Positions 1 to 64,000 of a stretch of DNA of 64,000 nucleotides are shown here, piece by piece (within the stretch, counting starts at the first letter, position 1; each line of letters begins with the position of its first letter). The position numbers were made by a program, and so were the translations under genes. The notes beneath the pieces are model-generated. The model made no database searches. It saw only the letters and a list, made by a program, of their open reading frames with translations, and had not been told where the DNA came from. Source of the stretch: Streptomyces sp. TLI_053 (GTDB taxonomy: Bacteria > Actinomycetota > Actinomycetes > Streptomycetales > Streptomycetaceae); assembly GCF_900105395.1 (NCBI RefSeq), contig NZ_LT629775.1:1-64000 (forward strand). The letters are read 5' to 3'.

Positions 1-1172
1 CGGCTGCGCCCCCCAGACGCGGTCCAGGGCCGCGGCGAAGACCGGGTCGTGGACGTCCGCGTGGCCGTAGACCTCCTCGACCGTCGCGGCCGATGCCCAG
101 CCCCCGCGTCACGGGCGATGACCGCGTTGCCGCCCGCCGCGTCCAGGACCCCGGTGGCGAAGGAGTGCCGGAAGGCGTGCGGGGCTACCCGCCCCAGCTC
201 CAGACGGTGCCCGGCCCGGCGCAGCATCCCCCGCACGCCGTCGGTGGTCCACGGCTGGCCCCGCGTGGGGCCGTGCAGGCTGACCAGGAGCATCCCGTGG
301 GCGGCCTGCCGCGGGTACTCGGTGGCGATGTAGTCGAAGTAGGTGTGGATCATCGCCGGGCTGGCTCGGCGGACAGCGCCTCCGGAGACCACGCCATCCT
401 GTCGCTGCCAAGGCGTCTTGGTCTTGACCCGGGCCCGGTTCGCGTTGCCCTCACGGTGGCAGATGTGCACGTGCGCGAAGTGGCACTGCCCGCACGCCGC
501 CCCCTCACGCAGGTGCAGGTCCACCAAGTGCAGACCGCACAGCTCCCCGACCCGAAAGCCTCCGTCGGCAAGCCATGTCACCACCATCCGGTCCCGCGCA
601 CACGCCGCCCGGTCCACCAGTTGCTCCCGCGCGCCCTCGGGGAGCATCTTCGAGTGCCTGCGCACCCGCCGCTGGGGGGCGAGCGGGTTCGCCGGCATCT
701 CGGTCAGGACATGCCCGAGCATCGAACGGCGCCGGTCCGCCCGGGTCGGCAACCGAGTCTCGCGCAGTTCCTGCGCCACGGCGCGGTTCACGCCGCAGGT
801 GGCCTGGTGGAGGTAGAAGCCCTTCAGGCACGCCGCCGCGGCCTTCAGCGCACTGTTCTCGTACGGTCGCCGGCCCACCCGCCACGGCAACCCGAACGGA
901 CCCGTGAACTCGGCGCCCACCGCCGCCATGTAGTGCACCAGGTCCCGCAGCACCACCGACTCGACGCTCAGCCCGGTGAACCGCAGCCACCGCAGATGGT
1001 CCACCAGCAGGTAGGTGTACGTGCGGTCCGTCCCCGCCCGGCACGACCGCAGGAACCGGTCCGCTGCCCCCACCACCGCGCAGGACTCGTCCACGACCGT
1101 GTAGTTCACCCGCCCGTCCCCACGCACGACCTCCTGCACCCGAAGGTCCCCCACCACCAACCGGCCATCCAT
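1..1172 (-). CDS. Tyrosine recombinase (phage/plasmid integrase), cut by window edge, apparent frameshift near its end
   Basis: Catalyses site-specific DNA integration or excision. From ATG 1172 the minus-strand frame stays open to base 1. It shows the first catalytic Arg in GFRVGELCGL (around base 555) and the HxxRH box in HAFRHSFAT (around base 179-155). The family continues with a GGWASAA..VEEVYGH segment that carries the nucleophilic Tyr. Here that segment (around bases 65-100) is in another frame, because the C-run at 101-105 is one base short of the expected phase. Either the gene is inactivated or the run is a sequencing error. It suggests an integrative element or plasmid backbone extending to the left. 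The family is certain; the activity is not. Confidence 0.85.
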   Translation of the reverse strand, partial: MDGRLVVGDLRVQEVVRGDGRVNYTVVDESCAVVGAADRFLRSCRAGTDRTYTYLLVDHLRWLRFTGLSVESVVLRDLVHYMAAVGAEFTGPFGLPWRVGRRPYENSALKAAAACLKGFYLHQATCGVNRAVAQELRETRLPTRADRRRSMLGHVLTEMPANPLAPQRRVRRHSKMLPEGAREQLVDRAACARDRMVVTWLADGGFRVGELCGLHLVDLHLREGAACGQCHFAHVHICHREGNANRARVKTKTPWQRQDGVVSGGAVRRASPAMIHTYFDYIATEYPRQAAHGMLLVSLHGPTRGQPWTTDGVRGMLRRAGHRLELGRVAPHAFRHSFATGVLDAAGGNAVIARDAGAGHRPRRSRRSTATRTSTTRSSPRPWTASGGRS

Positions 1173-1344
1173 ACCCGCCACCACCAACCCGGTCCCAGCC
1201 CCCGCTCCGGGGCCGCGCTACACCACCCCACACCCCGACAGCACACCTGCGGACCAAACCCGACGAACATCACATACACCCCAACAACAGTTGGTAAAGT
1301 CCGTGACCCTCACACGCCACGCCACGCCACGACCACTGCCGGCG

Positions 1345-2007
1345 TCAGCGGGGACAGTCGTGATCCTTCGCCCGGTGTCCCATCCACACCACCACGTCAG
1401 CCACCCTCAGCGCACTGACCGTGTCCGGCAGACCGGCGACCTGCCGCAGCTCGAGCAACTGGTGGTGCAGCGCGCCGCCATCCTCGCGCAGCGCGGCGTG
1501 CAGGCCCAGCCAGAAGGACGGCGGACGGCCGACGGCGCAGCGCACAACACGGTCGTAGACCGGCAGCAGCCTCGGACGCTTACGCGCCATGATCTTGCCC
1601 GCGATCACCCAGCCCACATCAGGCTGATCCCGAAGGAGATGCCACGCCCGGTCTGCCGGCGACCCGGGGGCCAGGTCGGGCACCTCAGCCTCGGCCATGT
1701 CCTTGTTCCTCGGTATGGCCTGCAGTAACCAGGACAGCCGTACGCCGAGAGGGCCCTCCAAGATGTCCAGCGCCACGGGCGCGGGCACGGTGACCGACAA
1801 GGTCTGCACCGCGACCAGGTCCTCCGCCGTGATCCGGTCAGCGCACTCGGGCCGGTCTCCCCCGCCACCCAGAAACTCGAACCGGCGCCCCGTGAACGAC
1901 GCAGCACTCGACGCCGGGCCCAGCCCGAAATAGCGACGCAGGTCATCCACGACACGATCGGCATCAAGCAGCGCACAGAGCCGCTGCCCCAACGGCGAAA
2001 CCGACAT
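1345..2007 (-). CDS. DUF6308 family protein
   Basis: Actinobacterial protein of unknown function. I recognise the family by the C-terminal block around VGWVIAGKIMARKRPRLLP followed by VYDRVVRCAVG, and by the YFG motif near the N-terminus. The frame is open upstream to 2112, but similarity to the family as I know it begins around MSVSPLGQRL, so ATG 2007 is preferred; this is not certain. The gene stands alone, 186 bases from the next gene's end, between a recombinase and a MazG-like gene, so it is probably cargo. No catalytic motif is evident. Confidence 0.65.
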   Translation of the reverse strand: MSVSPLGQRLCALLDADRVVDDLRRYFGLGPASSAASFTGRRFEFLGGGGDRPECADRITAEDLVAVQTLSVTVPAPVALDILEGPLGVRLSWLLQAIPRNKDMAEAEVPDLAPGSPADRAWHLLRDQPDVGWVIAGKIMARKRPRLLPVYDRVVRCAVGRPPSFWLGLHAALREDGGALHHQLLELRQVAGLPDTVSALRVADVVVWMGHRAKDHDCPR

Positions 2008-2192
2008 TCCAGTTCCGGCGGGAGAGACCACGAAAGTTTCGTCTTTCTCGGGTGATGAGCGTACGTCAGCAATCACATTCCGGAGTCGCCCTACCAGCCT
2101 TGACGGGCCCACCCTGGTGCCGACGGATCTGCCGAAGCAGGTCGGCGGCGGAGGCGCTGCGGCCGACGACTGCGTTGATTCACGTGGTGGAG

Positions 2193-3062
2193 TCAGGGCT
2201 CGACGGTCAGGGTCTGTCGTTCCATGTCCAGGTGCAGGGTCCCGCCCCGCTGCTCGCGCAGCTGCCGCCAGGCGTCATATCCGGTCATGATCGCCTGTTC
2301 CCAATCTGCGGCGCGCAGGACGCTGACTTCCAGGTGGGAGGTCATGGCGGCGATGGTCTTGAGGAGCTCGTGGTCGACGTGGCGGACCTCTTCGAAGAAG
2401 CCGTGGCGGGCGGCGTAGGAGAAAACGAGGGCGGAGATTCCTTCCTCGATGGCGATGGCGCGTCCGCCGTCTTCGGCTTCGTCGATCTCCGGCTTACTCT
2501 TGCGCTTGCAGCCCAGCAGGAAGCGGGAGACGGGCGACCATCCCAGGACCGCGGCATGCGCCAGGTGGAAGACGTCGTGAAAGCGGTAGTCGTCGTCGAC
2601 GTGGGACGCGTTGGTCAGCGGGTCCCCGCAAGCTGTGCCGTTGCGGCTGAGGAGCGCGACTGTACGTCCATTGCGCTCCTCGAGGGCGAACGTGAGCGTG
2701 GCCTGCCGCGGGAGCCGCTCGGACGCCGGGAAATCGGCGTCGAATACGGTGCGCTCGGTGGGCGGCGTGGGGCGCCAGCGGTCGCTGATCTTGACCAGGT
2801 TAGCGGCGGCGATGTCCTCGAGGTCCAGGTCGAAGCGGTGGGCGAGAGCAGCGACGTACCACAGGACGTCGCCGAGCTCTTCACGCAGTTGCTGCTTGCT
2901 GGAGGTGTGGTCAGGGCCGTCCCGCAGCCGCTTCTTGTAGGCGGTGGCTAGGGAGCCGACCTCGCCGGCGAGGCCGAGCAGCGGCACCAGGACCGGGTCG
3001 GTGCCGGGAGTCGGTTCTTGGAGCGTCTTGATGGCGGCGTGCTGGTAGCGGTTGAAGTCCAC
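2193..3062 (-). CDS. MazG-like nucleotide pyrophosphohydrolase domain protein
   Basis: About 289 residues. Residues 1-105 look like an all-alpha NTP pyrophosphatase of the MazG type: GLAGEVGSL, then the metal-binding EELGD box, then LDLEDIAAANLVKISDRW. MazG enzymes hydrolyse (d)NTPs to NMP and pyrophosphate. The C-terminal 180 residues contain an HDVFHLAHA stretch and are not recognised. The GTG start at 3062 is supported by GGAGGTC just upstream. The gene diverges from the carrier-protein/XRE/ImmA operon. Its position beside a thymidylate-synthase-like gene suggests a role in nucleotide-pool control or base modification, which is inference. Confidence 0.75.
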   Translation of the reverse strand: MDFNRYQHAAIKTLQEPTPGTDPVLVPLLGLAGEVGSLATAYKKRLRDGPDHTSSKQQLREELGDVLWYVAALAHRFDLDLEDIAAANLVKISDRWRPTPPTERTVFDADFPASERLPRQATLTFALEERNGRTVALLSRNGTACGDPLTNASHVDDDYRFHDVFHLAHAAVLGWSPVSRFLLGCKRKSKPEIDEAEDGGRAIAIEEGISALVFSYAARHGFFEEVRHVDHELLKTIAAMTSHLEVSVLRAADWEQAIMTGYDAWRQLREQRGGTLHLDMERQTLTVEP

Positions 3063-3120
3063 GACGACCTCCTGTCGGAAAATCCAGCAGCGCGGTCGAA
3101 ATCTACGACCGCTTGTCGTA

Positions 3121-3160
3121 TGCTATAGCAGCAGTGTCGGAAAAGCCGACGAACGGAGAG
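3121..3160 (+). promoter_or_regulatory. Divergent promoter/operator region upstream of the carrier-protein operon
   Basis: Between the divergent starts at 3062 and 3165 lies a perfect 10-bp palindrome TGCTATAGCA (3121-3130), a small inverted repeat GTCGG-AAAAG-CCGAC, and a GGAGAG ribosome-binding site at 3155-3160. The palindrome overlaps a plausible -10 region. The XRE protein encoded downstream is a natural candidate to bind here, but this is inference. Confidence 0.4.
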
Positions 3161-3164
3161 TCTG

Positions 3165-3446
3165 CTGAACGCGAGCGAGCCGTCCCTTGAGGACATCATC
3201 ACCGTGGTCGTGGAGTTCCTGGCCGAGCTGCAGGATCGGGACCCCGAGGAACTGCGGGCAGAGCTGGAGGGAGCCGGACAGGAACTGCCCGTCGACTCCA
3301 TTCTCATCGTGGAGATCCTCACCCGTATCGAGGAACGCTACGGCATCAGCATCCCTGCGGACGAGGAGGCTGCGCACTCGACCAGGTCAGTGCACACCTT
3401 CGCCGGGACCATCTTGAAGGTAATCAACGAGAGGCGGACGCCATGA
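3165..3446 (+). CDS. Acyl-carrier-protein-like small protein
   Basis: An all-helical small acidic protein with a phosphopantetheine-type site: LPVDSILIVEIL followed by RIEERYGISIP, matching helix II of carrier proteins with Ser as the likely attachment residue. If translation began at GTG 3204, helix I would be lost. The good GGAGAG site ending at 3160 points instead to a rare CTG start at 3165 (LNASEPSLEDIITVVVEFL...). The true start is uncertain. Its last bases overlap the next start (ATGA), so it is translationally coupled to the XRE and ImmA genes. Carrier proteins are unusual in such regulator-protease operons, so it may present an acyl or aminoacyl group to a partner enzyme. Confidence 0.65.
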   Translation: MNASEPSLEDIITVVVEFLAELQDRDPEELRAELEGAGQELPVDSILIVEILTRIEERYGISIPADEEAAHSTRSVHTFAGTILKVINERRTP

Positions 3447-3859
3447 GCCCTCAGACAGAACTGGAGCTGCTCGGGGAGCGACTGCGCAACACCCGCGACT
3501 ACCTGAGTATGTCGCAGCAGTATGTATCCGACATGACCGGGATCCCACGCTCCGCGATCAGCGACATCGAGCGCGGCACCCGGCGCGTGGACAGCCTCGA
3601 ACTGAAGAAGCTGGCGCGGCTGTACACGCGGCCGGTGTCGTACTTCCTCGACAAGGAGGAGGAGGTAGACCTCGGCGAGCACGCGCTGGCCGGGCTGCCG
3701 CGCGCCTTGGTGGGGCTGACCGACGGAGACTGGGAGGAGGTGCTCAGCTTCGCCGAGTTCCTGAAGTTCCGCCGCGCGAGCGAGCAGGAGCAGGCAGCCG
3801 AGCGCGACCAGACCGTCCTTGCATCCGGGCCGGAGCGAGATCAGGAGGGCGGCGAGTGA
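3443..3859 (+). CDS. XRE-family helix-turn-helix regulator
   Basis: 138 residues. An N-terminal HTH_3 domain covers residues 5-70, with RLRNTRDYLSMSQQYVSDMT and then GIPRSAISDIERGTRRVDSLEL forming the helix-turn-helix. An acidic linker and a short C-terminal helix follow. The start overlaps the carrier-protein stop by 4 bases, and the stop overlaps the ImmA-like start (GTGA). XRE-ImmA pairs typically work as a repressor and the metalloprotease that cleaves it, so this is probably the operon's own repressor. Confidence 0.88.
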   Translation: MSPQTELELLGERLRNTRDYLSMSQQYVSDMTGIPRSAISDIERGTRRVDSLELKKLARLYTRPVSYFLDKEEEVDLGEHALAGLPRALVGLTDGDWEEVLSFAEFLKFRRASEQEQAAERDQTVLASGPERDQEGGE

Positions 3860-4728
3860 ACTGGAACGTAGCGCACAAGGTCGCCGCAATGGAGGCCGTC
3901 AAGGCACACCGCGACCTGACGGTGGACCGTACCGGGTACGTGGACGTGTACGGTGCGCTACTGCGTTCCGGTATAGCCGGGATGGCCCGACCGATGCCGC
4001 GGCTTTTCGGGGCGTACTTCGCCCTGAGGGAAGGCGGACCTGGGGTTCTACTGAACGCCGGCTTGGACATCGTCGCCCAGCGGCACACCGCGGCGCACGA
4101 GCTTGGGCACCACCGCGCCGGGCACGGCACGGCACTCGATGAGGAGCTGGACCGGGCTCGCACGTGGGGGGACGGGTCCTGGCCGGACCAGGAGAAAGTC
4201 GCGGAGGCATTCGCCGCGTGGTTCTTGATGCCACTACCAGCGGTGCAGGCCGCGCTGACGCAGATCGGTGTAAGGCGCCCACAGGTCCCCGAGCACGCCT
4301 ACCGGATCGCCCGCCTGCTGGGCACCTCCTACGCCGGGACGGTGCACCACCTGCACCGCCTGCGGCTACTGACGCAGACGCAGAAATCCGAGTGGCTGCG
4401 CCTCAGGCCGGCGACCGTCAAGGCCGGCCTGGCGGGCGGCCTGGCGCCGGGGAAGGCCCACGTCCATCCGATCGACACCGGCACGCACGGCTCCGTGGTG
4501 CGGGCCGACGCCGGGGACCTCGTGGTCCTCAGCACCACCAACGCGGTGTTCACGTCGCTGCCCCACGCGCTGACCGAAGTCTCTCCCGGGACAACTGCAC
4601 AGGTCAGCGAAGCATTCACCGGGACCGCACTGGTGGAGGTGCACGTTCCCGGAGCGATCGGGCCGCTCCGGTTCACCCTGGAGCGCCAAGCCCCTCGTGT
4701 GGGGGTGAACACCCTCTGGCCGGCCTGA
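3856..4728 (+). CDS. ImmA/IrrE-family metallo-endopeptidase
   Basis: 290 residues with the zinc-protease motif HELGH at residues 81-85, preceded by QRHTAA and followed by HRAGHG. The conserved downstream helix EKVAEAFAAWFLMP supplies the third ligand region. Residues 180-290 form an extra beta-rich domain. In the ICEBs1-type paradigm ImmA cleaves the XRE repressor encoded beside it; the direct gene overlap suggests the same pairing here. Start GTG 3856. Confidence 0.88.
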   Translation: MNWNVAHKVAAMEAVKAHRDLTVDRTGYVDVYGALLRSGIAGMARPMPRLFGAYFALREGGPGVLLNAGLDIVAQRHTAAHELGHHRAGHGTALDEELDRARTWGDGSWPDQEKVAEAFAAWFLMPLPAVQAALTQIGVRRPQVPEHAYRIARLLGTSYAGTVHHLHRLRLLTQTQKSEWLRLRPATVKAGLAGGLAPGKAHVHPIDTGTHGSVVRADAGDLVVLSTTNAVFTSLPHALTEVSPGTTAQVSEAFTGTALVEVHVPGAIGPLRFTLERQAPRVGVNTLWPA

Positions 4729-4823
4729 CCGGCAGCCCCTTTCTTGTCCAGCTGTTCCACGCCTGCACTGCCCGCACCGCCGGCCACGACCTCCGGGTCC
4801 CCGCGAACGTCAGGAGCACGCTC

Positions 4824-5690
4824 ATGGCCTTCATCGTCGTCGAGAAGCCGAACACCTCGCTGGCCTGGCAGGACGTCTGCCTGAAGCTGGATACGCCGGG
4901 CAACCGGAGGCATGACGCCCTTCACACCACGGTCCACATCCACAACGCTACGGCCGAAGACCCGCACCTGCGGGCCGAGTTCGACCGGATGCGCCACGAG
5001 CGGGGCTACTCTCCGATCGAGACGGTGGCCAATACCGTGTTCCCGGCCCAGCTCGCAGCCATCTGCCCGACCCCGCAGGAACTGGTGCGCCGATACCGGG
5101 ACATGTACCCGCGGCTACGCCGCCTGGACCGGGCCAACGCGACCGGCACCTACTTCGGCCGCATTGTCGCCTACCCCGGGGAGAGCGGCATGGTGGACCA
5201 GCTGACTGCGCTCATCTACCGTATCCGGAGCCAGGCCGCAGGCAACGGCCCCATGACCGCCGCCTACGAAATGGGTCTCGCCCACCCTGGGGACCCCGAC
5301 GACGGCCCGGACGCGACCGGACGCGCCGAGGATGGCCACAGCCCCGCGGAAACCGCAGAGACAGACGGCTCCCAGATCGGCGCTTGGGCTACCTCCGTCC
5401 AGGTCCCGGGAAAGGACAAGAAGCTGCGCGGTTTCCCCTGTCTGAGCCACTGCTCGTTCCAACTGGACCGCGACCGGGTCCTGCACGCGCTCGCCCACTA
5501 CCGCAGTCACTACATGGTGGAGCGCGCCTACGGCAACTACCTGGGCCTGGGCCGACTGCTGGCCTACCTGGCCCAGCAGTCCGAGGTGCAACCCGGCACC
5601 CTGACCGTCGTCGCCGGCCATGCACAGATCGAGGGCAACCTCCAGGCCCTGCGACCCGTCCTGTCCGGCCAGTCCCGGCTCGCGGCCTGA
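4824..5690 (+). CDS. Thymidylate-synthase-like (dNMP C5-modifying) enzyme
   Basis: 288 residues from ATG 4824. It follows the thymidylate synthase fold in order: GTYFGRIVAYPGESGMVDQL matches the YG..R...G..DQL block. FPCLSHCSFQ carries a Pro-Cys pair (Cys206) in the place of the catalytic PC(H). AYGNYLGLGRLLAYLAQQ matches the GLPFNIASYALL helix, and VVAGHAQIEGNLQAL matches the GD.H.Y.NH block. It is divergent from ThyA, which fits the TS-like hydroxymethylases or methylases acting on dUMP/dCMP in modified-DNA pathways. It ends 26 bases before a convergent 5-hmdU-kinase-like gene, which supports a base-modification role. Residues around 185 are a low-complexity insert. Confidence 0.7.
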   Translation: MAFIVVEKPNTSLAWQDVCLKLDTPGNRRHDALHTTVHIHNATAEDPHLRAEFDRMRHERGYSPIETVANTVFPAQLAAICPTPQELVRRYRDMYPRLRRLDRANATGTYFGRIVAYPGESGMVDQLTALIYRIRSQAAGNGPMTAAYEMGLAHPGDPDDGPDATGRAEDGHSPAETAETDGSQIGAWATSVQVPGKDKKLRGFPCLSHCSFQLDRDRVLHALAHYRSHYMVERAYGNYLGLGRLLAYLAQQSEVQPGTLTVVAGHAQIEGNLQALRPVLSGQSRLAA

Positions 5691-5716
5691 CCAGCGCAAC
5701 CCCGACTTCACATCTG

Positions 5717-6745
5717 TCAGCCAGACTGGTTGATGCCCCACTTCGGCGGGAACCACGCCGTCAAAGGAGCGCTGTCCGCGCGATAGAGCTGCTTGATGCG
5801 ACTGCGGCCACTGATCCCGGCGATGTCCGGATGGACCACCCGTGCGTACTTGTCGACCTCGCAGAACAGGTTCTGGCAGTCGATCAGCTGAAGCGGACGT
5901 CCACGAAGCCCCCCAAAGGAGAGCTCGAGACGGGCGAAGTGCTCGGCTTGCGTGTCCGCCATGTAGCGGATCACCTCGGCCTCGATGCCACTCGCCGCCG
6001 CGCCGAAGCACTTGCGGATCCCGTCCCGCGCCCCTGGGCCGGGCACGACGAAGTCCATCTCAGAGAACGACAGGCCAGCCGCGTAGTTCAGGTCGATCAG
6101 GTACTGGTACGCCAGGAACGGGCCGAGGGCCGGGAAGTCCAGCAGAACCTGGTAGGCCTCACGCATCGACGTGGCCTCCTGCACCCGCTCCGGCGCGCCG
6201 CGGTCCATCATCATCTCGACTAGGCGCAGGTGGTTGCTGTGCTTGCGCTGCTCGCCCAACGACGGTGGCGGCGTGATGTAGGCCGCGGAGTACAGCCGCT
6301 GCCCCGCCGCGAACGCTCCTGACAGCACCCGATCCACGGTCAGGAAGTCGTAACCATGCCAGGTGACCTCCCCCAGGTGCTCCTCCAGGAGCTGCCAGGT
6401 GGTGATCTTGTTGAAAACCTTGAACAGCAGGGTTCGAAAGAACACCTCCTGCCAGTCCTGGTCGCCGCGGTAGGACACCTCCCCGATCAGGTACTGGCTC
6501 ACCCGGTCCGCCGCGCGGAAGCAATTGGTGAACCGGTGCTGCGCCAGCACAGGGTCCGACATCGCAGACGCCGGGACCTCCCCCAGCCGCGCCAAGTACA
6601 CCTGCTGCCGCACCGCCGCGAAGCGCCAGTAGGTATCAAACACCGGCGTCGGCGTCAGCACACGCCCCGCGATCCGGACCCCAGCGGGCGGCTCGTATTC
6701 TTCCGCCGAACGCTCTCCCGGTCGGGCTTGCAGCATCGTCACCAT
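5717..6745 (-). CDS. 5-hmdU DNA kinase helical-domain-like protein (HMUDK_hel / thymine hypermodification family)
   Basis: 342 residues from ATG 6745; ATG 6736 is also possible. The whole protein matches the helical HMUDK-type family as I know it: FDTYWRFAAVRQQVYLARL, FTNCFRAADRVSQYLIGEV, EVFFRTLLFKVFNKITTWQL, YSAAYI, KHSNHLRL, LGPFLAYQYLIDLNY, then FSEMDFVVPGPGARDGIRKC. Phage relatives belong to pathways that phosphorylate or replace the 5-hydroxymethyl group of thymine in DNA. No P-loop kinase domain is fused here. The gene converges on the thymidylate-synthase-like gene and diverges from a small DNA-binding-like protein, so it probably acts on a nucleotide or DNA base made by its neighbour. 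The family is firmer than the reaction. Confidence 0.72.
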   Translation of the reverse strand: MVTMLQARPGERSAEEYEPPAGVRIAGRVLTPTPVFDTYWRFAAVRQQVYLARLGEVPASAMSDPVLAQHRFTNCFRAADRVSQYLIGEVSYRGDQDWQEVFFRTLLFKVFNKITTWQLLEEHLGEVTWHGYDFLTVDRVLSGAFAAGQRLYSAAYITPPPSLGEQRKHSNHLRLVEMMMDRGAPERVQEATSMREAYQVLLDFPALGPFLAYQYLIDLNYAAGLSFSEMDFVVPGPGARDGIRKCFGAAASGIEAEVIRYMADTQAEHFARLELSFGGLRGRPLQLIDCQNLFCEVDKYARVVHPDIAGISGRSRIKQLYRADSAPLTAWFPPKWGINQSG

Positions 6746-6749
6746 CGCA

Positions 6750-6763
6750 TCAATATATATTGA
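6750..6763. promoter_or_regulatory. 14-bp perfect AT palindrome in divergent promoter
   Basis: TCAATATATATTGA is a perfect palindrome lying 4 bases upstream of the HMUDK-like start at 6745 and 30 bases upstream of the start at 6794. Such an AT-only run is striking in 70% GC DNA. It is probably a shared operator or melting region, perhaps bound by the product of the gene at 6794. Confidence 0.55.
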
Positions 6764-6793
6764 ACATAGACTTGCCAGCCAGAGAGGCGCGAG

Positions 6794-7156
6794 ATGGAAC
6801 TGGCATGGCGCGCCCGGCGCCGCAATGCGCTCGTCACCTGGCCCGACGCCGTCGACGAGCGCCTGGACCTGCTGGTGGCAGCAGGACTCGCAGCCGGCGA
6901 GAACGTAAACCGCTCCCAACTGCTCGCAGCCCTCGTGATCAACGCGCGCCTCTCCCCCGACGCTATCGCCGACATCCTGCGGGCCTACCGCACGATGAGC
7001 ACCGACGAGCTTGAGACGGCCAACCACACCGCCGCAGAACATTGGCCGAAAGCCCGGCGTACCGGCCCGCGACGCGGCACGGACCAGACACCGCGGAGCG
7101 CGACCCGAACAGCAGCCCCAAGCGGAAGCCCTGCCACCACCAACGAGCCGTCCTAA
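6794..7156 (+). CDS. Small putative ribbon-helix-helix-type regulator
   Basis: 120 residues. The segment VDERLDLLVAAGLAAGENVNRSQLLAALVI resembles a CopG/Arc-like ribbon-helix-helix core, though the N-terminal strand is not clear. The tail after residue 80 is disordered and rich in Arg, Thr and Pro. It is divergent from the HMUDK-like gene across a palindromic spacer, an arrangement that suits autoregulation. Function is inferred only from shape and position. Confidence 0.55.
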   Translation: MELAWRARRRNALVTWPDAVDERLDLLVAAGLAAGENVNRSQLLAALVINARLSPDAIADILRAYRTMSTDELETANHTAAEHWPKARRTGPRRGTDQTPRSATRTAAPSGSPATTNEPS

Positions 7157-7297
7157 CTAACCGACACGGCTCCAGTTCCACCGGCGAAGACACCGCCCGG
7201 AAGGAACCTCCCTCGTCGCCAAGGCTGGTTCTCACGGGACGCAGGGCGCATCCCGCATCAGCAACCGGAACAGTCACGTCGCGCACATGCATGTCAC

Positions 7298-9364
7298 GTG
7301 GACCACAAGGTCAGCGGCCTTCCATGCAACTCCACCGCCGGTAAAACGGACGAGGCGCACCGGGTCTCCGGGCAGGCCGGGCGGCCGTGGGCGGCGATCC
7401 TGGACAACGCGCGGATTCCGTGTGACCGCAGGTTGTTCATGACGGCCACGCCGCGGTTGTGGGCGGTGAAGGAGACGGATCGGCTGCGGGCGGCGGCGGC
7501 CGGGATCGAGTCGGCCGAGCTGATCGCCTCCATGGACGACGAGGCGCTGTTCGGGCCCGTCGCCCACGACTACCCGCTCGGGACGGCGATCTCGGACGGG
7601 GTGATCGCGCCGTACCGGATCGTGTGCGTGGACGTCTCGGACCCTGTGCTGCAGGGCCTGGAGCAGCGCGGTGCGCACGAGATGTCGGTGGAGTACAGGG
7701 GAGCCCGGCTGGCGGCCCTGCAGACCGCTCTGCTGACCGCGTGCGCGGAGTGGGACCTGAGCCGGGTGCTGTCCTTCCACCACATGGTGGCCGAGGCGAG
7801 GGCGCTGAGCACCGGCCTTGGCGATGTCGCCCGGGTGCTGTGGGAGCAGGACCCCGCGCTGCACCCGAACCCGGCACTGGTCGGCACGAGCTGGCTGGAG
7901 GCCGAGCACACCTCCGCCGAGCGGCGGGCCGTGCTGGGCACGTTCGCCTCGCTGGTCAGGGACGACGGGTGGCGGCTGCTGCGGTACGTCCTGGCCTCGG
8001 TCAAGGTCTTGAGCGAGGGCGTGGACACCTTCGACTGCGACGCGGTGTTCTTCGCCGACGTACGCGGCTCCATGGTCGACCTAGTCCAGGCCGTCGGCCG
8101 GGCCCTGCGGATGCACCCGGGCAGCGGCAAGGTCGCCACGATCGTCGTGCCGGTGCTGCTCGGGGCCGGCGAGAACGGCGACCAGCTGCTCACCTCGAAG
8201 GCATACGACGGGCTGTCCAAGCTGCTCATGGCGCTGCGGGCGCACGACGCGGCCGCCGTCGAGCGCCTGGCCCTGCCGCAGTCCGAGACCCGGCCGCCGA
8301 GGGAGCCGAAGCATGCCGGGGAGCCGGAGGAGCGCCGCTCAGCTGCCGGGGAGGCGCAGCTGCTGCAGTTCTCCACCCAGCGCGACCCGGCGGTGATCGC
8401 GGCGTTCATCCGCACCCGGGTCTTGGAGCCGGAGCGGGCCGAGTTCCGACGGGGCCTGGAGGAGCTGCGCGCCTACCGGAAGACGTTCGGCGACGTGAAG
8501 GTGCCCTACGCTTACGCCGCGCCGTCCGGGCACCGGCTCGGGGTGTGGGTGGCCGACCAGCGCCGCTACAAGGCCGCCGACGTCCTCGGCCCGGAGCGGG
8601 TTAAGGAGCTGGACGAGCTCGGGATGGCGTGGTCCGCGTTCGACACCGCCTTCACCGACAACCTCACCGTGGTCGCCGGGTACGCGGCCGAGCACGGGCA
8701 CGCCTGCCCGCCCAACGAGGCCGTCTGGGGTGGGCGGCCGGTCGGCACCATCATGAAGAACCTGCGCACCGCCCAGCGGCGCACCGAAGCCCTCCAGCGC
8801 CGTGCCGAGGCCGGTGAGACCGGCCTCGACTGGACCGGCACGCTGACCGCCGAACGCAAGGCCGCCCTCGACGCCATCGACCCGGCCTGGTGCCCGGCCG
8901 GGTGGCCGGTGGACTGGCACCGCGCCTTCACCCTGTCCTGGCGCCACATCAAGGCCGGCGGCACGCTCGCCGGGGCCGAACCGGGCAGCATCGTCGTCCA
9001 GGGCGAGGACCTCGCCAGATGGGCCCGCGCCCAGCAGATCGGCTGGGACAAGCTCAACACCGCCCAGCAGTGGGCCCTGGAACACGTCCTCGGCCTCGAG
9101 CCCCTGCCCGCCGAGCAGAAGCCGGCGGGAAAGGTGAGCCACGCGGAGAAGGAGGCCCGCAACCTCGCCGCCGCCGCCCAGTACCGGGCCCGCGAGGGCC
9201 ACCTGAACGTCCCCCGCAAGCACAAAGAGACCCTGGAGCTGGACGACGGCACCACGGCGCAGATCAGCCTCGGCCTGTTCATCGCCAACAGCCGCAGCCG
9301 CCGCGCCGACATCCCCACCGCCCGCGCCGCACGCCTCACCCAACTCGGCATCCGCTGGCAATAA
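7298..9364 (+). pseudogene. 5'-truncated DEAD/DEAH helicase with helicase-associated repeats
   Basis: The open frame starts inside a superfamily 2 helicase. The first recognisable motif is DEAHR (residues 18-22), then LFMTATPRLW (motif III), the C-terminal RecA lobe ending in VDLVQAVGRALRMHPG (motif VI), then at least two helicase-associated repeats (residues 380-460 and 620-688). Walker A and the first roughly 250 residues are absent, and the upstream 150 bases do not encode them in any frame. The junction lies near 7335. Proteins of this class are common near Streptomyces replicon ends. It may be a recombination scar; a functional short product is unlikely without motif I. Confidence 0.75.
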
Positions 9365-9433
9365 CCGGACGCCGAGCCGGACCACTCGGGGTGCAGGAGC
9401 GGCCGCCAGGAGCCGCGCCGCTCGCCTTCGGAG

Positions 9434-10372
9434 TCAGGGATAAGCCAAGCCTATTCCCCGGAGCGCTCGGGCAAGATCGTCGCGGACCTCAGCCTCCGAC
9501 CGGGCAGACAGGCTAACGGTCTCCGTGTAACCAGCATGGGGCATGTCGGTCGGACTTACACCGTAGGGCAGTCCGAGCCTGGCCCACTTCTGAAGGACGG
9601 CGCGCTCGACTGCTCGCGCGTCTCGGCCGATGAGCTGGATCTGGATGATCTCTTCCCATCGCTGAGCAGCGTGCAGCGCGAGCCTCCTACTGCCAGCCTT
9701 CGCGATGCCGATTTTCACAGCCCCAAGTGCTCGATGGACAATCAGGTAGACGAGCGCGTCATCGTCGGCCTTGATCCCATAGGCGCCGCAGGACTCGCAT
9801 GCGCCAGTGCCCGCGTGTTTGATGCTGTCCAGAAGCGCCCAGATGACCTGCCGGCACTTGTCGTTCAGGCATCGTGCCTTCCAGCGAATCTTGACGCCGG
9901 GGTATGGTTCCAGCGGCTCCGCACCAGCCCGAAGAAGTAGATCCACCGCAGCCCTCTGCGTAATGGGCGCGTTGCGACGGCACAGGTCACAGCATTTCGG
10001 TTGCCCCCGATTGATCGCCTTGCGCACGCTCGCCAGCGTCGGCGCCGTTACCTGGCGGCAGTTCCCACACTCGGATTCCCACGGAACCGTGTTGCCCGGG
10101 TACGGCACTGGGAGCAGGGGGGTCAGACCGCGCTCGGCCATTAAAGCCCGCGCTTCTCGCTCTGTGTACTTCATCGCACCACTGCACGGGCGACACGGCA
10201 GCTGTTTCGAGTTCGGTGAGGCGAAGTTTCGGAAGAACGGCTCCCCAGGCAGGCCACAGTGCTCACAGTGGCCAGGCCACCGCTTCTCTGCCCCGGGGAA
10301 CCTACCCTCTGGTATCCAACCCCTTGCACGAGCGCGCCGCTCGGCCTCTTCATGTGTCAGAGCAGCTGGCAT
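9434..10372 (-). CDS. Zinc-ribbon protein with GIY-YIG-like C-terminal domain
   Basis: 312 residues from ATG 10372 (AGGAG 9 bases upstream; ATG 10390 is also in frame). The N-terminal two thirds hold four CxxC pairs: HCEHCG, PCRPCS, ECGNCR and KCCDLCRR, then CLNDKC and CESCG. They alternate with TxxEAxxL-type helices typical of repeated DNA-binding zinc ribbons. Residues 215-312 (LVYLIVHRALGAVKIGIAKA...RRLALHAAQRWEEI) resemble a diverged GIY-YIG/T5orf172 fold. Such architectures occur in plasmid- and phage-borne nucleases. A homing-type or defence endonuclease is a reasonable guess; catalysis is unproven. Confidence 0.6.
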   Translation of the reverse strand: MPAALTHEEAERRARARGWIPEGRFPGAEKRWPGHCEHCGLPGEPFFRNFASPNSKQLPCRPCSGAMKYTEREARALMAERGLTPLLPVPYPGNTVPWESECGNCRQVTAPTLASVRKAINRGQPKCCDLCRRNAPITQRAAVDLLLRAGAEPLEPYPGVKIRWKARCLNDKCRQVIWALLDSIKHAGTGACESCGAYGIKADDDALVYLIVHRALGAVKIGIAKAGSRRLALHAAQRWEEIIQIQLIGRDARAVERAVLQKWARLGLPYGVSPTDMPHAGYTETVSLSARSEAEVRDDLARALRGIGLAYP

Positions 10373-10523
10373 CGCGTCAACTCCTTGCATTCTCTGGCCT
10401 GGATGCTTGCACGCCGCTCTGACAGATCTGTGCTGGGTGGGTATCGCGTGCCGACCACGGATGGGAGAACGCGCCCGTCCGCACAGGTGACAGCACCCGC
10501 GCCAGCCTCCCGTTGGCCGGCAC

Positions 10524-10934
10524 TCAGGCGGCGCGGTCCTTCACCGGGTAGAGCTTGGCGTGGAGCACCCGCACTTCCCGCCACGGATCGTCTGGGCCCA
10601 AGACCAGGGCGGCGACCTGCTCGCGCTTGGTCGGCGCGGGCAGCACCAGCGGCCCGAGCCGCTTCTCCTGGCGCTCGTGCTCGCAGCCGGGGCACTCCAG
10701 CCGGTCGGGGCCGGCCTTCTCCGTCAGCTCCAGTTCCGAGTCCTCGTCGCCCCCGATCGAGCCCCGGCATGTCCAGCACGGGCGCAGCCCAGCGTTCGCC
10801 GCCCGGACCGCCTCCGATGGAAGCCGCAGACAGTCCCGGGCGGCGCCTGCACCAGAAGCGTCGGCGCGCTCCGGCTGGCGGACGCGGGGGTGAAACGCTC
10901 CCGGGAGCGCGTCGCCGAGTCCTATCGTGAGCAT
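10524..10934 (-). CDS. Small CxxC zinc-ribbon-like protein
   Basis: The C-terminal 85 residues look genuine: CWTCRGSIGGDED, then LECPGCEHERQEKRLGPLVL, ending EVRVLHAKLYPVKDRAA. The two CxxC pairs suggest one zinc site. The N-terminal 45 residues have poor composition, so the real start may be internal. The last 120 bases are repeated at 11767-11885 in a second, dead copy. It is divergent from the DUF3223 gene. Function unknown. Confidence 0.4.
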   Translation of the reverse strand: MLTIGLGDALPGAFHPRVRQPERADASGAGAARDCLRLPSEAVRAANAGLRPCWTCRGSIGGDEDSELELTEKAGPDRLECPGCEHERQEKRLGPLVLPAPTKREQVAALVLGPDDPWREVRVLHAKLYPVKDRAA

Positions 10935-10964
10935 TTCCTGTGCAGTTGAGCTTAGGAGTAAGGG

Positions 10965-11615
10965 ATGCCCGTGTTCCGGATCGGATCGCGTCTATACCGG
11001 ACAAAGGGGGAGGCTGAGAAGGCGGTACAGGCTGTGCTGCATGGTCACCCGGTCGGAACCGTGCTGTCCGGCGAAGACTTCGAGCTCGTGCGGGATCTCC
11101 TCGCCATGCACCATGAGGCGACCGACAAGATCGGTGTGGGCGTGGCGGACATCCGCATCGCTCCGCCCTTGATCGGTAGGTTTCCGGGTTTCGAGGTGAT
11201 CCGGGAGGACGGCAGCACCATCGACTTCTCGTACAAGACCTGCCTGAAAGCCCCCAGCCTCGACTCGCAAGTACGTAACGTGCTGCGTATGGAGGTCGAT
11301 GACTTGACCACCGCGTACCTGGCCCAACGTGTGTCCAGCGGGACTTTGGTATCCGATGAGTCCGGAGTGCCGTTGAGTACGGAGAACCTGCATGTGAGCT
11401 ACTTCCGCGGCCCGTCGTTCAACGACATCAGCCAGACCTTCGCCGAGAGCGAGGGCGGCTGGGGAAGCATCGGAATGACTCCATCGACTGCTCAGGGCCT
11501 TGGCGAGCTGGTCGATCGGGGGCAGGCCGGGCGCTGGCGCGAACACTGGACGGAGCATGCCCAACTCGGGCTGCTGACGCCGGAAGAGAACCGCCGACGC
11601 CCGAGGACGCGGTAG
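10965..11615 (+). CDS. DUF3223 (DCL-family) domain protein
   Basis: 216 residues, ATG 10965 with AGGAG 10 bases upstream. Residues 1-100 match the DUF3223/DCL domain: an FRIGSRLYRTKGEAEKAVQA opening, FELVRDLLAMHHEATDKIGV, then FEVIREDGSTIDFSYKTCLK. The remaining 110 residues are not recognised. In bacteria this domain often occurs in accessory genes, sometimes beside nucleases. It sits between two copies of a repeated zinc-ribbon gene. Confidence 0.75.
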   Translation: MPVFRIGSRLYRTKGEAEKAVQAVLHGHPVGTVLSGEDFELVRDLLAMHHEATDKIGVGVADIRIAPPLIGRFPGFEVIREDGSTIDFSYKTCLKAPSLDSQVRNVLRMEVDDLTTAYLAQRVSSGTLVSDESGVPLSTENLHVSYFRGPSFNDISQTFAESEGGWGSIGMTPSTAQGLGELVDRGQAGRWREHWTEHAQLGLLTPEENRRRPRTR

Positions 11616-11775
11616 TTCACGGTCCTCCCCCACGCGATGGCCGCCTCCAAGACCGCGTCGCGCGCGGCTGTCGTGCCCCAGTCACGCACCGGAGTAAGCA
11701 CCTATCCGTGCAGGTCGCAGGGCGCGGCAGCACCCGCGCGACAGAGGACCGCGACAGCCGCGCGGCGGCCAGCAC

Positions 11776-11975
11776 TCAGGCGGCGCGGTCCTTCACCGGG
11801 TAGAGCTCGGCGTGCAGCACCCGCACCTCCCACTACGGATCGTCCAGGCCGGAGATCAGGGCGGCCACCCGCTCACGCTCGGTCGCGACGACCGGCACCG
11901 AATCGTCGTACTCGCGCCAGCCGTCCCCGTCGTTGTCGTCCAGCCGGACGGTCCACCAGGAGCCGCGCCTCCCCC
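11776..11975 (-). pseudogene. Second, inactivated copy of the zinc-ribbon-like gene 3' end
   Basis: Bases 11767-11885 closely repeat 10515-10633 (offset 1252), including the C-terminal coding stretch EVRVLHAELYPVKDRAA. Here the codon before EVRVLH reads TAG on the minus strand (near 11835), where the first copy has a sense codon. The reading frame continues upstream as RLDDNDGDGWREYDDSVPVV. A direct repeat flanking the DUF3223 gene fits duplication followed by decay. Confidence 0.6.
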
Positions 11976-12082
11976 TGCCTGCTGACAAGCCCTGACGATC
12001 GACGCCGCGCGGGCGTCATTCTGGTACTTCCAGTAGACCCACCATCTGCGAACAGAGCGAGGACGGGCGCCGCATCTGCGGC

Positions 12083-15000
12083 CTACGAAGGCTGGACAGC
12101 AATTCGGCGGCGTGACCAGGAGCTGGGGGTGGGCAGGTTCCCGTTGACGACGATCGCCGCCACCAGGGAGGGGGCCTCCGGGTTGTCGAGCCCGTGGAGG
12201 GCTGGCTGCAGGGTGAACAGGTAGTTCTCCGGTACGCCGATGGGCGAGGACTTCTTGCTCATGTCCAAGATGCACAAGATGGACAGGCGCGCGCCGTCTG
12301 CCGCCGCGTACTGGGTGGGCTGCCCCATGTACTTCGGCGCAGTGGCCTGGGAGACGGGTGTCTTGCGTTCCACTTTCAGTTCCGCGGTGATCCCGTCGTG
12401 CCGCACGTCGAGGAAGCCGAGCGCCAACGGTGTCCCGCGTTCGAGCCGGCCGCCGAGTTCGGGCTCCGCCTGCAGTTGGGCGTATAGGTCGTCGTGGAAC
12501 TTCCGCTCGGTGACATGGGTGCCGCGCTTGTACTGCTTGTTCCAGGTCATCACCAGGCCGACACGGCAGATCGCGGTGAACAGGCGGCAGAACGCCTGCA
12601 GGTGGGCGTCGTCGTAGCCGGCCTGGTGGAGGCGTTCGTACAAGGCGAGCAGCCGCTCGTCGAAGACGGGGAAGTCGGTCAGGAAGTCTCTGGAAGCGTC
12701 GAAGGGCCGGCAGCGGATCTCGCGGTGCCCGGCAACGTCGAGGTCCTCGACGACCGGCTGGCCGTCCTTGGTGCCGCGCCAGCGCAGCCGGACCAGGAAC
12801 GGAGGGGCCGGCCGCCCCGCGGGTAGGCCGAACCGCAGGATGAGGGTGCCTGTCGCGCTGAAGGTCTCCTGCGCTAGGTCGGTGGGGCGCCGCCAGGTGT
12901 AAGTGGGGGTCTCCGCCTCGGCCGGGGTGAACCGGCTGAGCAGGTCGGCTTCAAGGACCTGGGCCCAGTCCGGCCACGGTCCGGGCTGCACGTCGAGCCG
13001 CAATTCGTACACGGTGGTGGGGCGTAGCACCTGGGGGCCGGTGATGAGGTGGTCGTCGATGCTGGCCAGGACGACGGCCACTTCGGCCTGTGGGGCGGCT
13101 TCTGGGGTGGGCTGGTGGGATGTGCGCACTCGTCGCGGTCCGCGGGTGACGGACAGGGGCAGGAGCAAGGCGGCCCAGGCGGCGAGGGCGCCGGTGACAG
13201 CACTGCCGTCGGTGATCGTCGCGGCGTGTGCGAGGGCGGCGAGGAGCGGGCCGGCAAGGGGGTCCTGTTCGTCGAATCGCTCCCGCACCTGGTCGGTGAG
13301 CATCTCCGCGCGGCGGCGTACGGCTTGGGCGCGGGCGCTGACGGTGGTGTGGTCGGCGTCGAGTTCGGCGGCGTCGAGTTCCAGCAGTTGGCAGGCCAGA
13401 GCGGTGAGCCCCGCGAAGTGGCGGAGATAGTCGGCCGTGGCGGTGTTGTGCGGGGCGGAGGCCTTCAGGTCGGCGGTTGCCTTCTGAAGGAGCTGGGCGC
13501 GGTGGCGTTGGGCTGCGGCCGGGTCCTGGCCCGGTCCCGCCGCAGTCTCCACGATCGTCTTCAGGGCGGGCGACAGTGCGGCCAAGGTGGTACGGCCAGA
13601 GAGGAGGTAGCGCATGGTGATGCGGGTCCGTGCCTGGTCCGCGAGCTTCAGATCGTCGCCGGGGACGGCTGCGTCGAGGGCGTCGGCTGCCTGGGCGAGC
13701 GCGGTGGCCGCCTGGTCGACCTGCTCCGACCCGTCGACCACGGCGGCGTCGAACGCTGCTGCCGCAGCGACGAGTTGGATCACCGCTTGGTGCGGGCGGT
13801 AGGCGGGGGTGGAAGGGGTTACTGCCGCGACGGCGGTCATGATGGCTGCCGCGTCGGCGGGGCGGGCGGCCCGCCAGGGCAACTTCGGCGAACTCGGCAG
13901 CGCCGAGCGGGCGCTCTGGGGCCAGTTCGACGGCCGCGGCCTTCAGGTCCTCGACGGGAAGGCCGTCCAGGCCAGGGCCGCAGTCCAGCAGCGCGCACAG
14001 CTCGTCGTCGCCGCCGTTGTTGAAGCGGTCGTTGATCCTCAGGTCACGGGCCTGTCGCAAGCGCAGCGCGGCCATCGCGGTGATGCGGGTGGTCGCAGGC
14101 AGCCAGGGGCGCTGCAGGGCTTCCTCGAGGTCGTAGCCATCGAGGTCGGCGGCACGGTCGAGGATGATCTGGTCGACGCTGGCGCGCAGGTCCTCGCTGC
14201 CGGTTCGGGCCAGCTCCGAGAGCGCGTCCATCGACTTCTTCAGCGTCCCCGCGTGCTGTCGGGCGTCGACCCCCTGGCAGATCTCCAAGGCGTAGCGGAG
14301 AAGGCTGTAGCGGTCGGCGTCGCTCCACTCAAGGTTGACTGCGGCGCCGAGGAGAGCGTCGATGACCACGACGTGGCGGTCCGGCAACAGTGCGGGCAGG
14401 AGGTCGGCCAGGCTAGACGGGAGCGAGTGGCTGGCCCCGATCTTCGCCCACGCCGACAGCGCGGCCCCGCGCAGCGATGCGTCGACGTCGACGAGGTAGG
14501 AGTGGAGCACGGGGAGGATGGCGTGCAGGACGGCCGGCTCCTGCCCATGTCGCTGCCCGAGGTCTCCCAGCCCTGGCAGCAGCCACCACGCCACGGCGCT
14601 GCCGCGCTGGCTCGCTCGCTCGTCCGCGATCGTCTCAATCAGGGCGGAGCTCACACCGGCGGCGTCCACGCGGGCAACGGACTCGATCGCGCGGAGCAGG
14701 CACTGCCCGGTCGAACGCAAGGCAATCCGGCGGGACTGCCGCTCCAGGTGGTGCAGAACGGCCGCCGAGGGACTGGTAGCGGTCTGGAGAGCTGCTCCGG
14801 CGGTGCCCGCGGCCAGATCCTCGTCGGAACTTATGAGGAGCAGGACGGCGCCGAGGAGCGCCGGAAGCTGGTCGCGCGCCCACTCGGGATGCAGTTCGGC
14901 GAGGCTCTTGATCAGCTCAGCAGCTGCCGTGCGTACTTCGTCTCCCCAATCCCCGCTGGCGCGGGTCAACGATTTGGACAGCAGGGCGTCGTAGATGTCC

Positions 15001-16340
15001 CGGCGGCGTTGCGGCTCGAGGACAGGGTCGCGCGAGGTGCGCCACCGGTCATGGGGGTCGATCAGGCGCTCCGCCTGCTGGAGGACACCGAAGAGGCGCT
15101 CGCGGTGCTCGGCTCCCACACCGTGGCCAATAGCCTCCACCTGGTCGGTGACGTCTCCTGCGTCGAGGACGAGCATGGTCGCCAGCGCCTGCTGGGCGGT
15201 GGTGGTGGACTGTTGGTCGAATCGGTCCGCGTTGCCCACGCCCAGGCTCAGCAGCAGCGGCCTCACCAGCGGCGCCACGAGCGCCGGATGGGTCTGGGCG
15301 AGCGCCGTGATCGCGCTCGAGGCCGCGCACCGCCGACTGTCCCTTGTGGCGGCATCGGGTGCAGGGGCGGCGGCGCTGCCCGGCGGGAGGATGAATCCGG
15401 CCGGTGGGACGGGCTGGGGGAGCATGCGCTTCAGCACTTTCACCACCCGCTCCGGCGCGATGTCCGCTGCCGCGCGCAGGCCGCTCGCGTCCCCCGCACC
15501 ACCGGCGCGCGGCGAGGTGATGTGATCCTGCGGGGACTCGGCGAGTCGGACCAGGGCCTCGATCACCGTCTCGTCCAGGTCCGTTGTCCCGGCCGGCAGC
15601 AGGAGGTCGGCCAGGCAGCGGCCGGCGTCCGGAACCGGGGCGCGCCGCAGCGCGGTCATCGCCGCGTCTAGGACGAGTGGGGCAATGTCGTCATCGTGCC
15701 GGGCAATGTGCCGCAGCGGGGTCAGCAGGTCGTCAACACCGTGATCGACCACCAGCCTTACCGCCACGTCGATGACAGCGGCGGTGAAGAGGTGCGCGCT
15801 GCGCTCCGCGAGGGCGTTCAGCCGTCGCCTCGCCGCGTCCCGTGCCGTGACGTCGAAGTCTGCGGCCGGATCGGCGTCCAGGACACCGATGTCGTCCAGG
15901 GCACTCGCCATGGCCGGATCGACGCCGACCCGCAGGCTCCGCCGGCGCTCGACCCGCTGCTCCCAGTCGGCGTGAGCTTGGCGCGTGCGCTCCTCGGCCG
16001 CGTCCCTCGCCCGAGCGGCCTTGGCCTTCCGCTCGTCCATGAGGGTCGCCAGGTTCGGGACGTCACCGGTCGGGTCGCGTAGCTCGCAGCCGACGCAGTG
16101 CTGGTCGTAGAACTCCCCCACGACCAGCTCCAGGTTCACACTCGCGCCGCCGATGGCCACGGGACAGCCGACCTGGCGCATGTTGATCGGAAGGCCGGTC
16201 GCGGCCTCCGCGTACCCCTGCCCGCCACACGGGGTGAACGTCATGCGCAGGCAGTGACGCCGCGCCATCTCGATCAGCTGCGCGTTGGCGTTCCCCACCC
16301 GCACCGCGTCGTCGAACGCCCCTTGTGAGTCTCCAGCCAT
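12083..16340 (-). CDS. Very large HEAT-like repeat protein with C-terminal PD-(D/E)XK nuclease domain, frame interrupted near 13870
   Basis: About 1420 residues if two overlapping frames are joined. The N-terminal 110 residues hold conserved Cys in HCVGCELRDPTGDVPNLATL. Residues 110-820 are Ala/Leu-rich helical pairs of the HEAT/ARM kind (for example SLRGAALSAWAKIGASHS). Around 13860-13890 the phase shifts by one base in a C/G-rich run; coding-like sequence continues in the second frame to 12083. The C-terminus shows a PD-(D/E)XK signature: KFHDDLYAQL, GFLDVRHDG, ITAELKVERK (ExK), then YMGQPTQYA. The start is set at ATG 16340, since the frame to 16400 adds an unlikely leader. It may be one defence nuclease (frameshift or assembly error) or two coupled genes. 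No known name. Confidence 0.65.
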
Positions 16341-16487
16341 ATCATCAGTCTTGCAGCCACCACCGACACACCGAGCCATCCGACCTACGGGCAGCGCCAC
16401 GGGCGAGACGGCGAGCAGGAGCGGCGCCGCTGTCCAGCGCGGACCGGACCAACCGATCTTGCACCCCCGGCACCCGGGCGGGGGTGA

Positions 16488-17036
16488 TCAGCTTAGGTCG
16501 AAGTCGTTGGGGTCGAAGTCGAAGTCGTCGGCGGTGAAGCCGCCGTAGCCGGCGCCACCGTTAAAATAGTCCGCGAGGGCCTGACCGACGATCTGCCGCA
16601 CCTCGCCCTCGTCCTCGGCGAGGGCCAGGGCGGCGGCCTGCTCGCCCGTCAGGTTCAGCTGGATGTCGCGGGCCCGGACGGCGTCCGAGCCGCGGATCTC
16701 GAAGCTCACGGCGCGGCCGACCCGGGCCCCGACCCCGGAGACCGTGCCGCGCTGGGCCAGCTGCTTGGCCTTGCGCTCCCGGCCCCGCTCGGTGGTCTGC
16801 ACATCGACCGCCTCGCGCTGCAGCCGCTCGGCGTCCTCCCCCTTGGGGTGGCGGGTGCCGTCGATCCAGCGGAGCACCGTGCGCGGCACGACGCCGTAGG
16901 CGGCGGCCATGGCCTTGGTGTTCCCGCCGTACTTGCGCTCCCGCACCTGGCCGGCCTGCGTCGTGGACTGCACCGGCGCCTTCCGGGAGGGGAACAGCGC
17001 CTCACGCACCCGGCCGAACAACCCCTTGCCCGCCAT
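16488..17036 (-). CDS. tpg: Telomere terminal protein Tpg
   Basis: 182 residues. It has the size and pattern of Streptomyces terminal proteins, which are covalently attached to the 5' ends of linear replicons and prime end patching. VRERKYGGNTKAMAAAYGVV with PRTVLRWIDGTRHPKGE forms the conserved helix-turn-helix. A middle VSFEIRGSDAVRARDIQLNL segment and an acidic C-terminus follow. The start overlaps the tap stop by one base (TGATG), the canonical tap-tpg operon order. Confidence 0.9.
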   Translation of the reverse strand: MAGKGLFGRVREALFPSRKAPVQSTTQAGQVRERKYGGNTKAMAAAYGVVPRTVLRWIDGTRHPKGEDAERLQREAVDVQTTERGRERKAKQLAQRGTVSGVGARVGRAVSFEIRGSDAVRARDIQLNLTGEQAAALALAEDEGEVRQIVGQALADYFNGGAGYGGFTADDFDFDPNDFDLS

Positions 17037-19489
17037 CAGTTCCCGCCTTCCTCAATGTCGGTGCCGGCCTGCTCCTGCCGGAGCGCGATGCCGTCGGTGG
17101 TGTAGTGGTGGACCAGCTTGGAGGGGTGCTCCCGGCGCTCCATCACCTCGACCACGGCCGCCAGCGGGATCGAGGACTCGTGCTTGTGGCTGCCCGGCGC
17201 GATGCCCAGGCGCAGCGCGCCGGGGACCGGGGTGCCGTCCTCCTTGACCGGCAGGAGCTCCAGCGGGGAGGGGTCGTCGGCGGCGTACAGGTACGAGTCG
17301 ACGTTGACCGCGAAGGGGGCCCGGCCGGTGAGCTGGAAGGTCTTGCGCAGGCGGCGGTGGGCGGCGATGCGGGCGGCGGCGATGATGTGGAAGCGCAGCT
17401 CGGGGCGGTAGGACCAGGCGGCGGCGATCTTCTCCAGCCACGTGGCGTCGTCGAGGTGGCGGGCCGAGTCGGCCCACTTGCCGATCCCGCCCTTGTAGAT
17501 GGACTTGTAGAGCCCGGCGAGGACCAGGGCGTCCGCGCGGACCGGGTCACCTCCGGTGTCCTTGTGGACCGCGTAGGCGGCCAGGAACTCGGTCGGGCTC
17601 TGGCCGTCGGTCAGGCCAAGGTCGGCGTAGGCGCGCTTGTACCCGGCGCGGATCCGGCCGGTCCACTCCTTGAGCAGCGGAGCGGTATGCGTGCTGAGGT
17701 ACGCCACGGTGATGGTGGCCGGGTCGAAGCCGTAGGTGGTGGCCATGTAGGCGACGGTCGGGGTGGCGTACCAGCCGGGTCCGGTGGGGGGCTGGCCGTG
17801 GAAGGTCGCCGGGTGCGGCAGCAGGGGGTCGGTCTCGGTGGTGGTGAAGTCGCACCACCACAGGCCGGCGGTCTTGCCGTCCCAGGCCGGGTGCTCCACG
17901 TACTGGTACGGGCCGATCGGCAGGCGCAGGGAGTCGGTGACGGACAGGTAGGAGGCGCAGACGTCGACCGCGACCGCCCACGGGCGGGCGGCCTCGTCGG
18001 GGGTGAGCTCGCGGGCCCACCACTTGTAGTCCTCCTCCTCGCACAGCGCCTCACCGCGCGAGAGCAGCTCGCGGGTGAGCGGGTGGCGGGCGCCGGCGGC
18101 CGGGGGCACGCACAGGTCCCCGGTCGGCAGGGCGCCCTCGCGCAGATGCGAGGACCACTCCCCCGTCACCTGGTCCCGGGTCCACTCCACCCGGGGTCGC
18201 ACCGCGTCCAGGAGCAGCATCGCGGTGGAGGCGGTGGTCGCGCCGGGGGCGACACCGAGGTCGGTGGTGAAGGCGCGGTAGCGGCGGGCCAGGGTGAGCC
18301 CATCCTTGGCGCCGTCGGGGGCGGTGGCCAGCGGGGCGGCCAGCGCGCTGACGGCCTGCTGGCGGCCGTCGCCCTGGCCCAGCCACGGCGCGATGGTGAC
18401 CCGCACCGAGGTCTTCGGACCACCGGCCGACCCGGCACGCCGGAAGACGTGGAAGGACGGGCCGATCTGGTCGCTGATCTCCATGCCGACCGTGGCGGCG
18501 GCCTTCACCAACTTGGTGTGCAGCGCGGTCAGGGCCTTCTCCGTGGTCGGGAGTGCGGTGGGCAGGCCGAGCTGCTTGAGCGCGGCAGCGGTCAGGCAGA
18601 CCATGCCGTCGCCCCCGCGTCCGGCCGGGTGGGACCGGTCGACGCGCAGCGGCAGCCCGGTGCCCAACCACGCGAACCAGTCACCCAGCTTCGTCCCGGC
18701 CGGGGCCGGGACCTGCGGGACGTCCAGCACCCAGCCACCGCCGTCGGCGACGTCCAGCGCGACCGCCGGCCACCAACGCGCAGCAGCAGCGGACGGAGCA
18801 GCGGTCGGGCCGGAGGAGCGCGGTGCAGCCGGGCGGCTGGCGGGACGGGACGTCGCCGGGCGCGCCTTGGCTGTCGGAGCCGGGGACGTGGTGGGTGCGG
18901 GCCGGACCGGCGCCGAGGCGACAGAAGCGGGCGCGGCCGGGGCCGAGGCGGTCGGAGCCTGGTCCGCCGGAGCCGGGACAGGCTGCTGGACGGCCGTGGC
19001 GGCGGCCTCGGGCGCCGGGGCGGCGGGGCGGCAGAACCCGCCCAGGTGCATCGGGCGGCCCTGGGCCCGGTAGACGGAGGGCTGGCCGCACTGCACGCAC
19101 GGCGCCGCCGGTCCCATCACCAGCGAGCCGTCCGGGTTCTGGTCGAGCAGCGGGACCACCAGGCCGTCCGTGGCCTCCTGGGCGGGCGCCGGGGCGGTGA
19201 ACGCCTGCGGCACAGCCGGGCCGGGAGCAGCTGCGGGCTGCGCGGCGGGGAAGCGCTCCGCCAGGCCCGCCAAAAGCCGCGCGTAGGCCGGGGCGATGTC
19301 CGGGCCCGGGACGGCGGATCCGTCCTCCCAGCCCTTCACCAGAGCCGAGTCCACCCGCAGCGCCGCCGCGATCTGCGCGGGCGTCAGCCCAGCCGCCAGA
19401 CGCAGCCGCGCCCGCTCAGCCGGCAGCGGCAGGCCAGTGTTGACGGCCGCCAGCAGGGCATCCACGGAGTCGAACAGGTCATCCGACAT
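17036..19489 (-). CDS. tap: Telomere-associated protein Tap
   Basis: 817 residues. Tap binds the telomere 3' overhang and recruits Tpg. Residues 20-75 carry a helix-turn-helix (LRLAAGLTPAQIAAALRVDS). A CVQCGQPSVYRAQGRPMHLG zinc-type motif follows near residue 135, then a Pro/Ala linker (about 150-230), and a long conserved C-terminal domain with YLYAADDPSPLELLPV and LRLGIAPGSHKHESSIPL. The overlap with tpg and their order identify it securely. Its presence implies a linear replicon or a chromosomal arm insertion derived from one. Confidence 0.9.
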   Translation of the reverse strand: MSDDLFDSVDALLAAVNTGLPLPAERARLRLAAGLTPAQIAAALRVDSALVKGWEDGSAVPGPDIAPAYARLLAGLAERFPAAQPAAAPGPAVPQAFTAPAPAQEATDGLVVPLLDQNPDGSLVMGPAAPCVQCGQPSVYRAQGRPMHLGGFCRPAAPAPEAAATAVQQPVPAPADQAPTASAPAAPASVASAPVRPAPTTSPAPTAKARPATSRPASRPAAPRSSGPTAAPSAAAARWWPAVALDVADGGGWVLDVPQVPAPAGTKLGDWFAWLGTGLPLRVDRSHPAGRGGDGMVCLTAAALKQLGLPTALPTTEKALTALHTKLVKAAATVGMEISDQIGPSFHVFRRAGSAGGPKTSVRVTIAPWLGQGDGRQQAVSALAAPLATAPDGAKDGLTLARRYRAFTTDLGVAPGATTASTAMLLLDAVRPRVEWTRDQVTGEWSSHLREGALPTGDLCVPPAAGARHPLTRELLSRGEALCEEEDYKWWARELTPDEAARPWAVAVDVCASYLSVTDSLRLPIGPYQYVEHPAWDGKTAGLWWCDFTTTETDPLLPHPATFHGQPPTGPGWYATPTVAYMATTYGFDPATITVAYLSTHTAPLLKEWTGRIRAGYKRAYADLGLTDGQSPTEFLAAYAVHKDTGGDPVRADALVLAGLYKSIYKGGIGKWADSARHLDDATWLEKIAAAWSYRPELRFHIIAAARIAAHRRLRKTFQLTGRAPFAVNVDSYLYAADDPSPLELLPVKEDGTPVPGALRLGIAPGSHKHESSIPLAAVVEVMERREHPSKLVHHYTTDGIALRQEQAGTDIEEGGN

Positions 19490-19503
19490 CAGGGCCGGTC
19501 TCC

Positions 19504-20139
19504 TCAGCGTCCGTTGGGTCGGGTCGGGTCGACACGGGGGTCGCCGAACAGGGCGTCGAAAACCTGCTCGGTAAGGCAGGCGATCGGGCCCCGGTCGGGG
19601 CGCAGGGTGTAGCCAGCGGTGCGTCCGAGGTCGGCCACCGCGATCGGGACCTGCGGCCGGTAGTAGAACTCGAGTTCCCGGCCGGCGAACCCGGTGGGCT
19701 CGACCCCGTCCTGTGCGGGGCTGGACGCCAAGGTGAACGACGGCAGGTCGGCCACCTCGTCCTCGGCGGCCAGGTGCAGCACACCGTCGTCGGTCGTGCG
19801 GAACGCAACCGCCAGGTCCACGCCGCCGGCCCGGCGGTCGCGCGGCAACCCGTGGCCCTCCAGCACCCGGCCCAGCTGCGAGGGCGCCATGCCGGCCGCA
19901 AGTCCCAGGGCGCGCCGGTTGGAATAGCTGTCGCTGGCGTCCGCGCGCGACATCGCCAACTCCTTGACCACGCCCAAGTGCTGGATGACCCGGCCAATGC
20001 CAGCCACCAGGGCGGTCAGCTCATCGAAGTCGGAGGCCTGCGGCGGCTCCACCAACCGCTCGCCACGCAGCGCCGCGAGCAGCGCCCGACCAAGATCGTC
20101 GTGCACCTCGACCCGCTCACCGCCGATACTGATTATCAC
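19504..20139 (-). CDS. Hypothetical protein upstream of tap
   Basis: 211 residues, family not recognised. The N-terminus (IISIGGERVEVHDDLGRALL) is beta-rich, a helical middle contains RALGLAAGMAPSQLGRVLEGHG, and the C-terminus has no clear motif. It ends 14 bases before the tap start and lies in the same direction, so it probably belongs to the tap-tpg operon and may be a regulator or accessory factor of telomere maintenance. An AT-richer leader (20140-20175) probably holds the operon promoter. Confidence 0.7.
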   Translation of the reverse strand: MIISIGGERVEVHDDLGRALLAALRGERLVEPPQASDFDELTALVAGIGRVIQHLGVVKELAMSRADASDSYSNRRALGLAAGMAPSQLGRVLEGHGLPRDRRAGGVDLAVAFRTTDDGVLHLAAEDEVADLPSFTLASSPAQDGVEPTGFAGRELEFYYRPQVPIAVADLGRTAGYTLRPDRGPIACLTEQVFDALFGDPRVDPTRPNGR

Positions 20140-20322
20140 GAGAGCTCCCCCAAACAGTAGAACATAACCAAATGCTACGGGCGTCCGCTCTTGGATCCAA
20201 AGAGGAAAGGGCGCGTACCAGCGCCACGCGCCCCCTGGTCTCCGTCATCCGCCTTTCCGAGCGCGCCAGACCTGTCCTGACACAGGCAGGCGCATTGTCA
20301 GCGGGGGTTGGTAGCCTCCGCC

Positions 20323-20943
20323 ATGACTTTTCCGCTCGCCACCTTTCTGGGCACCGCCAGCGCGCTCGGCAGTGCGATAGCCACAGGACTCGCCCTCTTG
20401 TCGTCTCGTCGATCGAACGAGGCTTCGCGGGCCGCGAACCGCACCGCCGACTCGCTTGCCGCGATCGAGCATGACCGCTGGCACCGGGAACTCACCCCGC
20501 AGATCCAGCTCACCTTCGTGCCCGACACGAGCACTCTTCAGGTCAAGCTGACCGGCCCCGTCGGCCTGGACCGCCTGGACCAAGTCGTCGTCACCGTGCA
20601 GAACGAGGCCGGCGTCGACCACACCGGGCATTCCCACCTCGGTGGTTCACCGTCCGAGGAGGAACTCGCCGCGGTCGTGTGGTCGCCGCTGCGCCTGAAG
20701 CCAGGCGTCAATGAGGCCGACCGGCTCGGCCGGGTCTCGGGAACGTTCGCCTTGGAGGCCGGGGATCACCAGCCGCTCGCGATGGAGCCGAGCCTCGCAC
20801 CGCACTGGAACACCGGCTCCTGGACGCGGCAGTGGGAGAACAAGCCACTGCGACTCAAGATCGAGTGCAGGCGGGACGGCCACAAACCGTGGTTCATCGT
20901 CGCCGAGGTGGCCGCCGTTGATCTCCGAACGCCGGCCACCTGA
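20323..20943 (+). CDS. Hypothetical membrane-anchored protein
   Basis: 206 residues from ATG 20323 (an upstream GTG at 20308 is in frame). Residues 2-24 (FPLATFLGTASALGSAIATG) form a single hydrophobic segment followed by SSRRSNEASRAANRTADSL, which fits one N-terminal membrane helix and a cytoplasmic domain. Residues 45-200 are a beta-rich domain of the kind common in Streptomyces hypothetical proteins with an N-terminal helix. No catalytic motif seen. Confidence 0.7.
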   Translation: MTFPLATFLGTASALGSAIATGLALLSSRRSNEASRAANRTADSLAAIEHDRWHRELTPQIQLTFVPDTSTLQVKLTGPVGLDRLDQVVVTVQNEAGVDHTGHSHLGGSPSEEELAAVVWSPLRLKPGVNEADRLGRVSGTFALEAGDHQPLAMEPSLAPHWNTGSWTRQWENKPLRLKIECRRDGHKPWFIVAEVAAVDLRTPAT

Positions 20944-21119
20944 CGACCAGACAAGGTCCTACAGGCCGCGCCCGTCCCCCTCCGCCGCGATAGCGCGGTG
21001 GGCCGGGACGGGAACGCCAGTGATCGTGTAGCGGGCGCCGTTGACGACGACGGCGCCGATCGGCCGGTCGGTCACCAGGACGCGGCCGCAGGCCGGGCCT
21101 CCGAGCAGGACGATTCGGT

Positions 21120-21282
21120 GGTTATCTACCTGCCCGCCACCGTTGACGACGGCAACCCGGGCGGCAAGTGCCTGGAACTGCCCGATTGGGCCACCGTCCA
21201 GGGGACACGCCTCGGAATCTGGGACTGCCCCGGCCTCCAGGCCAACCAGCAGTGGACGATCCAGCCCGAGCGGACACCCTGA
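21120..21282 (+). pseudogene. Fragment of ricin-type beta-trefoil lectin domain
   Basis: The last 55 codons before the stop at 21280-21282 read as one trefoil subdomain: GGKCLELPDWATVQGTRLGI, then WDCPGLQANQQWTIQ with the Q-x-W motif. No secreted enzyme or complete lectin precedes it; the sequence between 20944 and 21120 has no continuous partner. It is probably the 3' remnant of a secreted protein gene and is followed by a strong terminator. Confidence 0.55.
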
Positions 21283-21321
21283 CACCACAACCCGCTCCCC
21301 CCACCACGACTGAGCGCTGAA

Positions 21322-21360
21322 CAGGTCACGGTCCTCGCATCCCACGAGGACCGTGACCTG
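21322..21360 (+). terminator. Strong hairpin terminator (16-bp perfect stem)
   Basis: CAGGTCACGGTCCTCG (21322-21337) pairs perfectly with 21345-21360 across a 7-base loop. It lies 40 bases after the lectin fragment's stop. There is no U-tract, as is usual in streptomycete terminators. Confidence 0.75.
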
Positions 21361-21542
21361 CATGCATCCCGCACACGGGCGCCACCGGACCTCCCGCGGG
21401 CCGACCGGCACACACCTCGCATCAAGAGCACCGCCTGCCGACCGAGGTTCGTGCGCCGCAGGGTGGTGGTGTTCGTGGCCGGGTAGGCCGTCAGCCCCGA
21501 GTCGCTCGTCGTGGACCTGGTGCATGCCGCGCTCCCCGGACG

Positions 21543-22049
21543 TCAGCCGGCGGCCGGCGGCCGGGTTCGCAGGTCGGCGTGAACGGTTTTGCCGTGCGGT
21601 TCGGGGGTGGCGCCCCAGTGGCCACCGGTGAGGTGGTGGACGAGGGCCATGCCACGGCCGGACTCGGCGGTGGGGCCGGCATCGATCAGGCACGGCAGGA
21701 CCCGGGAGCCGTCGCGGACGCTGATCCTCACGCACTGGTCGGTGACGCGGGCGACGGTGACGGTCATCTTCAGGCAGCAGCCGGTGTTCGCGGCGTTGCC
21801 GACCAGCTCACTCGTGATGAGCTCGGCGGCCTCGGCCAGGTTCTCAAAGCCCCAGCCCTGCAGGGTCGTGCGCACGTGGCGGCGCGCCGCAGTGGCGGAC
21901 TGCGGCTCGTAGGGCAACGACGTCTCGGCAGTGTCCGCAGCCGACGGAGGCGCGTGGCTGTCGACGGCCTTCGCTGTTCCTCTCCCGTTCCTCGACGCCG
22001 CCGTCGGCGGGGCCACACCCGGTGGGCGGGGCGCGGGGTGGGTGGTCAT
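21543..22049 (-). CDS. Histidine-kinase-like ATP-binding (RsbW-type) protein
   Basis: 168 residues. After a disordered 45-residue start it has the short HATPase fold typical of the many Streptomyces anti-sigma-like ATPases: AARRHVRTTLQGWGFENLAE, AELITSELVGNAANTGC (N box), RISVRDGSRVLP, then AESGRGMALVHHLTGGHWGA (G box). It probably acts as a serine kinase or anti-sigma regulator. It forms a possible regulatory neighbourhood with the XRE/DUF5753 genes upstream. Confidence 0.85.
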   Translation of the reverse strand: MTTHPAPRPPGVAPPTAASRNGRGTAKAVDSHAPPSAADTAETSLPYEPQSATAARRHVRTTLQGWGFENLAEAAELITSELVGNAANTGCCLKMTVTVARVTDQCVRISVRDGSRVLPCLIDAGPTAESGRGMALVHHLTGGHWGATPEPHGKTVHADLRTRPPAAG

Positions 22050-22213
22050 GGTGGGCTCCGTTCTGTCGTTGACGGCGGCCGGTGCGTGGGCCCTGCGGGG
22101 GCGGGCCCACGCACCGGCGCCGAACTCGCCACCCGCACTGGGAAGGCCCGGCCATCCGGCCCGTCACCGTGGGCGACGGATAGACCGTAGGGAGTGACGG
22201 TATTCACGTTCAA

Positions 22214-22233
22214 CGTGTTTGCACGTGTTTGCA
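22214..22233. repeat. Tandem 10-bp repeat in promoter region
   Basis: CGTGTTTGCA occurs twice in direct succession between the ATPase start (22049) and the DUF5753 gene end (22239), just after a TTCACGTTCAACGTG inverted motif. It could be a regulator site for the ATPase gene. Confidence 0.4.
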
Positions 22234-22238
22234 GAAGT

Positions 22239-23087
22239 TCAGCCCAGGGAGGCGGCGGCCCTGGAGATCAGGGCCCGTGCCTTGGCACCGTGGACCGCGA
22301 AGCCGTTGAGTCTCTCGAACGCGCTCGCGTAGAGCGAGAGATCGCTAGGTGCGGTGAGGGTCACCTGCGCGGACAGCAGTTCCACCCCGCCCTCGGTGTC
22401 GTCGAAGATGTTGAACGTTTCCACAGGCCACATGGTGCGCTGCGCGGTGAACGGGATGACGCCGAGTGAGACGGTCGGCAACGTCATAGCGGCCCGTAGG
22501 TGCTCCAGTTGCTCGGCCATGGTCGCGACGGTCCCGAGGCGGTAGTAGAGGACGGACTCCTCCACCAGGATCGCGAAGCGGTGGCGGCCGGTGCGCACGA
22601 CGTGGGAGCGGGCCATGCGCGCCCTCACGGCGTCGGCGACGTCGTCGGGAGTGCGACGGAAGTCTGCGACCGTGGTGAGCAGGGCGGTGGCGTATGCCTC
22701 GGTCTGCAGGACGCCCGGCACGACGCGGGAGGAGTAGGAGCGGAAGTGCCGGGTGCGCTCGTAGAGGGGGGTCGCGGATTCCTGGAGGCGGCGCAGGCCC
22801 GTACGGGTGAGGCGGCGCCACTCGACGTACATGGAGTCCACAGCCCGGTTGGCGGCGATCAGGTCCTCGGCCTGGTCGTCGGAGCCGCAGGCCGCGCACC
22901 AGGTGCGGATGTCGGCGTCCGAGGGCGCAGTGCGGGCGTTGACGATGCGGGAGGTCTTGGCGCCGTCCCAGCCGCACCGGGCGGCCAGCTCCCGTCCTTG
23001 CAGGCCGGCGTCCTGCATGATCTCACGCAGCCGCGCGGCGACGGCCAGGCGGGCTTCCTGGGCGCTGGAGGACGGGGAGGCGGGCAC
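22239..23087 (-). CDS. XRE helix-turn-helix regulator, DUF5753 family
   Basis: 282 residues from GTG 23087; the frame extends to 23150, but that leader overlaps the preceding gene. Residues 10-70 are the HTH (LQGRELAARCGWDGAKTSRI). The rest is the DUF5753 ligand-like domain with YSSRVVPGVLQTEAYATALL, RFAILVEESVLYYRLGT and SLGVIPF. Such proteins pair with a DUF6879 or small acidic partner in Streptomyces, as here. Confidence 0.88.
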   Translation of the reverse strand: MPASPSSSAQEARLAVAARLREIMQDAGLQGRELAARCGWDGAKTSRIVNARTAPSDADIRTWCAACGSDDQAEDLIAANRAVDSMYVEWRRLTRTGLRRLQESATPLYERTRHFRSYSSRVVPGVLQTEAYATALLTTVADFRRTPDDVADAVRARMARSHVVRTGRHRFAILVEESVLYYRLGTVATMAEQLEHLRAAMTLPTVSLGVIPFTAQRTMWPVETFNIFDDTEGGVELLSAQVTLTAPSDLSLYASAFERLNGFAVHGAKARALISRAAASLG

Positions 23088-23110
23088 TGGGCTCGTTGTC
23101 CGGTCGGGTG

Positions 23111-23635
23111 TCAGAGGGTGTACTGCTCGTGCGGCACGGCGCGCTCCCACACGGCCTCGAACGCGTCCGCGCAGAGCTTCGCGACGGCTGGCTCATGGCG
23201 CATCTCCGATCCGGCGGAGGCGCCGTCGCCGGTGAAGTGGTTGAAGCGTACCGTGGTCCGGTCGAACAGCCAGAAGTCGTTCCCGGGCAGTGCGAGGTCG
23301 GAGGCGCGGCGGCGCGGCAGCCAGCGGACCTGCTCGCCGGCGGTGACGTTGACGATGGTCCCGGCGTGCTCGTAGCGGATGTACTCGGTGACCGGCTCGG
23401 AAACGATTCGAACCCGGCGCATCGCAACGCCTCGGGCGACTGTGGCCCGGACCATCGACACCCAGCCGGACCAGGCCGCGCCCTCGGGGTCGAGATCCGG
23501 GTGCACACCGGTCCGCCGGAATTCCTCGAACTCGGCGGCCTCGCTGGCGATGCCGTAGGAGTCACGCATCTCCAGGTGCACTGCGGAATGCCGGGCGGCG
23601 GCCAGCAGCTCAGAGAAGGCCTTCACGTTCGGCAT
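23111..23635 (-). CDS. DUF6879 family protein
   Basis: 174 residues. Recognised by the pattern FEEFRRTGVHPDLDPEGAAW, GVAMRRVRIVSEPVTEYIRY, GEQVRWLPRR and DFWLFDRTTVRFNHFTGDG. The function is unknown; the family almost always accompanies an HTH-DUF5753 regulator, as downstream here. Its start overlaps the end of the next upstream gene by 26 bases, so the three are co-translated. Confidence 0.82.
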   Translation of the reverse strand: MPNVKAFSELLAAARHSAVHLEMRDSYGIASEAAEFEEFRRTGVHPDLDPEGAAWSGWVSMVRATVARGVAMRRVRIVSEPVTEYIRYEHAGTIVNVTAGEQVRWLPRRRASDLALPGNDFWLFDRTTVRFNHFTGDGASAGSEMRHEPAVAKLCADAFEAVWERAVPHEQYTL

Positions 23636-23873
23636 CGTCCAGCGCCTTCCTGATGACCTGAGCCATGCGTAGCGGGATACGGGTCACGTTTTCGTGGTCG
23701 GGGATGCCGACCGTGTGGCCGGGCACCCACGAGGTCGTACCGATCTCCGCCAGGAGCTCCTCGCCGGGTTTGAGGCCCTGAAGGACCAGCTCTCTCGCTT
23801 TGTCGTCGACCCACACCATTGGGCTCTCGTCCTTGCCCGTGCTGGAGTCCACTCCAGCGAACCGTAGCGTCAT
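23610..23873 (-). CDS. Small hypothetical protein of the DUF6879/DUF5753 module
   Basis: 87 residues from ATG 23873 (MTLRFAGVDSSTGKDESPMVW). ATG 23912 is in frame but gives a poor leader. It contains VPGHTVGIPDHENVTRIPLRMAQVIRKAL. It is the first gene of the three-gene regulatory operon. No known fold assigned. Confidence 0.7.
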   Translation of the reverse strand: MTLRFAGVDSSTGKDESPMVWVDDKARELVLQGLKPGEELLAEIGTTSWVPGHTVGIPDHENVTRIPLRMAQVIRKALDDAEREGLL

Positions 23874-24080
23874 GATGCCCTCCCGTACCAAGTCGGTTGC
23901 GCAGTTTTGCACGACACTTCACCCGATGGCGACGGTCCGTCAAGGGGGTGGAGGTGCAGATGGGCCCGGGCAGGAGCCGTCGCCGGGTGCCCGCGAGTGG
24001 CGCAGCGGTGTCGACACGCCGATCACAGCCCGATGGTGCAGCAGGAGTGGAGGTTCCGCTCGATCGGGCGCGCCTGTGCT

Positions 24081-24720
24081 TCAGGGTTGTGCGGCATCGC
24101 GCTGCATTTTCGATGTACGTCCGGCGGCCAGGGTGTTTCGAGCAGCATTGAGGTCACGGTCATGGCGGGTGCCGCACGCGCCGCACGTCCACGTGCGGAC
24201 GTTCAGCGGCTTGGGTCCGTCCAGGACCCCGCAGGTGGAACACACCTGCGATGTGGGGTTCGTACCGGTCGACGATGCCGACGTGCCGTCCGTAGCGGGC
24301 GGCTTTCTCCTCGAGCAGCCGCCGGAAGGGGGCCGTCCGGCGTCGTGCACGGACTTGGCCGGGCTCGTACGGCGAGGCCGCGCACGTTCAGGTCCTCCAC
24401 CGCCTGGGTTTAGCGGATGGTCCTGGTCGTCTGCCGGTGTGCCTGGTTCCTGCTGCCCTCGGCCTTGCGGGACAGGGCACGCTGCGCGGCATTGAGCTTC
24501 CTCTCGGCCTTCCGCAGGAAGCGGGGGTTGTCGATCACGGTGCCGTCGGACAACACGGGGTAGGCGGTCAGCCCGAGGTCGATCCCCACCTCGGTGTCCA
24601 GGACGGCCAGGTGCTGCGGTTCGACGTCCGCGACGAAGCCGGCGTGGTACCGGCCGGACGGGTCCAGGACCACCGCAGCGATCGGAACAAGCTCGGTTAC
24701 CGAGCGTGGTTGGTGTTCGG
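24081..24720 (-). pseudogene. tnpB: Decayed tnpB (IS200/IS605 family) gene
   Basis: Three pieces of a TnpB RNA-guided nuclease lie in different frames: VLDTEVGIDLGLTAYPVLSD with RFLRKAERKLNAAQRALSRK (first RuvC motif, around 24450-24620), VEDLNVRGLAVRA (second motif, around 24370-24400), and the zinc finger SQVCSTCG...TWTCGACGTRHDRDLNAARN (24110-24260). Frameshifts between them and the missing N-terminus make it a remnant. No intact tnpA is nearby. Confidence 0.8.
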
Positions 24721-24808
24721 TTCCGCCCCCCACGTCTGCGTCGCCTGCAGCAATTGCGTCGGACCGGCAGATCCGGCCGCCGCAGCGCTGGTGGGGGTCG
24801 CCTCCCAC

Positions 24809-25232
24809 CGCGTCAGCGCCCGAATCATCTCGGCGGAGCCGATCGTGCTCGGCGGCGACCGGCAGATGTACGAGTGGGAGACCTACGTCACCGTGCCCCT
24901 GGGACCAGGGTCAGAGCAAGCGCTCCGGCACCCGCGTCCTGTGTCCCGGAACAGGGATGGTCGAGGGAGCGCTCTTTCTGGACATCAGGAAGCGGCTGTC
25001 TCTGCCACAGGCACTCAGCGCCGAGCTGCTCCGACGCGAAGATCGGTCGGGCAGTGTTCTGCGGCATGGGGGCGGAAACGTCCTGTCCGTCCCGGAACCG
25101 GGCCCGGCCGCTCGGCAGCGGGTCTTCTTCGCCATCGACCGTACGGCGTCGGCCCGACCCCGTCGCCGACCCCGGGCTCTGCCAGCTGGCCAGGACCGGC
25201 ATGTGTGAGGCGTGGATTTGCGGCCGTGCCCG
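24809..25232. other. Unassigned interval, possible gene debris
   Basis: No gene with a credible start fits. A plus-strand stretch near 24800-24920 (SARIISAEPIVLGGDRQMYE) and another frame near 24950-25150 (VEGALFLDIRKRLSLPQALS) have coding-like composition, which could mean a frameshifted remnant, but I cannot name a family. Confidence 0.3.
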
Positions 25233-27503
25233 TCAGTAGAGGGCCGCTTGGTCGAGGGGCTTCAGCGGGCGTGGGAGGACTGTTGTGCCGGTGAGCGCTT
25301 CGTGCGAACGGGGTGCCAGTGAGGTGTTGCGTGGGGTCGCGGGCTGTTTGATCGCCATGGTGAGTGCGTCTTCGTCACCGACGAGGACGAGCATGCGGCG
25401 GGCACGGGTGACGGCGGTGTAGAGGAGGTTGCGTCGCAGGAGCAGGTAGGCGGGTCCTGCGGTGGTGAGGGGCACGATGACGAAGGGGTACTCGCTGCCC
25501 TGGGCGCGGTGGACGGTGATGGCGTAGGCGTGGAGGAGTTCGTCGAGTTCGTCGTACCCGTACGGGACGGTTGTGGCGTCGTCGAGGGTGACGTGGACCT
25601 GGCGTTCCTTGTCGTCGATCGCGGTGATGGTGCCGGTGGAGCCGTTGAGGACGCTCTTGCGGGGGTCGTTGCGCACGGCGATGACGCGGTCGCCGCAGCG
25701 GAAGGGGCGTCCGTCGCCCCAGTGCTGGGGCTGGCCGTCGGAGTGGGGGTTGATTGCGGCCTGGAGAGCCAGGCTGAGTTCGTGCGTGCCGGCCGGGCCC
25801 TTGGTGGTGGGGGCGAGGATCTGGATGTCGGTGGGGGTGATGCCGAACGCGGTGGGCAGGCGGCGGGTGGCGATGTCCAGGACGGTGGCGGGGATGTTCT
25901 GCGGATCGGGGACCTTGATGAACCAGAAGTCGTTGGTGCTGTGGATGTTCTGGCCGGCGTTGATGCGGTGGGCGTTGCGGGTGATGGCGCTGTCCTCGCC
26001 CTGCCGGAAGACCTCGGTCAGTTCTGTGCGGGGGATCGCGGCGACGGTGAGGAGGTCGCGCAGTACCTGGCCGGCGCCGACGCTCGGGAGCTGGTGGACG
26101 TCGCCGACCAGGAGCAGGTGGGTGCCGGGTGTGAGTTTGCCGAGCAGCCGGTCGAAGAGGGCGAGGTCGAGCATGGAGGCCTCGTCGACGACGATGAGGT
26201 CCGCTTCGAGAGGGTCGTGGGCGTCGAAGAGGCTGACCGGTCCGTCGTTCTCGTGGTGCGGTGTGCCGATGAGGCGGTGGACGGTGGTGGCGGTGCGGCC
26301 GGTGAGTTCGCTCAGTCGTTTGGCAGCGCGGCCGGTGGGCGCGGCGAGGGCGACCCGGCCTCCAGCTGCTTCCACGACATCGACGACGGTGCGTACGGTG
26401 AACGATTTTCCGCAGCCCGGGCCGCCGGTCAGGACGGACACCGGTTCGCTAAGTGTCATCCTGACTGCGGCTTCCTGTGCCGGTGCCAAGGGCGGTCGGC
26501 GGTCCCCGAGCGGGAGGGGTGCGGTGTGCCAGTGGTCCAGTTGCGCCAGGCGTGTGGCGGTGGCGCGAAGGCGGGCGAGGCGGGAGGCGGCGGAGGACTC
26601 CGCGGCGTACAGGTGCGGGGCGAAGACGGCCGGGCGGTAGTGGTCCCCGTAAGGCATGGGCTGGACGATGGCTCGCCGTTCGGCGCGCAGGGCGTCGAGT
26701 TGGGCGGGCAGCAGATCGGTGAGGGCGTCGTCGGCGAGGTTCTTGGTGGTGCGGGCGTAGAGCTGGCGTTCGTAGAGGAAGCAGTGGCCTTCTTTGAGGG
26801 CGGCTTCGTCGAGGGTGTGGAGGAGTGCGGCCCGGAGGCGGTGGGGGGATTGTTCGGGCAGTCCGAGCCAGAGGGCGAGTCTGTCGGCGAGTCTGAATCC
26901 GATGCGGTAGACCTCGGTGAGCCGGTAGGGGTTGTCCTGGATGATCTCCAGTACGTCCGCGACGTCGTGGGCCTCCTGGCGTTCGACGCGGAAGTGGCGG
27001 GCGATGCGGGGTGCGTGGGTGGCGGAGATGCCGGCGCTCTGGAGAAGGATCATCAGCTGGCGAATCTCCTGGTGGACTTGCCAGGAGGCGATGATCTCGG
27101 TACAGCGGGCCGGGCCGATGAGGTGGACTTCCCGGAGCCGGTCGGGGGTGGTGTCGATGATGTGGAGGGTGTTCTCCTTGAATTCGTCGACGATGGCGTC
27201 GGCGAGTTTGGGGCCGATGCCTTTGACGAGTCCGCAGGCCAGGTATTTGCGGATGGCGTGGAGGGTGGCGGGTTCGGTGTAGTGGCAGTCGTGGGCGTGG
27301 AACTGTGGCCCGTGGGTGGGGTGTTGGGTGGTCTTGCCGGTGAGCCTGAGGGTTTCACCGGGGTGGACGCCGAGGAGTGCCTCGCCTCTGGCGGTGACGG
27401 TGGTGCCGTCTTCGAGGCCGAGCCGCAGGGTGGTGCAGCCGTTGCTGCTGACGTACAGAATCCGTTCGACGATGCCGTTCACCGTCTCCTGCTGGCCGTT
27501 CAT
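25233..27503 (-). CDS. RecD2-like superfamily 1 DNA helicase
   Basis: 756 residues from ATG 27503 (a frame to 27590 adds an unlikely leader). Order: an N-terminal OB-like domain (1-75), helix-hairpin-helix segments (85-205, KYLACGLVKGIGPKLADAI and YRLTEVYRIGFRLADRLAL), Walker A GGPGCGKS (360-367), DEASM (440), VGDVHQLPSVGAGQVL, a TEVFRQ motif, an SH3-like insert (RVIAVRNDPRKSVLNGSTG), and the final ITVHRAQGSEYPFVIV plus LLYTAVTRARRMLVLVGD. This is a 5'-3' helicase of the RecD2/TraA kind, not part of a RecBCD set. It is likely a replication or repair helper of the mobile replicon. Confidence 0.9.
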   Translation of the reverse strand: MNGQQETVNGIVERILYVSSNGCTTLRLGLEDGTTVTARGEALLGVHPGETLRLTGKTTQHPTHGPQFHAHDCHYTEPATLHAIRKYLACGLVKGIGPKLADAIVDEFKENTLHIIDTTPDRLREVHLIGPARCTEIIASWQVHQEIRQLMILLQSAGISATHAPRIARHFRVERQEAHDVADVLEIIQDNPYRLTEVYRIGFRLADRLALWLGLPEQSPHRLRAALLHTLDEAALKEGHCFLYERQLYARTTKNLADDALTDLLPAQLDALRAERRAIVQPMPYGDHYRPAVFAPHLYAAESSAASRLARLRATATRLAQLDHWHTAPLPLGDRRPPLAPAQEAAVRMTLSEPVSVLTGGPGCGKSFTVRTVVDVVEAAGGRVALAAPTGRAAKRLSELTGRTATTVHRLIGTPHHENDGPVSLFDAHDPLEADLIVVDEASMLDLALFDRLLGKLTPGTHLLLVGDVHQLPSVGAGQVLRDLLTVAAIPRTELTEVFRQGEDSAITRNAHRINAGQNIHSTNDFWFIKVPDPQNIPATVLDIATRRLPTAFGITPTDIQILAPTTKGPAGTHELSLALQAAINPHSDGQPQHWGDGRPFRCGDRVIAVRNDPRKSVLNGSTGTITAIDDKERQVHVTLDDATTVPYGYDELDELLHAYAITVHRAQGSEYPFVIVPLTTAGPAYLLLRRNLLYTAVTRARRMLVLVGDEDALTMAIKQPATPRNTSLAPRSHEALTGTTVLPRPLKPLDQAALY

Positions 27504-27657
27504 CGGTGGTGCTTCCTCCGTGGGCGGGTGTGGCGGGGCGATGGCTCGCCTCGGCAGGACGTTAGCGGTGCCGAAGTTCACGCGGCGCACCTTGCGGTGC
27601 TGTCGCGGGGTGTCGGTACGGGCGCGTCCCGGTGGGTGTGAGTCGACGGGGCGCGGG

Positions 27658-28170
27658 TCAGCCGGAGAGCGCTTGCCGGGCGCGGACTGCTTGGAGCTGG
27701 GCTGCGCAGCGGGCGGTGTGGCCGGGTGTGAAGTCGGTTTCGGTGAGCCATTGGCCGTGGTCGGCGGAGGGTGTGGGGACGAGCCAGACGGGGGTGCTGA
27801 GGAGTAGGGCTTTCAGGCAGGTGTCGCCTGTTTCGCCGGTGGGGTCGAAGTCTTCGTGGAAGGCGACGACGAGGCCGGGTTCTTCGTCGAGGAGCATGGC
27901 CAGGTGGCGTTCGGTGGTAGTGGTGTGCCAGGTGTGGGGGCGTCGGGCGCGGTCGGCGTCCCATGCCGTGGGGTAGCAGCGGTGGCGCCAGGCGGGCAGG
28001 GCTTGTTGGGTGCACCATCGGTGGGCCGCGCGGTCGGCGCCGGTGGCGGCTCCTTCGATGATGACGAGGTGGGTGTCGTGGCGGTCGGCGAGGCGGTCGA
28101 GGACGGTGTGGATGGTGTCGGGCCAGGGCCAGCGGCGGCTTCCGCACACGAGGACGCGGGAGTCATGCAT
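27658..28170 (-). CDS. SLOG/DUF2493-family nucleotide-binding-like protein
   Basis: 170 residues from ATG 28170, opening MHDSRVLVCGSRRWPWPDTI and containing LVIIEGAATGADRAAHRWC, the glycine-rich Rossmann-like core of the YspA/SLOG superfamily. SLOG proteins bind nucleotide-derived ligands and are frequent on plasmids and in defence contexts. The start overlaps the stop of the DUF6083 gene by 8 bases. Confidence 0.85.
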   Translation of the reverse strand: MHDSRVLVCGSRRWPWPDTIHTVLDRLADRHDTHLVIIEGAATGADRAAHRWCTQQALPAWRHRCYPTAWDADRARRPHTWHTTTTERHLAMLLDEEPGLVVAFHEDFDPTGETGDTCLKALLLSTPVWLVPTPSADHGQWLTETDFTPGHTARCAAQLQAVRARQALSG

Positions 28171-28996
28171 CGGTGCCTCGGTGGTGGTACGTGTCGGGTA
28201 GTGCGGGGTGGATGTGCTGGTGGTGGAGGGTGGCGTCGAAGAGTTGCCATTGCGGGGGGAGGACGTCGGCCGCGTGGCCGGCCCGGTGCAAGGAGCAGTG
28301 CTGGTGGCGCCAGCGAATCTGTTCACTGTGGGACAGGTCGGCGAGGTGGTAGACGGCCGTGACGGCGGGTGTGGTGGGGATGCCCTGGAGGGGCAGGAGG
28401 ATCCATCGGCCGGCCGGGACAGGGGTGTCGACGGGTTGGGGGCAGCGGCGCCGCCGACGGGTCTGGGCGACGCAGCGGATGGTGTGCACGGGGCCGGGGG
28501 CGAGGTAGTCGGTGTGGAGGAGGTGGACGACGGGGCGGGCGGGTCCGGAATTTGCCGATGGTGTGTCGTCCGGGCCGGGTGGGGGCAGCAGGCCCAGGTC
28601 GATCAGGCTGCGTGTGCGGAGGGCGAGGGTGCGGCGGAGTCCGTCGAGGTTGTCCGCCGGGGGGCGGGGGTTGGTGGCGGGGCACAGGTCGGGGTGGGGG
28701 ATGCGGCACCAGGGCGAATCGGAGCCGACGGGGTAGGCGATGCCGTGGGCGATGTACCAGCGCAGGGACGGGGGTACGCGGGCGGCGGACAGTTCCGCGG
28801 GGTGCAGGGGGATGTGGCCGTTGTCGACGCGGTAGCACCATTCGATGGCGTTGCCGCAGCGGCGGCAGGTGTCCATGAGTGCCGAGCGCAGGGCCTTGGT
28901 GGGGCTGTTCGGGTCGATACGCAGGGCTCTGCTGGTCTGCGGTCCGCGACGGGAGCCGTCCCAGCGAAGTCCGGGCGGGAAGGAACGGGATGTCAT
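28163..28996 (-). CDS. DUF6083 family protein
   Basis: 277 residues from ATG 28996. Characteristic TCRRCGNAIEWCYRVDNGHI, PLHPAELSAARVPPSLRWYI and SDSPWCRIPHPDLCP blocks, with paired Cys consistent with one zinc site in the N-terminal 100 residues. A second Cys-containing region surrounds IRCVAQTRRRRRCPQP. It is translationally coupled to the downstream SLOG gene. Streptomyces accessory family; function unknown. Confidence 0.75.
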   Translation of the reverse strand: MTSRSFPPGLRWDGSRRGPQTSRALRIDPNSPTKALRSALMDTCRRCGNAIEWCYRVDNGHIPLHPAELSAARVPPSLRWYIAHGIAYPVGSDSPWCRIPHPDLCPATNPRPPADNLDGLRRTLALRTRSLIDLGLLPPPGPDDTPSANSGPARPVVHLLHTDYLAPGPVHTIRCVAQTRRRRRCPQPVDTPVPAGRWILLPLQGIPTTPAVTAVYHLADLSHSEQIRWRHQHCSLHRAGHAADVLPPQWQLFDATLHHQHIHPALPDTYHHRGTDA

Positions 28997-29144
28997 GCGC
29001 GTGAAGATCACACGTGTCCTGCCGTGTGCCGGCGGCGGACGGCGCCGAGGTCATCCGATAGTGGGTGTCTTCTCGCAGGGGCGGCCGTCCACTGGGCTGG
29101 CGTTCGATTGTTGGTGCTCGTTCGAGTGGCGGCGCGACCGGTGG

Positions 29145-29414
29145 TCAGTCAGCCTGCCGGTCGGGCCCGGGCGGGGTGTGACCGTCGCACAGGGATGCGA
29201 TGATGCCGCCGAAGGGGATGTCGAAGGCGTGGGCGAGAGCGTGCCAGGTCGCGAGCGTTCCGATGGTGCGACCGGCCTCGATTTCGATGAGGGTGCGGCG
29301 CGAGAGGCCGCTCTGGGCGGCGAGTTGGTCGTAGCTCCAGCCGCGCCTGTCCCGCAGCCGCGCGAGCTCCAGGCGCAGCGCGGTGAGGTTGGGTTCGGGC
29401 GGCGGGATGATCAC
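29145..29414 (-). CDS. Small XRE helix-turn-helix protein
   Basis: 89 residues, almost only an HTH domain: LRLELARLRDRRGWSYDQLA, then SGLSRRTLIEIEAGRTIGTL. It is divergent from the gene at 29597, with two 17-bp repeats in the shared promoter, so it may be a local repressor. Confidence 0.82.
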   Translation of the reverse strand: MIIPPPEPNLTALRLELARLRDRRGWSYDQLAAQSGLSRRTLIEIEAGRTIGTLATWHALAHAFDIPFGGIIASLCDGHTPPGPDRQAD

Positions 29415-29428
29415 TGTGCTATCGCACG

Positions 29429-29466
29429 GTGCAGACCCCTGCCCTGTCAGTGCAGACCTCTGCCCT
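29429..29466. promoter_or_regulatory. Direct repeats GTGCAGACCYCTGCCCT, 21 bp apart
   Basis: The 17-base sequence occurs at 29429-29445 and 29450-29466, differing by one base. The spacing is two helical turns, right after the XRE start at 29414. This is a good candidate operator for that XRE protein, controlling it and the gene at 29597. Confidence 0.5.
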
Positions 29467-29596
29467 ATTTGTTCCGGTTCCGGCTTCGTGTGGAAGGGCA
29501 GGAGCCTGCACTAGGGTGGCCGCCGCTCCGTCCCGGGCCGCCGACCGGGCGCGCGCCGAGGAGGGCGGGTGGGCGCGGGAAAGGACGGCGCGGTCG

Positions 29597-30607
29597 ATGC
29601 AGGGGGGCGGGAGCGGTGCTCCGGCCGTCGGTGTGTGGTCGGTGGTGATCGATCCGCAGCGACGCTCGTGGCTCTGCGGGTCACCGCGGTGCGGGCGCCG
29701 CTCGCGGCTTCCGGCGACCCCGGCGGCCGCGCGCGAGACGGTGGTCGCGCATCTGGCCGAACACGCGCTGGGCGAAAGGCTCCCGGCCCATCTGCGCAGT
29801 TGCCGCTGCCGTGCGGCCGGCTGTCCCTGGCACCGACGGACCGGCGCCTGCACCGGCCTTGTCGTGCTGTCGCTGTTCCGGCGCAGCAACGGACACATGT
29901 GGTATCTCGCCGATGTCTGCGAGGGGTGCACCCGTGCGATCCGGGGGGCCGCCGAGGTCCCGGTCCGCTCCCCCGCCGCCCCGGTCCCCGGGCACCGGGC
30001 CGATCACCGGGCCGCGCGCGGACGCCGGGGCGGCGGTGAGGCCACGTCGCCGCGCCAGCAGCGGCTCGCGGCCCGCGCCGCGCTCATGTACACCGCTGCG
30101 TCGCTGGAGGCGTCGGTGGGGCCCGAGGCCCGGCTGCTCGCGGTGGTCTGCACGCTGCGGGTGCGGCCGTCGGGCCTGTCGCCGCTGCCGCCCGGCCTAC
30201 TCAAGGTTCTGCGGATCCCGGGCCCCGCCGCTCTCGCCGAGCTCCAGGCGGCGGGCTGGTTGCGCTACCTCTCCCGGGCGCAGAACGGGGGGCCGGCCGT
30301 GTTCCTCCCCGAACTCGTCGGCCGGCCCGGACGGCTGCGGGCGGGCCAGTGGGCGCTGCATGCTCTGGCCGATCGTCGGCTGGCGGGCTCCGGTGCCTGC
30401 GCGCGGCTGGCCGCTCTGACGGTGGCCGCGTGGCAGGAGGAGTCCGGGGTGCCGTTCCTCCTCGATCCGGACGGTGGGGCGCGAGTGTGCGGGCTGGAGT
30501 GCCCGGAGGCGTTCGAGAGGGCCCTGGCCGGGATCGGCGCGGTGGGGCTGCTCGATCGCTGGCGGACGGTGGGCGCCGGTCTTCTGCTGTGCACGCCTGC
30601 GCGGTGA
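29597..30607 (+). CDS. Hypothetical Cys/His-rich protein
   Basis: 336 residues from ATG 29597; the frame is open from 29429 but the leader has poor composition. Residues 20-130 contain CGSPRCGRRSRL, LRSCRCRAAGCPWHRRTG and ADVCEGCTR, suggesting zinc binding. Residues 155-330 are helical and recall a winged-helix arrangement (LLKVLRIPGPAALAELQAAG). Not recognised by family. It is followed 30 bases later by a terminator, so it is a single-gene transcript opposite the small XRE gene. Confidence 0.65.
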   Translation: MQGGGSGAPAVGVWSVVIDPQRRSWLCGSPRCGRRSRLPATPAAARETVVAHLAEHALGERLPAHLRSCRCRAAGCPWHRRTGACTGLVVLSLFRRSNGHMWYLADVCEGCTRAIRGAAEVPVRSPAAPVPGHRADHRAARGRRGGGEATSPRQQRLAARAALMYTAASLEASVGPEARLLAVVCTLRVRPSGLSPLPPGLLKVLRIPGPAALAELQAAGWLRYLSRAQNGGPAVFLPELVGRPGRLRAGQWALHALADRRLAGSGACARLAALTVAAWQEESGVPFLLDPDGGARVCGLECPEAFERALAGIGAVGLLDRWRTVGAGLLLCTPAR

Positions 30608-30636
30608 CGTCCCGGCGTCTTCTCCTTCTCCCCCGG

Positions 30637-30669
30637 GTCGGCCCCCGCCCCGGTGGCGTGGGGGCCGAC
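30637..30669 (+). terminator. Hairpin terminator after the 29597-30607 gene
   Basis: GTCGGCCCCC (30637-30646) pairs perfectly with 30660-30669 across 13 bases, followed by TTTG. It starts 30 bases after the stop. Confidence 0.75.
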
Positions 30670-31151
30670 TTTGTCGGCGAGCCACGGTTCCGGCTCGACG
30701 TCCGGGGTGCTGTCGCAGGGGTTGCCGCTGGCGGACAGGGCCTCGCTGCGCCGACGAGGGCCCTCTGCCGTGGGCCGGAGCGGGACGGCGCGTGTTCCCG
30801 CAGGCTGCGGTGCCGTGGCAGAGCGGCCCCTTGCGATCGGCGTGGGCGGGTCCCGCTCACGTCGACCGACGGAGACGGGGCGGTGCTTGTTCCGATCTGT
30901 CCGCGGGTTCGAAGCCTGTCGGCACCGCAGCCGACCCGGAGCTCCCGGCACCGGCAGGTCGGCGTCGGTCCGGGTCACGGAGGTCGAGCCGGAACCCGTT
31001 CCTGTGTGCAGGGCCGGGGCCGGCCGGCGCGCGTCGCTTTGAGCCGGTTCGACACCGGTCGGGGCCCTGCGTGTGTTCCCGTGGAGTCGCCCTTCCTCGA
31101 ACGACTCCACGGGGTTGCGGTTCGGCCGGAGCACGGCTGCTGTGGTGCGGG
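30670..31151. other. Gene-free interval
   Basis: I see no supported gene here. Open frames on both strands have the Arg/Pro-rich composition of GC-driven shadows. It separates a plus-strand terminator from the 3' end of the NUDIX gene. Confidence 0.5.
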
Positions 31152-31697
31152 TCAGATCCAGGTGTAGTTCTCGTCGGTGATCGGCTCGAGCTCGAACCTG
31201 TGCACCGGGGCGGTCGGGCTGGCCAGTGCGGCGATCTGCGTGCCGATCGGCGGGAAGAGCGGCAGCGCGTCGACCTTGCGCCAGTCGTGCCATTCGACGG
31301 TCCCGACCTCGTGTCCGCCGTCGGGGAGTTCGTCGAACTCCTGGGTGGCGAGGCGGGCGCGGACCTCGGGGGTGACATGGAGCCGGTAGATCAGGTGGAA
31401 CTTGCGGGGCGAGGGGGTCGGGCCGGGGCGGGTGATCCGGGCGTCCGCCATCCAGATCAGTTCCGGGGCGGTGGAGGCCAGGCCGGGTCCGAGGCCGAGC
31501 TCTTCCTCGAGCTCGCGCAGGACGGCCTCGCGGTAGTCCTCGCCGTCCTGCACGTTGCCTCCGATGGTGGTCCAGTGCACGGAGTCGGCCCGGTCCCGTC
31601 GCAGCAGCGCGACATCCGTGCCGCAGAAGACCAGGCCGGTGACGCGGACCTTGATCCTGCTGAACGGCTCGGGCGTCGTCGCTTCGGTGGTGCTCAT
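31152..31697 (-). CDS. NUDIX hydrolase
   Basis: 181 residues. Complete Nudix box: GNVQDGE, seven residues, then RELEEELG, satisfying Gx5Ex7REUxEExGU. The enzyme hydrolyses a nucleoside diphosphate linked to a second group; the substrate is unknown. It lies 95 bases behind the radical SAM gene, separated by a 9-bp hairpin, in the same direction as the kinase/ATP-grasp/radical SAM operon. It probably serves the same pathway. Confidence 0.92.
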   Translation of the reverse strand: MSTTEATTPEPFSRIKVRVTGLVFCGTDVALLRRDRADSVHWTTIGGNVQDGEDYREAVLRELEEELGLGPGLASTAPELIWMADARITRPGPTPSPRKFHLIYRLHVTPEVRARLATQEFDELPDGGHEVGTVEWHDWRKVDALPLFPPIGTQIAALASPTAPVHRFELEPITDENYTWI

Positions 31698-31748
31698 GGG
31701 GTTGGTTCTCCTCGGTGGGGACGGTGTCGTGCTGGAGGTTTCCAGCGG

Positions 31749-31772
31749 CCTCCCGGCTCAACGGCCGGGAGG
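31749..31772 (-). terminator. Intercistronic hairpin between radical SAM and NUDIX genes
   Basis: CCTCCCGGC (31749-31757) pairs perfectly with 31764-31772 across a 6-base loop, within 45 bases of the radical SAM stop. It could be a partial terminator or an mRNA-processing hairpin that lowers NUDIX expression. Confidence 0.55.
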
Positions 31773-31792
31773 GGTCGGTGGGTTGAGGTGCT

Positions 31793-33445
31793 CTAGCGTG
31801 CCCCGGGGAAGCCGTGGGCGGCGCGCGCGTCGCTCTGGGCGATGTGCTCGATCTCGACGCCGGTGAGGGTGAAGCGGCGCAGCCGGCGGCCGGTGGTGCG
31901 CATGACCGGGGCGAGGTGGCAGGGGTCCAGCTTCTCGATGAGGACGGTGGGCTGCTCGGTGGGCGGGTTCTTGCGGCCGGTGACGGCGAGCGGCAGGCGC
32001 GTGCCGGTGAAGGGCAGTGGGGTGATGCGCCAGATCGGGCCGCGGGCGGTGGAGAGGCTGGCCCGGCCGAATCCGCGTTCCTCCCGGAGGGTCATGGGTT
32101 CGCCGTCGGTGGCGGCCAGGCCCCGCAGGAGGTGGAGGGCGCGTCCTTGGTTGACGATCTGGCCGGTGTCGATGGTGAAGTCGCGGGAGAAGAACGCGGC
32201 GGCGGGGTGGCCGGCGCTCAGCAGGGCGCGGGCGTGGACGCCGACCATAGGGATCACGCGTTCGCGCAGGTGGGCGGCGGCGGCCTTGTCGACGGGGTCG
32301 AGTGCTTGGGCCTTGAGGCGTAGGGCGCAGAGCACGGTGTCGATGTCGGCGGCGGTGGCGTCGGGGAACGGGTCGCGGCGGGCGAGGCCGCGGGCTGCTT
32401 TGTGGTCGAGGAGGGTGTTGAGGAAGTGGCGGGTGGCGTCGGTGTAGCCGGACTTCCTGCGCTTGCCGGTGGCCGGGTAGATGCTGAGGGCGGTGAAGCG
32501 GCCGTCGGGGTGGAAGTCGGGGTCGGCGCTGTAGTAGTCGCCGTCGGCGTTGGTGAGGCGGTGCAGGCCCACGGGGGTGGCTCGGTGCTGCACCGTCAGG
32601 AGGCCGGCGAGGGCGTCGTGGACGGTGGCGCCGGTCGGCCGGGCGGCGTCGGCGGTGATGTGGAGGTAGGGTCGGCCGGGGTCGGACAGGACGGGCCGGC
32701 CCTGTTCGTCCAGGCGCTCGATGGCGGTGACCGGCAGCGGGTCGGCGTTGGGCCGGGCGGAGATCAGCAGGTGCGGGCCGACCTGCAGGACGTGGTGGCC
32801 GTCGATGTGGGTGTCGGTGAGGTCGGCGATGCCCACGAGCGGTGCGAAGCGCAGCTCGACGGCGGCTGTGGCGGCACCGTGGCCGAGGCGCTCCAGCAGT
32901 GGCCGGTAGATCCGCAGGGTGTGGGCGAGGTCGGCGGTGTACTGGTCGCGGGAGGTGCCGGGGGCCTTGCCGACGTAGCCGGCGGCGTACGGGGTGAGGG
33001 AGAAGCGGATGCCGTCGAAGACGTCGCCGAGGTCGGTGGCGATACGGCGGTGCATCTGCGTCAGCGCCGTGTTCTTGGCGGAGAACCCGACGGAGGACAT
33101 GCGGATCTTCACGCGGAGGACGTCGCGGGCGAGTTCGGCGTAGGTGTCGAGGTACGGGTAGGAGCCGATGTCGTTGTCCAGGTAGGGGAAGAGGACGCCG
33201 GGGCGGTGGATGCGGCCCCGGGCGATCCGGATCCCGCGGGCGGCGGCCTCGTCGGCGAGCGCGGTCATCAGCTGGGCCAGGCCGCGCGGGGTGAAGCGCC
33301 ACAGGTCGCTGCCGGCGGCCTGGCTGCACATCGCGCACGTGTTGACGCAGCCGACCTCGGCGGCGAGGTACTGCAGGCGGGTGAGCGCGTCGTCGGGCAC
33401 GGCGGCGAGCTGGTCGCGCAGGCCGGGGACCGTTGCGGTGGTCAT
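31793..33445 (-). CDS. Radical SAM enzyme
   Basis: 550 residues from ATG 33445. The CxxxCxxC iron-sulfur motif is CVNTCAMC (Cys33, Cys37, Cys40), preceded by LQYLAAEVG. A TIM-barrel-like N-terminal half follows (RIHRPGVLFPYLDND, VLRVKIRMSSVGFSAKNTAL). The C-terminal 300 residues are unassigned and contain two small Cys/His-poor domains. No SPASM-type Cys cluster is seen. The start overlaps the ATP-grasp stop (ATGA). The substrate is unknown, and the pairing with an ATP-grasp ligase and a kinase suggests a small-molecule or peptide-like modification. Confidence 0.85.
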   Translation of the reverse strand: MTTATVPGLRDQLAAVPDDALTRLQYLAAEVGCVNTCAMCSQAAGSDLWRFTPRGLAQLMTALADEAAARGIRIARGRIHRPGVLFPYLDNDIGSYPYLDTYAELARDVLRVKIRMSSVGFSAKNTALTQMHRRIATDLGDVFDGIRFSLTPYAAGYVGKAPGTSRDQYTADLAHTLRIYRPLLERLGHGAATAAVELRFAPLVGIADLTDTHIDGHHVLQVGPHLLISARPNADPLPVTAIERLDEQGRPVLSDPGRPYLHITADAARPTGATVHDALAGLLTVQHRATPVGLHRLTNADGDYYSADPDFHPDGRFTALSIYPATGKRRKSGYTDATRHFLNTLLDHKAARGLARRDPFPDATAADIDTVLCALRLKAQALDPVDKAAAAHLRERVIPMVGVHARALLSAGHPAAAFFSRDFTIDTGQIVNQGRALHLLRGLAATDGEPMTLREERGFGRASLSTARGPIWRITPLPFTGTRLPLAVTGRKNPPTEQPTVLIEKLDPCHLAPVMRTTGRRLRRFTLTGVEIEHIAQSDARAAHGFPGAR

Positions 33446-34926
33446 GGGGCGGTTCCTTCCTTGCGGTCGGCGGGGACGAGGTACTGGTCGAAGGCGGCCA
33501 GGAGTGCGCGGCCGGCCTCGGAGAGGGTGTGCGGGCCGGCGAACGGCGCGTCGACGACGGTGGCGATCCCCTCGGCGGTGCCGAGTTCGGCGCCCGGCTC
33601 GCAGACGGTGCCGGGGGCGGGGAGGTTGGCGAGCAGGACCTCGCCGGGCCCGGCGTCGGCCGGGTGGGCGCCGGAGCGCACCCACCGCAGGCGGCCCCCA
33701 CCGACGCGGTAGACGCCCGGGACGCCGAGGTGGGGGCCGAGGTGGACCGGCACCTGGCCACGGTGGCGGAGCTTGAGGTAGTAGGGCCCCGGTGCGCAGC
33801 CGGCCGCGAGGTCGACGGTGGCCGCGTTGAAGTCGTCGGGGTCCGGCAGCCAGGTGACCGGGTGGTCGAGCATCGTGGTCAGGTGGGCGATCAGGAACGG
33901 CGGCAGGGCGCGCAGTTGCTGGTTGACCGCGGAGACCTCGGTGGTGCCCTGGTTGCGGCAGTTGATCTCGTTGAGGAACACCTCGCCGTCGCAGGTCAGC
34001 AGCGCGTCGAGGCCGAACAGGCCCTTCATTCGGTGCTTGTCCCAGGCCCAGGTCGCGATCCGCACGGCCGCGTCCACCAGGCGGGCGGCGGCGTCCTTCG
34101 GCCAGGGCAGGCACCAGGTGTTGCCGGCGCTCTTGCCTGCGGCGATGCCGGCCTGCGGCACCCCGACGGCCTTGTGGGAGGGGCGGTCGACGTAGACGCG
34201 CAGGCGCCCGGCGTGGTCCGGGACGGACAGCACCGTGGTGTTCGCCGACCAGCCCGCAACGAACGCCGTCACCCGGTAGGGGCCGGCAATCTCCGCCGCC
34301 CGCGCGAGGTCGGCCTCGTCGTCGACGAACACGGTCCCGCGGCCGCCGCAGTCCGCGCCGCGCTGCACCACCACCCGCTCGGAGCGCACGAGGCGGCGCA
34401 GCTCGCTCAGGGCGGGCAGGGTGGCGTCGATGCGGGCGCCGGTCAGGTGCAGGGCGGCCGGGACGCCTGCCTGGTCGAGGATGTCGCCGAAGTTCGCCTT
34501 GTCCTCGACCTCGGCGCGCAGGGCGGTGTCGACGGCGGCCAGCGTGCCGCGCGGCCCGGCCCACCGCCGCAGCCGGTCGGTGGCGTACCAGGCGGCGATG
34601 ACCGGCCGCCCGTGGCGGCGCAGGACTTCCTGGGCGCTGCGGTCGAGGTCTCTCGTCCAGGTCCGGCGCTGGGCGGTGCCGCGGCGGGCGGTTCGGCCCT
34701 CCAGCGTGAGCGCTTGGATGGGCGAGGCACTCCCCCAGGTCTCGTAGCAGCCGATGGCCAGCGCCGGTCGGGCGGCGGCGATCGGCGCCGGCCCGGTGTA
34801 GGAGGTGCGGCCGCTGCTGGCGAACCGCTCCACCGCCACAAGTGGCCTGCCGTCGAGGGCGGTGCGCAGGTCGTGCTCGGCCGCCTGCCACAGTGCGGTG
34901 TCGTGCGCGGGAACGGGGAAGGTCAT
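33442..34926 (-). CDS. ATP-grasp family ligase
   Basis: 494 residues from ATG 34926. ATP-grasp signatures: a lid-type strand RVVVQRGADCGGRGTVFVDD, YRVTAFVAGWSANTTVLSVP, a KGLFGLDALLTCDGEVFLNE segment and the Mg-binding NEINCRNQGTTE (ExN). ATP-grasp enzymes form carboxylate-amine or -thiol bonds through an acyl phosphate. An N-terminal pre-ATP-grasp domain covers residues 1-170. Overlaps at both ends (ATGA with the kinase and with the radical SAM gene) mean one coupled operon. Confidence 0.85.
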   Translation of the reverse strand: MTFPVPAHDTALWQAAEHDLRTALDGRPLVAVERFASSGRTSYTGPAPIAAARPALAIGCYETWGSASPIQALTLEGRTARRGTAQRRTWTRDLDRSAQEVLRRHGRPVIAAWYATDRLRRWAGPRGTLAAVDTALRAEVEDKANFGDILDQAGVPAALHLTGARIDATLPALSELRRLVRSERVVVQRGADCGGRGTVFVDDEADLARAAEIAGPYRVTAFVAGWSANTTVLSVPDHAGRLRVYVDRPSHKAVGVPQAGIAAGKSAGNTWCLPWPKDAAARLVDAAVRIATWAWDKHRMKGLFGLDALLTCDGEVFLNEINCRNQGTTEVSAVNQQLRALPPFLIAHLTTMLDHPVTWLPDPDDFNAATVDLAAGCAPGPYYLKLRHRGQVPVHLGPHLGVPGVYRVGGGRLRWVRSGAHPADAGPGEVLLANLPAPGTVCEPGAELGTAEGIATVVDAPFAGPHTLSEAGRALLAAFDQYLVPADRKEGTAP

Positions 34927-35576
34927 GCGGTCCGCCCGTAGGCGGGGCCGGTGGCCTGCAGGGCGGGCATGCCGGTGGCGGCGAGGACCTGGTCGGCGAT
35001 CTCCTCGGGCGTGTGCTCGGCCGTGTCGAAGACCAGCAGGGTGCGGTGGCGGCGGGAGACGAGGTGCAGGAGGCTCGCGTTGAAGCGGGCCGCGAACCGT
35101 TCGTCCTCGACGCTGCGGCGGTCTGCGGCGTCCACGTCCGCCCGCATCTGCATCCGCTCGCGCCGCACCTGGGGGCCGGCGTGCAGGTACACGGCGACGT
35201 CGAAGGTGGCGAACACCCGGCGGGCCCACAGCGACAGCACGGCGGCGAGGTAGGGGCCGCCCGCCAGGCCGAAGGCGATCGTGCGGTCCGCGTAGCCGTC
35301 CTGAATGATCACTGCGCCGGCCGGCAGGGGCGGATCGAGGCGGGCGAGGAGTCCGTCGAGGGCGTACCCGCCGACGAGGAACGCCGCGGTGATGGCGCTG
35401 CTCTCGGCCTGCCGGACCAGCGGCAGCCGCTTGAGCAGCGGCTCGACGGGGTGGTGCTCGGCGAGCATCCCGCGGTGGCGCACCGCGGGGACCTCTCGGG
35501 CTTCGAGGGTCTTGATCAGAGCGGCGACCAGGGTGGTCTTGCCCGACATGTCCAGTCCGTCGACGAGGATGCGCAT
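34923..35576 (-). CDS. Thymidylate-kinase-like P-loop kinase
   Basis: 217 residues from ATG 35576 (strong AGGAGGC upstream). Walker A is GLDMSGKT (residues 7-14). It follows the dTMP kinase pattern of an N-terminal substrate segment with an Arg-rich region, VIIQDGYADRT in the DR(Y/F)-like position, a coiled LID-like Arg-rich stretch RRERMQMRADVD, and an adenine-binding C-terminus. Length is normal for the family. It heads the ATP-grasp/radical SAM operon, so it more likely phosphorylates a pathway intermediate than housekeeping dTMP. Confidence 0.82.
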   Translation of the reverse strand: MRILVDGLDMSGKTTLVAALIKTLEAREVPAVRHRGMLAEHHPVEPLLKRLPLVRQAESSAITAAFLVGGYALDGLLARLDPPLPAGAVIIQDGYADRTIAFGLAGGPYLAAVLSLWARRVFATFDVAVYLHAGPQVRRERMQMRADVDAADRRSVEDERFAARFNASLLHLVSRRHRTLLVFDTAEHTPEEIADQVLAATGMPALQATGPAYGRTA

Positions 35577-35752
35577 GCTGTGCCTCCTGAACCACGAAAG
35601 GGGGGTGGGGTTCGGGCCGCCCGGCACGGGCCGGGGCCCGTGCCCGCGGACGGTTCGAGGGAGGGAACTGTGTCCTCTCCGACCACGAGCGGCTGACTCT
35701 CAGTCAACGACCGTGCACGCTGGAGCAGAAGCTGCCAGGGTGTAGGCCAGTC

Positions 35753-35780
35753 GTCGGCCGTTTGTCGGCCGGTGTCGGCC
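35753..35780. promoter_or_regulatory. Three GTCGGCC repeats before the XRE-TPR start
   Basis: GTCGGCC recurs at 35753, 35764 and 35774, a 10-11 bp spacing that places all copies on one face of the helix in the divergent promoter region (35577-35795). They are a plausible binding array for the XRE-TPR regulator. Confidence 0.5.
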
Positions 35781-35795
35781 AGGGGAGGGATGGTC

Positions 35796-37112
35796 GTGTC
35801 GGCGGACACCGCACCGATCGGGGCACTGATCAGAGCCGCCAGGAAGCACAACGGCTGGTCGCAGCCCCGGCTCGGCCGCGAACTCGGCGCCGCCGAGGGC
35901 AAGGGAGCCGCCGGGCCCGGGCGTGACCAGGTGTCGCGGTGGGAACTCGGTGGACGTGTCCCCACATACTGGCTGCCGTACCTGATCGAGGTCCTGGAAC
36001 TGCGGCCACCGCCGGCGGACGACAGTTCGCCGACCGGTCCGAAAGATCCGGCCCCGGGCGATACCGTGGATTGCGTCATCGAGCTGAGCCGGAGGGACGT
36101 GGTGGATCGCCGGGGATTCGTGGCCGCCTCCAGCGCCTACGCGCTCGCGGCCCTGGGGCTGCCCGACCCGGAGAGCCTGCTGCGTCGCGTCCGCCTGAAG
36201 TCCGGCGGGAAGGTCCGTGTCGGCCAGGGCGAGGTCGCGGCGGTCCGGCAGATGACCAGGTCCTTGGGCGACGCAGCGGCGGAACTCGGCGGCGGACATG
36301 CCCGCCACCTCGCCGTCCGCTACCTCCACGAGGACGTCTCCGTCTGGCTGGACGGCACCTGGACCGAGGCCGTCGGCCGCGACCTGTTCGCCGCCGCCTC
36401 CCAACTCGTGCACCTGGCGGGCTGGATGGCCCAGGACGAGGGCAACCAGGACGCCGCCCAGCAGTACTACGCGCACTCCTTCCGCCTGGCCTCCGAGGCC
36501 GGTGACGCCGAACTGGCCGCAACCGCCCTGCGCGGCCTGGCCGTCCAGGCCATCGACCTCGGCTTCCGCGCGACCGCCGTCCGCGTCGCCGAGGACTGCG
36601 TGAACCACGCCAAGAACCTCGACGACCCCCGCGCCGTCGCCTACTACCAGGCCACCCTGGCCAACGCCGCCGCGCTCGACGGCGACCGGCCCACCGCCAC
36701 CCGCTCCCTCGCCACCTCCCAGACCTCCATCGAACGCGCCACCGGCACACCGGGCGACTCCTGGGCCTCGCACTACAGCATCGGCCGCTGGGCCCACGAA
36801 GCCGGCATGATCCTCGCCCGCCTCGGCGATCACGCCAGCGCCCAGGACCACCTCCACCACGCGCTCGACATCCACGGCCTCGACCGCCGCCGCACCCGCG
36901 CCATCGTCCTCGCCGACCTCGGAACCGTCCGCCTCCGCCAGGACGACGTCGACGGCGCCCTCACCGTCTGGAACGACTTCCTCGACTGCGCGGACGGCAT
37001 CCGCTCCGTCAAAGTCCAGGACGCCGTCCACGACATGCGCGCCCGCCTCTACCGGCTCCGCGACATCCCCGGCGTCGAAGAACTCGACGAACGAGCATCC
37101 GCCCTCGAGTAG
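35796..37112 (+). CDS. XRE regulator with TPR-like C-terminal domain
   Basis: 438 residues from GTG 35796. The AGGGGAGGG site ends at 35789, too close to ATG 35790 but well spaced for this GTG. Residues 5-70 are the helix-turn-helix (IRAARKHNGWSQPRLGRELG, DQVSRWELGG). Residues 130-430 are helical TPR-type pairs (for example AAQQYYAHSFRLASEAGDAE). It is divergent from the kinase/ATP-grasp/radical SAM operon and likely controls it, perhaps sensing a small ligand or peptide through the TPR array. Confidence 0.82.
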   Translation: MSADTAPIGALIRAARKHNGWSQPRLGRELGAAEGKGAAGPGRDQVSRWELGGRVPTYWLPYLIEVLELRPPPADDSSPTGPKDPAPGDTVDCVIELSRRDVVDRRGFVAASSAYALAALGLPDPESLLRRVRLKSGGKVRVGQGEVAAVRQMTRSLGDAAAELGGGHARHLAVRYLHEDVSVWLDGTWTEAVGRDLFAAASQLVHLAGWMAQDEGNQDAAQQYYAHSFRLASEAGDAELAATALRGLAVQAIDLGFRATAVRVAEDCVNHAKNLDDPRAVAYYQATLANAAALDGDRPTATRSLATSQTSIERATGTPGDSWASHYSIGRWAHEAGMILARLGDHASAQDHLHHALDIHGLDRRRTRAIVLADLGTVRLRQDDVDGALTVWNDFLDCADGIRSVKVQDAVHDMRARLYRLRDIPGVEELDERASALE

Positions 37113-37315
37113 GAGCGCGCAGATCGGGTCCTGCGAGGCGAGCGACGAGGGAGTCGTGCGGAACCTCCACGCGCCAGGAGGGGCGGCGTCGGGACGGTGG
37201 AGCGCCCGACGTGGCTCACTCGTTTCGAGGTTGACGAGGATCTGCGGAAGCAGGCTGTCGTCCGCGGAGAGCGTTCGGCAGGGGACCTGTCGGCGGCGGC
37301 GTGCAGAATGCGGCC

Positions 37316-37675
37316 ATGAGTTACGACCTGGCTGTTTGGGAAGGCGAGCGTCCCGCCGGCGACGCCGCGGCGCGTGCGGTGTTCGCGGATCTCCACAGTG
37401 AGTTCATGGGCAGTCGGAGCGTCGAGCCGACCGCGCGCATCGGGCAGTACGTCGCGGCGCTGGTGGCACGGTGGCCCGACCTGGGCGCGGACGACGAGGA
37501 CGAGGACGCGAGTCCCTGGTCGGACGGGCCGCTGATCGCCAACGCGAGCGGCCCCCTGTTCTACTTCGGAATGGTGTTCAGCAAGTACCAGGAGGCCGCC
37601 GCGTACGCCGTCGATGTCGCACGGTCCGCAGGCCTGGTCTGCTTCGATCCGCAGGACGGACGCCTGCTGACCTGA
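37316..37675 (+). CDS. Small hypothetical protein (MSYDLAVWEG family)
   Basis: 119 residues from ATG 37316. A frequent actinobacterial family, recognisable by MSYDLAVWEGERPAGDAAAR, then SPWSDGPLIANASGPLFYF and GLVCFDPQDGRL. Function unknown; relatives are often near toxin-immunity-like genes. Monocistronic here. Confidence 0.75.
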   Translation: MSYDLAVWEGERPAGDAAARAVFADLHSEFMGSRSVEPTARIGQYVAALVARWPDLGADDEDEDASPWSDGPLIANASGPLFYFGMVFSKYQEAAAYAVDVARSAGLVCFDPQDGRLLT

Positions 37676-37743
37676 GCCCCACCCCTGGCGCCGGGTCCCG
37701 CCACGTCCGTCCGGGCCCGGTTGCGACGGAAGGGGTGTTCGAT

Positions 37744-38520
37744 TCAGAAGGGAGGCTGCCAGTCTCCCCAGCTCGGCGCGTGGCCAGGTGCAGGCCAGTT
37801 CTCCGAGTGACCCGGGTAGGTCCACTGACGGCCGACCCATTCGCATTCCGGGATCGCGCCTTCCCAATCGTCGGTGCACCGTTCGGCCCAGGCCCGGCCC
37901 ACCATGACAGGACGGGTGCCCGGGCCACCGGGAGTCTCCTGGACCCGCAGGACCAGGCCGAGTGCGTTGGCCCCAGGGTTTCCCCGCGGGCCGTAGGACA
38001 CATCGATCACCCCGCACCTGTGAGCGTGCAGGAGGAACCTCTCCAGATCGCCCGGGACACAGGAGGTCAGCTCCCGCCCCCAGAGGGATACCTGGGGTCC
38101 GTGGACCGCGTCGACCGCGACACAGAACAGTCGGTGGTCTGTGAAGTAGGCATAGACGGCAGGCTTCTCCGGCTCCGTGCCGAACTCCACTCCGAGGGTC
38201 TCGGGAAACGACGGGTCGGCCTGGAATCGACGCAGCTCGGCCATACCCGGCAGCTCTGCGGCGACCTCCGGGACGAGCGCGCCGAAACTCAGCGGCCCGA
38301 CACCTTCCAATGGCGTCAGTTCCCAGTCCGCCCGCGCCGGCCCTTTCGCAGTGGGGCGGGACTCGGACGCCACTACTGGTCCTCTCCCCCACCCGCCATC
38401 GGGACGCTCCGGTCCCGCTGCCTTGATCACCGTTGCATTGAACCAGGCCAAAGGATCCTGCACGGCAGTCCGGGCAGAGCTGATCTCGAGGAGCGCCGTC
38501 ACCCGGCGCACACAACTCAT
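37744..38520 (-). CDS. Hypothetical protein
   Basis: 258 residues from ATG 38520 (MSCVRRVTALLEISSARTAV). The middle contains PEKPAVYAYFTDHRLFCVAV, QVSLWGRELTSCVPGD and VIDVSYGPRGNPGANALGLV. The C-terminus is Trp-rich. I do not recognise the family; composition and codon use are those of a real gene. It faces the gene at 37316 convergently. Confidence 0.6.
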   Translation of the reverse strand: MSCVRRVTALLEISSARTAVQDPLAWFNATVIKAAGPERPDGGWGRGPVVASESRPTAKGPARADWELTPLEGVGPLSFGALVPEVAAELPGMAELRRFQADPSFPETLGVEFGTEPEKPAVYAYFTDHRLFCVAVDAVHGPQVSLWGRELTSCVPGDLERFLLHAHRCGVIDVSYGPRGNPGANALGLVLRVQETPGGPGTRPVMVGRAWAERCTDDWEGAIPECEWVGRQWTYPGHSENWPAPGHAPSWGDWQPPF

Positions 38521-38616
38521 CCGGCCCCCGGCCCCCTGCCCCCGAACCCAACTGGCATCGAACCGGAACAACCCGGTGCGGACCCGGCACGTGGAGGTCC
38601 TGCACACAGCGGCGGG

Positions 38617-38799
38617 TCAACGCCAGGTGATGCTCACCGACAGGTGGTTGGGGATCACGCCTGTTACCAGCCACAGGATGATGCCGACGGTCACGGGAAT
38701 GAGGATCAGGCCACGCGCGGTGGTCGGGTCGAACCAGCGCCTCACCACAGCCAGCAGTGTCGGCGCAGGAACCCGGGGCCTGTCGGTGTCGATCGTCAT
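38617..38799 (-). CDS. Small single-span membrane protein
   Basis: 60 residues from ATG 38799. One hydrophobic segment, GLILIPVTVGIILWLVTGVI, follows a basic N-terminus. The start overlaps the stop of the preceding gene (ATGA), so it is the last gene of the PadR operon. Possibly the membrane partner of that protein. Confidence 0.6.
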   Translation of the reverse strand: MTIDTDRPRVPAPTLLAVVRRWFDPTTARGLILIPVTVGIILWLVTGVIPNHLSVSITWR

Positions 38800-39374
38800 G
38801 CCGATTCCCGCTGCCGACCGGACCTCAGGACGACCGCGTTCACCAGCAGGCCGCGAAGCTCGGACAGCAGAAACCGCGCCCGGTGCCAGCGCCCCGGCGT
38901 CTCCGACAGCATCTGCCGGCGCTCCTCCACCCACTCCGGGCGGTCCTTCGACGGAATGGTGAATGCCATCACCCGGCACAGCCGACCACCCAGGCGCTCA
39001 CGCCCCACCACAGCGGCGCCGGTCTCGGCCGATGCGGCAAGGGCAACGTCCCCGACGGTCCTGCCGTAGCCATCCGGTGTTGCCGCAGCAGCCTTCATGA
39101 CGGTGTCGGCCGCCAGGTGCTCGGACCTCGACGAATAGACGAAGAGGAACTCGGACTCGTCCGCGTCTCCGTGCCAGCGGTCCTCGGCCGACTCGGTCGC
39201 CCACACCAGGAAGCTGCGGCCGTCGGACTGCGACACCGGATCGCGGTCGGCGGAAAAAACCCGGCCCAACTCAGTGACGCGCCAGTCGGCCCCACGGCTG
39301 GCTGGCAGTACGTCGAACTGCTGCTTGAACAGGAGAAGGCGCCGCATGCGGCCTTCGGGAGGGGTGCCGTTCAC
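38796..39374 (-). CDS. Hypothetical protein of the PadR operon
   Basis: 192 residues; ATG 39374 overlaps the PadR stop. It begins RRLLLFKQQFDVLPASRGAD, has alternating beta/alpha segments and a basic amphipathic C-terminus (WHRARFLLSELRGLLVNAVV). Not recognised. It lies between a PadR regulator and a single-span membrane protein, an arrangement seen in Streptomyces three-gene cassettes of unknown role. Confidence 0.65.
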   Translation of the reverse strand: MNGTPPEGRMRRLLLFKQQFDVLPASRGADWRVTELGRVFSADRDPVSQSDGRSFLVWATESAEDRWHGDADESEFLFVYSSRSEHLAADTVMKAAAATPDGYGRTVGDVALAASAETGAAVVGRERLGGRLCRVMAFTIPSKDRPEWVEERRQMLSETPGRWHRARFLLSELRGLLVNAVVLRSGRQRESA

Positions 39375-39748
39375 GCGGCGCCCCCGTGCGAAACCGTGGC
39401 GCGGCGACGGGGAGTGTAGGGGGCCGCCTTTCCGGAAGCCATTGCCTCGGCCAGAGCGAGGCGGGCGCTCGCCGCGCCGGAAGCGGATAGCCGGTAGTAG
39501 CGGCGCCGGGTACGGCCCGCCGCCTCCGCGGCCTCGTCGCCCTCCCAGTACCGCTCCACCCAGCCCGACTGGATCAGGCGCTCCAGCAGGGGGAACAGCG
39601 TCCCGGTCGCCAAGCCCGTCACCTGCGACAGCTCCAGCCCGTACACGCCGTCCTCCAGTGCACCCGGAATCGCCGACCCGTCCGGCGTCTTCCCCAGCAG
39701 CGCGCGCAGCACCGTCTGGGTGTGCGCGGTCATCTTCGGAGTCTTCAC
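39371..39748 (-). CDS. PadR-family transcriptional regulator
   Basis: About 125 residues from GTG 39748 (ATG 39733 also fits). A winged-helix domain of PadR type: AHTQTVLRALLGKTPDGSAI, YGLELSQVTGLATGTLFPLL, LERLIQSGWVERYWEGDEA, RRRYYRLSASGAA. It lacks the longer C-terminal coiled coil of class 1 PadR. Probably autoregulates the three-gene operon. Confidence 0.85.
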   Translation of the reverse strand: MKTPKMTAHTQTVLRALLGKTPDGSAIPGALEDGVYGLELSQVTGLATGTLFPLLERLIQSGWVERYWEGDEAAEAAGRTRRRYYRLSASGAASARLALAEAMASGKAAPYTPRRRATVSHGGAA

Positions 39749-39757
39749 ACCAAACAA

Positions 39758-39804
39758 TCTACAGCTGTCGGCAAGGGGCGCGCAATAACTTTCTACAACT
39801 ACCG
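39758..39804. promoter_or_regulatory. Putative PadR operator/promoter
   Basis: TCTACAGCTGTCGG (39758-39771), which contains the palindrome ACAGCTGT, and TCTACAACTACCG (39792-39804) lie directly upstream of the padR start, in a locally AT-richer stretch. Repeated TCTACA 34 bases apart suggests a regulator-binding region. Confidence 0.45.
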
Positions 39805-40181
39805 AAACACCGCCGACGGACCGTCACCTCGCCTTTCCCGGAATCGCCCTGTGACCGCGGCATGCCCACGCCGTCGATCGGGCCCAGGCCGTTCCGGCCC
39901 CTACGCGACCGCAGCCATGAGCGTCTCGCTCTTGCCCGAGCCGCCCAGGAAACCGAAAGCCGGCCCGCCGGCTTCGACGTCCGCTCACCGGGTCAGAGCC
40001 TGCGGACACGAAGACCACCGGCTCTCCGAACAGGGCGGCCTGCTCTGCGAGCGATGGTGTTTTGACGCCGCGCTCGGCATCATCTGCCCGTGATCCGCGT
40101 CCGGCCCGCATGCTGCGACAGTCTCCGCGGATACACCCGTACCTGCGGTGCAGAACCGCCGGCTGGGGCCCCTGTACAGGC
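39805..40181. other. Gene-free interval downstream of the transposition genes
   Basis: No supported gene. This is where one transposon end could be expected, being the flank beyond the AAA+ gene. I see a CCTGTACAGG palindrome near 40167-40176 but no clear set of repeated transposase-binding sites. Confidence 0.4.
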
Positions 40182-40955
40182 TCAGAAGTCCCGCATGGTG
40201 CTGTCGAGGCGACTCATGATCCAGCGGATGAGTTTCTTGTCGAGCGCGATACCCGCATTCCGGGCCATCTCGTCGCGTGCGTGGTAGGTGACGTTGGCCC
40301 AGCTGCGGAAGTTGCCGTGGCAGACATAGTCGTCGGTGTACATGATCAGGTCGTTGTCCGCTTGCTCCCACAGGGGGTGGAAGGCGGGGATGTGGGTGAG
40401 CACGTCGGCCGGTGTGAGGGGGCGGAACTGCTCCCAGTCGTGGATGCGCGAGGCCAGGGCGCGGCGGTCCCTGAGTTTCTTGTGGGTGCTGTCGGCGCCG
40501 ACGAATACGAGGGGCCGCTGGGTCCGGTCCCAGAGGGTGCGCAGGTATTCGAAGGCTGTGGCGCTGAGGTGTTGGGCTTCGTCGCACAGCAGGACGTTCG
40601 GGGTGTCGGCCAGGGTGTGGACGAGGCGTTCGTAGGGGACCTCGGGGGGCAGTTCGAGGGCCTGGGCGAGGGCGGTGTGGATGTCGCCGTTCTTCATGCC
40701 CAGGTGGACCTGCAGGCGGATGGTGGTGTCGGGGGCGAGTTCGCGCAGGGTGGCGTGGACGGCGAAGGTCTTGCCGAGGCCGACGTCGCCGTGGATGCCC
40801 ATCATGGCGCGGGCTGCGATGACCTTCTCCAGTTGCATCGCGACCCTGCGGGCCGCGTCGGTGGCGACGGCCCGGGCTTCGGGCAGGCGCAGGTAGTGGT
40901 CGTCCTGCGGGCGGGGCAGCAGGCCGGGGCGCGCGGTGGGCCGGTGATCGTTCAC
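40182..40955 (-). CDS. TnsC/TniB/MuB-type AAA+ transposition ATPase
   Basis: 257 residues from GTG 40955, overlapping the transposase stop (GTGA). Walker A is GDVGLGKT (56-63), Walker B is VLLCDEAQHL (121-130), then RPLVFVGADST as sensor 1. Its small size is close to the compact TnsC proteins and MuB/IstB. These proteins coat target DNA and activate the transposase; in CRISPR-associated transposons they link Cascade-TniQ to TnsB. It is the last gene of an operon that also encodes a whole type I-E Cascade. Confidence 0.85.
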   Translation of the reverse strand: MNDHRPTARPGLLPRPQDDHYLRLPEARAVATDAARRVAMQLEKVIAARAMMGIHGDVGLGKTFAVHATLRELAPDTTIRLQVHLGMKNGDIHTALAQALELPPEVPYERLVHTLADTPNVLLCDEAQHLSATAFEYLRTLWDRTQRPLVFVGADSTHKKLRDRRALASRIHDWEQFRPLTPADVLTHIPAFHPLWEQADNDLIMYTDDYVCHGNFRSWANVTYHARDEMARNAGIALDKKLIRWIMSRLDSTMRDF

Positions 40956-42544
40956 GTGTCCTCGTTGCTCTCGGGGTCGGTGGCCGGGTGTGCGGTCGGC
41001 TTGTTGCCGAGCGGGGTGGTCCAGTGGGCGGACGGTTGGGGCAGTGGGATGTAGTCGGGCAGGGCTTCGCCGGCCGTGTCGTGGGCGTTGAGTTCGCGCA
41101 GTTCGCGGGTGGCTTCCTGGTGGGTGATGGTGAGCAGGTGCCTGGGCGGGGCGGGCTGGGTGAGTGCGGCGAAGCGTTCGTTCCTGCTCTTCTCTGCGTC
41201 GCGGAGGCGGGATCGCAGGCGGTCGGCTTCGCGTGAGCGGGCGTTGAGGAGCGCGCGGACTTCCTTGGGGGTGGCCTGGTCGGCGGGTCGGGCCTGGCCG
41301 AGGTGTCGACCGGTGGCGGCGTCGTAGAGTTCGATCTCGTCCTCGTGGTGGGGCATGTAGCGCAGGTGGACCTTGCGGCCGACCTGGGTGGTGGGGGTGT
41401 GCATCCAGGGGGCGGTGTAGTCGCGGTTGCGCCATCGCACGCCGGCCGGGTGGATGGTCAGTGCGTTGCCGTGGCGGGCGAGGGTGAAGGTGTGCACGTC
41501 GGTGGGGCTGACGTCCCAGACCGGGGAGAGGTCTTCGTTCCATGCCTGGGCGGGGGTGCGCCCGCCCATGGTGGGGATGGTGTGCTCGGTGTTCCAGCGG
41601 GTGACCCATTCGCGCAGCATGAGGACGAAGGACTCCAGGGTGAGCAGGTGTTCCGGTTCCTTGTTCTTGCGTCGTGGGGCGGCGGGGTCGTGGGTGTAGC
41701 CGGGCAGGCCCTTGAAGAGCATGTCCTTGACGGCGCCGTTGACGGCTTCGACGTGGGGTTTGAGGTCGGGGCGCCGGGGCGGCAGTCTGACCAGTTCGAC
41801 ACCGAAGGCCGCGAGGGCCTGGCCGACCGCGTTGGAAAGGAAGTCCTTTCCGCCGTCCACGCGGACGCGGCCGGGCAGGCCGCCGAAGGGGCCGTGGCCC
41901 GGGGTGCGCAGCAGGGCGTCGCGCAGGGCGAGGAGGATGCTTTCGCTGCTTCCGTACTGGGGGCTGACGGCGAGTCCGCAGATGGCGTTGGTGGCGGCGT
42001 CGACGAACCAGGTGATCCAGGGCTTGCGGACGATGCGGTTGTCGATGACGACGCGGACGCTGGCTTCGACGTGGTCGGTCTCCCAGTACTGGTTGCGGTG
42101 GCCGCGGGGGCGGGTGCCGTGGAGGTCGTGGCGGCGGCGGGCTTGTTCGCCGCCGGCCAGGCCTGCGCGTTGGCCTTTGGGGATGTCGTGTTCGACGGCG
42201 CGGTAGAAGGTGGCCCGGGAGGGCAGGGGTGGTGTGTCTTGGGGGGTTTCGTCGCGGAGTTCCTGGTAGGCGGCGGCGACGTTGCCGCGGTGGCGGGCGA
42301 TGGCGGTGTGCATGTCGGGGGTGAGGGTGAAGCGGTCGCGGGTGGTGGGGGTGTAGTGGCCGTGGTGGGTGCGGGCGTTGGCGATCCAGCGGTGGACGGT
42401 GCGGGGGGTGACGCCGAAGGTGGCGGCGGTGAGGCTGATGTGGGTGGCGGTGAGTTGGCCTTCGGCGTGCAGGTGCAGGAGGCGGCGTACGCCGGCTGCG
42501 CGCAGTTCGGTGGTGCTCGGCTCGGGCGGGAGTGGTGGGTTCAT
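40952..42544 (-). CDS. Mu/Tn7 (TnsB)-type DDE transposase
   Basis: 530 residues. N-terminal helix-turn-helix region (ISLTAATFGVTPRTVHRWIA) and a second DNA-binding segment. The retroviral-integrase catalytic core has Asp157 (YWETDHVE), Asp230 (RVRVDGGKDF) and Glu266 (LKPHVEAVNG), a perfect DD(35)E. A Mu-type beta-barrel C-terminal domain follows (VHTFTLARHGNALTIH, RKVHLRYMPHHEDEIELYD). It starts 27 bases after the cas6e stop and overlaps the AAA+ gene. No tnsA-like endonuclease gene is adjacent, which would favour replicative (cointegrate) transposition unless another nuclease acts. Confidence 0.9.
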   Translation of the reverse strand: MNPPLPPEPSTTELRAAGVRRLLHLHAEGQLTATHISLTAATFGVTPRTVHRWIANARTHHGHYTPTTRDRFTLTPDMHTAIARHRGNVAAAYQELRDETPQDTPPLPSRATFYRAVEHDIPKGQRAGLAGGEQARRRHDLHGTRPRGHRNQYWETDHVEASVRVVIDNRIVRKPWITWFVDAATNAICGLAVSPQYGSSESILLALRDALLRTPGHGPFGGLPGRVRVDGGKDFLSNAVGQALAAFGVELVRLPPRRPDLKPHVEAVNGAVKDMLFKGLPGYTHDPAAPRRKNKEPEHLLTLESFVLMLREWVTRWNTEHTIPTMGGRTPAQAWNEDLSPVWDVSPTDVHTFTLARHGNALTIHPAGVRWRNRDYTAPWMHTPTTQVGRKVHLRYMPHHEDEIELYDAATGRHLGQARPADQATPKEVRALLNARSREADRLRSRLRDAEKSRNERFAALTQPAPPRHLLTITHQEATRELRELNAHDTAGEALPDYIPLPQPSAHWTTPLGNKPTAHPATDPESNEDT

Positions 42545-42571
42545 GGCGGTTTCCGGTGGGGGGTCGGGTGG

Positions 42572-43210
42572 TCAGGCAGGGGCGAGGGTGAGCAGGCCGG
42601 CGCCGTGGGCCTTGCCGCGTCCGATGCCGTGGGTGAGGGCGGTGTGCAGGAGGGCGGGGTCGGTGATCAGGGCGGTGCCGTCGAAGCGGGTGAGGCTGTG
42701 GTGGGGGCCGGGGGTGGTGTAGTCGCGGCGGAAGCGCAGGCGGGTGGCGGTGGTGGTGCGGATGTCGAGGCCTGCGTGGGTGGCTTTGCGGCGCCACCAG
42801 GCGAGGGCGTCGTCGCCGTGCAGGGCGGTGAGGGTGCCGCGTTTGGCAGTGCCGTTGCGGACCTGTTCGGTCATGCGGTGTGCGACGGGGTTGGCGGTGA
42901 TGCGGTAGTGGACGGGCAGGCCGGGGGTGAGGGCGTTGAGCATGGGGGTGAGGTCTTTGGTGGTGCAGGTGCCGTAGCCGTTGGGCAGGGCGCTCAGGTC
43001 GGGGTGTACGGCGGTCTGGACGAGCAGGGTCGGGGTGTTGTCCTCGTCGAGGCGGAAGAGCAGGCCGGCGTCCTTGCGGGGGGTGGGTCCGGTGCGTTCG
43101 GGGATGAGGCGCATGAGGGTCTTGTGGAGGCTGTCGGCGGCCCTCAGGTCGGCGCGGGCGGCGTTGTGGTGCGGGTTGAGGCGGATGAGGGTCAGGGTGT
43201 GGGCGGCCAT
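42572..43210 (-). CDS. cas6e: Cas6e (CasE) CRISPR RNA endoribonuclease
   Basis: 212 residues from ATG 43210. The N-terminal ferredoxin-like domain carries the conserved His29 (LHKTLMRLIPE). The middle has PVHYRITANPVAHRM, and the C-terminal glycine-rich loop is GIGRGKAHGAGLLTLAP. It cuts pre-crRNA within the repeat and stays bound in Cascade. It overlaps the cas5e end by 19 bases, and the transposase gene follows directly. Confidence 0.93.
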   Translation of the reverse strand: MAAHTLTLIRLNPHHNAARADLRAADSLHKTLMRLIPERTGPTPRKDAGLLFRLDEDNTPTLLVQTAVHPDLSALPNGYGTCTTKDLTPMLNALTPGLPVHYRITANPVAHRMTEQVRNGTAKRGTLTALHGDDALAWWRRKATHAGLDIRTTTATRLRFRRDYTTPGPHHSLTRFDGTALITDPALLHTALTHGIGRGKAHGAGLLTLAPA

Positions 43211-43995
43211 GCGGGGTCCTTGTGGAGGTAGGCGGTGAGAGTGTCGATGGGGCGTTTTCCGGCGTACAGGTGGGCGGGGAGGTGTTCGGTGGTGCGCCAC
43301 AGGGGGCGGGCGAGGTAGGTGCGGTGTTCGGTGCGCCAGTCGGTGGGTTCGGCGGCGAGTTCGTTGTCGGGAGAGGTGTGGGGGTGGTCGGTGGGGGGTG
43401 TTTCCGACCAGAGGATGACGGGTGCGGTGGGGCCGGTGGGGGGTGTGGGCCAGCTGACGGGGGCGCGGGTGAGGAGTTCGGTGATCGGGTCGGGCAGGGG
43501 CGGGCCGAGGACGAGGGGTTCGTCGGGGATGCAGGCGCGGCGGCCGAGGAAGGGCGCGTGGGCGGGGTTGTCGAGGGCGTCGGCGATGTCGTCGATGAGC
43601 GGGTCGGGGCCGGTGACGGCGACGGTGAAGACGGCGCCGGCCAGGTAGTGGCGGCGGGAGACGAGTGTGGCTGCCTGGGCTGTGCGCTTGCTGCCGTTGG
43701 CCAGGTACAGGCGTTTGTCGGGCGGGTGGCCGCCGCCGACGGTGTGGTAGTCCTCGTGGGGAGTGCCGGGGTTGTCGACGCGGACGGTGAAGGTCAGGTC
43801 GTGGTGGCTGGGCCGGCCGGGCAGCTGCTCGTAGGGGGTGAGGGCGTTGTCGCGGGTGCGGCCCTGGGCGGCGGTGATCAGGCCGATGAGGCCGGAGCGG
43901 GTGGGGTGAAGGGCGGTGTCGCGGTGGTGCGGGAAGGCCGCGTGCTGGCCCCAGGCCTGCCACACGCCGGCCAGGCGCAGCAGCAGGCCGCTCAT
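43192..43995 (-). CDS. cas5e: Cas5e (CasD) Cascade subunit
   Basis: 267 residues. The typical opening SGLLLRLAGVWQAWGQ is followed by TRSGLIGLITAAQGR, then YHTVGGGHPPDKRLYLANGS with VSRRHYLAGAVFTVAV. It binds the 5' handle of crRNA. The start overlaps the cas7 stop by 4 bases (ATGA). A longer-than-usual variable loop occupies residues 175-225. Confidence 0.93.
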   Translation of the reverse strand: MSGLLLRLAGVWQAWGQHAAFPHHRDTALHPTRSGLIGLITAAQGRTRDNALTPYEQLPGRPSHHDLTFTVRVDNPGTPHEDYHTVGGGHPPDKRLYLANGSKRTAQAATLVSRRHYLAGAVFTVAVTGPDPLIDDIADALDNPAHAPFLGRRACIPDEPLVLGPPLPDPITELLTRAPVSWPTPPTGPTAPVILWSETPPTDHPHTSPDNELAAEPTDWRTEHRTYLARPLWRTTEHLPAHLYAGKRPIDTLTAYLHKDPAWPPTP

Positions 43996-45146
43996 GCGGT
44001 GTCCCGGGTGTGGGGGTAGGCGGTGGCGGTGACGGCGGCGGTGAGGTGCTCGAAGGAGGGGTGGTGGGTGCCCAGTTCGGTGATGGGGGTGTCGAGGGTG
44101 CCGGCGTGGCCGTGGGCGTGGCGGTGGCGGGTGCCGATGAGGCGGTCGACGGCGGTGGCGTAGGAGGCGAGTGCGTCGCGGGCGGGTTGGGTGTAGCCGC
44201 CGCGGGGGTGGGCGGTGACGGGTTGTTCGAAGGCGGCGCTGTAGGAGACGGGTCGGCGTTCGCGGATCGTGTAGTGGACGAGGTCGGGCAGGCTGTGGTG
44301 GGCGGTGGCGGTCTTCTTGGCCTGGGGCAGGGTCATGAGGTAGGCGTCGGTGAATGCGGTGAGCACGCGGCGGGCGCGGTCGATGTCGGCGTTCAGGTTG
44401 TCGAGCAGGCCGGTGAGGTTGACGGTCGCGTAGCGGTAGAACAGGCCGGTGGTGAGGAAGGCGGTCTGCAGGTGGGCGCTGCCGCTTTCGCCGGGCCGGG
44501 GCCAGTCCTCGACACTGGTGAAGTAGTCCGGCTGGAGGTCGGCCTTGTGGACGGTGAAGGCGGGGGCCATCTGCAGGGCTGCTTCGACATGGGCGTCGGG
44601 CAGTTCGGCGTGCATGCGGCCCAGCAGGGCGATGCTGTCGGTGCGGCGGGTGAGGATTCCGGCGATCTTCTTGGTGGGCAGCAGGGCTTTCAGGGCGGGT
44701 TTCTTGGTGGCCGCGGTGTAGTCGGTGTGGCCGTCCTCAAGGGCGGTGCGGTGGTCGGTGCACAGGTCGGCGAGGGCGTCGGTGATGTCGGCGGGCACGT
44801 AGGCCAGTGCGAGGGTGCGGCCGTTGTTGGCGGGGTCGGTCTTGAGGCCGCCGGTGGTGGCGCTGCGGGCGACCTGGGCGCCGGCGAAGGCGGCGAGGTC
44901 GGCGGGCCAGCCCCGGGCGAGCAGGTGTTCGGCGAGGACGGCGGGCAGTTGGCGGGTGCGGGCGGCGGGTTCCTTGAGTTCTTCCTCGATGTCGAGGCGG
45001 ATGACGCGTTTCCATGCTTGGCTGGAGACCATGGCGCGGGTGGTGTTGCCGACGTCGATGGTCTTCGGTTCCTGGGCGTCGTTGCGGTTGAGGTTGGCGG
45101 CGGGGACGGCCTGCAGGACGTGCAGGTCGAGGAAGCGGTGGCGCAT
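43992..45146 (-). CDS. cas7e: Cas7e (CasC/Cse4) Cascade backbone subunit
   Basis: 384 residues, opening HRFLDLHVLQAVPAANLNRN and then PKTIDVGNTTRAMVSSQAWK, the conserved RNA-binding N-terminus. Later FLTTGLFYRYATVNLTGLLD and RPVSYSAAFEQPV are typical. Multiple copies coat the crRNA. It overlaps the cse2 stop by one base (TGATG). Fully intact. Confidence 0.94.
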   Translation of the reverse strand: MRHRFLDLHVLQAVPAANLNRNDAQEPKTIDVGNTTRAMVSSQAWKRVIRLDIEEELKEPAARTRQLPAVLAEHLLARGWPADLAAFAGAQVARSATTGGLKTDPANNGRTLALAYVPADITDALADLCTDHRTALEDGHTDYTAATKKPALKALLPTKKIAGILTRRTDSIALLGRMHAELPDAHVEAALQMAPAFTVHKADLQPDYFTSVEDWPRPGESGSAHLQTAFLTTGLFYRYATVNLTGLLDNLNADIDRARRVLTAFTDAYLMTLPQAKKTATAHHSLPDLVHYTIRERRPVSYSAAFEQPVTAHPRGGYTQPARDALASYATAVDRLIGTRHRHAHGHAGTLDTPITELGTHHPSFEHLTAAVTATAYPHTRDTA

Positions 45147-45742
45147 CAGGTCGGGTCCTTCACGGTGTCGAGGCGCAGGTAGAAGTTGTCGAGCCAGCGG
45201 GTGCCGACCTGCCCGGCGGTGTGGGCGCGCACGGCCAGGTCGTCCAGCAGGACGGCCCAGTCGGGGCGCAGCCCTGCGGCGGCGAGGCGTTCGGCGAGGG
45301 CGGGCAGACGGCGGTGGGTCTGGTCCTCGCCCAGACGCACGAGGACCTTGAGGTCGTCCTCGGTGCGGCCGGGGTTGAAGCCGTGGTCGCGGGCTGCGGT
45401 GGCCAGGGTCGTCCCGAGGTCGGGGCGCCGGCGCCACGCGGGGGTCCGGTAGGGGTCCTCCCCCGTGTCCGCGGCGGGGGTGGTGTTCTCGTCGAAGGGG
45501 TCGGTAGCCGCGGGGACGGTGGGGGTGGTCAGGGCGATGAGGGCGGCGACGGTGTAGTGGGCGCGGCGTGCCCCGTGGCCGCGGGTGAGGCGGCTGAGGT
45601 GGGGTGTCAGGTCGAGGCAGTCCTCGACGGGCCTGCCCCGGCCTCTCTTCAGGACGGCGCGGATGCCGGGCCGGGTGCACAGGGCAGCGATGTCGGTGAC
45701 GAAGTCCTGGCAGTGGCGGCGGTGCTCGGGTGCGGTGGCCAT
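45146..45742 (-). CDS. cse2: Cse2 (CasB, Cas11e) Cascade small subunit
   Basis: 198 residues from ATG 45742, coupled to cse1 by TGATG. All-helical, with CTRPGIRAVLKRGRGRPVED near the start and DDLAVRAHTAGQVGTRWLDN, FYLRLD near the end, which match the Cse2 pattern. Stabilises the R-loop. Confidence 0.9.
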   Translation of the reverse strand: MATAPEHRRHCQDFVTDIAALCTRPGIRAVLKRGRGRPVEDCLDLTPHLSRLTRGHGARRAHYTVAALIALTTPTVPAATDPFDENTTPAADTGEDPYRTPAWRRRPDLGTTLATAARDHGFNPGRTEDDLKVLVRLGEDQTHRRLPALAERLAAAGLRPDWAVLLDDLAVRAHTAGQVGTRWLDNFYLRLDTVKDPT

Positions 45743-47310
45743 CAGCTCCCCTTGGGCAGGCGGGCGCCGGCGAGGCGCAGCGTGGTCGTGGCGGTGGTGC
45801 GGGCTCGGGCGGCTGCTCTGTGCTGGATCACGGCGCTGTCGGTGGCCTGGCGCAGGGCGGTGATCGCGTCGTGGGCGAAGGCGGGGCCCACCGGGTGGTC
45901 GGTGTCGTGCAGCAGGCGCCAGAACGTCTTCTCCGCGAGTGGCCAGTACGCGGCGCCGGCGCGCTCGGCCCAGCGGCTCCTGCGTGCGGGTCGGCTGCTC
46001 CTGTTGGCGCCGGGCGGGGTGGTGGTGTCCTTCCATGCCTGGTTGGCGGCCCTGGTCAGAGCGTGCGCGATGTCTTCGGCGGTGCGGCAGCAGTCGGCGA
46101 TGCGCTGGGCGCGCCCGGGGTCGTTCTCCTGGGCCCAGGCGAGCAGTGGTGGGGTCAGCGCGGTGTACCAGCCGTAGTCGACGCACTGGTGGTCCTGGTG
46201 GAAGCCGTGGACCCGTACGCGCAAGGTGTCGCGGACGGTGGCGGGGAGGTCGTTGAGGGTGTCGAAGACCTGTGGCCTGCGGGTGCGGGCGCTCTCGTCG
46301 GGGGCCAGCAGCAGTGCTTCCAGTTCCCGCCACCAGGCCCGTCCGGTGTCCGCCCGGCGCGCTGTGCAGCGTTTTTCGGGGTCCTTGGCGGTGGGGTTCA
46401 GCTGCAGGACGACGTAGGGGTCGAGGGCCGTGGGTTTGGGGTGGCGAGTGGCCCAGGCCAGGTGCGCGTCGGTGACGGTGGTGCCGTCGGGGCCGGGGAC
46501 GAGCAGGAGCGCGTGGCGGGAGCGGCCGGTGAGCAGCCGGCCCGGCCAGGTGACCGGGGCCGGCGGGGCCATCGGGTCCGGCAGGTCCTCTTCCTCCCAC
46601 GGGCTCAGGTCGACGGCGGGGTGGTAGTCGCCGTGGAACGCCGGTATGCCCGCCAGGAGGGTTTCGTACAGGGTGCGGCCCAGCGGGTGGAAGGAGACGG
46701 TGCCGCGCAGCGGTGCGCTGGTGAGTTTGTTGTTGCGGTAGGTGCCGACCGTGCGGGGTTTAGCGGCGCCGGAGCGTCCGTAGAAGTGGTGGAGCAGTAG
46801 GTGCTGGACGGCCTCGGCCGTGGGGAGGGGGTGGGGTGCGGCGTCGGTGTGGGGGCCGAACCAGGCGAAGTTGTTTCCCGTGGCGCGGCCGAGGACGAGG
46901 GTGTTGATGCCGGCCGGGTCGCTCTGGTGGGCCAGTCGCGGGTCCTGCAGCCAGGGGCGCTCGGGGTGGAAGGCGTCGAGGCGGTGCTCGTGCCGGTCGA
47001 AGTAGGCGTGGACCTCCTTCGGATCGAAGCGGTCGGTGTTCTCGAGCAGGTCACGGCGCAGCCGGTTCCACCGCGACGCGCTCAGGTCGGTGTCGTCCAG
47101 GGCGCAGATACGGGCCGCGATGGCGCTCGCCACGCGCAGGACCGCGGAGGCAACGGGCGGGATCGCGAACGCCAGGTCGTCGAACTCGTGCGCGCGCAGG
47201 AGGAGTTCACGCAGTCCGACGTGCTCGTAGGCGGTGCGGGTGCGCACCGGGATCCAGGGCCGGTCGGCGACACTGAAGGACGGCGGATCGGGGGCGGCGG
47301 TGCTGGACAC
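45742..47310 (-). CDS. cse1: Cse1 (CasA, Cas8e) large subunit
   Basis: 522 residues from GTG 47310 (GGAG 9 bases upstream; the frame runs on to 47520 but that leader is non-coding in character). It opens SFSVADRPWIPVRT, then GLRELLLRAHEFDDL, NNFAWFGPHTDAAPHPL, LHHFYGRSGAAKPRTVGTYR. The C-terminal four-helix bundle ends AHALTRAANQAWKD...FWRLLHDTD. It recognises the PAM and recruits Cas3. It is the first gene of the cse1-cse2-cas7-cas5-cas6-transposase-AAA operon. Confidence 0.93.
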   Translation of the reverse strand: MSSTAAPDPPSFSVADRPWIPVRTRTAYEHVGLRELLLRAHEFDDLAFAIPPVASAVLRVASAIAARICALDDTDLSASRWNRLRRDLLENTDRFDPKEVHAYFDRHEHRLDAFHPERPWLQDPRLAHQSDPAGINTLVLGRATGNNFAWFGPHTDAAPHPLPTAEAVQHLLLHHFYGRSGAAKPRTVGTYRNNKLTSAPLRGTVSFHPLGRTLYETLLAGIPAFHGDYHPAVDLSPWEEEDLPDPMAPPAPVTWPGRLLTGRSRHALLLVPGPDGTTVTDAHLAWATRHPKPTALDPYVVLQLNPTAKDPEKRCTARRADTGRAWWRELEALLLAPDESARTRRPQVFDTLNDLPATVRDTLRVRVHGFHQDHQCVDYGWYTALTPPLLAWAQENDPGRAQRIADCCRTAEDIAHALTRAANQAWKDTTTPPGANRSSRPARRSRWAERAGAAYWPLAEKTFWRLLHDTDHPVGPAFAHDAITALRQATDSAVIQHRAAARARTTATTTLRLAGARLPKGS

Positions 47311-47868
47311 GGGACGGCTCCACAGGTCGGCGCGGGGGCGCGGCAGGAGAGGTGGACAGGGGTGGAGTGTGCGGGCGGCGCACCGCCGGGGACGCATGCG
47401 CGGCACGCGCCGGGAGGGGGGCGGCGGGCATCCCCACACCGAGACGCATACCCGGCCGCCGTCACCGCTCGGCACGGGGCGTGCGACGCAAGTGCGGTAT
47501 CCGAAGCAGGCGGAACACATCCATCGCTACTGCTGATATTTCGTCAGATCTGTTCTGCAGCAAGGGAACAGTGAGGATTTCCGGTCGTGCTCCGGCTCGA
47601 CTGTGCCCGCTGCGCCAGCCAACCACGGCCCTCCCGGCAATGCACAACCGGTGAGAATTATGTGACTTACAGTCGTCATATGGGGTAAGGTGTCCCGTTC
47701 ACGGCGCCCAGGCACCCGCCCCATGCCGGTCACACCGTCGTGCACGCCGCGCGGGCGCGGCCCGGACACGGGTCCGGGTCCCACTCCTCCTTCCCCCGGC
47801 GCTGCGGCGCACCGCGGGCCGGCGCTCCCGTCGGGTTCGAGGCCACGTCGAACAAGGACCGGCCCCGG
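47311..47868 (-). promoter_or_regulatory. Cascade operon leader between cas3 and cse1
   Basis: This 558-base interval holds no supported gene. Its middle (about 47520-47700) is clearly AT-richer than the surroundings and includes GAGAATTATGTGACTTACAG and GATATTTCGTCAGATCTG. It is likely the operon promoter, and possibly a transposon-end or regulatory site. I saw no cas1, cas2 or array here. Confidence 0.5.
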
Positions 47869-50766
47869 TCAGTCCCGTTCGCGGACCAGGCCGAGTTCGG
47901 GGTCGATCCGCATCCGACTGTCCCCGAACCGGTGGAAGCCCTCGCCGGGCAGCAGCACGATGTCGGCGAGCAGCGGATGGTCGCGCCAGGCGGGCGGGGC
48001 GGCGTTGGACACGGGCACGTGCGGGATCCAGGCGCGTGGGGCCGGCAGGGTGCGCTGCAGGATCGCGCGTACCTGCGCGGCAGTGGGCCGGCCGGTCACG
48101 GGCAGTGGGTGCTCCCCGGCCGCGTCCAGCGTCAGGCTCCGGCTTCCCGGTCGGTGGTGGCACGGGAGAAGTCGCCTGGGCAGGACTCCGGGGCGGGTGA
48201 CGGCCTGGGCGGCGGTCAGGTGCTGGCGGTGCAGGTCGGCCAGGGAGGAGACCCTCGCGGGCGGCGGCACGAGCTGGCGGGCACTCAGGTGCTCCTGGGC
48301 ACCGACGGCCGCCATGTACCCGGCCAGCCGCTGCTCGAGGTCCCAGGTGGCGCGGTGGAAGGTGGAGGGGGCGCCGTGGACGGCCTCGAGGAGTTCTTGG
48401 ACGCGGCCGGGGATCTCGATGTCCTCCTGTCCGAGGTCCTGCAGCAGGGCCGCGGTCTCGTGCAGGAGGAAGGCCGGCTCGAGCGGGCGCCAGTGTGGCG
48501 GGATCGACGTCTTGCCGTCCGCGTTCGTCGGTACGAGGACGGTCAGGCGGGCGACGAGGCCGCGCAGCCACGCGGCCCGCCGGTCCCCCGTGCCGCGCCA
48601 GGCGAGCTCGAAGCGGCGCAGCCGCCCCGCCAGTTGCAGGAGCCGGGCCAGCGCGGCGAGGTCGGCGACCATCTCGTCCAGGTCCAGGTTCAGGCCCAGC
48701 TCCAGCACGCTGGTTGCCACCACGATCATCCGCCGCGGGCGCGGGCCGGCGGGTCCCAGTGCGGCCCGCACCCGGGCGGTGACCTCCTGGCGACGGTCGG
48801 CGGGCAGGCGGGCGTGCAGCAGCACCACGTCCCCGGCCGCGTGCGGCCAGGCGTCCTTCAGATGCAGGTAGGTCGCCTGGGCGTCGGCCGTGCTCGCCCT
48901 GACCACCGCGGCGCAGCCGCCGTGCTCGGCGAAGGGCGCCAGCAGCGAGGCGGCCGCGTCCAGGTGCGTCGGCGCGGCGGGCCCGTCCGAGGTGCGGGCC
49001 CGGCCCCAGAGCGGCACCCGGCACTCCTCGAAGCGGACGGTGCGGGTGTGCTCGCGGATGTGGCGCCGCCTGGGTTCCTCGTCCATCCGATGCGGGACCC
49101 CGGTGGCGCTGTCGGCGAACAGCCAGCCCGGGTAGGCTGGCGTGTACACGAATTGCTCGAGCGCGCGCCGCGACAGGCCGGTGCCCGCGAGGTAGGCGCG
49201 TACCAGCGCGTCGCACCGGCTGGCGGGCAGGGTGGCCGACAACAGGACCACCGGACTGCCCAGGCCCCCCAACCAGGCGAGCAGACGGCGCAGCTGCAGC
49301 TCGCTGAACGGCTCAAGGGCATGGGCCTCGTCGACGACGACGGTGCGCCCCGACAGGGCCAGCAGGCGCAGCGCGTTGTGGCGCACGGGCTGGACGGCCA
49401 TGAGTGCCTGGTCGACGGTGGCGACCGTGAACTGGGCCAGCAGTCCCTGCTCCCACCCCGCCGACCGTCTCTCCGCCGCACCGGCCGGCGCCTGCCCCTG
49501 CCGCCCGTGGCCGGCCTCGGCGCCGATACCTCCGGGGTGGTCGTCGCGGGCCCCGTCAGTGTCCGCGTCGTCCGTCACCACCCCCTCGACGGCGGCGATC
49601 CGGCGATCGGTGAACGCGGCACTGTGCCAGCCGTGGCTGTGCACCAGGCCGACCTCCGTACCCTCGAGGCGGTGCGCCCGCACCCACTTCCGGACCGTGT
49701 CGAAGGCGGCGTCCGCCAGTGCCGTCGTCGGGGTCAGCCAGCACACCCCACTGGTGCCGCAGGCCTCGTTCAGGACCCGCGTCGCCTCCAGGGCGGTGAC
49801 GCTCTTGCCCGTCCCCGTCGCGTCGGTCACCACCAGGATCCCCGCCCGCCCGGAGCCGGCAAGCAGCGGCAACCGCGCCATCACCGACGCCTGCAGCGCG
49901 TTCGGTTCCTCCAGCCCGTGCGCCACCTCGAACGGCAGCCCGGGCACCGCCACCCGCCCAAGGCCCGAGTCGGCCACCACCTCCCTCGCCGTCCCCCTGG
50001 ACCAGGCGAAATGCTCCCGCGCGCCGTAGGCGGGAGCATGCGCCCGCCCCAGCCACACCGCTCGACGGCTCGCCAGCCGGTCCGCGACCGTCCCCAGCCC
50101 GCAGATCACCACCGCCGCCTCCACCGACACCCGCCCCGGCACCTGCCCCGCCCCGGTCAGATGCCGCAGCTGCGCCACGTAGCGCCGGCGCAGCTCCTGC
50201 CACAACGACCCCCCGAGAGCCGCCCTCACCCGAGCTCCCGCGGCCGCGCCCGACAGGTCCACCTGCAGGAACCGGCCATGGTGACCACCGGCGATCTGCG
50301 CCACCCGCACCCCCGGCGCGTCGTTGCCCGACACGTCGTAGCCCAGCTCCTCCAAGAGGCCGGCCAGCAGGTGCATCGACGCCCGGTCGTGCGGGACGTG
50401 CACCAACCGGCCCGCGTCCTCCCGCAGCTCCTCCCCCAATCGCATCCACCCCGCCGGGACCGAGTGCTGCCACCACGGCGTCAGCTTCCCGATGTCGTGC
50501 AACGAGGCGAAGAACGCCGTCAACGACCGTGCCGCCGCCCCGTCCACACCCAGCCCGTCGGCGATCAACTCCCTCTGTCTCCTGGTGAGGAAGCGGTCCC
50601 ACAGCTCCAACGTGATCGCCGCGGTGTCCAGCAGATGGAAGAGCAGCCCGTAGAACACCCCGTCGGCGCTGTCCGACTTCCCCCACGGCTGCAACGACAG
50701 CCCACCGAAACGGCCCTCCGCCACCACATCGGACGCCCCCGACCCGACCGGCACCCGCTCACCCAC
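47869..50766 (-). CDS. cas3: Cas3 nuclease-helicase, type I-E
   Basis: About 965 residues from GTG 50766 (GTG 50727 is also possible; the frame extends to 51858 but similarity begins near LSLQPWGKSD). HD nuclease: FHLLDTAAIT, LHDIGKLTPWWQ, the HLLAGLL His, and GGHHGRF. Helicase: Walker A DATGTGKS, DEAHALEP (motif II), LLSATLP (motif III), and motif VI LLQLAGRLRRFE, where the usual QRxGR first Arg is Leu. A C-terminal domain completes it. It unwinds and degrades target DNA after Cascade binding. It is divergent from the CRISPR-like repeats and is separated from cse1 by 558 bases. Most CRISPR-associated transposons lack it. Confidence 0.9.
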   Translation of the reverse strand: MGERVPVGSGASDVVAEGRFGGLSLQPWGKSDSADGVFYGLLFHLLDTAAITLELWDRFLTRRQRELIADGLGVDGAAARSLTAFFASLHDIGKLTPWWQHSVPAGWMRLGEELREDAGRLVHVPHDRASMHLLAGLLEELGYDVSGNDAPGVRVAQIAGGHHGRFLQVDLSGAAAGARVRAALGGSLWQELRRRYVAQLRHLTGAGQVPGRVSVEAAVVICGLGTVADRLASRRAVWLGRAHAPAYGAREHFAWSRGTAREVVADSGLGRVAVPGLPFEVAHGLEEPNALQASVMARLPLLAGSGRAGILVVTDATGTGKSVTALEATRVLNEACGTSGVCWLTPTTALADAAFDTVRKWVRAHRLEGTEVGLVHSHGWHSAAFTDRRIAAVEGVVTDDADTDGARDDHPGGIGAEAGHGRQGQAPAGAAERRSAGWEQGLLAQFTVATVDQALMAVQPVRHNALRLLALSGRTVVVDEAHALEPFSELQLRRLLAWLGGLGSPVVLLSATLPASRCDALVRAYLAGTGLSRRALEQFVYTPAYPGWLFADSATGVPHRMDEEPRRRHIREHTRTVRFEECRVPLWGRARTSDGPAAPTHLDAAASLLAPFAEHGGCAAVVRASTADAQATYLHLKDAWPHAAGDVVLLHARLPADRRQEVTARVRAALGPAGPRPRRMIVVATSVLELGLNLDLDEMVADLAALARLLQLAGRLRRFELAWRGTGDRRAAWLRGLVARLTVLVPTNADGKTSIPPHWRPLEPAFLLHETAALLQDLGQEDIEIPGRVQELLEAVHGAPSTFHRATWDLEQRLAGYMAAVGAQEHLSARQLVPPPARVSSLADLHRQHLTAAQAVTRPGVLPRRLLPCHHRPGSRSLTLDAAGEHPLPVTGRPTAAQVRAILQRTLPAPRAWIPHVPVSNAAPPAWRDHPLLADIVLLPGEGFHRFGDSRMRIDPELGLVRERD

Positions 50767-50906
50767 ACGCCCATGACCCACCCCCGCAGCCAACCACCAC
50801 CGCACCCCCGCCCCGGAGCGACAGGCCAGGCCATCCCCAACTTCCGCGAACCGACGCAGCACACCGAACGTCCTGGCTACAATGACGACCGGGCGACCCC
50901 CCTCAG

Positions 50907-51103
50907 GTCTCGGCGTAAGCCACGCTGACACGGCGATCCCAGCCGGAACGAACCTCGTCGAACCGTCCTCGCGCATGCGAGGCTGACACGCGCTCCTACC
51001 GCCGCCTGCTCTTCTACCTCGCCTCGTCCCCGCGCGCACGCAGGGCTGACACCGGCACCGACGGGGACCCGCTCCTTGTCCCCGCGCGTGCAGGGCTGGC
51101 CCC
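50907..51103 (+). CRISPR. Short degenerate CRISPR-like array (four repeat-like units)
   Basis: Four related units begin at 50907, 50965, 51026 and 51078: GTCTCGGCG..., GTCCTCGCGCATGCGAGG, GTCCCCGCGCGCACGCAGGG and GTCCCCGCGCGTGCAGGG. Each is followed by CTGACAC or, in the last, CTGGCCC. They resemble actinomycete type I-E repeats (GTCC-CCGCGC-x-GCGGGG-TGGTCC) with an internal hairpin. Unit spacing is 58, 61 and 52 bases, giving spacers of roughly 32, 33 and 24. Repeats differ much more than in a live array, and no leader is obvious, so it may be a relic or an atypical 'private' guide array. The strand is inferred from repeat orientation. Confidence 0.55.
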
Positions 51104-51105
51104 TG
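51098..51105. repeat. IS256 target-site duplication, left copy
   Basis: GGCCCCTG immediately left of the element; the identical octamer is at 52504-52511. The left copy lies within the 3' part of the last CRISPR-like repeat. Confidence 0.8.
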
Positions 51106-52503
51106 GGGCGTGTCAGCGACCTCGTGTAAGTCACTTGTGATCATTAGATGCTGAGCCGGTCCTCGAAGAACAGCGAGAACTGGTTCAGCGCCTCCTTCCA
51201 GTGTGCGGCGACGCGGTTGACGTCGCGTGCCCGGGGAGCGATCAGCTCCCGGACGGCGAGGTAGAGCACCTTCAACGCTGCCTGTTCGGAGGGGAAATGG
51301 CCGCGGTTGCGGGTAGCCTTCCGCAGCCGGGAGTTGATCGACTCGACCATGTTCGTGGAGTAGACGACCTTCCTTATCGCGGGCGGGAAGGCCAGGTAGG
51401 GCGTGAACTCGGGCCAGGCCCGCTGCCAGGTCTGGACGATCGCCGGATAGCGGGTGCCGAGATCGGAGGCGGCGAACTCCTCCAGCGCCTGTTCGGCGGC
51501 CTGCTCGGTCGCGGCCGTGTAGATAGCCTTCAGTGCCGGCACCAGCTTGGGGTGGTCCCGCTTGGACGCCAGCCTGAGAGACGCCCGGATCAGGTGGATC
51601 ACACACGTCTGGACCGTGGCGCGGGGCAAGGTCGCGGTCACCGCGTCGGGCAGGCCCTTGAGCCCGTCGCAGGCGACGATACAGACGTCCTCGACGCCGC
51701 GGTTGCGCAGTTCCGACAGCACCGCCATCCATGTGGTCGCGCCCTCGCCCTCGGAGCCGACCCACAGCCCCAGGACATCCTTTCGGCCGTCCATGTCGAC
51801 CCCGACCGCGAGGTAGACCGGCTTCGAACTCACCGCGCCGGAGCGGATCTTCACCCACAGCGCGTCGATGTAGATGATCGGCCAGACCGGGTCCAGCGGC
51901 CTGTTCTGCCAGGCGGTGAGTTCGTCGGTGACGGCGTCGGTGACCTTGCTGATCAGGTCCGGGCTGACCTCGACACCGTAGATGGCGGCCAAGTGGGAGC
52001 GGATGTCCCGCACGCTCATGCCGCGGGCGTACAGCGACAGGATCCGCTCGTTGAACCCCGCAAGCCGCCGCGCGTTCTTCGGCACCAGCAGCGGCTCGAA
52101 CTCTCCGTTGCGGTCCCTGGGCACCGCCACCGTCACCGCTCCGACATCGGTCAGCACCGTCTTCGGCGAGGTGCCGTTACGGCTGTTGCCCGAGCCCCGG
52201 CCGGCCACATCGTGCTTCTCGTAGCCCAGGTGCTCGGTCATCTCGGCCTCCAGCGCCCGTTCCAGCACGGCCCGGGTGATCTGGGTCAGCAGCCCACCCT
52301 CGCCCAGCAGGGCCGCCCCGGAGGCATCGGCGCGGTCCATCAACCGCTCGACGACCTCGTCCACCAAGTCGTCCCCGACCTGCTCGACGGCCGGGTTCTC
52401 GCTGTCAGTAGTCATGTCCGTCCGTTCCGGCCGGCCAAGACCCGAGGCCGAGCCTCGGCCAGCCTGTCACATCACGGACTTACACGATCTTTCGGACACG
52501 CTC
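51106..52503. mobile_element. IS256-family insertion sequence, complete
   Basis: 1398 bases, bounded by imperfect inverted repeats: GGGCGTGTC...TCGTGTAAGTC at the left and the complement GAGCGTGTC...TCGTGTAAGTC at the right, with a variable 7-base middle. It is flanked by an 8-bp target duplication, GGCCCCTG, and holds one transposase gene. Intact ends and a matching duplication indicate a recent insertion. Confidence 0.88.
51144..52415 (-). CDS. IS256-family transposase
   Basis: 423 residues. Typical N-terminus (LTQITRAVLERALEAEMTEH, LGYEKHD, NSRNGTSPKTVLT), DDE core with YIDALWVKIR, VGSEGEGATTWMAVLSELRN, VCIVACDGLKGLPDAV, the C/D(2)H-type TCVIHLIRASLR, and STNMVESINSRLRKATRNRG. Full length and uninterrupted. 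Confidence 0.95.
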   Translation of the reverse strand: MTTDSENPAVEQVGDDLVDEVVERLMDRADASGAALLGEGGLLTQITRAVLERALEAEMTEHLGYEKHDVAGRGSGNSRNGTSPKTVLTDVGAVTVAVPRDRNGEFEPLLVPKNARRLAGFNERILSLYARGMSVRDIRSHLAAIYGVEVSPDLISKVTDAVTDELTAWQNRPLDPVWPIIYIDALWVKIRSGAVSSKPVYLAVGVDMDGRKDVLGLWVGSEGEGATTWMAVLSELRNRGVEDVCIVACDGLKGLPDAVTATLPRATVQTCVIHLIRASLRLASKRDHPKLVPALKAIYTAATEQAAEQALEEFAASDLGTRYPAIVQTWQRAWPEFTPYLAFPPAIRKVVYSTNMVESINSRLRKATRNRGHFPSEQAALKVLYLAVRELIAPRARDVNRVAAHWKEALNQFSLFFEDRLSI

Positions 52504-52511
52504 GGCCCCTG
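52504..52511. repeat. IS256 target-site duplication, right copy
   Basis: GGCCCCTG directly follows the right inverted repeat and matches 51098-51105. Removing the element joins the last CRISPR-like repeat directly to the terpene synthase 3' flank. Confidence 0.8.
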
Positions 52512-52522
52512 CCTTGCAAACC

Positions 52523-53557
52523 TCAGTAGGTAGCGGGTGGGGGCTGTTGGAGGTCGTCGGGGTATCGGAAGGCACCGGTCGGGGCGGCGACGTCGTCGGT
52601 CTGGTAGCGCATGACCAGGTAGTGCCAGTCGTGATTGCCGCGGACCATCATGGCGATGTTGTCGACGAGCGCCATCGCGGCGGTCCGGTCTCCTGGGTCG
52701 ACGGCCATGGTGGCCAGGTCCCTCTCCAGGTCGAGGCGCGCAGCGTGGAACTGCTCCACCCGGTGCGCCAGAATCCGCACGACTTCGTCCACGGCTTCCT
52801 GCGGGCTGCATCCCAGGTCCCGGCGCAGGATCGCGAGGCTGTTGAAGGCGCGTTCCTGATACGCCTCGCGGGGGGTGGAGAACACGTCGTTGAGCATGCC
52901 CATGTGCAGGGACGCGGCGCGCCGTAGTCGCAGCATGGAGGGCATGCGGCGGACAGGGTCGGGGAGGTAGGTGCCGAGCGCGGGCTCCATGTAGTCGTAG
53001 CACCAGTCCATGCCGAAGCTGATCTCGCGCCAGTCCTCCCACTGGGCGATGCCGAGGAGCTCGCGAGTGCCGGGGGTGTACTCGTAACGGGATTGGTCGT
53101 TGTAGGAGCGCAGCAGTTCGCAGTAGTGGCGGGAGAACACGTCCAGCCAGGGCGCAGGATGGGCATTCTGGGTGTGCCGCCAGGTGCGGGCCATCGACTG
53201 GGACAGACGGCTGGTGCCGGGCCGGCCGCGGTTTTCCAGGATCGCGACAAGTTCCTCCACCGCGTGTCCGACCGCCCGTGGGTCGCCCTTGACGGCGCCC
53301 TCTTCGAGTTGGTCGTCGAAGCGGAAGAAGAACAGCATCCACTTCATGCCCTCCAGCAGTACCTCTCGGTCGGCGGTGGGCCAGGTGAACGAGCACGCGA
53401 GATCGATACTTGAACGCCGTGCCCGCTCGCGCGCCCGCTCGTTCGGCGCCAGTTCCTCCTCCTCGATCCATTTCCACATCTCGCCCGCAACCCGGCCCGT
53501 GAATGGGTTGATCGCCAGATCGAACGGACAGGGGAAACTGTTCGGAATCGTGTACAC
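52523..53557 (-). CDS. Class I terpene synthase (sesqui-/diterpene cyclase family)
   Basis: 344 residues from GTG 53557, with GGAGG 8 bases upstream. The Mg-binding aspartate motif is DDQLE (81-85). The NSE triad is NDVFSTPRE with Asn223, Ser227, Glu231. A late NHDWHYLVMRY supplies the C-terminal W/RY element. Opening YTIPNSFPCPFDLAINP is common to bacterial terpene cyclases. It would cyclise a linear prenyl diphosphate; the product cannot be predicted. No prenyltransferase or P450 is adjacent in the window. Confidence 0.92.
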   Translation of the reverse strand: MYTIPNSFPCPFDLAINPFTGRVAGEMWKWIEEEELAPNERARERARRSSIDLACSFTWPTADREVLLEGMKWMLFFFRFDDQLEEGAVKGDPRAVGHAVEELVAILENRGRPGTSRLSQSMARTWRHTQNAHPAPWLDVFSRHYCELLRSYNDQSRYEYTPGTRELLGIAQWEDWREISFGMDWCYDYMEPALGTYLPDPVRRMPSMLRLRRAASLHMGMLNDVFSTPREAYQERAFNSLAILRRDLGCSPQEAVDEVVRILAHRVEQFHAARLDLERDLATMAVDPGDRTAAMALVDNIAMMVRGNHDWHYLVMRYQTDDVAAPTGAFRYPDDLQQPPPATY

Positions 53558-53687
53558 GCTCCACCCTCCGGCGTTGGACGCATTGCCTCGATCGGTTCCA
53601 GTTTGCCCCGGTGACAGTTGCAAGGCACCGCACACGGGGTGGGCGCACAGCAGCACAGCCACCGCGCCAGGAACTGTTCAAGGTTCG

Positions 53688-53726
53688 GATCATGTGGCTG
53701 GAGTCTGGGACTTCAGCCACATGATC
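53688..53726 (-). terminator. Near-perfect 18-bp hairpin
   Basis: GATCATGTGGCTG (53688-53700) pairs perfectly with 53714-53726. Inside, a G-T wobble and AGTC/GACT extend the stem to leave a 3-base TGG loop. It lies 300 bases beyond the stop of the beta-helix gene and upstream of the terpene synthase, so it probably separates the two transcripts. Confidence 0.65.
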
Positions 53727-54026
53727 GATCCGCGTAGGTGCAGGCCGGCCGCGTAGCGCTCCGGGCCCGCGGCGACGGACACGCTCGTCGGGGACTGGCT
53801 TCGAGAGCATCAGGTCGCCGCATCGGTCGAGAGCGTCCCGGGGGTCGACGCCGTACTCGGCGCCGGGTCCAGGCCGGCGTCGGCGGTAGTGCGGACGGCT
53901 TCGCCTCCCCGGAGGCGCTTGCGGTCTTCGCCGGTGTTGCCCCCGCTCCCCGGGAGGCGGGCAGGATCAGCGGCACCCTGTCTCGGCCGACCGTCGACCG
54001 CCGAGGGACCCCGACGTGAAGCTGCG
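53727..54026. other. Gene-free interval after the beta-helix gene
   Basis: About 300 bases of high-GC sequence without a supported gene, between the strong hairpin and the beta-helix protein stop. Confidence 0.5.
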
Positions 54027-57000
54027 TCACTGGATGCGGTAGCCGTCGATGAGCATCCAGGTGCCGCCTGTCTTCGTGAGGGTCAGCGTGTGCCGGCCAG
54101 GTCTCAGGCTGGTTGCTGTGTAGACGGGTTGCTGAGCGTGGCGGGCGGCGCTGTAGGTATTGACCGAGGGTTGGACGACGCCGTCGAGGTTGACGGCGAT
54201 GGTGCCCTGGTCACGGTTGGTCTCGGACAGGACAGTGATGGCGGTGCCTGTGAAGGTGACGGTGGCGGTGTCGCCGTTGGCGGTGGTGGCGTGAACGTCG
54301 TCGGCGAGGTCGCCGAAGCCGCGGTAGGTGTAGTGGACCCAGGACTGACCGCCGTAATCGATGGCGGGGGAAGTGTCGTTGACGACGGCGTTGACCTGGA
54401 AGCCGTCGAGAACCATGCGTGTCCCGCTGCGTTTGACGACCTGAACGGTGTGAGTACCGGGGGCGAGTGTGTCAGAGGAGTAGATCCTTACCTGTACCTG
54501 GCGGCCCTCGGAGGTGCCGCGTGAGGTGTCGACGAGTCCCCTCGACTCACCGTCGATGAAGATCTCCACCAGGCCCTGGTCGCTGTTCTTGTCCCCGACG
54601 ACGGCTACAGAGGTACCGGCGAAGGTGAGGGACGCGCTGTCGCCGTCCCTGCTCGCTGAGTGGACGTTGTCGAGGTACTCGCCCTTGCCGCGGCCGCCGG
54701 TGGCATTCCAGGCACCGGTGTAGTCGATGGCAGTGTCGTCGTCGTCCATCCGGCCGGCGAGGGGACTGCGGGTCGCGTCAGGGCCAACGGCTGCAATGAT
54801 CGCCTTCGCGGCCGGTGGCCAGACACCGTCCGTCGGGCTGATAGCGGGGTCCATCGTGACGTTCGTACCGCGGTTGTAGTCGTAGTCCTTCAGATCGGAG
54901 TAGTTGCGGTACCCGACGATGTCGTGGATGGTCGGCGTCCACATTCCGGTCCACCACTGGCCGTTGAACCGGACAACGTTGTCGTGGGTGTTCCAGTAGG
55001 AGCTCCCCTCGTCGTGGTACAGCATGAAATTGGTGTGGTTGCCGGCCTCGATCACGTTGCCGGCAACCTCCGAGCGGACCGACCCGTCGCCCTGACCGCC
55101 ATTGGTGTAGATCGGGCCACCGTCGTGCAGGACCTGCATCACGTCGTGGATGTGGTTGTACAGGACCCGGTTCCCCTGCGCGTAGATGGTCCCGCGGGCG
55201 CAGTACGGAAGCCCTTGGGAGGCCTGGTCCTCACAGGGCGAGGACCAGCCCCAGCCCCAACCGACGGAGACGCCGGAGTAGGGGGTGTGGCCGATGTCGT
55301 TGTGGTCGATGGTCAGGTCACGGGTATAGCCGGCCCACACGCCCACAGCGTCGGAGTAGTCCTGGCCCACGCGGGAAATCCAATTCTGGCTGATCGTGTC
55401 CCCGGTCGTCATACGCCGGGTGTCGGTGAGGTAGTAGTCGTCGACTTCACCGACGGATATCCCTCCGCCTGACGCGTCGTCGATGAAACTACCGATCACC
55501 GACGAGTGCTGTGTTCCGTCCGCGAGATCGATGCCGGCCCCGCCGACGTGCGTGACTGTCACCCCTGTGAAGGTGATGTTGGAGCCACGATGCACCTGCA
55601 CGGCTGCCGGGATACGGACAGGGTTGTGTTCCGGCGCGCTGTCCCACAGGACCCCGGCCTGGTTGTCGACGTACCCGGTGGTGCTCGGACCGTTCCAGGT
55701 CGTGTGCGCGAAGTGCAGGCCGCGGAAGGCGACATCATGCACCGGCGCGATGGGATCGGGGAGCACGGTGAAGCCGTCGACGACCAGGAACTCCCCGCCC
55801 GTCTTGACCAGCGTCACGGTGTGCTGACCTTTGGGCAGGTCGGTGACCGAGGCGATCACCTGCTGCGACAGGCGATCGGTGTTCCACGCGTTGATGTTCT
55901 GGACCCAGGTGCCGTCGATGTAGATGTCGGCGGCGCCTTCGTCGGAGTTGGTCTCCGACATCACGTCGACACCGGTTCCGGTGAAGGTGTAGCTGACCGA
56001 GTCGCCGTTGACTTTGGTCGCGTGGACGGTGTCGTAGAGGTCTCCGAGGTTTCGGCCCGGTCCGTAGGCCTCCCAGGCACTGCCGGTATACCGAACCGCT
56101 GCGTTGGTGTCGTCGATCGGGGACAGATGGCCGGGCGTGCCGGAAGCGTCGAGAAGTCTCTCGAGTACAGGCAGTTCGACATCCGCAGTGGCCAGATCCT
56201 CGCCCGGCCTGGGCTTGTAGTAGAGCTGGCCGGCCGCCGAATCCAAGTAGAACTCACCTGGTTCGTCGAGGAGCTGGTAGGCGTTTTCGAGGTAGGTCAC
56301 GCCGCTGAGAGAGGGGAGACCACTGCCGTTGAACGGGAAGCCCCGCGAGATGACCGCAGTGCTGTTGTTGGCGAAGCAGGTCGGCTCGACATTGAGATTG
56401 GAACCACTGCTGTCTGCTTCCGTGATACTCGCGAGCGGACACCGCATGTGCTTCCACGCGTTGTTGTCGATGACCTCGACCGCCGAGGGGTTGGTCAACG
56501 ACCGGTACGACCCGTCAGCGGTGGCGAAGCCCGTCGCGGTGAGGGTAAACCCAGCCGGGTCCACCGTGCTCCTGGCTCGCTGGGCACGCTGGCCGTTGAC
56601 GAACAGTTGCCGACTCTGTGTTCCTGCCGGCACTGAAGCCCGATAGATGCCCTGGTTCGGATCGCGGAGAGTGAACCCCGATACTCTCCGGGCCCCGCTC
56701 AGGACCGGTGTCTCACCGGGGTAAGCGGCCCACACGACAGTGTGCCCATTGCGACCTGAGTCCTTCACACCCAGGTTGAGTGTGCTGTCAAGACGGTAGG
56801 TGCCGCCCCGTAGAACGATGTTGATGTCAGCGTTCATGGTCGGCGCCAAGGCTGCTACCCGCGCCTTCACCCCGTCCAAGTTGCACGGTGAACTCACCGA
56901 ACACACCCCACCCGAACCGGTGGGGGATACGTACAGGGAGGTTGCCGTCGCCGAAGCGCCGCCCGTGCCGGCGACGACAAGCCCCGTCACAACTGTGATG

Positions 57001-57056
57001 AGAGCAAGTACCTGTGCGGCGAGCGCACTTCCGCGGCTGTGTCTGGGTCTGGACAT
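54027..57056 (-). CDS. Secreted right-handed beta-helix protein with three repeated beta-sandwich modules
   Basis: 1009 residues, ATG 57056 with AGGAG upstream. Signal peptide at 1-37 (basic SRPRHSRGSALAAQ, hydrophobic VLALITVVTGLVVAG, likely cut after SATA). Residues 38-290 and 450-700 form a parallel beta-helix (VQVHRGSNITFTGVTVTHVG, TIDHNDIGHTPYSGVSVG), with a WGWGWSSPCEDQ loop likely at an active site. A roughly 110-residue module occurs three times (about 315-430, 770-880, 890-1009): Y-x-G-W, D-VHA-x-GD-, TFTGT, SETN-DQG, then L-GxHTxxxxK-xG and a DGF/DGY end. This fits an extracellular glycosidase or lyase with carbohydrate-binding modules. Monocistronic. Confidence 0.82.
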   Translation of the reverse strand: MSRPRHSRGSALAAQVLALITVVTGLVVAGTGGASATATSLYVSPTGSGGVCSVSSPCNLDGVKARVAALAPTMNADINIVLRGGTYRLDSTLNLGVKDSGRNGHTVVWAAYPGETPVLSGARRVSGFTLRDPNQGIYRASVPAGTQSRQLFVNGQRAQRARSTVDPAGFTLTATGFATADGSYRSLTNPSAVEVIDNNAWKHMRCPLASITEADSSGSNLNVEPTCFANNSTAVISRGFPFNGSGLPSLSGVTYLENAYQLLDEPGEFYLDSAAGQLYYKPRPGEDLATADVELPVLERLLDASGTPGHLSPIDDTNAAVRYTGSAWEAYGPGRNLGDLYDTVHATKVNGDSVSYTFTGTGVDVMSETNSDEGAADIYIDGTWVQNINAWNTDRLSQQVIASVTDLPKGQHTVTLVKTGGEFLVVDGFTVLPDPIAPVHDVAFRGLHFAHTTWNGPSTTGYVDNQAGVLWDSAPEHNPVRIPAAVQVHRGSNITFTGVTVTHVGGAGIDLADGTQHSSVIGSFIDDASGGGISVGEVDDYYLTDTRRMTTGDTISQNWISRVGQDYSDAVGVWAGYTRDLTIDHNDIGHTPYSGVSVGWGWGWSSPCEDQASQGLPYCARGTIYAQGNRVLYNHIHDVMQVLHDGGPIYTNGGQGDGSVRSEVAGNVIEAGNHTNFMLYHDEGSSYWNTHDNVVRFNGQWWTGMWTPTIHDIVGYRNYSDLKDYDYNRGTNVTMDPAISPTDGVWPPAAKAIIAAVGPDATRSPLAGRMDDDDTAIDYTGAWNATGGRGKGEYLDNVHSASRDGDSASLTFAGTSVAVVGDKNSDQGLVEIFIDGESRGLVDTSRGTSEGRQVQVRIYSSDTLAPGTHTVQVVKRSGTRMVLDGFQVNAVVNDTSPAIDYGGQSWVHYTYRGFGDLADDVHATTANGDTATVTFTGTAITVLSETNRDQGTIAVNLDGVVQPSVNTYSAARHAQQPVYTATSLRPGRHTLTLTKTGGTWMLIDGYRIQ

Positions 57057-58882
57057 GAAGCTCCTCGGCTCGAGTCCATGGGTGGGTGGAGGGGGCAGAC
57101 TGGGAAGCGAAGAGACCGAGGCCTCGGCGACCTCTTGAACGGCGTGAAGGCGGACAGCCGCAGGGCGGCGGCTCGGTCTTCCGGGTAATGGACTGTCCGC
57201 TCGGACCGTTCCGTCACGGTGCTGTTGGCGCGGCCCATCCCGTACAGGGGCCAGCGCCTACGCGTGACCCGCACGCGATTGACCCGGCCTGGCCTGTAGA
57301 CCAAACCCGAGAACACCCCGTGGCGCGCGGTAGCCGTATTCCTTTACTGCGTCTAGATGTCCTATGTATTAACGCGCAGCCGGTGCCCCTTGTCTAGGGA
57401 GTCGTCAAAAGAACCAGTAGAGAGGCAGGCCAACCAGAGTGGATCACTTCATACATCCGATCAATGGGCATCGACGGGCTTCGCGGCCACGAGACGCATC
57501 AGCACGCGACCGGTGGCCTTACTGATCGTTTCAGGTTGAGGCGTGGAGCTTGCAGGCGAGTTGGAGCAGGCCCCGGCCCTGCCCCGGAGGGAGTCGTGGG
57601 CGATGCCGCAGTGGGTGTTCAAGGGCACGGTCGCCACCCCACTGCGGCAGGCGACCGTTACGTGTCGCGGTTTGCCCGCGGTCGGCGACCAGGGTGGCAG
57701 GGCCCTCCGTGAACCGGCCGGACGACATCCGGCTGCCGGAGGGTTCTGGCGGCGTCTCAGCGGCTGCCGCCGGCCTGCGCGCCGGCCAACGGGGCAGCCC
57801 ACCGACGGAGGACCCAGTGGTGCTTGCCGTCCGGGCCGGCCCAGGAAGGTCAGGTGCGCGCGGACCCTTCGAACCACCGACGTGTGAACCGCCGGGCGCG
57901 GCAAACTCCGGCCCGCCGCGCCGCGCGACCTGCACTCAGCCCACCAAGAACAGACCGCACGTCCTCAACGACGTTGCCACAGAGACGCTTCGCCTGATCG
58001 GCGGTTCAGCACCACTGGTTGGGACGGTCGCCATCTTGCAGGTCCGGAACCGCTCCCACCACTATCCGCTGAGCACTGGACGGCGCGCACCAGGAGCGGG
58101 CGTCCACCGCCCACCGGATTGCGCCCGTCACGTCAACAACGAATCCGTCGGCCAAGGGGCCGTTGACACGCCTCGAACCGTACTGGGCCTCGCAGCGCTT
58201 CACCTCGGTCCTTCGGACGGAAGCAGTGGAGGTGCTCTCGCGGTTGGCGGAGGCCGAGTTGGAGCAGCCGAGGCGCGGTGCGTGCAGGCTGCGGATCGTG
58301 CTGCCCTCGGTGGAGTCCGCGCACCGTAAGATGCCGGCGGAGGCGGTCGATCGGGTCGGGTCGTCACTCCGGGAGACCTGCCGTAAGGCTCATGCGGGCA
58401 GTGTCGACGACCTCGGCGTTGCAACCTTCCCCGATACGACGGGAAACCCCCGGTGCCGGCTCGGATGCATGAACTCAGAGGGCGACTGCCCCGATACTCC
58501 GGACTGTGGAAGCGGGCACCCTGAGGACGGATCGTGGCGTGCGGCACGGGACGCCCCAGTAGGTCATCCCGGATCCGCTTCCGGGGGCGCGCGAGGACCT
58601 TTGGCGCGCCGGGTGGCTCGCCCGGAGGGTTGACAGCCCCCAGGACCGCTGCATGAATAGGTCCCACGCGGTGACTCCAATCGAGGTCCCGCTCGCTGAG
58701 AACTTTCGCCCCCGGACACGTTCGTCGAACGAGCGGCGAAGTCACCCCGCCGGCTTTCCTGTGGCGCCGATGCGCCCAAGCCGCGAACGATCCCACGTTC
58801 ACAAGCCTCCGGGCGCGCCCCTGGTCGGCTCCGGCACAGCTCCGGTCGGCGTGAACGACTTTCGGCAAGAAGGAGAGACCCA
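57057..58882. other. Long interval without convincing genes
   Basis: 1.8 kb. 57330-57460 is AT-richer and may hold the promoter of the beta-helix gene. The open frames further right (57460-58630) are short, mutually overlapping and Arg/Pro-rich. A plus-strand piece near 58190-58340 (EVLSRLAEAELEQPRRGACR) looks slightly gene-like but has no family. I interpret the tract as a border between the secreted-enzyme gene and the PKS cluster, perhaps with decayed genes. Confidence 0.45.
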
Positions 58883-59086
58883 ATGGTGACCGTGTTCCTC
58901 GAGGGCGGCCCGGAGGACCTGGACCCGCGGGTGAGACAGGTGAACGGCCGTGAGGCTCCGGAGAAGGTGTCAGTGCCGTTCGGCGGGCGTCAGCATCACT
59001 TCGAGTCTACCGGGGAGAGCACGGCCGTCGACGGCCGTGAAGTCCCGGTCCTGCGGTGGACCTACAGCACGGCGATCGCCGAGTAG
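58883..59086 (+). CDS. DUF5988 family protein
   Basis: 67 residues, ATG 58883 with AAGGAGA 11 bases upstream. Pattern VFLEGGPEDL, then KVSVPFGGRQHHFESTGE and LRWTYSTAIAE. Members are small proteins repeatedly found at the edges of polyketide and nonribosomal peptide clusters. It ends 15 bases before the PKS start, so the two are cotranscribed. Role unknown, perhaps a cluster-specific accessory factor. Confidence 0.75.
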   Translation: MVTVFLEGGPEDLDPRVRQVNGREAPEKVSVPFGGRQHHFESTGESTAVDGREVPVLRWTYSTAIAE

Positions 59087-59101
59087 CCCGGGAGGTGTGT
59101 G

Positions 59102-62100
59102 GTGTCTGCATCGAATGTCGTGCCCATCGCGATCATCGGAATCGGCTGTCGTTTCCCAGGGTCGGTGCGCTCCGCATCCGGACTGTGGGCCCTCGCCGCA
59201 GGCGGGTACCGGACTGCGGGGCCCGTTCCTCCGCAGCGGTGGGACGCGTCCGCTCTGGCCGCCGTACACGATCCGGACGAAGCCCGCGCTGCCGGGTGGG
59301 GATGCTTCATCGACGGGGATCCCTGGGCATGGGACCCGTACGCGCTCTCCGTCGCGCCGAGCGAGCGCGAATCGGTCGACCCGCAGTTCAGGCTCCTCGC
59401 CGAGGTGGCGTGGGAGGCGGTGGAGCACGCCGGTATCCCGACGGACCGCATCCGCGGTTCCCGAACCGGCGTCTACATGGGTACCTACGCGCCCGACAAC
59501 CTGTTCCGGGAGGCCCGACCGCCTGAGGAGGCCCCCAACAGCCCTTACCTGTTCGGGAACTTCACGGCCGGGGCGGCGGGGCGCATCGCATTCGCGATGG
59601 ACCTGCGAGGCCCGGTCATGGTGATCAGCACGCACTGCTCGTCCGGGCTCGTCGCGGTGGACAGCGCGTGCGCGGCGCTGACGCTGGGCGAGTGCGACAC
59701 CGCCCTGGCCGGTGCGGTACTGCTGATGCTGTCGCCGCAAACGCACGTGCTGGAGGCGCCGTTGCTGCTGTCCCGAAGCGGTGCGTGCCACGCCTTCGAC
59801 GCGCGGGCGGACGGCTACGTGCGCGGTGAGGGCGCCGGAGTGCTCCTCCTCAAACGCCTCACGGACGCAAAGCGAGACGGCGACCGGGTGCTGGCGGTCA
59901 TCCGGGGCAGCGCAGTGAACAACGACGGGCAGTCCAGCCGGCTCACCGCGCCCTCAACCGAGATGCAGCAGCAGGTCTTCCGAACCGCCGTAGAACGCGC
60001 CGAGATCGATGCGGGTGATGTCGGTCTGGTCGAGGCTCACGGGCCGGGCACCGCCGTCGGTGATCCTGTCGAGTACGCCTCGATCGACGCCGTGTACGGC
60101 AGCGGCCGCGGCCGGTGCGCGCTGGGGTCGGTCAAGACGAACATCGGCCACTGCGAACCGGTGTCGGGCATCGCCGGAGCCATCAAGGCGGTGGAATGCC
60201 TGCGCCGCGGCCTGGTCGTGCCCAACGCCGGCTTCCGACAGTGGAACCCGTCGATCCCCCGCGACGACGCCTCGCGGCTCTTCGTGCCCACCCGGCTGGC
60301 CCACTGGCCGGTGGCCGACACTCCCAGGCTGGCCGCAGTGTGCTCCTACGGGGTCAGCGGCACCAACGCGCACCTGGTGCTGGAGGCACCACCCCGGTAC
60401 ACGCGCGCCACCCGTCGTGCCCCGACCGACGGACGGCCCCGACTCCTGCCGCTGTCCGCGACGTCGTCCGCCTCACTGAGCCTGGCCGCCGGAAACCTGG
60501 CGCACTGGCTAGGAGGAGAAGGAGCCGACACACCTCTGGACGACATCGTCCACACCCTGGCCGTACGGCGCTCGCACGCCGAGCAGCGACTGTGCGTCGT
60601 CGCCCGCGACCGGCACCAACTCGCCACCGGCGTAGAAGCGTTCGCCGAGGGAACGGAGCATCCGAATGTAGTCGCGGGCGGCACGATCCTGCCGCCCGCG
60701 CACCCCGGACCGGTGTTCGTCTACACGGGCCAGGGCTCCCAGCGGGTGGGCATGTGCCAGGGCGTGCTCCGTGAGGAGCCCGTGTTCCAGGACGTGATCG
60801 GCCGCCTCGAGCCGCTGATCGCCGCGGAGGCTGACTTCTCGCTGCGGCGGGTGCTCACCCACCCCGAGCAACTGACCGGGCTGGCCCGTATCCAGCCCAC
60901 CCTGTTCGCCGTCCAGCTCGCGCTCACCGCGATGTGGCAGTCCTGGGGCGTCGAACCGTCCGCAGTGATCGGACAGTCGCTGGGAGAAGTAGCCGCCGCC
61001 GTCGTCGCCGGAGCGCTGACCCTGGAGGACGGGGTGAAGGTGATCTGCCGCCGCTCCGCTCGGCTGGCCACCATTACCGGAGGCGCGATGGCCTCCGTCC
61101 TCCTGGACGCCGACTCCGTGCGCAAGGCGCTGCGCCAGAAGCAGGCGGACCAGGTCAGCCTCGCCGTGCTGACCGGCCCCGGCGCCACCGTGGTATCCGG
61201 GGACGCCCAGCAGGTCGCCGCCCTGACGGCCCGCTGGGAGGCCGCAGGAGTACCTGCCCGCCTGATCGACGTCGACGTCGCCTCCCACAGTGCCCAGGTC
61301 GAACCCATCCTCGTCGACCTCGGCCAGGCCCTGTCAGACATCCGCCCTGCCACCGCGACCATCCCGCTGTACTCGACCGTCACCCACGACCCCCTCACCC
61401 CCGGCCCTCTCGATGCCGCGTACTGGGTGCGCAACCAACGCGACACCGTCCGCTTCCATCCCGCCGTCGAGTCCGCGCTCGGGCGCGGACACCGGGTGTT
61501 CGTCGAGTGCACCGCCCACCCCCTGGCCGTTCGCCCCATCCAGGACTCCGCGCGCCGACTGGGCATCCACGATGTCGTCGCCATCGGCACCCTGCGCGAG
61601 GGAACCGACGACCAGAGCGCCTTCCTCACCCATCTCGCAGCCCTGCACTGCGCCGGACATCACGGAATCGACTGGCTCCGCCACTCGCAGGGCGAACTGG
61701 CCGACGTCCCCACCACCTCCTGGAACCGGGAGCGACACGGCGGCGACCGGACGCCGTACCGCCTCATCGCGCCCCACCTGGTCGGTGCTGCTGAGCACCC
61801 TCTGCTCGGGGGCGAGGTCCGTGACCCGGAGCGGGCCGGCCGCTGGCTCTGGCAGACCCCGATCGGTCCGACCCGCCTGCCCTGGCTGGCTGACCACCAA
61901 GTGGCCGGCACGCCGGTCCTGCCCGGCACCGCCTTCGCCGAGATGATCCTGGCAGCCGGATCCCGCGCCTTCGGCACCGCCCACGTCCGCGCCAGCCGCG
62001 TGCAAGTGTCACACCCTCTGGTCCTCGACCCCGAACCCCTGGTCACCACCACGCTGGTCACGGACGGCGGCACCGCGCGCGTGGAGATCGTCACACACAC

Positions 62101-64000
62101 CGAACAGGGAACCGTGACGCACGCCCGCGGCACAGTCACCCGGTACACCCCGGCGGGCACCGCCACTGAGTACGACGCGACGCATGACCCCGACACGGCC
62201 GCATGGCACGACAGCCCGCCGGAAAGCCTCCACCGTCACCTTCGCGAACACCGCGACGTCTTCCACGGCCCCGCGTTCACCGCCATCGACCACATCCGTA
62301 CCGACCCCGAGCGGGACGAGGCCGTCGCCGGGCTCCGTCTGGCCCCCTCCGCACGGGTCTCCTCCCACGCGCTGCTCCTGCACCCCGCCCTGGCCGACGA
62401 ACTTGTCCAGGTCGTCGCCTCCGTGTGGCTGGACCACCACGTCGTCGAACCCGGCCCCGTCGTCGTCGCCGGATTCGACGACGTGATCGTCCTCGGAAGC
62501 GCCGCGCACGCCCGCACAGCGCACGTGCGGATCGACGAGGCCGACGAGCTCACCTGCTCCGCCACGGCCCGCCTGCTCACCGCCGACGGCACCTTGGTGG
62601 CCGAGATCCGCGGCCTGCGCCTGGCCAACATCACCCCGCCCGCCCAACGGTTCGCCTCCCGTCTGTCCCACCTGGCCTGGGTTCCCGAACCCGCCCGACA
62701 GGACGACAGCGCCCGATCCGTGGCCCACTGGCTGCTCCTCACCGACCCGAGCCAACCGTGGTCCCGGGAACTGGCGGAGGTCCTGCGCCGACGCGGCGCC
62801 GACACCAGCCGGCTGTCCCGAAACGAAGCCTCGACGGCCCTGCTGGCCCCGAAGGCCTACGAGGGCGTCGTATTCATCACTGCCCGGCCCGGGCCCGGGC
62901 ACGACCCCTCACGCGCCGCCTACGAGGAGACGGCCGCGCTCGTCGCCGTGGTGCGACGGCTCGCTGCCCTCCGACGTCCACCGCGCCTCATGGTACTCAC
63001 CCGCACCTCGGCCGACGCCGACCCCGCGGCATCCCTGGCTGCAGCAGGACTCGGCGGACTGCTGCGCACGGCTGCCTACGAGCATCCCGAACTCGCAGCG
63101 AGCTCGCTCGCATTCGGCCCGGACACGCCGCTCGACACCGTCGCCGACGAACTGCTGAACCCCGGTCCACCCTTCGCTCAGACCTGGCTGCGGCCCGACG
63201 GCCGACACGTCGCCCGCATCTGCCCCGGAGGCGACACTCCGCCGCCCGGTGCGGGATCCGTCCTGGTACGCCCGCAAGCGTCGTACGTCGTCACCGGAGC
63301 CATGGGCGGCCTGGGCCTGGTCACCGTCGAGTGGTTGGCCGGGCACGGCGCCGAGCGCGTCATAGCCTGCGCGCGCTCCGCCCCCACCGGGCCCACCGCC
63401 GCCCGCCTGACCGCGTTGCGCCGGGCGGGCGCCGAGGTGGAGGTCGTCCTCGGCGACATCGCCCACCCCGCCGTCGCCGCACGCTGCGTGCAAGCGGCGA
63501 CCGCCCGAGGCGCGCTCCTCAAGGGCGTGCTCCACTGCGCCGGCGTGGTCGAGGACGCCACCCTCGGCTCCCTGGACGACGCGCTCCTGGAACGCGTCTG
63601 GCGGGGCAAGGCAGCCGGGGCCTGGACGCTCCACGAGGCCACCGCCGGGCATGACCTCGACCACTTCGTCCTCTTCTCCTCCGAAGCCTCCCTCCTCGGC
63701 TCCCCCGGCCAGGGCGGCTACGCCGCCGCCAACGCCTTTCTCGACGCCCTGGCCCTCTGGCGCCGATCACACGCTCTGCCTGCCACAGCCGTCCAGTGGG
63801 GAGCATGGCGAGACGTAGGCCGCGGCCAGCACCTGGCTGCCCGGGGCTTCCTGACCATCAGCCCCGCCGACGGCATGGACGCCCTCGAACGCATCCTCGC
63901 GGCCGGCCACACCACCACCGCCTACTCCCCATTGGACGCACACCGCTGGACCGCCCCCTACCCGCACCTGCGGCACTCCCCACTGATGGCCGCGATCCTC
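59102..64000 (+). CDS. Type I polyketide synthase (KS-AT-DH-KR, 3' end beyond window)
   Basis: At least 1633 residues from GTG 59102 (GGAGG 7 bases upstream). KS: Cys179 in STHCSSGL instead of the usual DTACSSSL, His313 in EAHGPGT, His350 in KTNIGHCEP, so the triad is complete. AT: GQSLGE with Ser626 and VASHS with His729, a motif associated with methylmalonyl-CoA. DH: H932QVAGTPVLP and Asp1099 in LHPALADE. No ER is seen. KR: TGAMGGLG from 1398 and Tyr1540 in GGYAAAN; no Trp of the A-type is seen, so a B-type ketoreductase is likely. The N-terminus lacks a docking coil. ACP and later domains lie outside the window. It could be modular or iterative. Confidence 0.93.
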   Translation, partial: MSASNVVPIAIIGIGCRFPGSVRSASGLWALAAGGYRTAGPVPPQRWDASALAAVHDPDEARAAGWGCFIDGDPWAWDPYALSVAPSERESVDPQFRLLAEVAWEAVEHAGIPTDRIRGSRTGVYMGTYAPDNLFREARPPEEAPNSPYLFGNFTAGAAGRIAFAMDLRGPVMVISTHCSSGLVAVDSACAALTLGECDTALAGAVLLMLSPQTHVLEAPLLLSRSGACHAFDARADGYVRGEGAGVLLLKRLTDAKRDGDRVLAVIRGSAVNNDGQSSRLTAPSTEMQQQVFRTAVERAEIDAGDVGLVEAHGPGTAVGDPVEYASIDAVYGSGRGRCALGSVKTNIGHCEPVSGIAGAIKAVECLRRGLVVPNAGFRQWNPSIPRDDASRLFVPTRLAHWPVADTPRLAAVCSYGVSGTNAHLVLEAPPRYTRATRRAPTDGRPRLLPLSATSSASLSLAAGNLAHWLGGEGADTPLDDIVHTLAVRRSHAEQRLCVVARDRHQLATGVEAFAEGTEHPNVVAGGTILPPAHPGPVFVYTGQGSQRVGMCQGVLREEPVFQDVIGRLEPLIAAEADFSLRRVLTHPEQLTGLARIQPTLFAVQLALTAMWQSWGVEPSAVIGQSLGEVAAAVVAGALTLEDGVKVICRRSARLATITGGAMASVLLDADSVRKALRQKQADQVSLAVLTGPGATVVSGDAQQVAALTARWEAAGVPARLIDVDVASHSAQVEPILVDLGQALSDIRPATATIPLYSTVTHDPLTPGPLDAAYWVRNQRDTVRFHPAVESALGRGHRVFVECTAHPLAVRPIQDSARRLGIHDVVAIGTLREGTDDQSAFLTHLAALHCAGHHGIDWLRHSQGELADVPTTSWNRERHGGDRTPYRLIAPHLVGAAEHPLLGGEVRDPERAGRWLWQTPIGPTRLPWLADHQVAGTPVLPGTAFAEMILAAGSRAFGTAHVRASRVQVSHPLVLDPEPLVTTTLVTDGGTARVEIVTHTEQGTVTHARGTVTRYTPAGTATEYDATHDPDTAAWHDSPPESLHRHLREHRDVFHGPAFTAIDHIRTDPERDEAVAGLRLAPSARVSSHALLLHPALADELVQVVASVWLDHHVVEPGPVVVAGFDDVIVLGSAAHARTAHVRIDEADELTCSATARLLTADGTLVAEIRGLRLANITPPAQRFASRLSHLAWVPEPARQDDSARSVAHWLLLTDPSQPWSRELAEVLRRRGADTSRLSRNEASTALLAPKAYEGVVFITARPGPGHDPSRAAYEETAALVAVVRRLAALRRPPRLMVLTRTSADADPAASLAAAGLGGLLRTAAYEHPELAASSLAFGPDTPLDTVADELLNPGPPFAQTWLRPDGRHVARICPGGDTPPPGAGSVLVRPQASYVVTGAMGGLGLVTVEWLAGHGAERVIACARSAPTGPTAARLTALRRAGAEVEVVLGDIAHPAVAARCVQAATARGALLKGVLHCAGVVEDATLGSLDDALLERVWRGKAAGAWTLHEATAGHDLDHFVLFSSEASLLGSPGQGGYAAANAFLDALALWRRSHALPATAVQWGAWRDVGRGQHLAARGFLTISPADGMDALERILAAGHTTTAYSPLDAHRWTAPYPHLRHSPLMAAIL

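Follow-up and report, generated by a model that had tools for sequence, protein, structure and literature searches.

An operon at one end of the Streptomyces sp. TLI_053 chromosome forms, in our reading, the core of a chromosome-end CRISPR-associated transposon (CAST) of I-E5 type, the guides of which likely steer it into terminal genes of other linear replicons, replacing the old end; judged from sequence comparisons, we put the probability of this at roughly 70%. Since guides match DNA lost at most of the related insertion sites tested, RNA steering to another replicon's end is likely. The gene arrangement was already known: in the available text of the sources, the same gene set in Streptomycetaceae is credited to Faure 2019 (PMC12231136) and I-E5 CASTs are named, in telomeric transposons (PMC12669027). 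The TLI_053 locus is a new member of this class, described in 2019 and classed as I-E5. An earlier note on this DNA had proposed a type I-E CAST with Cascade-guided transposition; a TniQ-less I-E Cascade travelling with a TnsB-like transposase and an AAA protein of its own stands, while its being a new kind of system does not.

The operon and its chromosomal setting

The window, by which we mean the whole 64-kb stretch analysed, comprises bases 1-64000 of the 9,899,953-base contig NZ_LT629775.1 and is therefore one end of the assembled chromosome. It contains a single minus-strand operon, cas3-cse1-cse2-cas7-cas5-cas6-transposase-AAA, a CRISPR array and an insertion sequence:

40182..40955, minus strand: AAA+ ATPase, TnsC/MuB-like partner by position (PF13401 AAA_22, 2.9e-16; Walker motifs intact)
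40952..42544, minus strand: TnsB-like DDE transposase (PF09299 passing the Pfam cut-off, PF00665 falling short of it)
42572..43210, minus strand: cas6e, start inferred (PF08798, 3.6e-44; PADLOC Cas6e)
43192..43995, minus strand: cas5e (PF09704, 1.1e-29; PADLOC Cas5e)
43992..45146, minus strand: cas7e (PF09344, 4e-85; PADLOC Cas7e)
45146..45742, minus strand: cse2 (cas11e) (PF09485, 8.4e-11; PADLOC Cas11e, 3e-52)
45742..47520, minus strand: cse1 (cas8e), start uncertain (PF09481, 8.6e-67; PADLOC Cas8e)
47869..50892, minus strand: cas3, frame stretch read, true start uncertain (PF18019, PF22590, PF18395; PADLOC Cas3e, 2.7e-129)
50907..51102, plus strand: decayed CRISPR array of three spacers between four diverged repeats of I-E-like type (repeat parsing)
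50991..51023, plus strand: spacer S2, matching terminal HA-helicase genes (mismatch search, other genomes)
51126..52487, no strand assigned: insertion sequence, with a Mutator-family transposase at 51144-52415 (PF00872; flanks)

All eight operon genes are open, and each matches its named family (Pfam profiles, PADLOC). From the ORF coordinates, cse1/cse2 and cse2/cas7 overlap by TGATG and cas7/cas5 by ATGA; cas5 and cas6 overlap by 19 bp, a 27-bp gap separates cas6 from the transposase gene, and the GTG start of the AAA+ gene overlaps the transposase stop (GTGA). The complete I-E Cascade in a tight operon with a transposase and an AAA protein, as claimed in the earlier note, is confirmed, and so is the intactness of the Cascade subunits and of the DDE triad, which an alignment of 35 transposases shows to be conserved. 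The HD, GTGKS and DEAH motifs of Cas3 appear intact from its sequence, as are the GLGKT and DEAQ motifs of the AAA protein.

The transposase gene, single-copy in the genome, encodes rve and Mu-transpos_C domains, the former falling below Pfam's cut-off. Its best PADLOC profile is TnsB_0_V-K (2.6e-17), and a sequence search against solved structures gave TnsB as its nearest relatives (7svw, 4.9e-18); for the AAA protein, such a search matched no solved structure at E 0.01. The operon contains no TniQ, the genome's single TniQ match lying at 9,880,849 in the opposite arm, and cas1 was not found within the 64-kb window; these absences and the retention of Cas3 agree with what had been reported before. 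An Rfam search gave no match. No telomere or terminal repeat was seen on the contig, and comparison of the window with the right 60 kb for terminal inverted repeats found only pieces of 131 and 133 bp.

Under a stricter parse, three repeats of the array are retained. Similar repeats are also present near the right end of the contig, in an end-plus-array remnant in the right arm; they differ from the window repeat by a gap of bases, and a single window repeat used as a pattern, with 3 mismatches allowed, matched only the window. The insertion sequence adjoins the array directly, at the expected place of the element's inner end, with no target-site duplication seen at its flanks. A TG-type inner end is absent from the 13.3 kb upstream of cas3 in the window; without one beside the array, this copy probably cannot move unaided. 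The array, the chromosome-end setting, the missing inner end and the insertion sequence in its place had all been overlooked.

Gene order, inner end and mobility in relatives

The same gene order recurs in 13/22 loci around close transposase relatives (about 35-59% protein identity), which makes the association more than chance. Cascade-linked transposases form one clade in a tree (15 rows versus 20 Cascade-free; support 100/100), and transposase and Cas7 distances correlate with an r of 0.94 over 14 loci. Subtelomeric regions may gather mobile genes, and a defence operon could come to lie beside an unrelated transposon in this way; however, the conserved order, the single clade and the correlated distances leave this explanation a negligible probability. 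A contig search with the window transposase found no relative, and phage records gave distant DDE matches only.

Cas3 is present in 22/23 stretches fetched for the end search (none was found in G465), and its HD motif is intact in 12/13 rows with data, window included, being altered in G151.

An inner end of the TGCTGA/TGCGAC type lies outside the array in 16/22 loci with cas3 and was not seen in the other 6/22. Such ends were first recognised by reading one junction; tandem repeats right behind the array, considered as transposon ends, yielded nothing useful. The flanks had been proposed as a place to look for TniQ and for ends: the operon has no TniQ, and the inner end exists in relatives and is absent from the window. 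In G694, both chromosome arms share one Cascade-bearing segment, 99.4-99.7% identical and starting exactly at TGCTGA, with flanks that are unrelated from TGCTGA outward. The right-arm copy is 22.7 kb long and reaches the contig end, and on the left arm 69 kb extend outward past the shared segment; BB1-1-1 has about 165 kb beyond its AAA gene. Given these lengths, and with no telomere seen on the TLI_053 contig, the second boundary is not established. The BB1-1-1 plasmid is 98.0% identical to the uninterrupted plasmid AM 4-1-1 as far as the junction, and nothing in the BB1-1-1 record closely matches the following 6 kb.

Comparison of the relatives shows, at the level of sequence, that Cascade, array, transposase and AAA protein are one inherited, mobile unit bounded by the TG inner end. 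A transposase-AAA pair moving without Cascade, with ends between cas6e and the transposase gene, had been named as the case that would speak against the proposal; instead, Cascade-free transposases form a separate clade and the relatives' end lies outside the array. The unit also bears on an account attributed to Faure 2019 in the available part of PMC12231136, in which TnsB and TnsC would be a substitute spacer-acquisition module and matching spacers a by-product of insertion, not its cause. It would suit the lack of cas1 in the window, and a Cas1 match at 1e-40 in only 16/200 related genomes, yet with long and varied arrays; however, it relies on loci without terminal structures, whereas here ends were found in most loci, with a mobile pair in G694, and we consider it very improbable.

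Guide targets and insertion sites

At up to 3 mismatches, S2 matches 42 places spread over 29 other genomes out of 394, and its backwards control none. HA-helicase matches contain 24 of the 25 targets checked, and AAC immediately precedes 25/25; an AAN motif is given for the S. avermitilis I-E system in the accessible text of PMC12231136. S2 has no self match in its own genome at up to 3 mismatches. Among relatives, 21/359 spacers match Cascade-free telomeric loci at up to 5 mismatches (reversed, 0), and assigned guide targets are transposase, AAA/ATPase and terminal-helicase genes. That guides aim at near-terminal genes of other replicons had also been overlooked before. One spacer comparison left G694R aside and was limited to spacers of 30-40 nt, which took their number from 469 to 451. 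A loose all-against-all flank comparison gave, among the matches listed, mostly CRISPR repeats, and the earliest hint of shared spacers.

Uninterrupted homologues of 11 insertion sites were compared with the elements' own spacers, a match being at least 23/30 within 500 bp of the junction. On one strand of the displaced side, an own spacer matches in 7/11 sites, at +70, +78, +83, +154, +174, +229 and +368; the other strand, the retained side and reversed spacers each gave 0/11. In the mapping of insertion sites against spacers, as proposed earlier, guides for the element's own site are thus seen in a modified form, on the displaced side only. The four sites with no displaced-side match within 500 bp are G694L, G694R, G377 and G255. 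For G255 the sole such match is at +483 (25/30), for G694L three of five homologues score 22-24/30 on the other strand, around +850 to +910, and the G377 test is weak, being based on 71-72% matches. For G464 (others 23, 22), G203 (22), G590 (24) and G151 (24, 24, 25) there were several homologues, of which the best was scored, and one of five was alignable for G284. Equally good matches came up in random draws from the spacers of other elements in 15/200 cases for G590, the match of which has no AAN motif in front, and in 17/200 for G464. The set excludes G206 and G176, for which no plasmid homologue reached the junctions, and also cadm, G245, G420 and G416.

In the TLI_053 genome itself, an HA-helicase gene is interrupted by the right-arm end. 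S2 has a match in this gene 83 bp past the junction; of seven homologues, six could be aligned, five of them scoring 28/30 and one 26/30. Guide and insertion are on opposite arms, left and right respectively, which counts against our reading.

Homing guides of Tn7-like CASTs are expected to match the retained flank. Sliding 30-mers over 600 bp of this flank in 10 elements gave best scores of 20-22 (control 19-23), and parsed spacers over 1 kb in 16 elements gave 18-22/30 (control 18-20), with the maximum in G176 (22 versus 19). A homing-type guide on the retained flank was rejected, own spacers being near control levels. The 16-element test left out the arrays of G123, G105, G172, G487, G523 and G599 because no end bounded them; some parsed G123 'spacers' resemble gene sequence.

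In the mechanism that we favour, Cascade would bind a protospacer beside an AAN motif, and the TnsB-like transposase and AAA protein would connect the inner end with target DNA lying 70 to about 370 bp from it, motif-proximally. Sequence beyond the junction, including the protospacer and the old telomere, would be lost, the element's own end taking over; with the target removed, a working Cas3 need not cut the new host. Cas3 may assist with an opening or a break made in the target upstream of the motif, and this would fit the variable distance. Against the mechanism speak that lack of a fixed distance, the four sites with no match within 500 bp, the loci with no inner end seen and the lengths of DNA found beyond the element in G694 and BB1-1-1.

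A stricter form of this mechanism, which we hold tentatively and at somewhat below even odds, is RNA-guided telomere capture with self-erasing targets. Cascade and an active Cas3 would pick telomere-adjacent genes, namely a rival transposase, its ATPase or a terminal helicase, on chromosomes and linear plasmids, and the single inner end would be joined motif-proximally. With the whole distal end replaced, the protospacer would vanish and Cas3 could not attack the new host.

Two other explanations share some of this evidence. Cas3 moves toward the motif-proximal side; it might break the target upstream of the motif, the inner end then being joined to the broken end without Cascade aiming the transposase directly. 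Motif-proximal junctions at variable distance and the near-constant presence of Cas3 agree with this, but G151, with its altered HD motif, still fits the pattern and the precise TG ends point to joining by the transposase, so that we think it rather unlikely. Somewhat less likely still is a role in defence or competition only, in which Cascade and Cas3 would destroy rival telomeric elements or linear plasmids, guides would match enemies and the transposase would insert unaided. The largely intact HD motifs, the nature of the assigned targets, the lack of a self match for S2 and the near-control scores on the retained flank are as it would have them, but it does not predict an own spacer within a few hundred bases of the own junction, on one strand and on the displaced side only.

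Relation to known systems and significance

Tn7-like CASTs (I-F3, I-B2, I-C, I-D, V-K) share with the TLI_053 type a TnsB-like DDE transposase, an AAA partner and, likely, RNA-guided target choice; unlike them, the TLI_053 type lacks TniQ, which in Tn7-like systems links Cascade to TnsC, keeps Cas3 and has only one end found. In known CASTs the protospacer is kept and insertion is on the side opposite to the motif-proximal one, whereas here the junction is motif-proximal and the protospacer would be lost.

A telomeric transposon has one specific end and the telomere as its other boundary. As far as the available text of PMC12669027 describes them, I-E5 CASTs have in common with TLI_053 the type I-E effector genes, a Cas3 with the HD motif, the lack of TniQ/TnsD with the transposase and the replicon-end setting; the TLI_053 copy differs in its decayed array and in the insertion sequence beside it in place of the inner end. 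In I-E5 CASTs the HD nuclease domain of Cas3 is an active one; in TLI_053 the motif is intact at the level of sequence. With the Streptomycetaceae I-E loci of Faure 2019, as given in the accessible part of PMC12231136, it shares cas3-cas8e-cse2-cas7-cas5-cas6, tnsB, tnsC and a CRISPR array; those loci have no cas1/cas2 and are described there without terminal structures, whereas the relatives studied here have the inner end, and in them the unit is seen to be mobile as a whole. CasMu-I and CasMu-V likewise join a Mu-type transposase with a CRISPR effector, but, in the portion available of PMC10910872, are of subtypes I-A and V, with Cas3 lost or Cas12 inactive, and the adaptor CasMuC occurs mainly with CasMu-I; TLI_053 is I-E with Cas3, and its operon has no such gene.

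The comparisons make it testable whether Cascade directs insertion in a TniQ-less I-E CAST, to which side of the motif, and whether cutting by Cas3 takes part. If the preferred reading is true, this would be a natural system swapping chromosome ends by RNA guidance, with a working Cas3 and autoimmunity escaped through erasure of the target. If telomere capture is true as well, its geometry would be opposite to that of known CASTs, and ownership of chromosome ends would be the object of a CRISPR-driven war. Either might help to explain why the ends of Streptomyces chromosomes differ so strongly from strain to strain.

The operon, its setting and its relatives

The window is one end of the assembled chromosome: bases 1-64000 of a single contig of 9,899,953 bases. 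The gene order and overlaps described in the earlier note were confirmed: cas3, cse1, cse2, cas7, cas5, cas6e, a DDE transposase gene and an AAA+ gene follow one another on the minus strand. PADLOC assigns the Cascade genes to its subtype I-E models and matches the transposase to a single model, the TnsB found in V-K CASTs; TnsB chains are also the nearest solved relatives by sequence (7svw, 4.9e-18). The catalytic motifs of the operon are intact in sequence. TniQ is absent from the operon, as that note had said, and the one TniQ match of the genome lies in the right arm. The transposase is present as a single copy. A Cas1 gene at 9,787,481 adjoins an array with an unrelated repeat, and two more Cas1 pieces are found near 8.15 Mb. 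The array of the operon itself had been overlooked; it and nearby features of the window are:

50907-51102: CRISPR array directly upstream of cas3, with four diverged repeats at spacings of 58, 63 and 50
51126-52487: Mutator-family IS beyond the array, with no visible target duplication
52523-53662 (minus strand): terpene synthase (PF19086), directly past the IS that borders the element
7346-9358 (plus strand): HA (terminal) helicase-like sequence, aligned to residues 157-854 of a homologue, its start possibly missing

Three copies of a repeat like that of the window, differing by a gap of bases and 61-62 bp apart, lie at 12546-12690 of L060, the stretch from the right end of the chromosome, about 7.3 kb from the contig end. 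The TniQ gene of the right arm (L060:338-1342, about 9,880,300-9,881,300 of the genome) has a different TnsB-like transposase nearby and may be part of a further Tn7-like element at this chromosome end; the transposase there matches a recurrent guide weakly, with 6 mismatches, and a transposase stretch 24% identical was noted alongside (L127:17673-18284). Near the same chromosome end, a SMODS-domain nucleotidyltransferase (CBASS-like) is located at L060:4515-5513.

The transposase has matches in 35 of 70 genomes of the genus (1e-3), 87 of 394 of the family (1e-60) and 31 of 392 of another genus (1e-120). Around close transposase relatives or plasmid hits, 22 loci were fetched; 13 contain the whole gene set or nearly all of it, and nine no Cascade genes. 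In seven of these nine (L097-L100, L102, L103, L105), the place of Cascade before the transposase is taken by a second AAA gene together with a short transposase-N-like piece, possibly an alternative target-choice module. The first 31 stretches, which include two from the window's own genome, contain one that is cut by its contig end and retains cas5-cas6-transposase-AAA. Many of the relatives' loci are on linear plasmids or no more than some tens of kilobases from a contig end, though those of G255 and G487 are mid-contig. In the transposase tree, the 15 rows linked to Cascade group in one clade, separate from the 20 rows without Cascade (support 100/100), and pairwise distances of transposase and Cas7 are correlated (r 0.94 over 14 loci, with 0 of 2000 shuffles as high); by this single clade and the correlated distances, the association of Cascade and transposase is old and, within the sample, single.

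The inner end and the mobile unit

Past the array, the relatives have a conserved end in common; it reads TGCTGA, TGCGAC or similar, with two TTCTCAnnnnGnTGTCA-like sites 24 bp apart, followed by inverted sites. This inner end is present in 16 of 22 loci with cas3, two of the 16 being the arms of genome G694, and the right arm of the window's chromosome has it too. A scan of the 13.3 kb upstream of cas3 in the window did not find it, as would fit its loss beside the IS. G255 and G206 each have two sites resembling this end, also 24 bp apart, between cas3 and cse1 (L092:15943-15983, L114:495-535); these may serve in regulation by the transposase or mark a former inner end.

Comparison shows the element to be a mobile unit in relatives. 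Both arms of G694 carry it: the 872 bp from TGCTGA to cas3 are identical and the adjacent flanks unrelated, and the match continues through all cas genes, transposase and AAA (99.7%, 65 gap positions), the right copy having its AAA in two pieces. In the right arm the shared segment reaches the very end of the contig, 22.7 kb in total; in the left arm it stops at 69,391, with 69 kb further out. Among the stretches compared, the only other match is 228 bp long, about 14 kb inside. The earlier note, which proposed an I-E CRISPR-associated transposon, had held that this would be refuted if the same transposase-AAA pair moved without Cascade, with clear transposon ends between cas6e and the transposase gene; no end was seen there, so the note's refuting case did not arise.

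What the guides match

From 100 spacers, 11 gave 51 matches (at most 6/32 mismatches) in 1.23 Mb of fetched loci, and reversed spacers gave none. Ten of the 11 could be assigned to a transposase (1), AAA (3) or helicases with the HA domain PF03457 (6), in loci picked around transposases, a choice that favours targets of these kinds; terminal helicases bear the name ttrA. With a larger array set, 54 of 451 spacers match 0.78 Mb of Cascade-free loci (at most 6/30 mismatches), against 2 reversed; for bounded elements and the window only, the figures are 36 of 359 against 2, and 21 against 0 at no more than 5 mismatches. For comparison, arrays next to Cas1 were taken from related genomes (16 loci): 15 of their 304 spacers matched, against 8 when reversed, and at no more than 5 mismatches there was one hit in each set. 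Having unrelated repeats and maybe belonging to other subtypes, these arrays control for host, not subtype.

A freer test than the transposase-centred loci is provided by S2, the second spacer of the window's array (50991..51023, plus strand). In 394 whole genomes it matches 42 places in 29 other genomes (at most 3 mismatches; backwards control 0); 24 of the 25 checked are inside HA-helicase matches, and AAC precedes all 25. In its own genome it matches only the array itself.

A spacer against a DRGK-like transposase motif recurs in BB111 (the element of the BB1-1-1 plasmid), G245, G377, G206 and G284 despite different repeats, and one against another transposase motif is common to G377, BB111 and G590. 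These six elements, G464 and G599 have arrays that differ in their repeats yet contain near-identical spacers directed at conserved transposase and ATPase motifs, although adaptation genes were not observed in their operons.

Insertion sites and the displaced flank

Four of the 16 junctions with flanks break genes of telomeric elements, with a gap of 0-2 bases: a transposase gene (G284, G151), an AAA gene (left arm of G694) and an HA-helicase gene (own right arm). The stretch broken by G590 has a homologue in a linear plasmid of 38 kb, where it includes TniB and transposase genes from an element with TniQ. Uninterrupted homologues were obtained by search for seven junctions (BB111, G590, G464, right arm of G694, G203, G255, G377) and among the loci already fetched for the other four (own right arm, G151, G284, left arm of G694). 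For these 11 elements, own spacers were scored by their best match within 500 bp on both strands of the displaced side (DNA lost at the junction), on the retained side and with reversed spacers, at a threshold of 23/30 and with one homologue per element, the best where several existed. Seven of the 11 reach at least 23/30 on the displaced forward strand, and none on the displaced reverse strand, on the retained side or with reversed spacers. In separate scans of the retained flank, covering 10 and 16 elements, no spacer match stood clearly above control.

Best displaced-side score out of 30 (scores with alternative homologues in brackets)
BB111: 29
own right arm: 28
G151: 26 (24-25)
G590: 25 (24)
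G284: 25
G464: 24 (23 and 22)
G203: 24 (22)

Sets drawn at random from other elements' spacers (200 draws each) never reached the score of five of the seven elements, and reached it in 15 draws for G590 and 17 for G464. Both arms of G694, G377 and G255 have no displaced-side match at threshold within 500 bp, save for 25/30 at +483 in G255; for the left arm of G694, three of the five homologues give 22-24/30 on the opposite strand at about +850 to +910. In our reading of the repeat registers, an AAN motif precedes the protospacer in six of the seven elements, all except G590; AAN is the motif given for S. avermitilis I-E in PMC12231136. The protospacers lie 70, 78, 83, 154, 174, 229 and 368 bp from the junction.

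In the chromosome's own right arm, the end cuts an HA-helicase gene, and S2 has its match at +83 in the part that was lost. Of seven homologues, five give 28/30 and one 26/30, and the last could not be aligned. On the lost side of BB1-1-1, an own spacer matches at +174 (29/30). The almost identical plasmid AM 4-1-1 is uninterrupted through the junction: its inner 6 kb are 98.0% identical to BB1-1-1, and the next 6 kb outwards are absent from the latter, with no near match in its record (in a comparison that extended up to the outermost 9 kb).

According to PMC12669027, I-E5 CASTs are without TniQ-TnsD, occur with telomeric transposons, keep an active HD and may serve a dual function. For the loci of Faure 2019, PMC12231136 reports that tnsB/tnsC probably act in adaptation and that terminal structures are lacking; CasMu is described in PMC10910872. 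In the open literature searched, no recognisable description of spacers matching displaced flanks was found, and we make no claim that it is unpublished.

We propose that Cascade would mark the target site, and that the inner end would be joined by the transposase and AAA protein at the motif-proximal side of it. The distances are variable and therefore leave room for a break made by Cas3 as the entry point. In G151 (L089/L111) the HD motif of Cas3 reads RE, the sole departure among 13 rows with data, which speaks mildly against a need for the nuclease. The element's own end would replace the distal end of the replicon, and the target would vanish.
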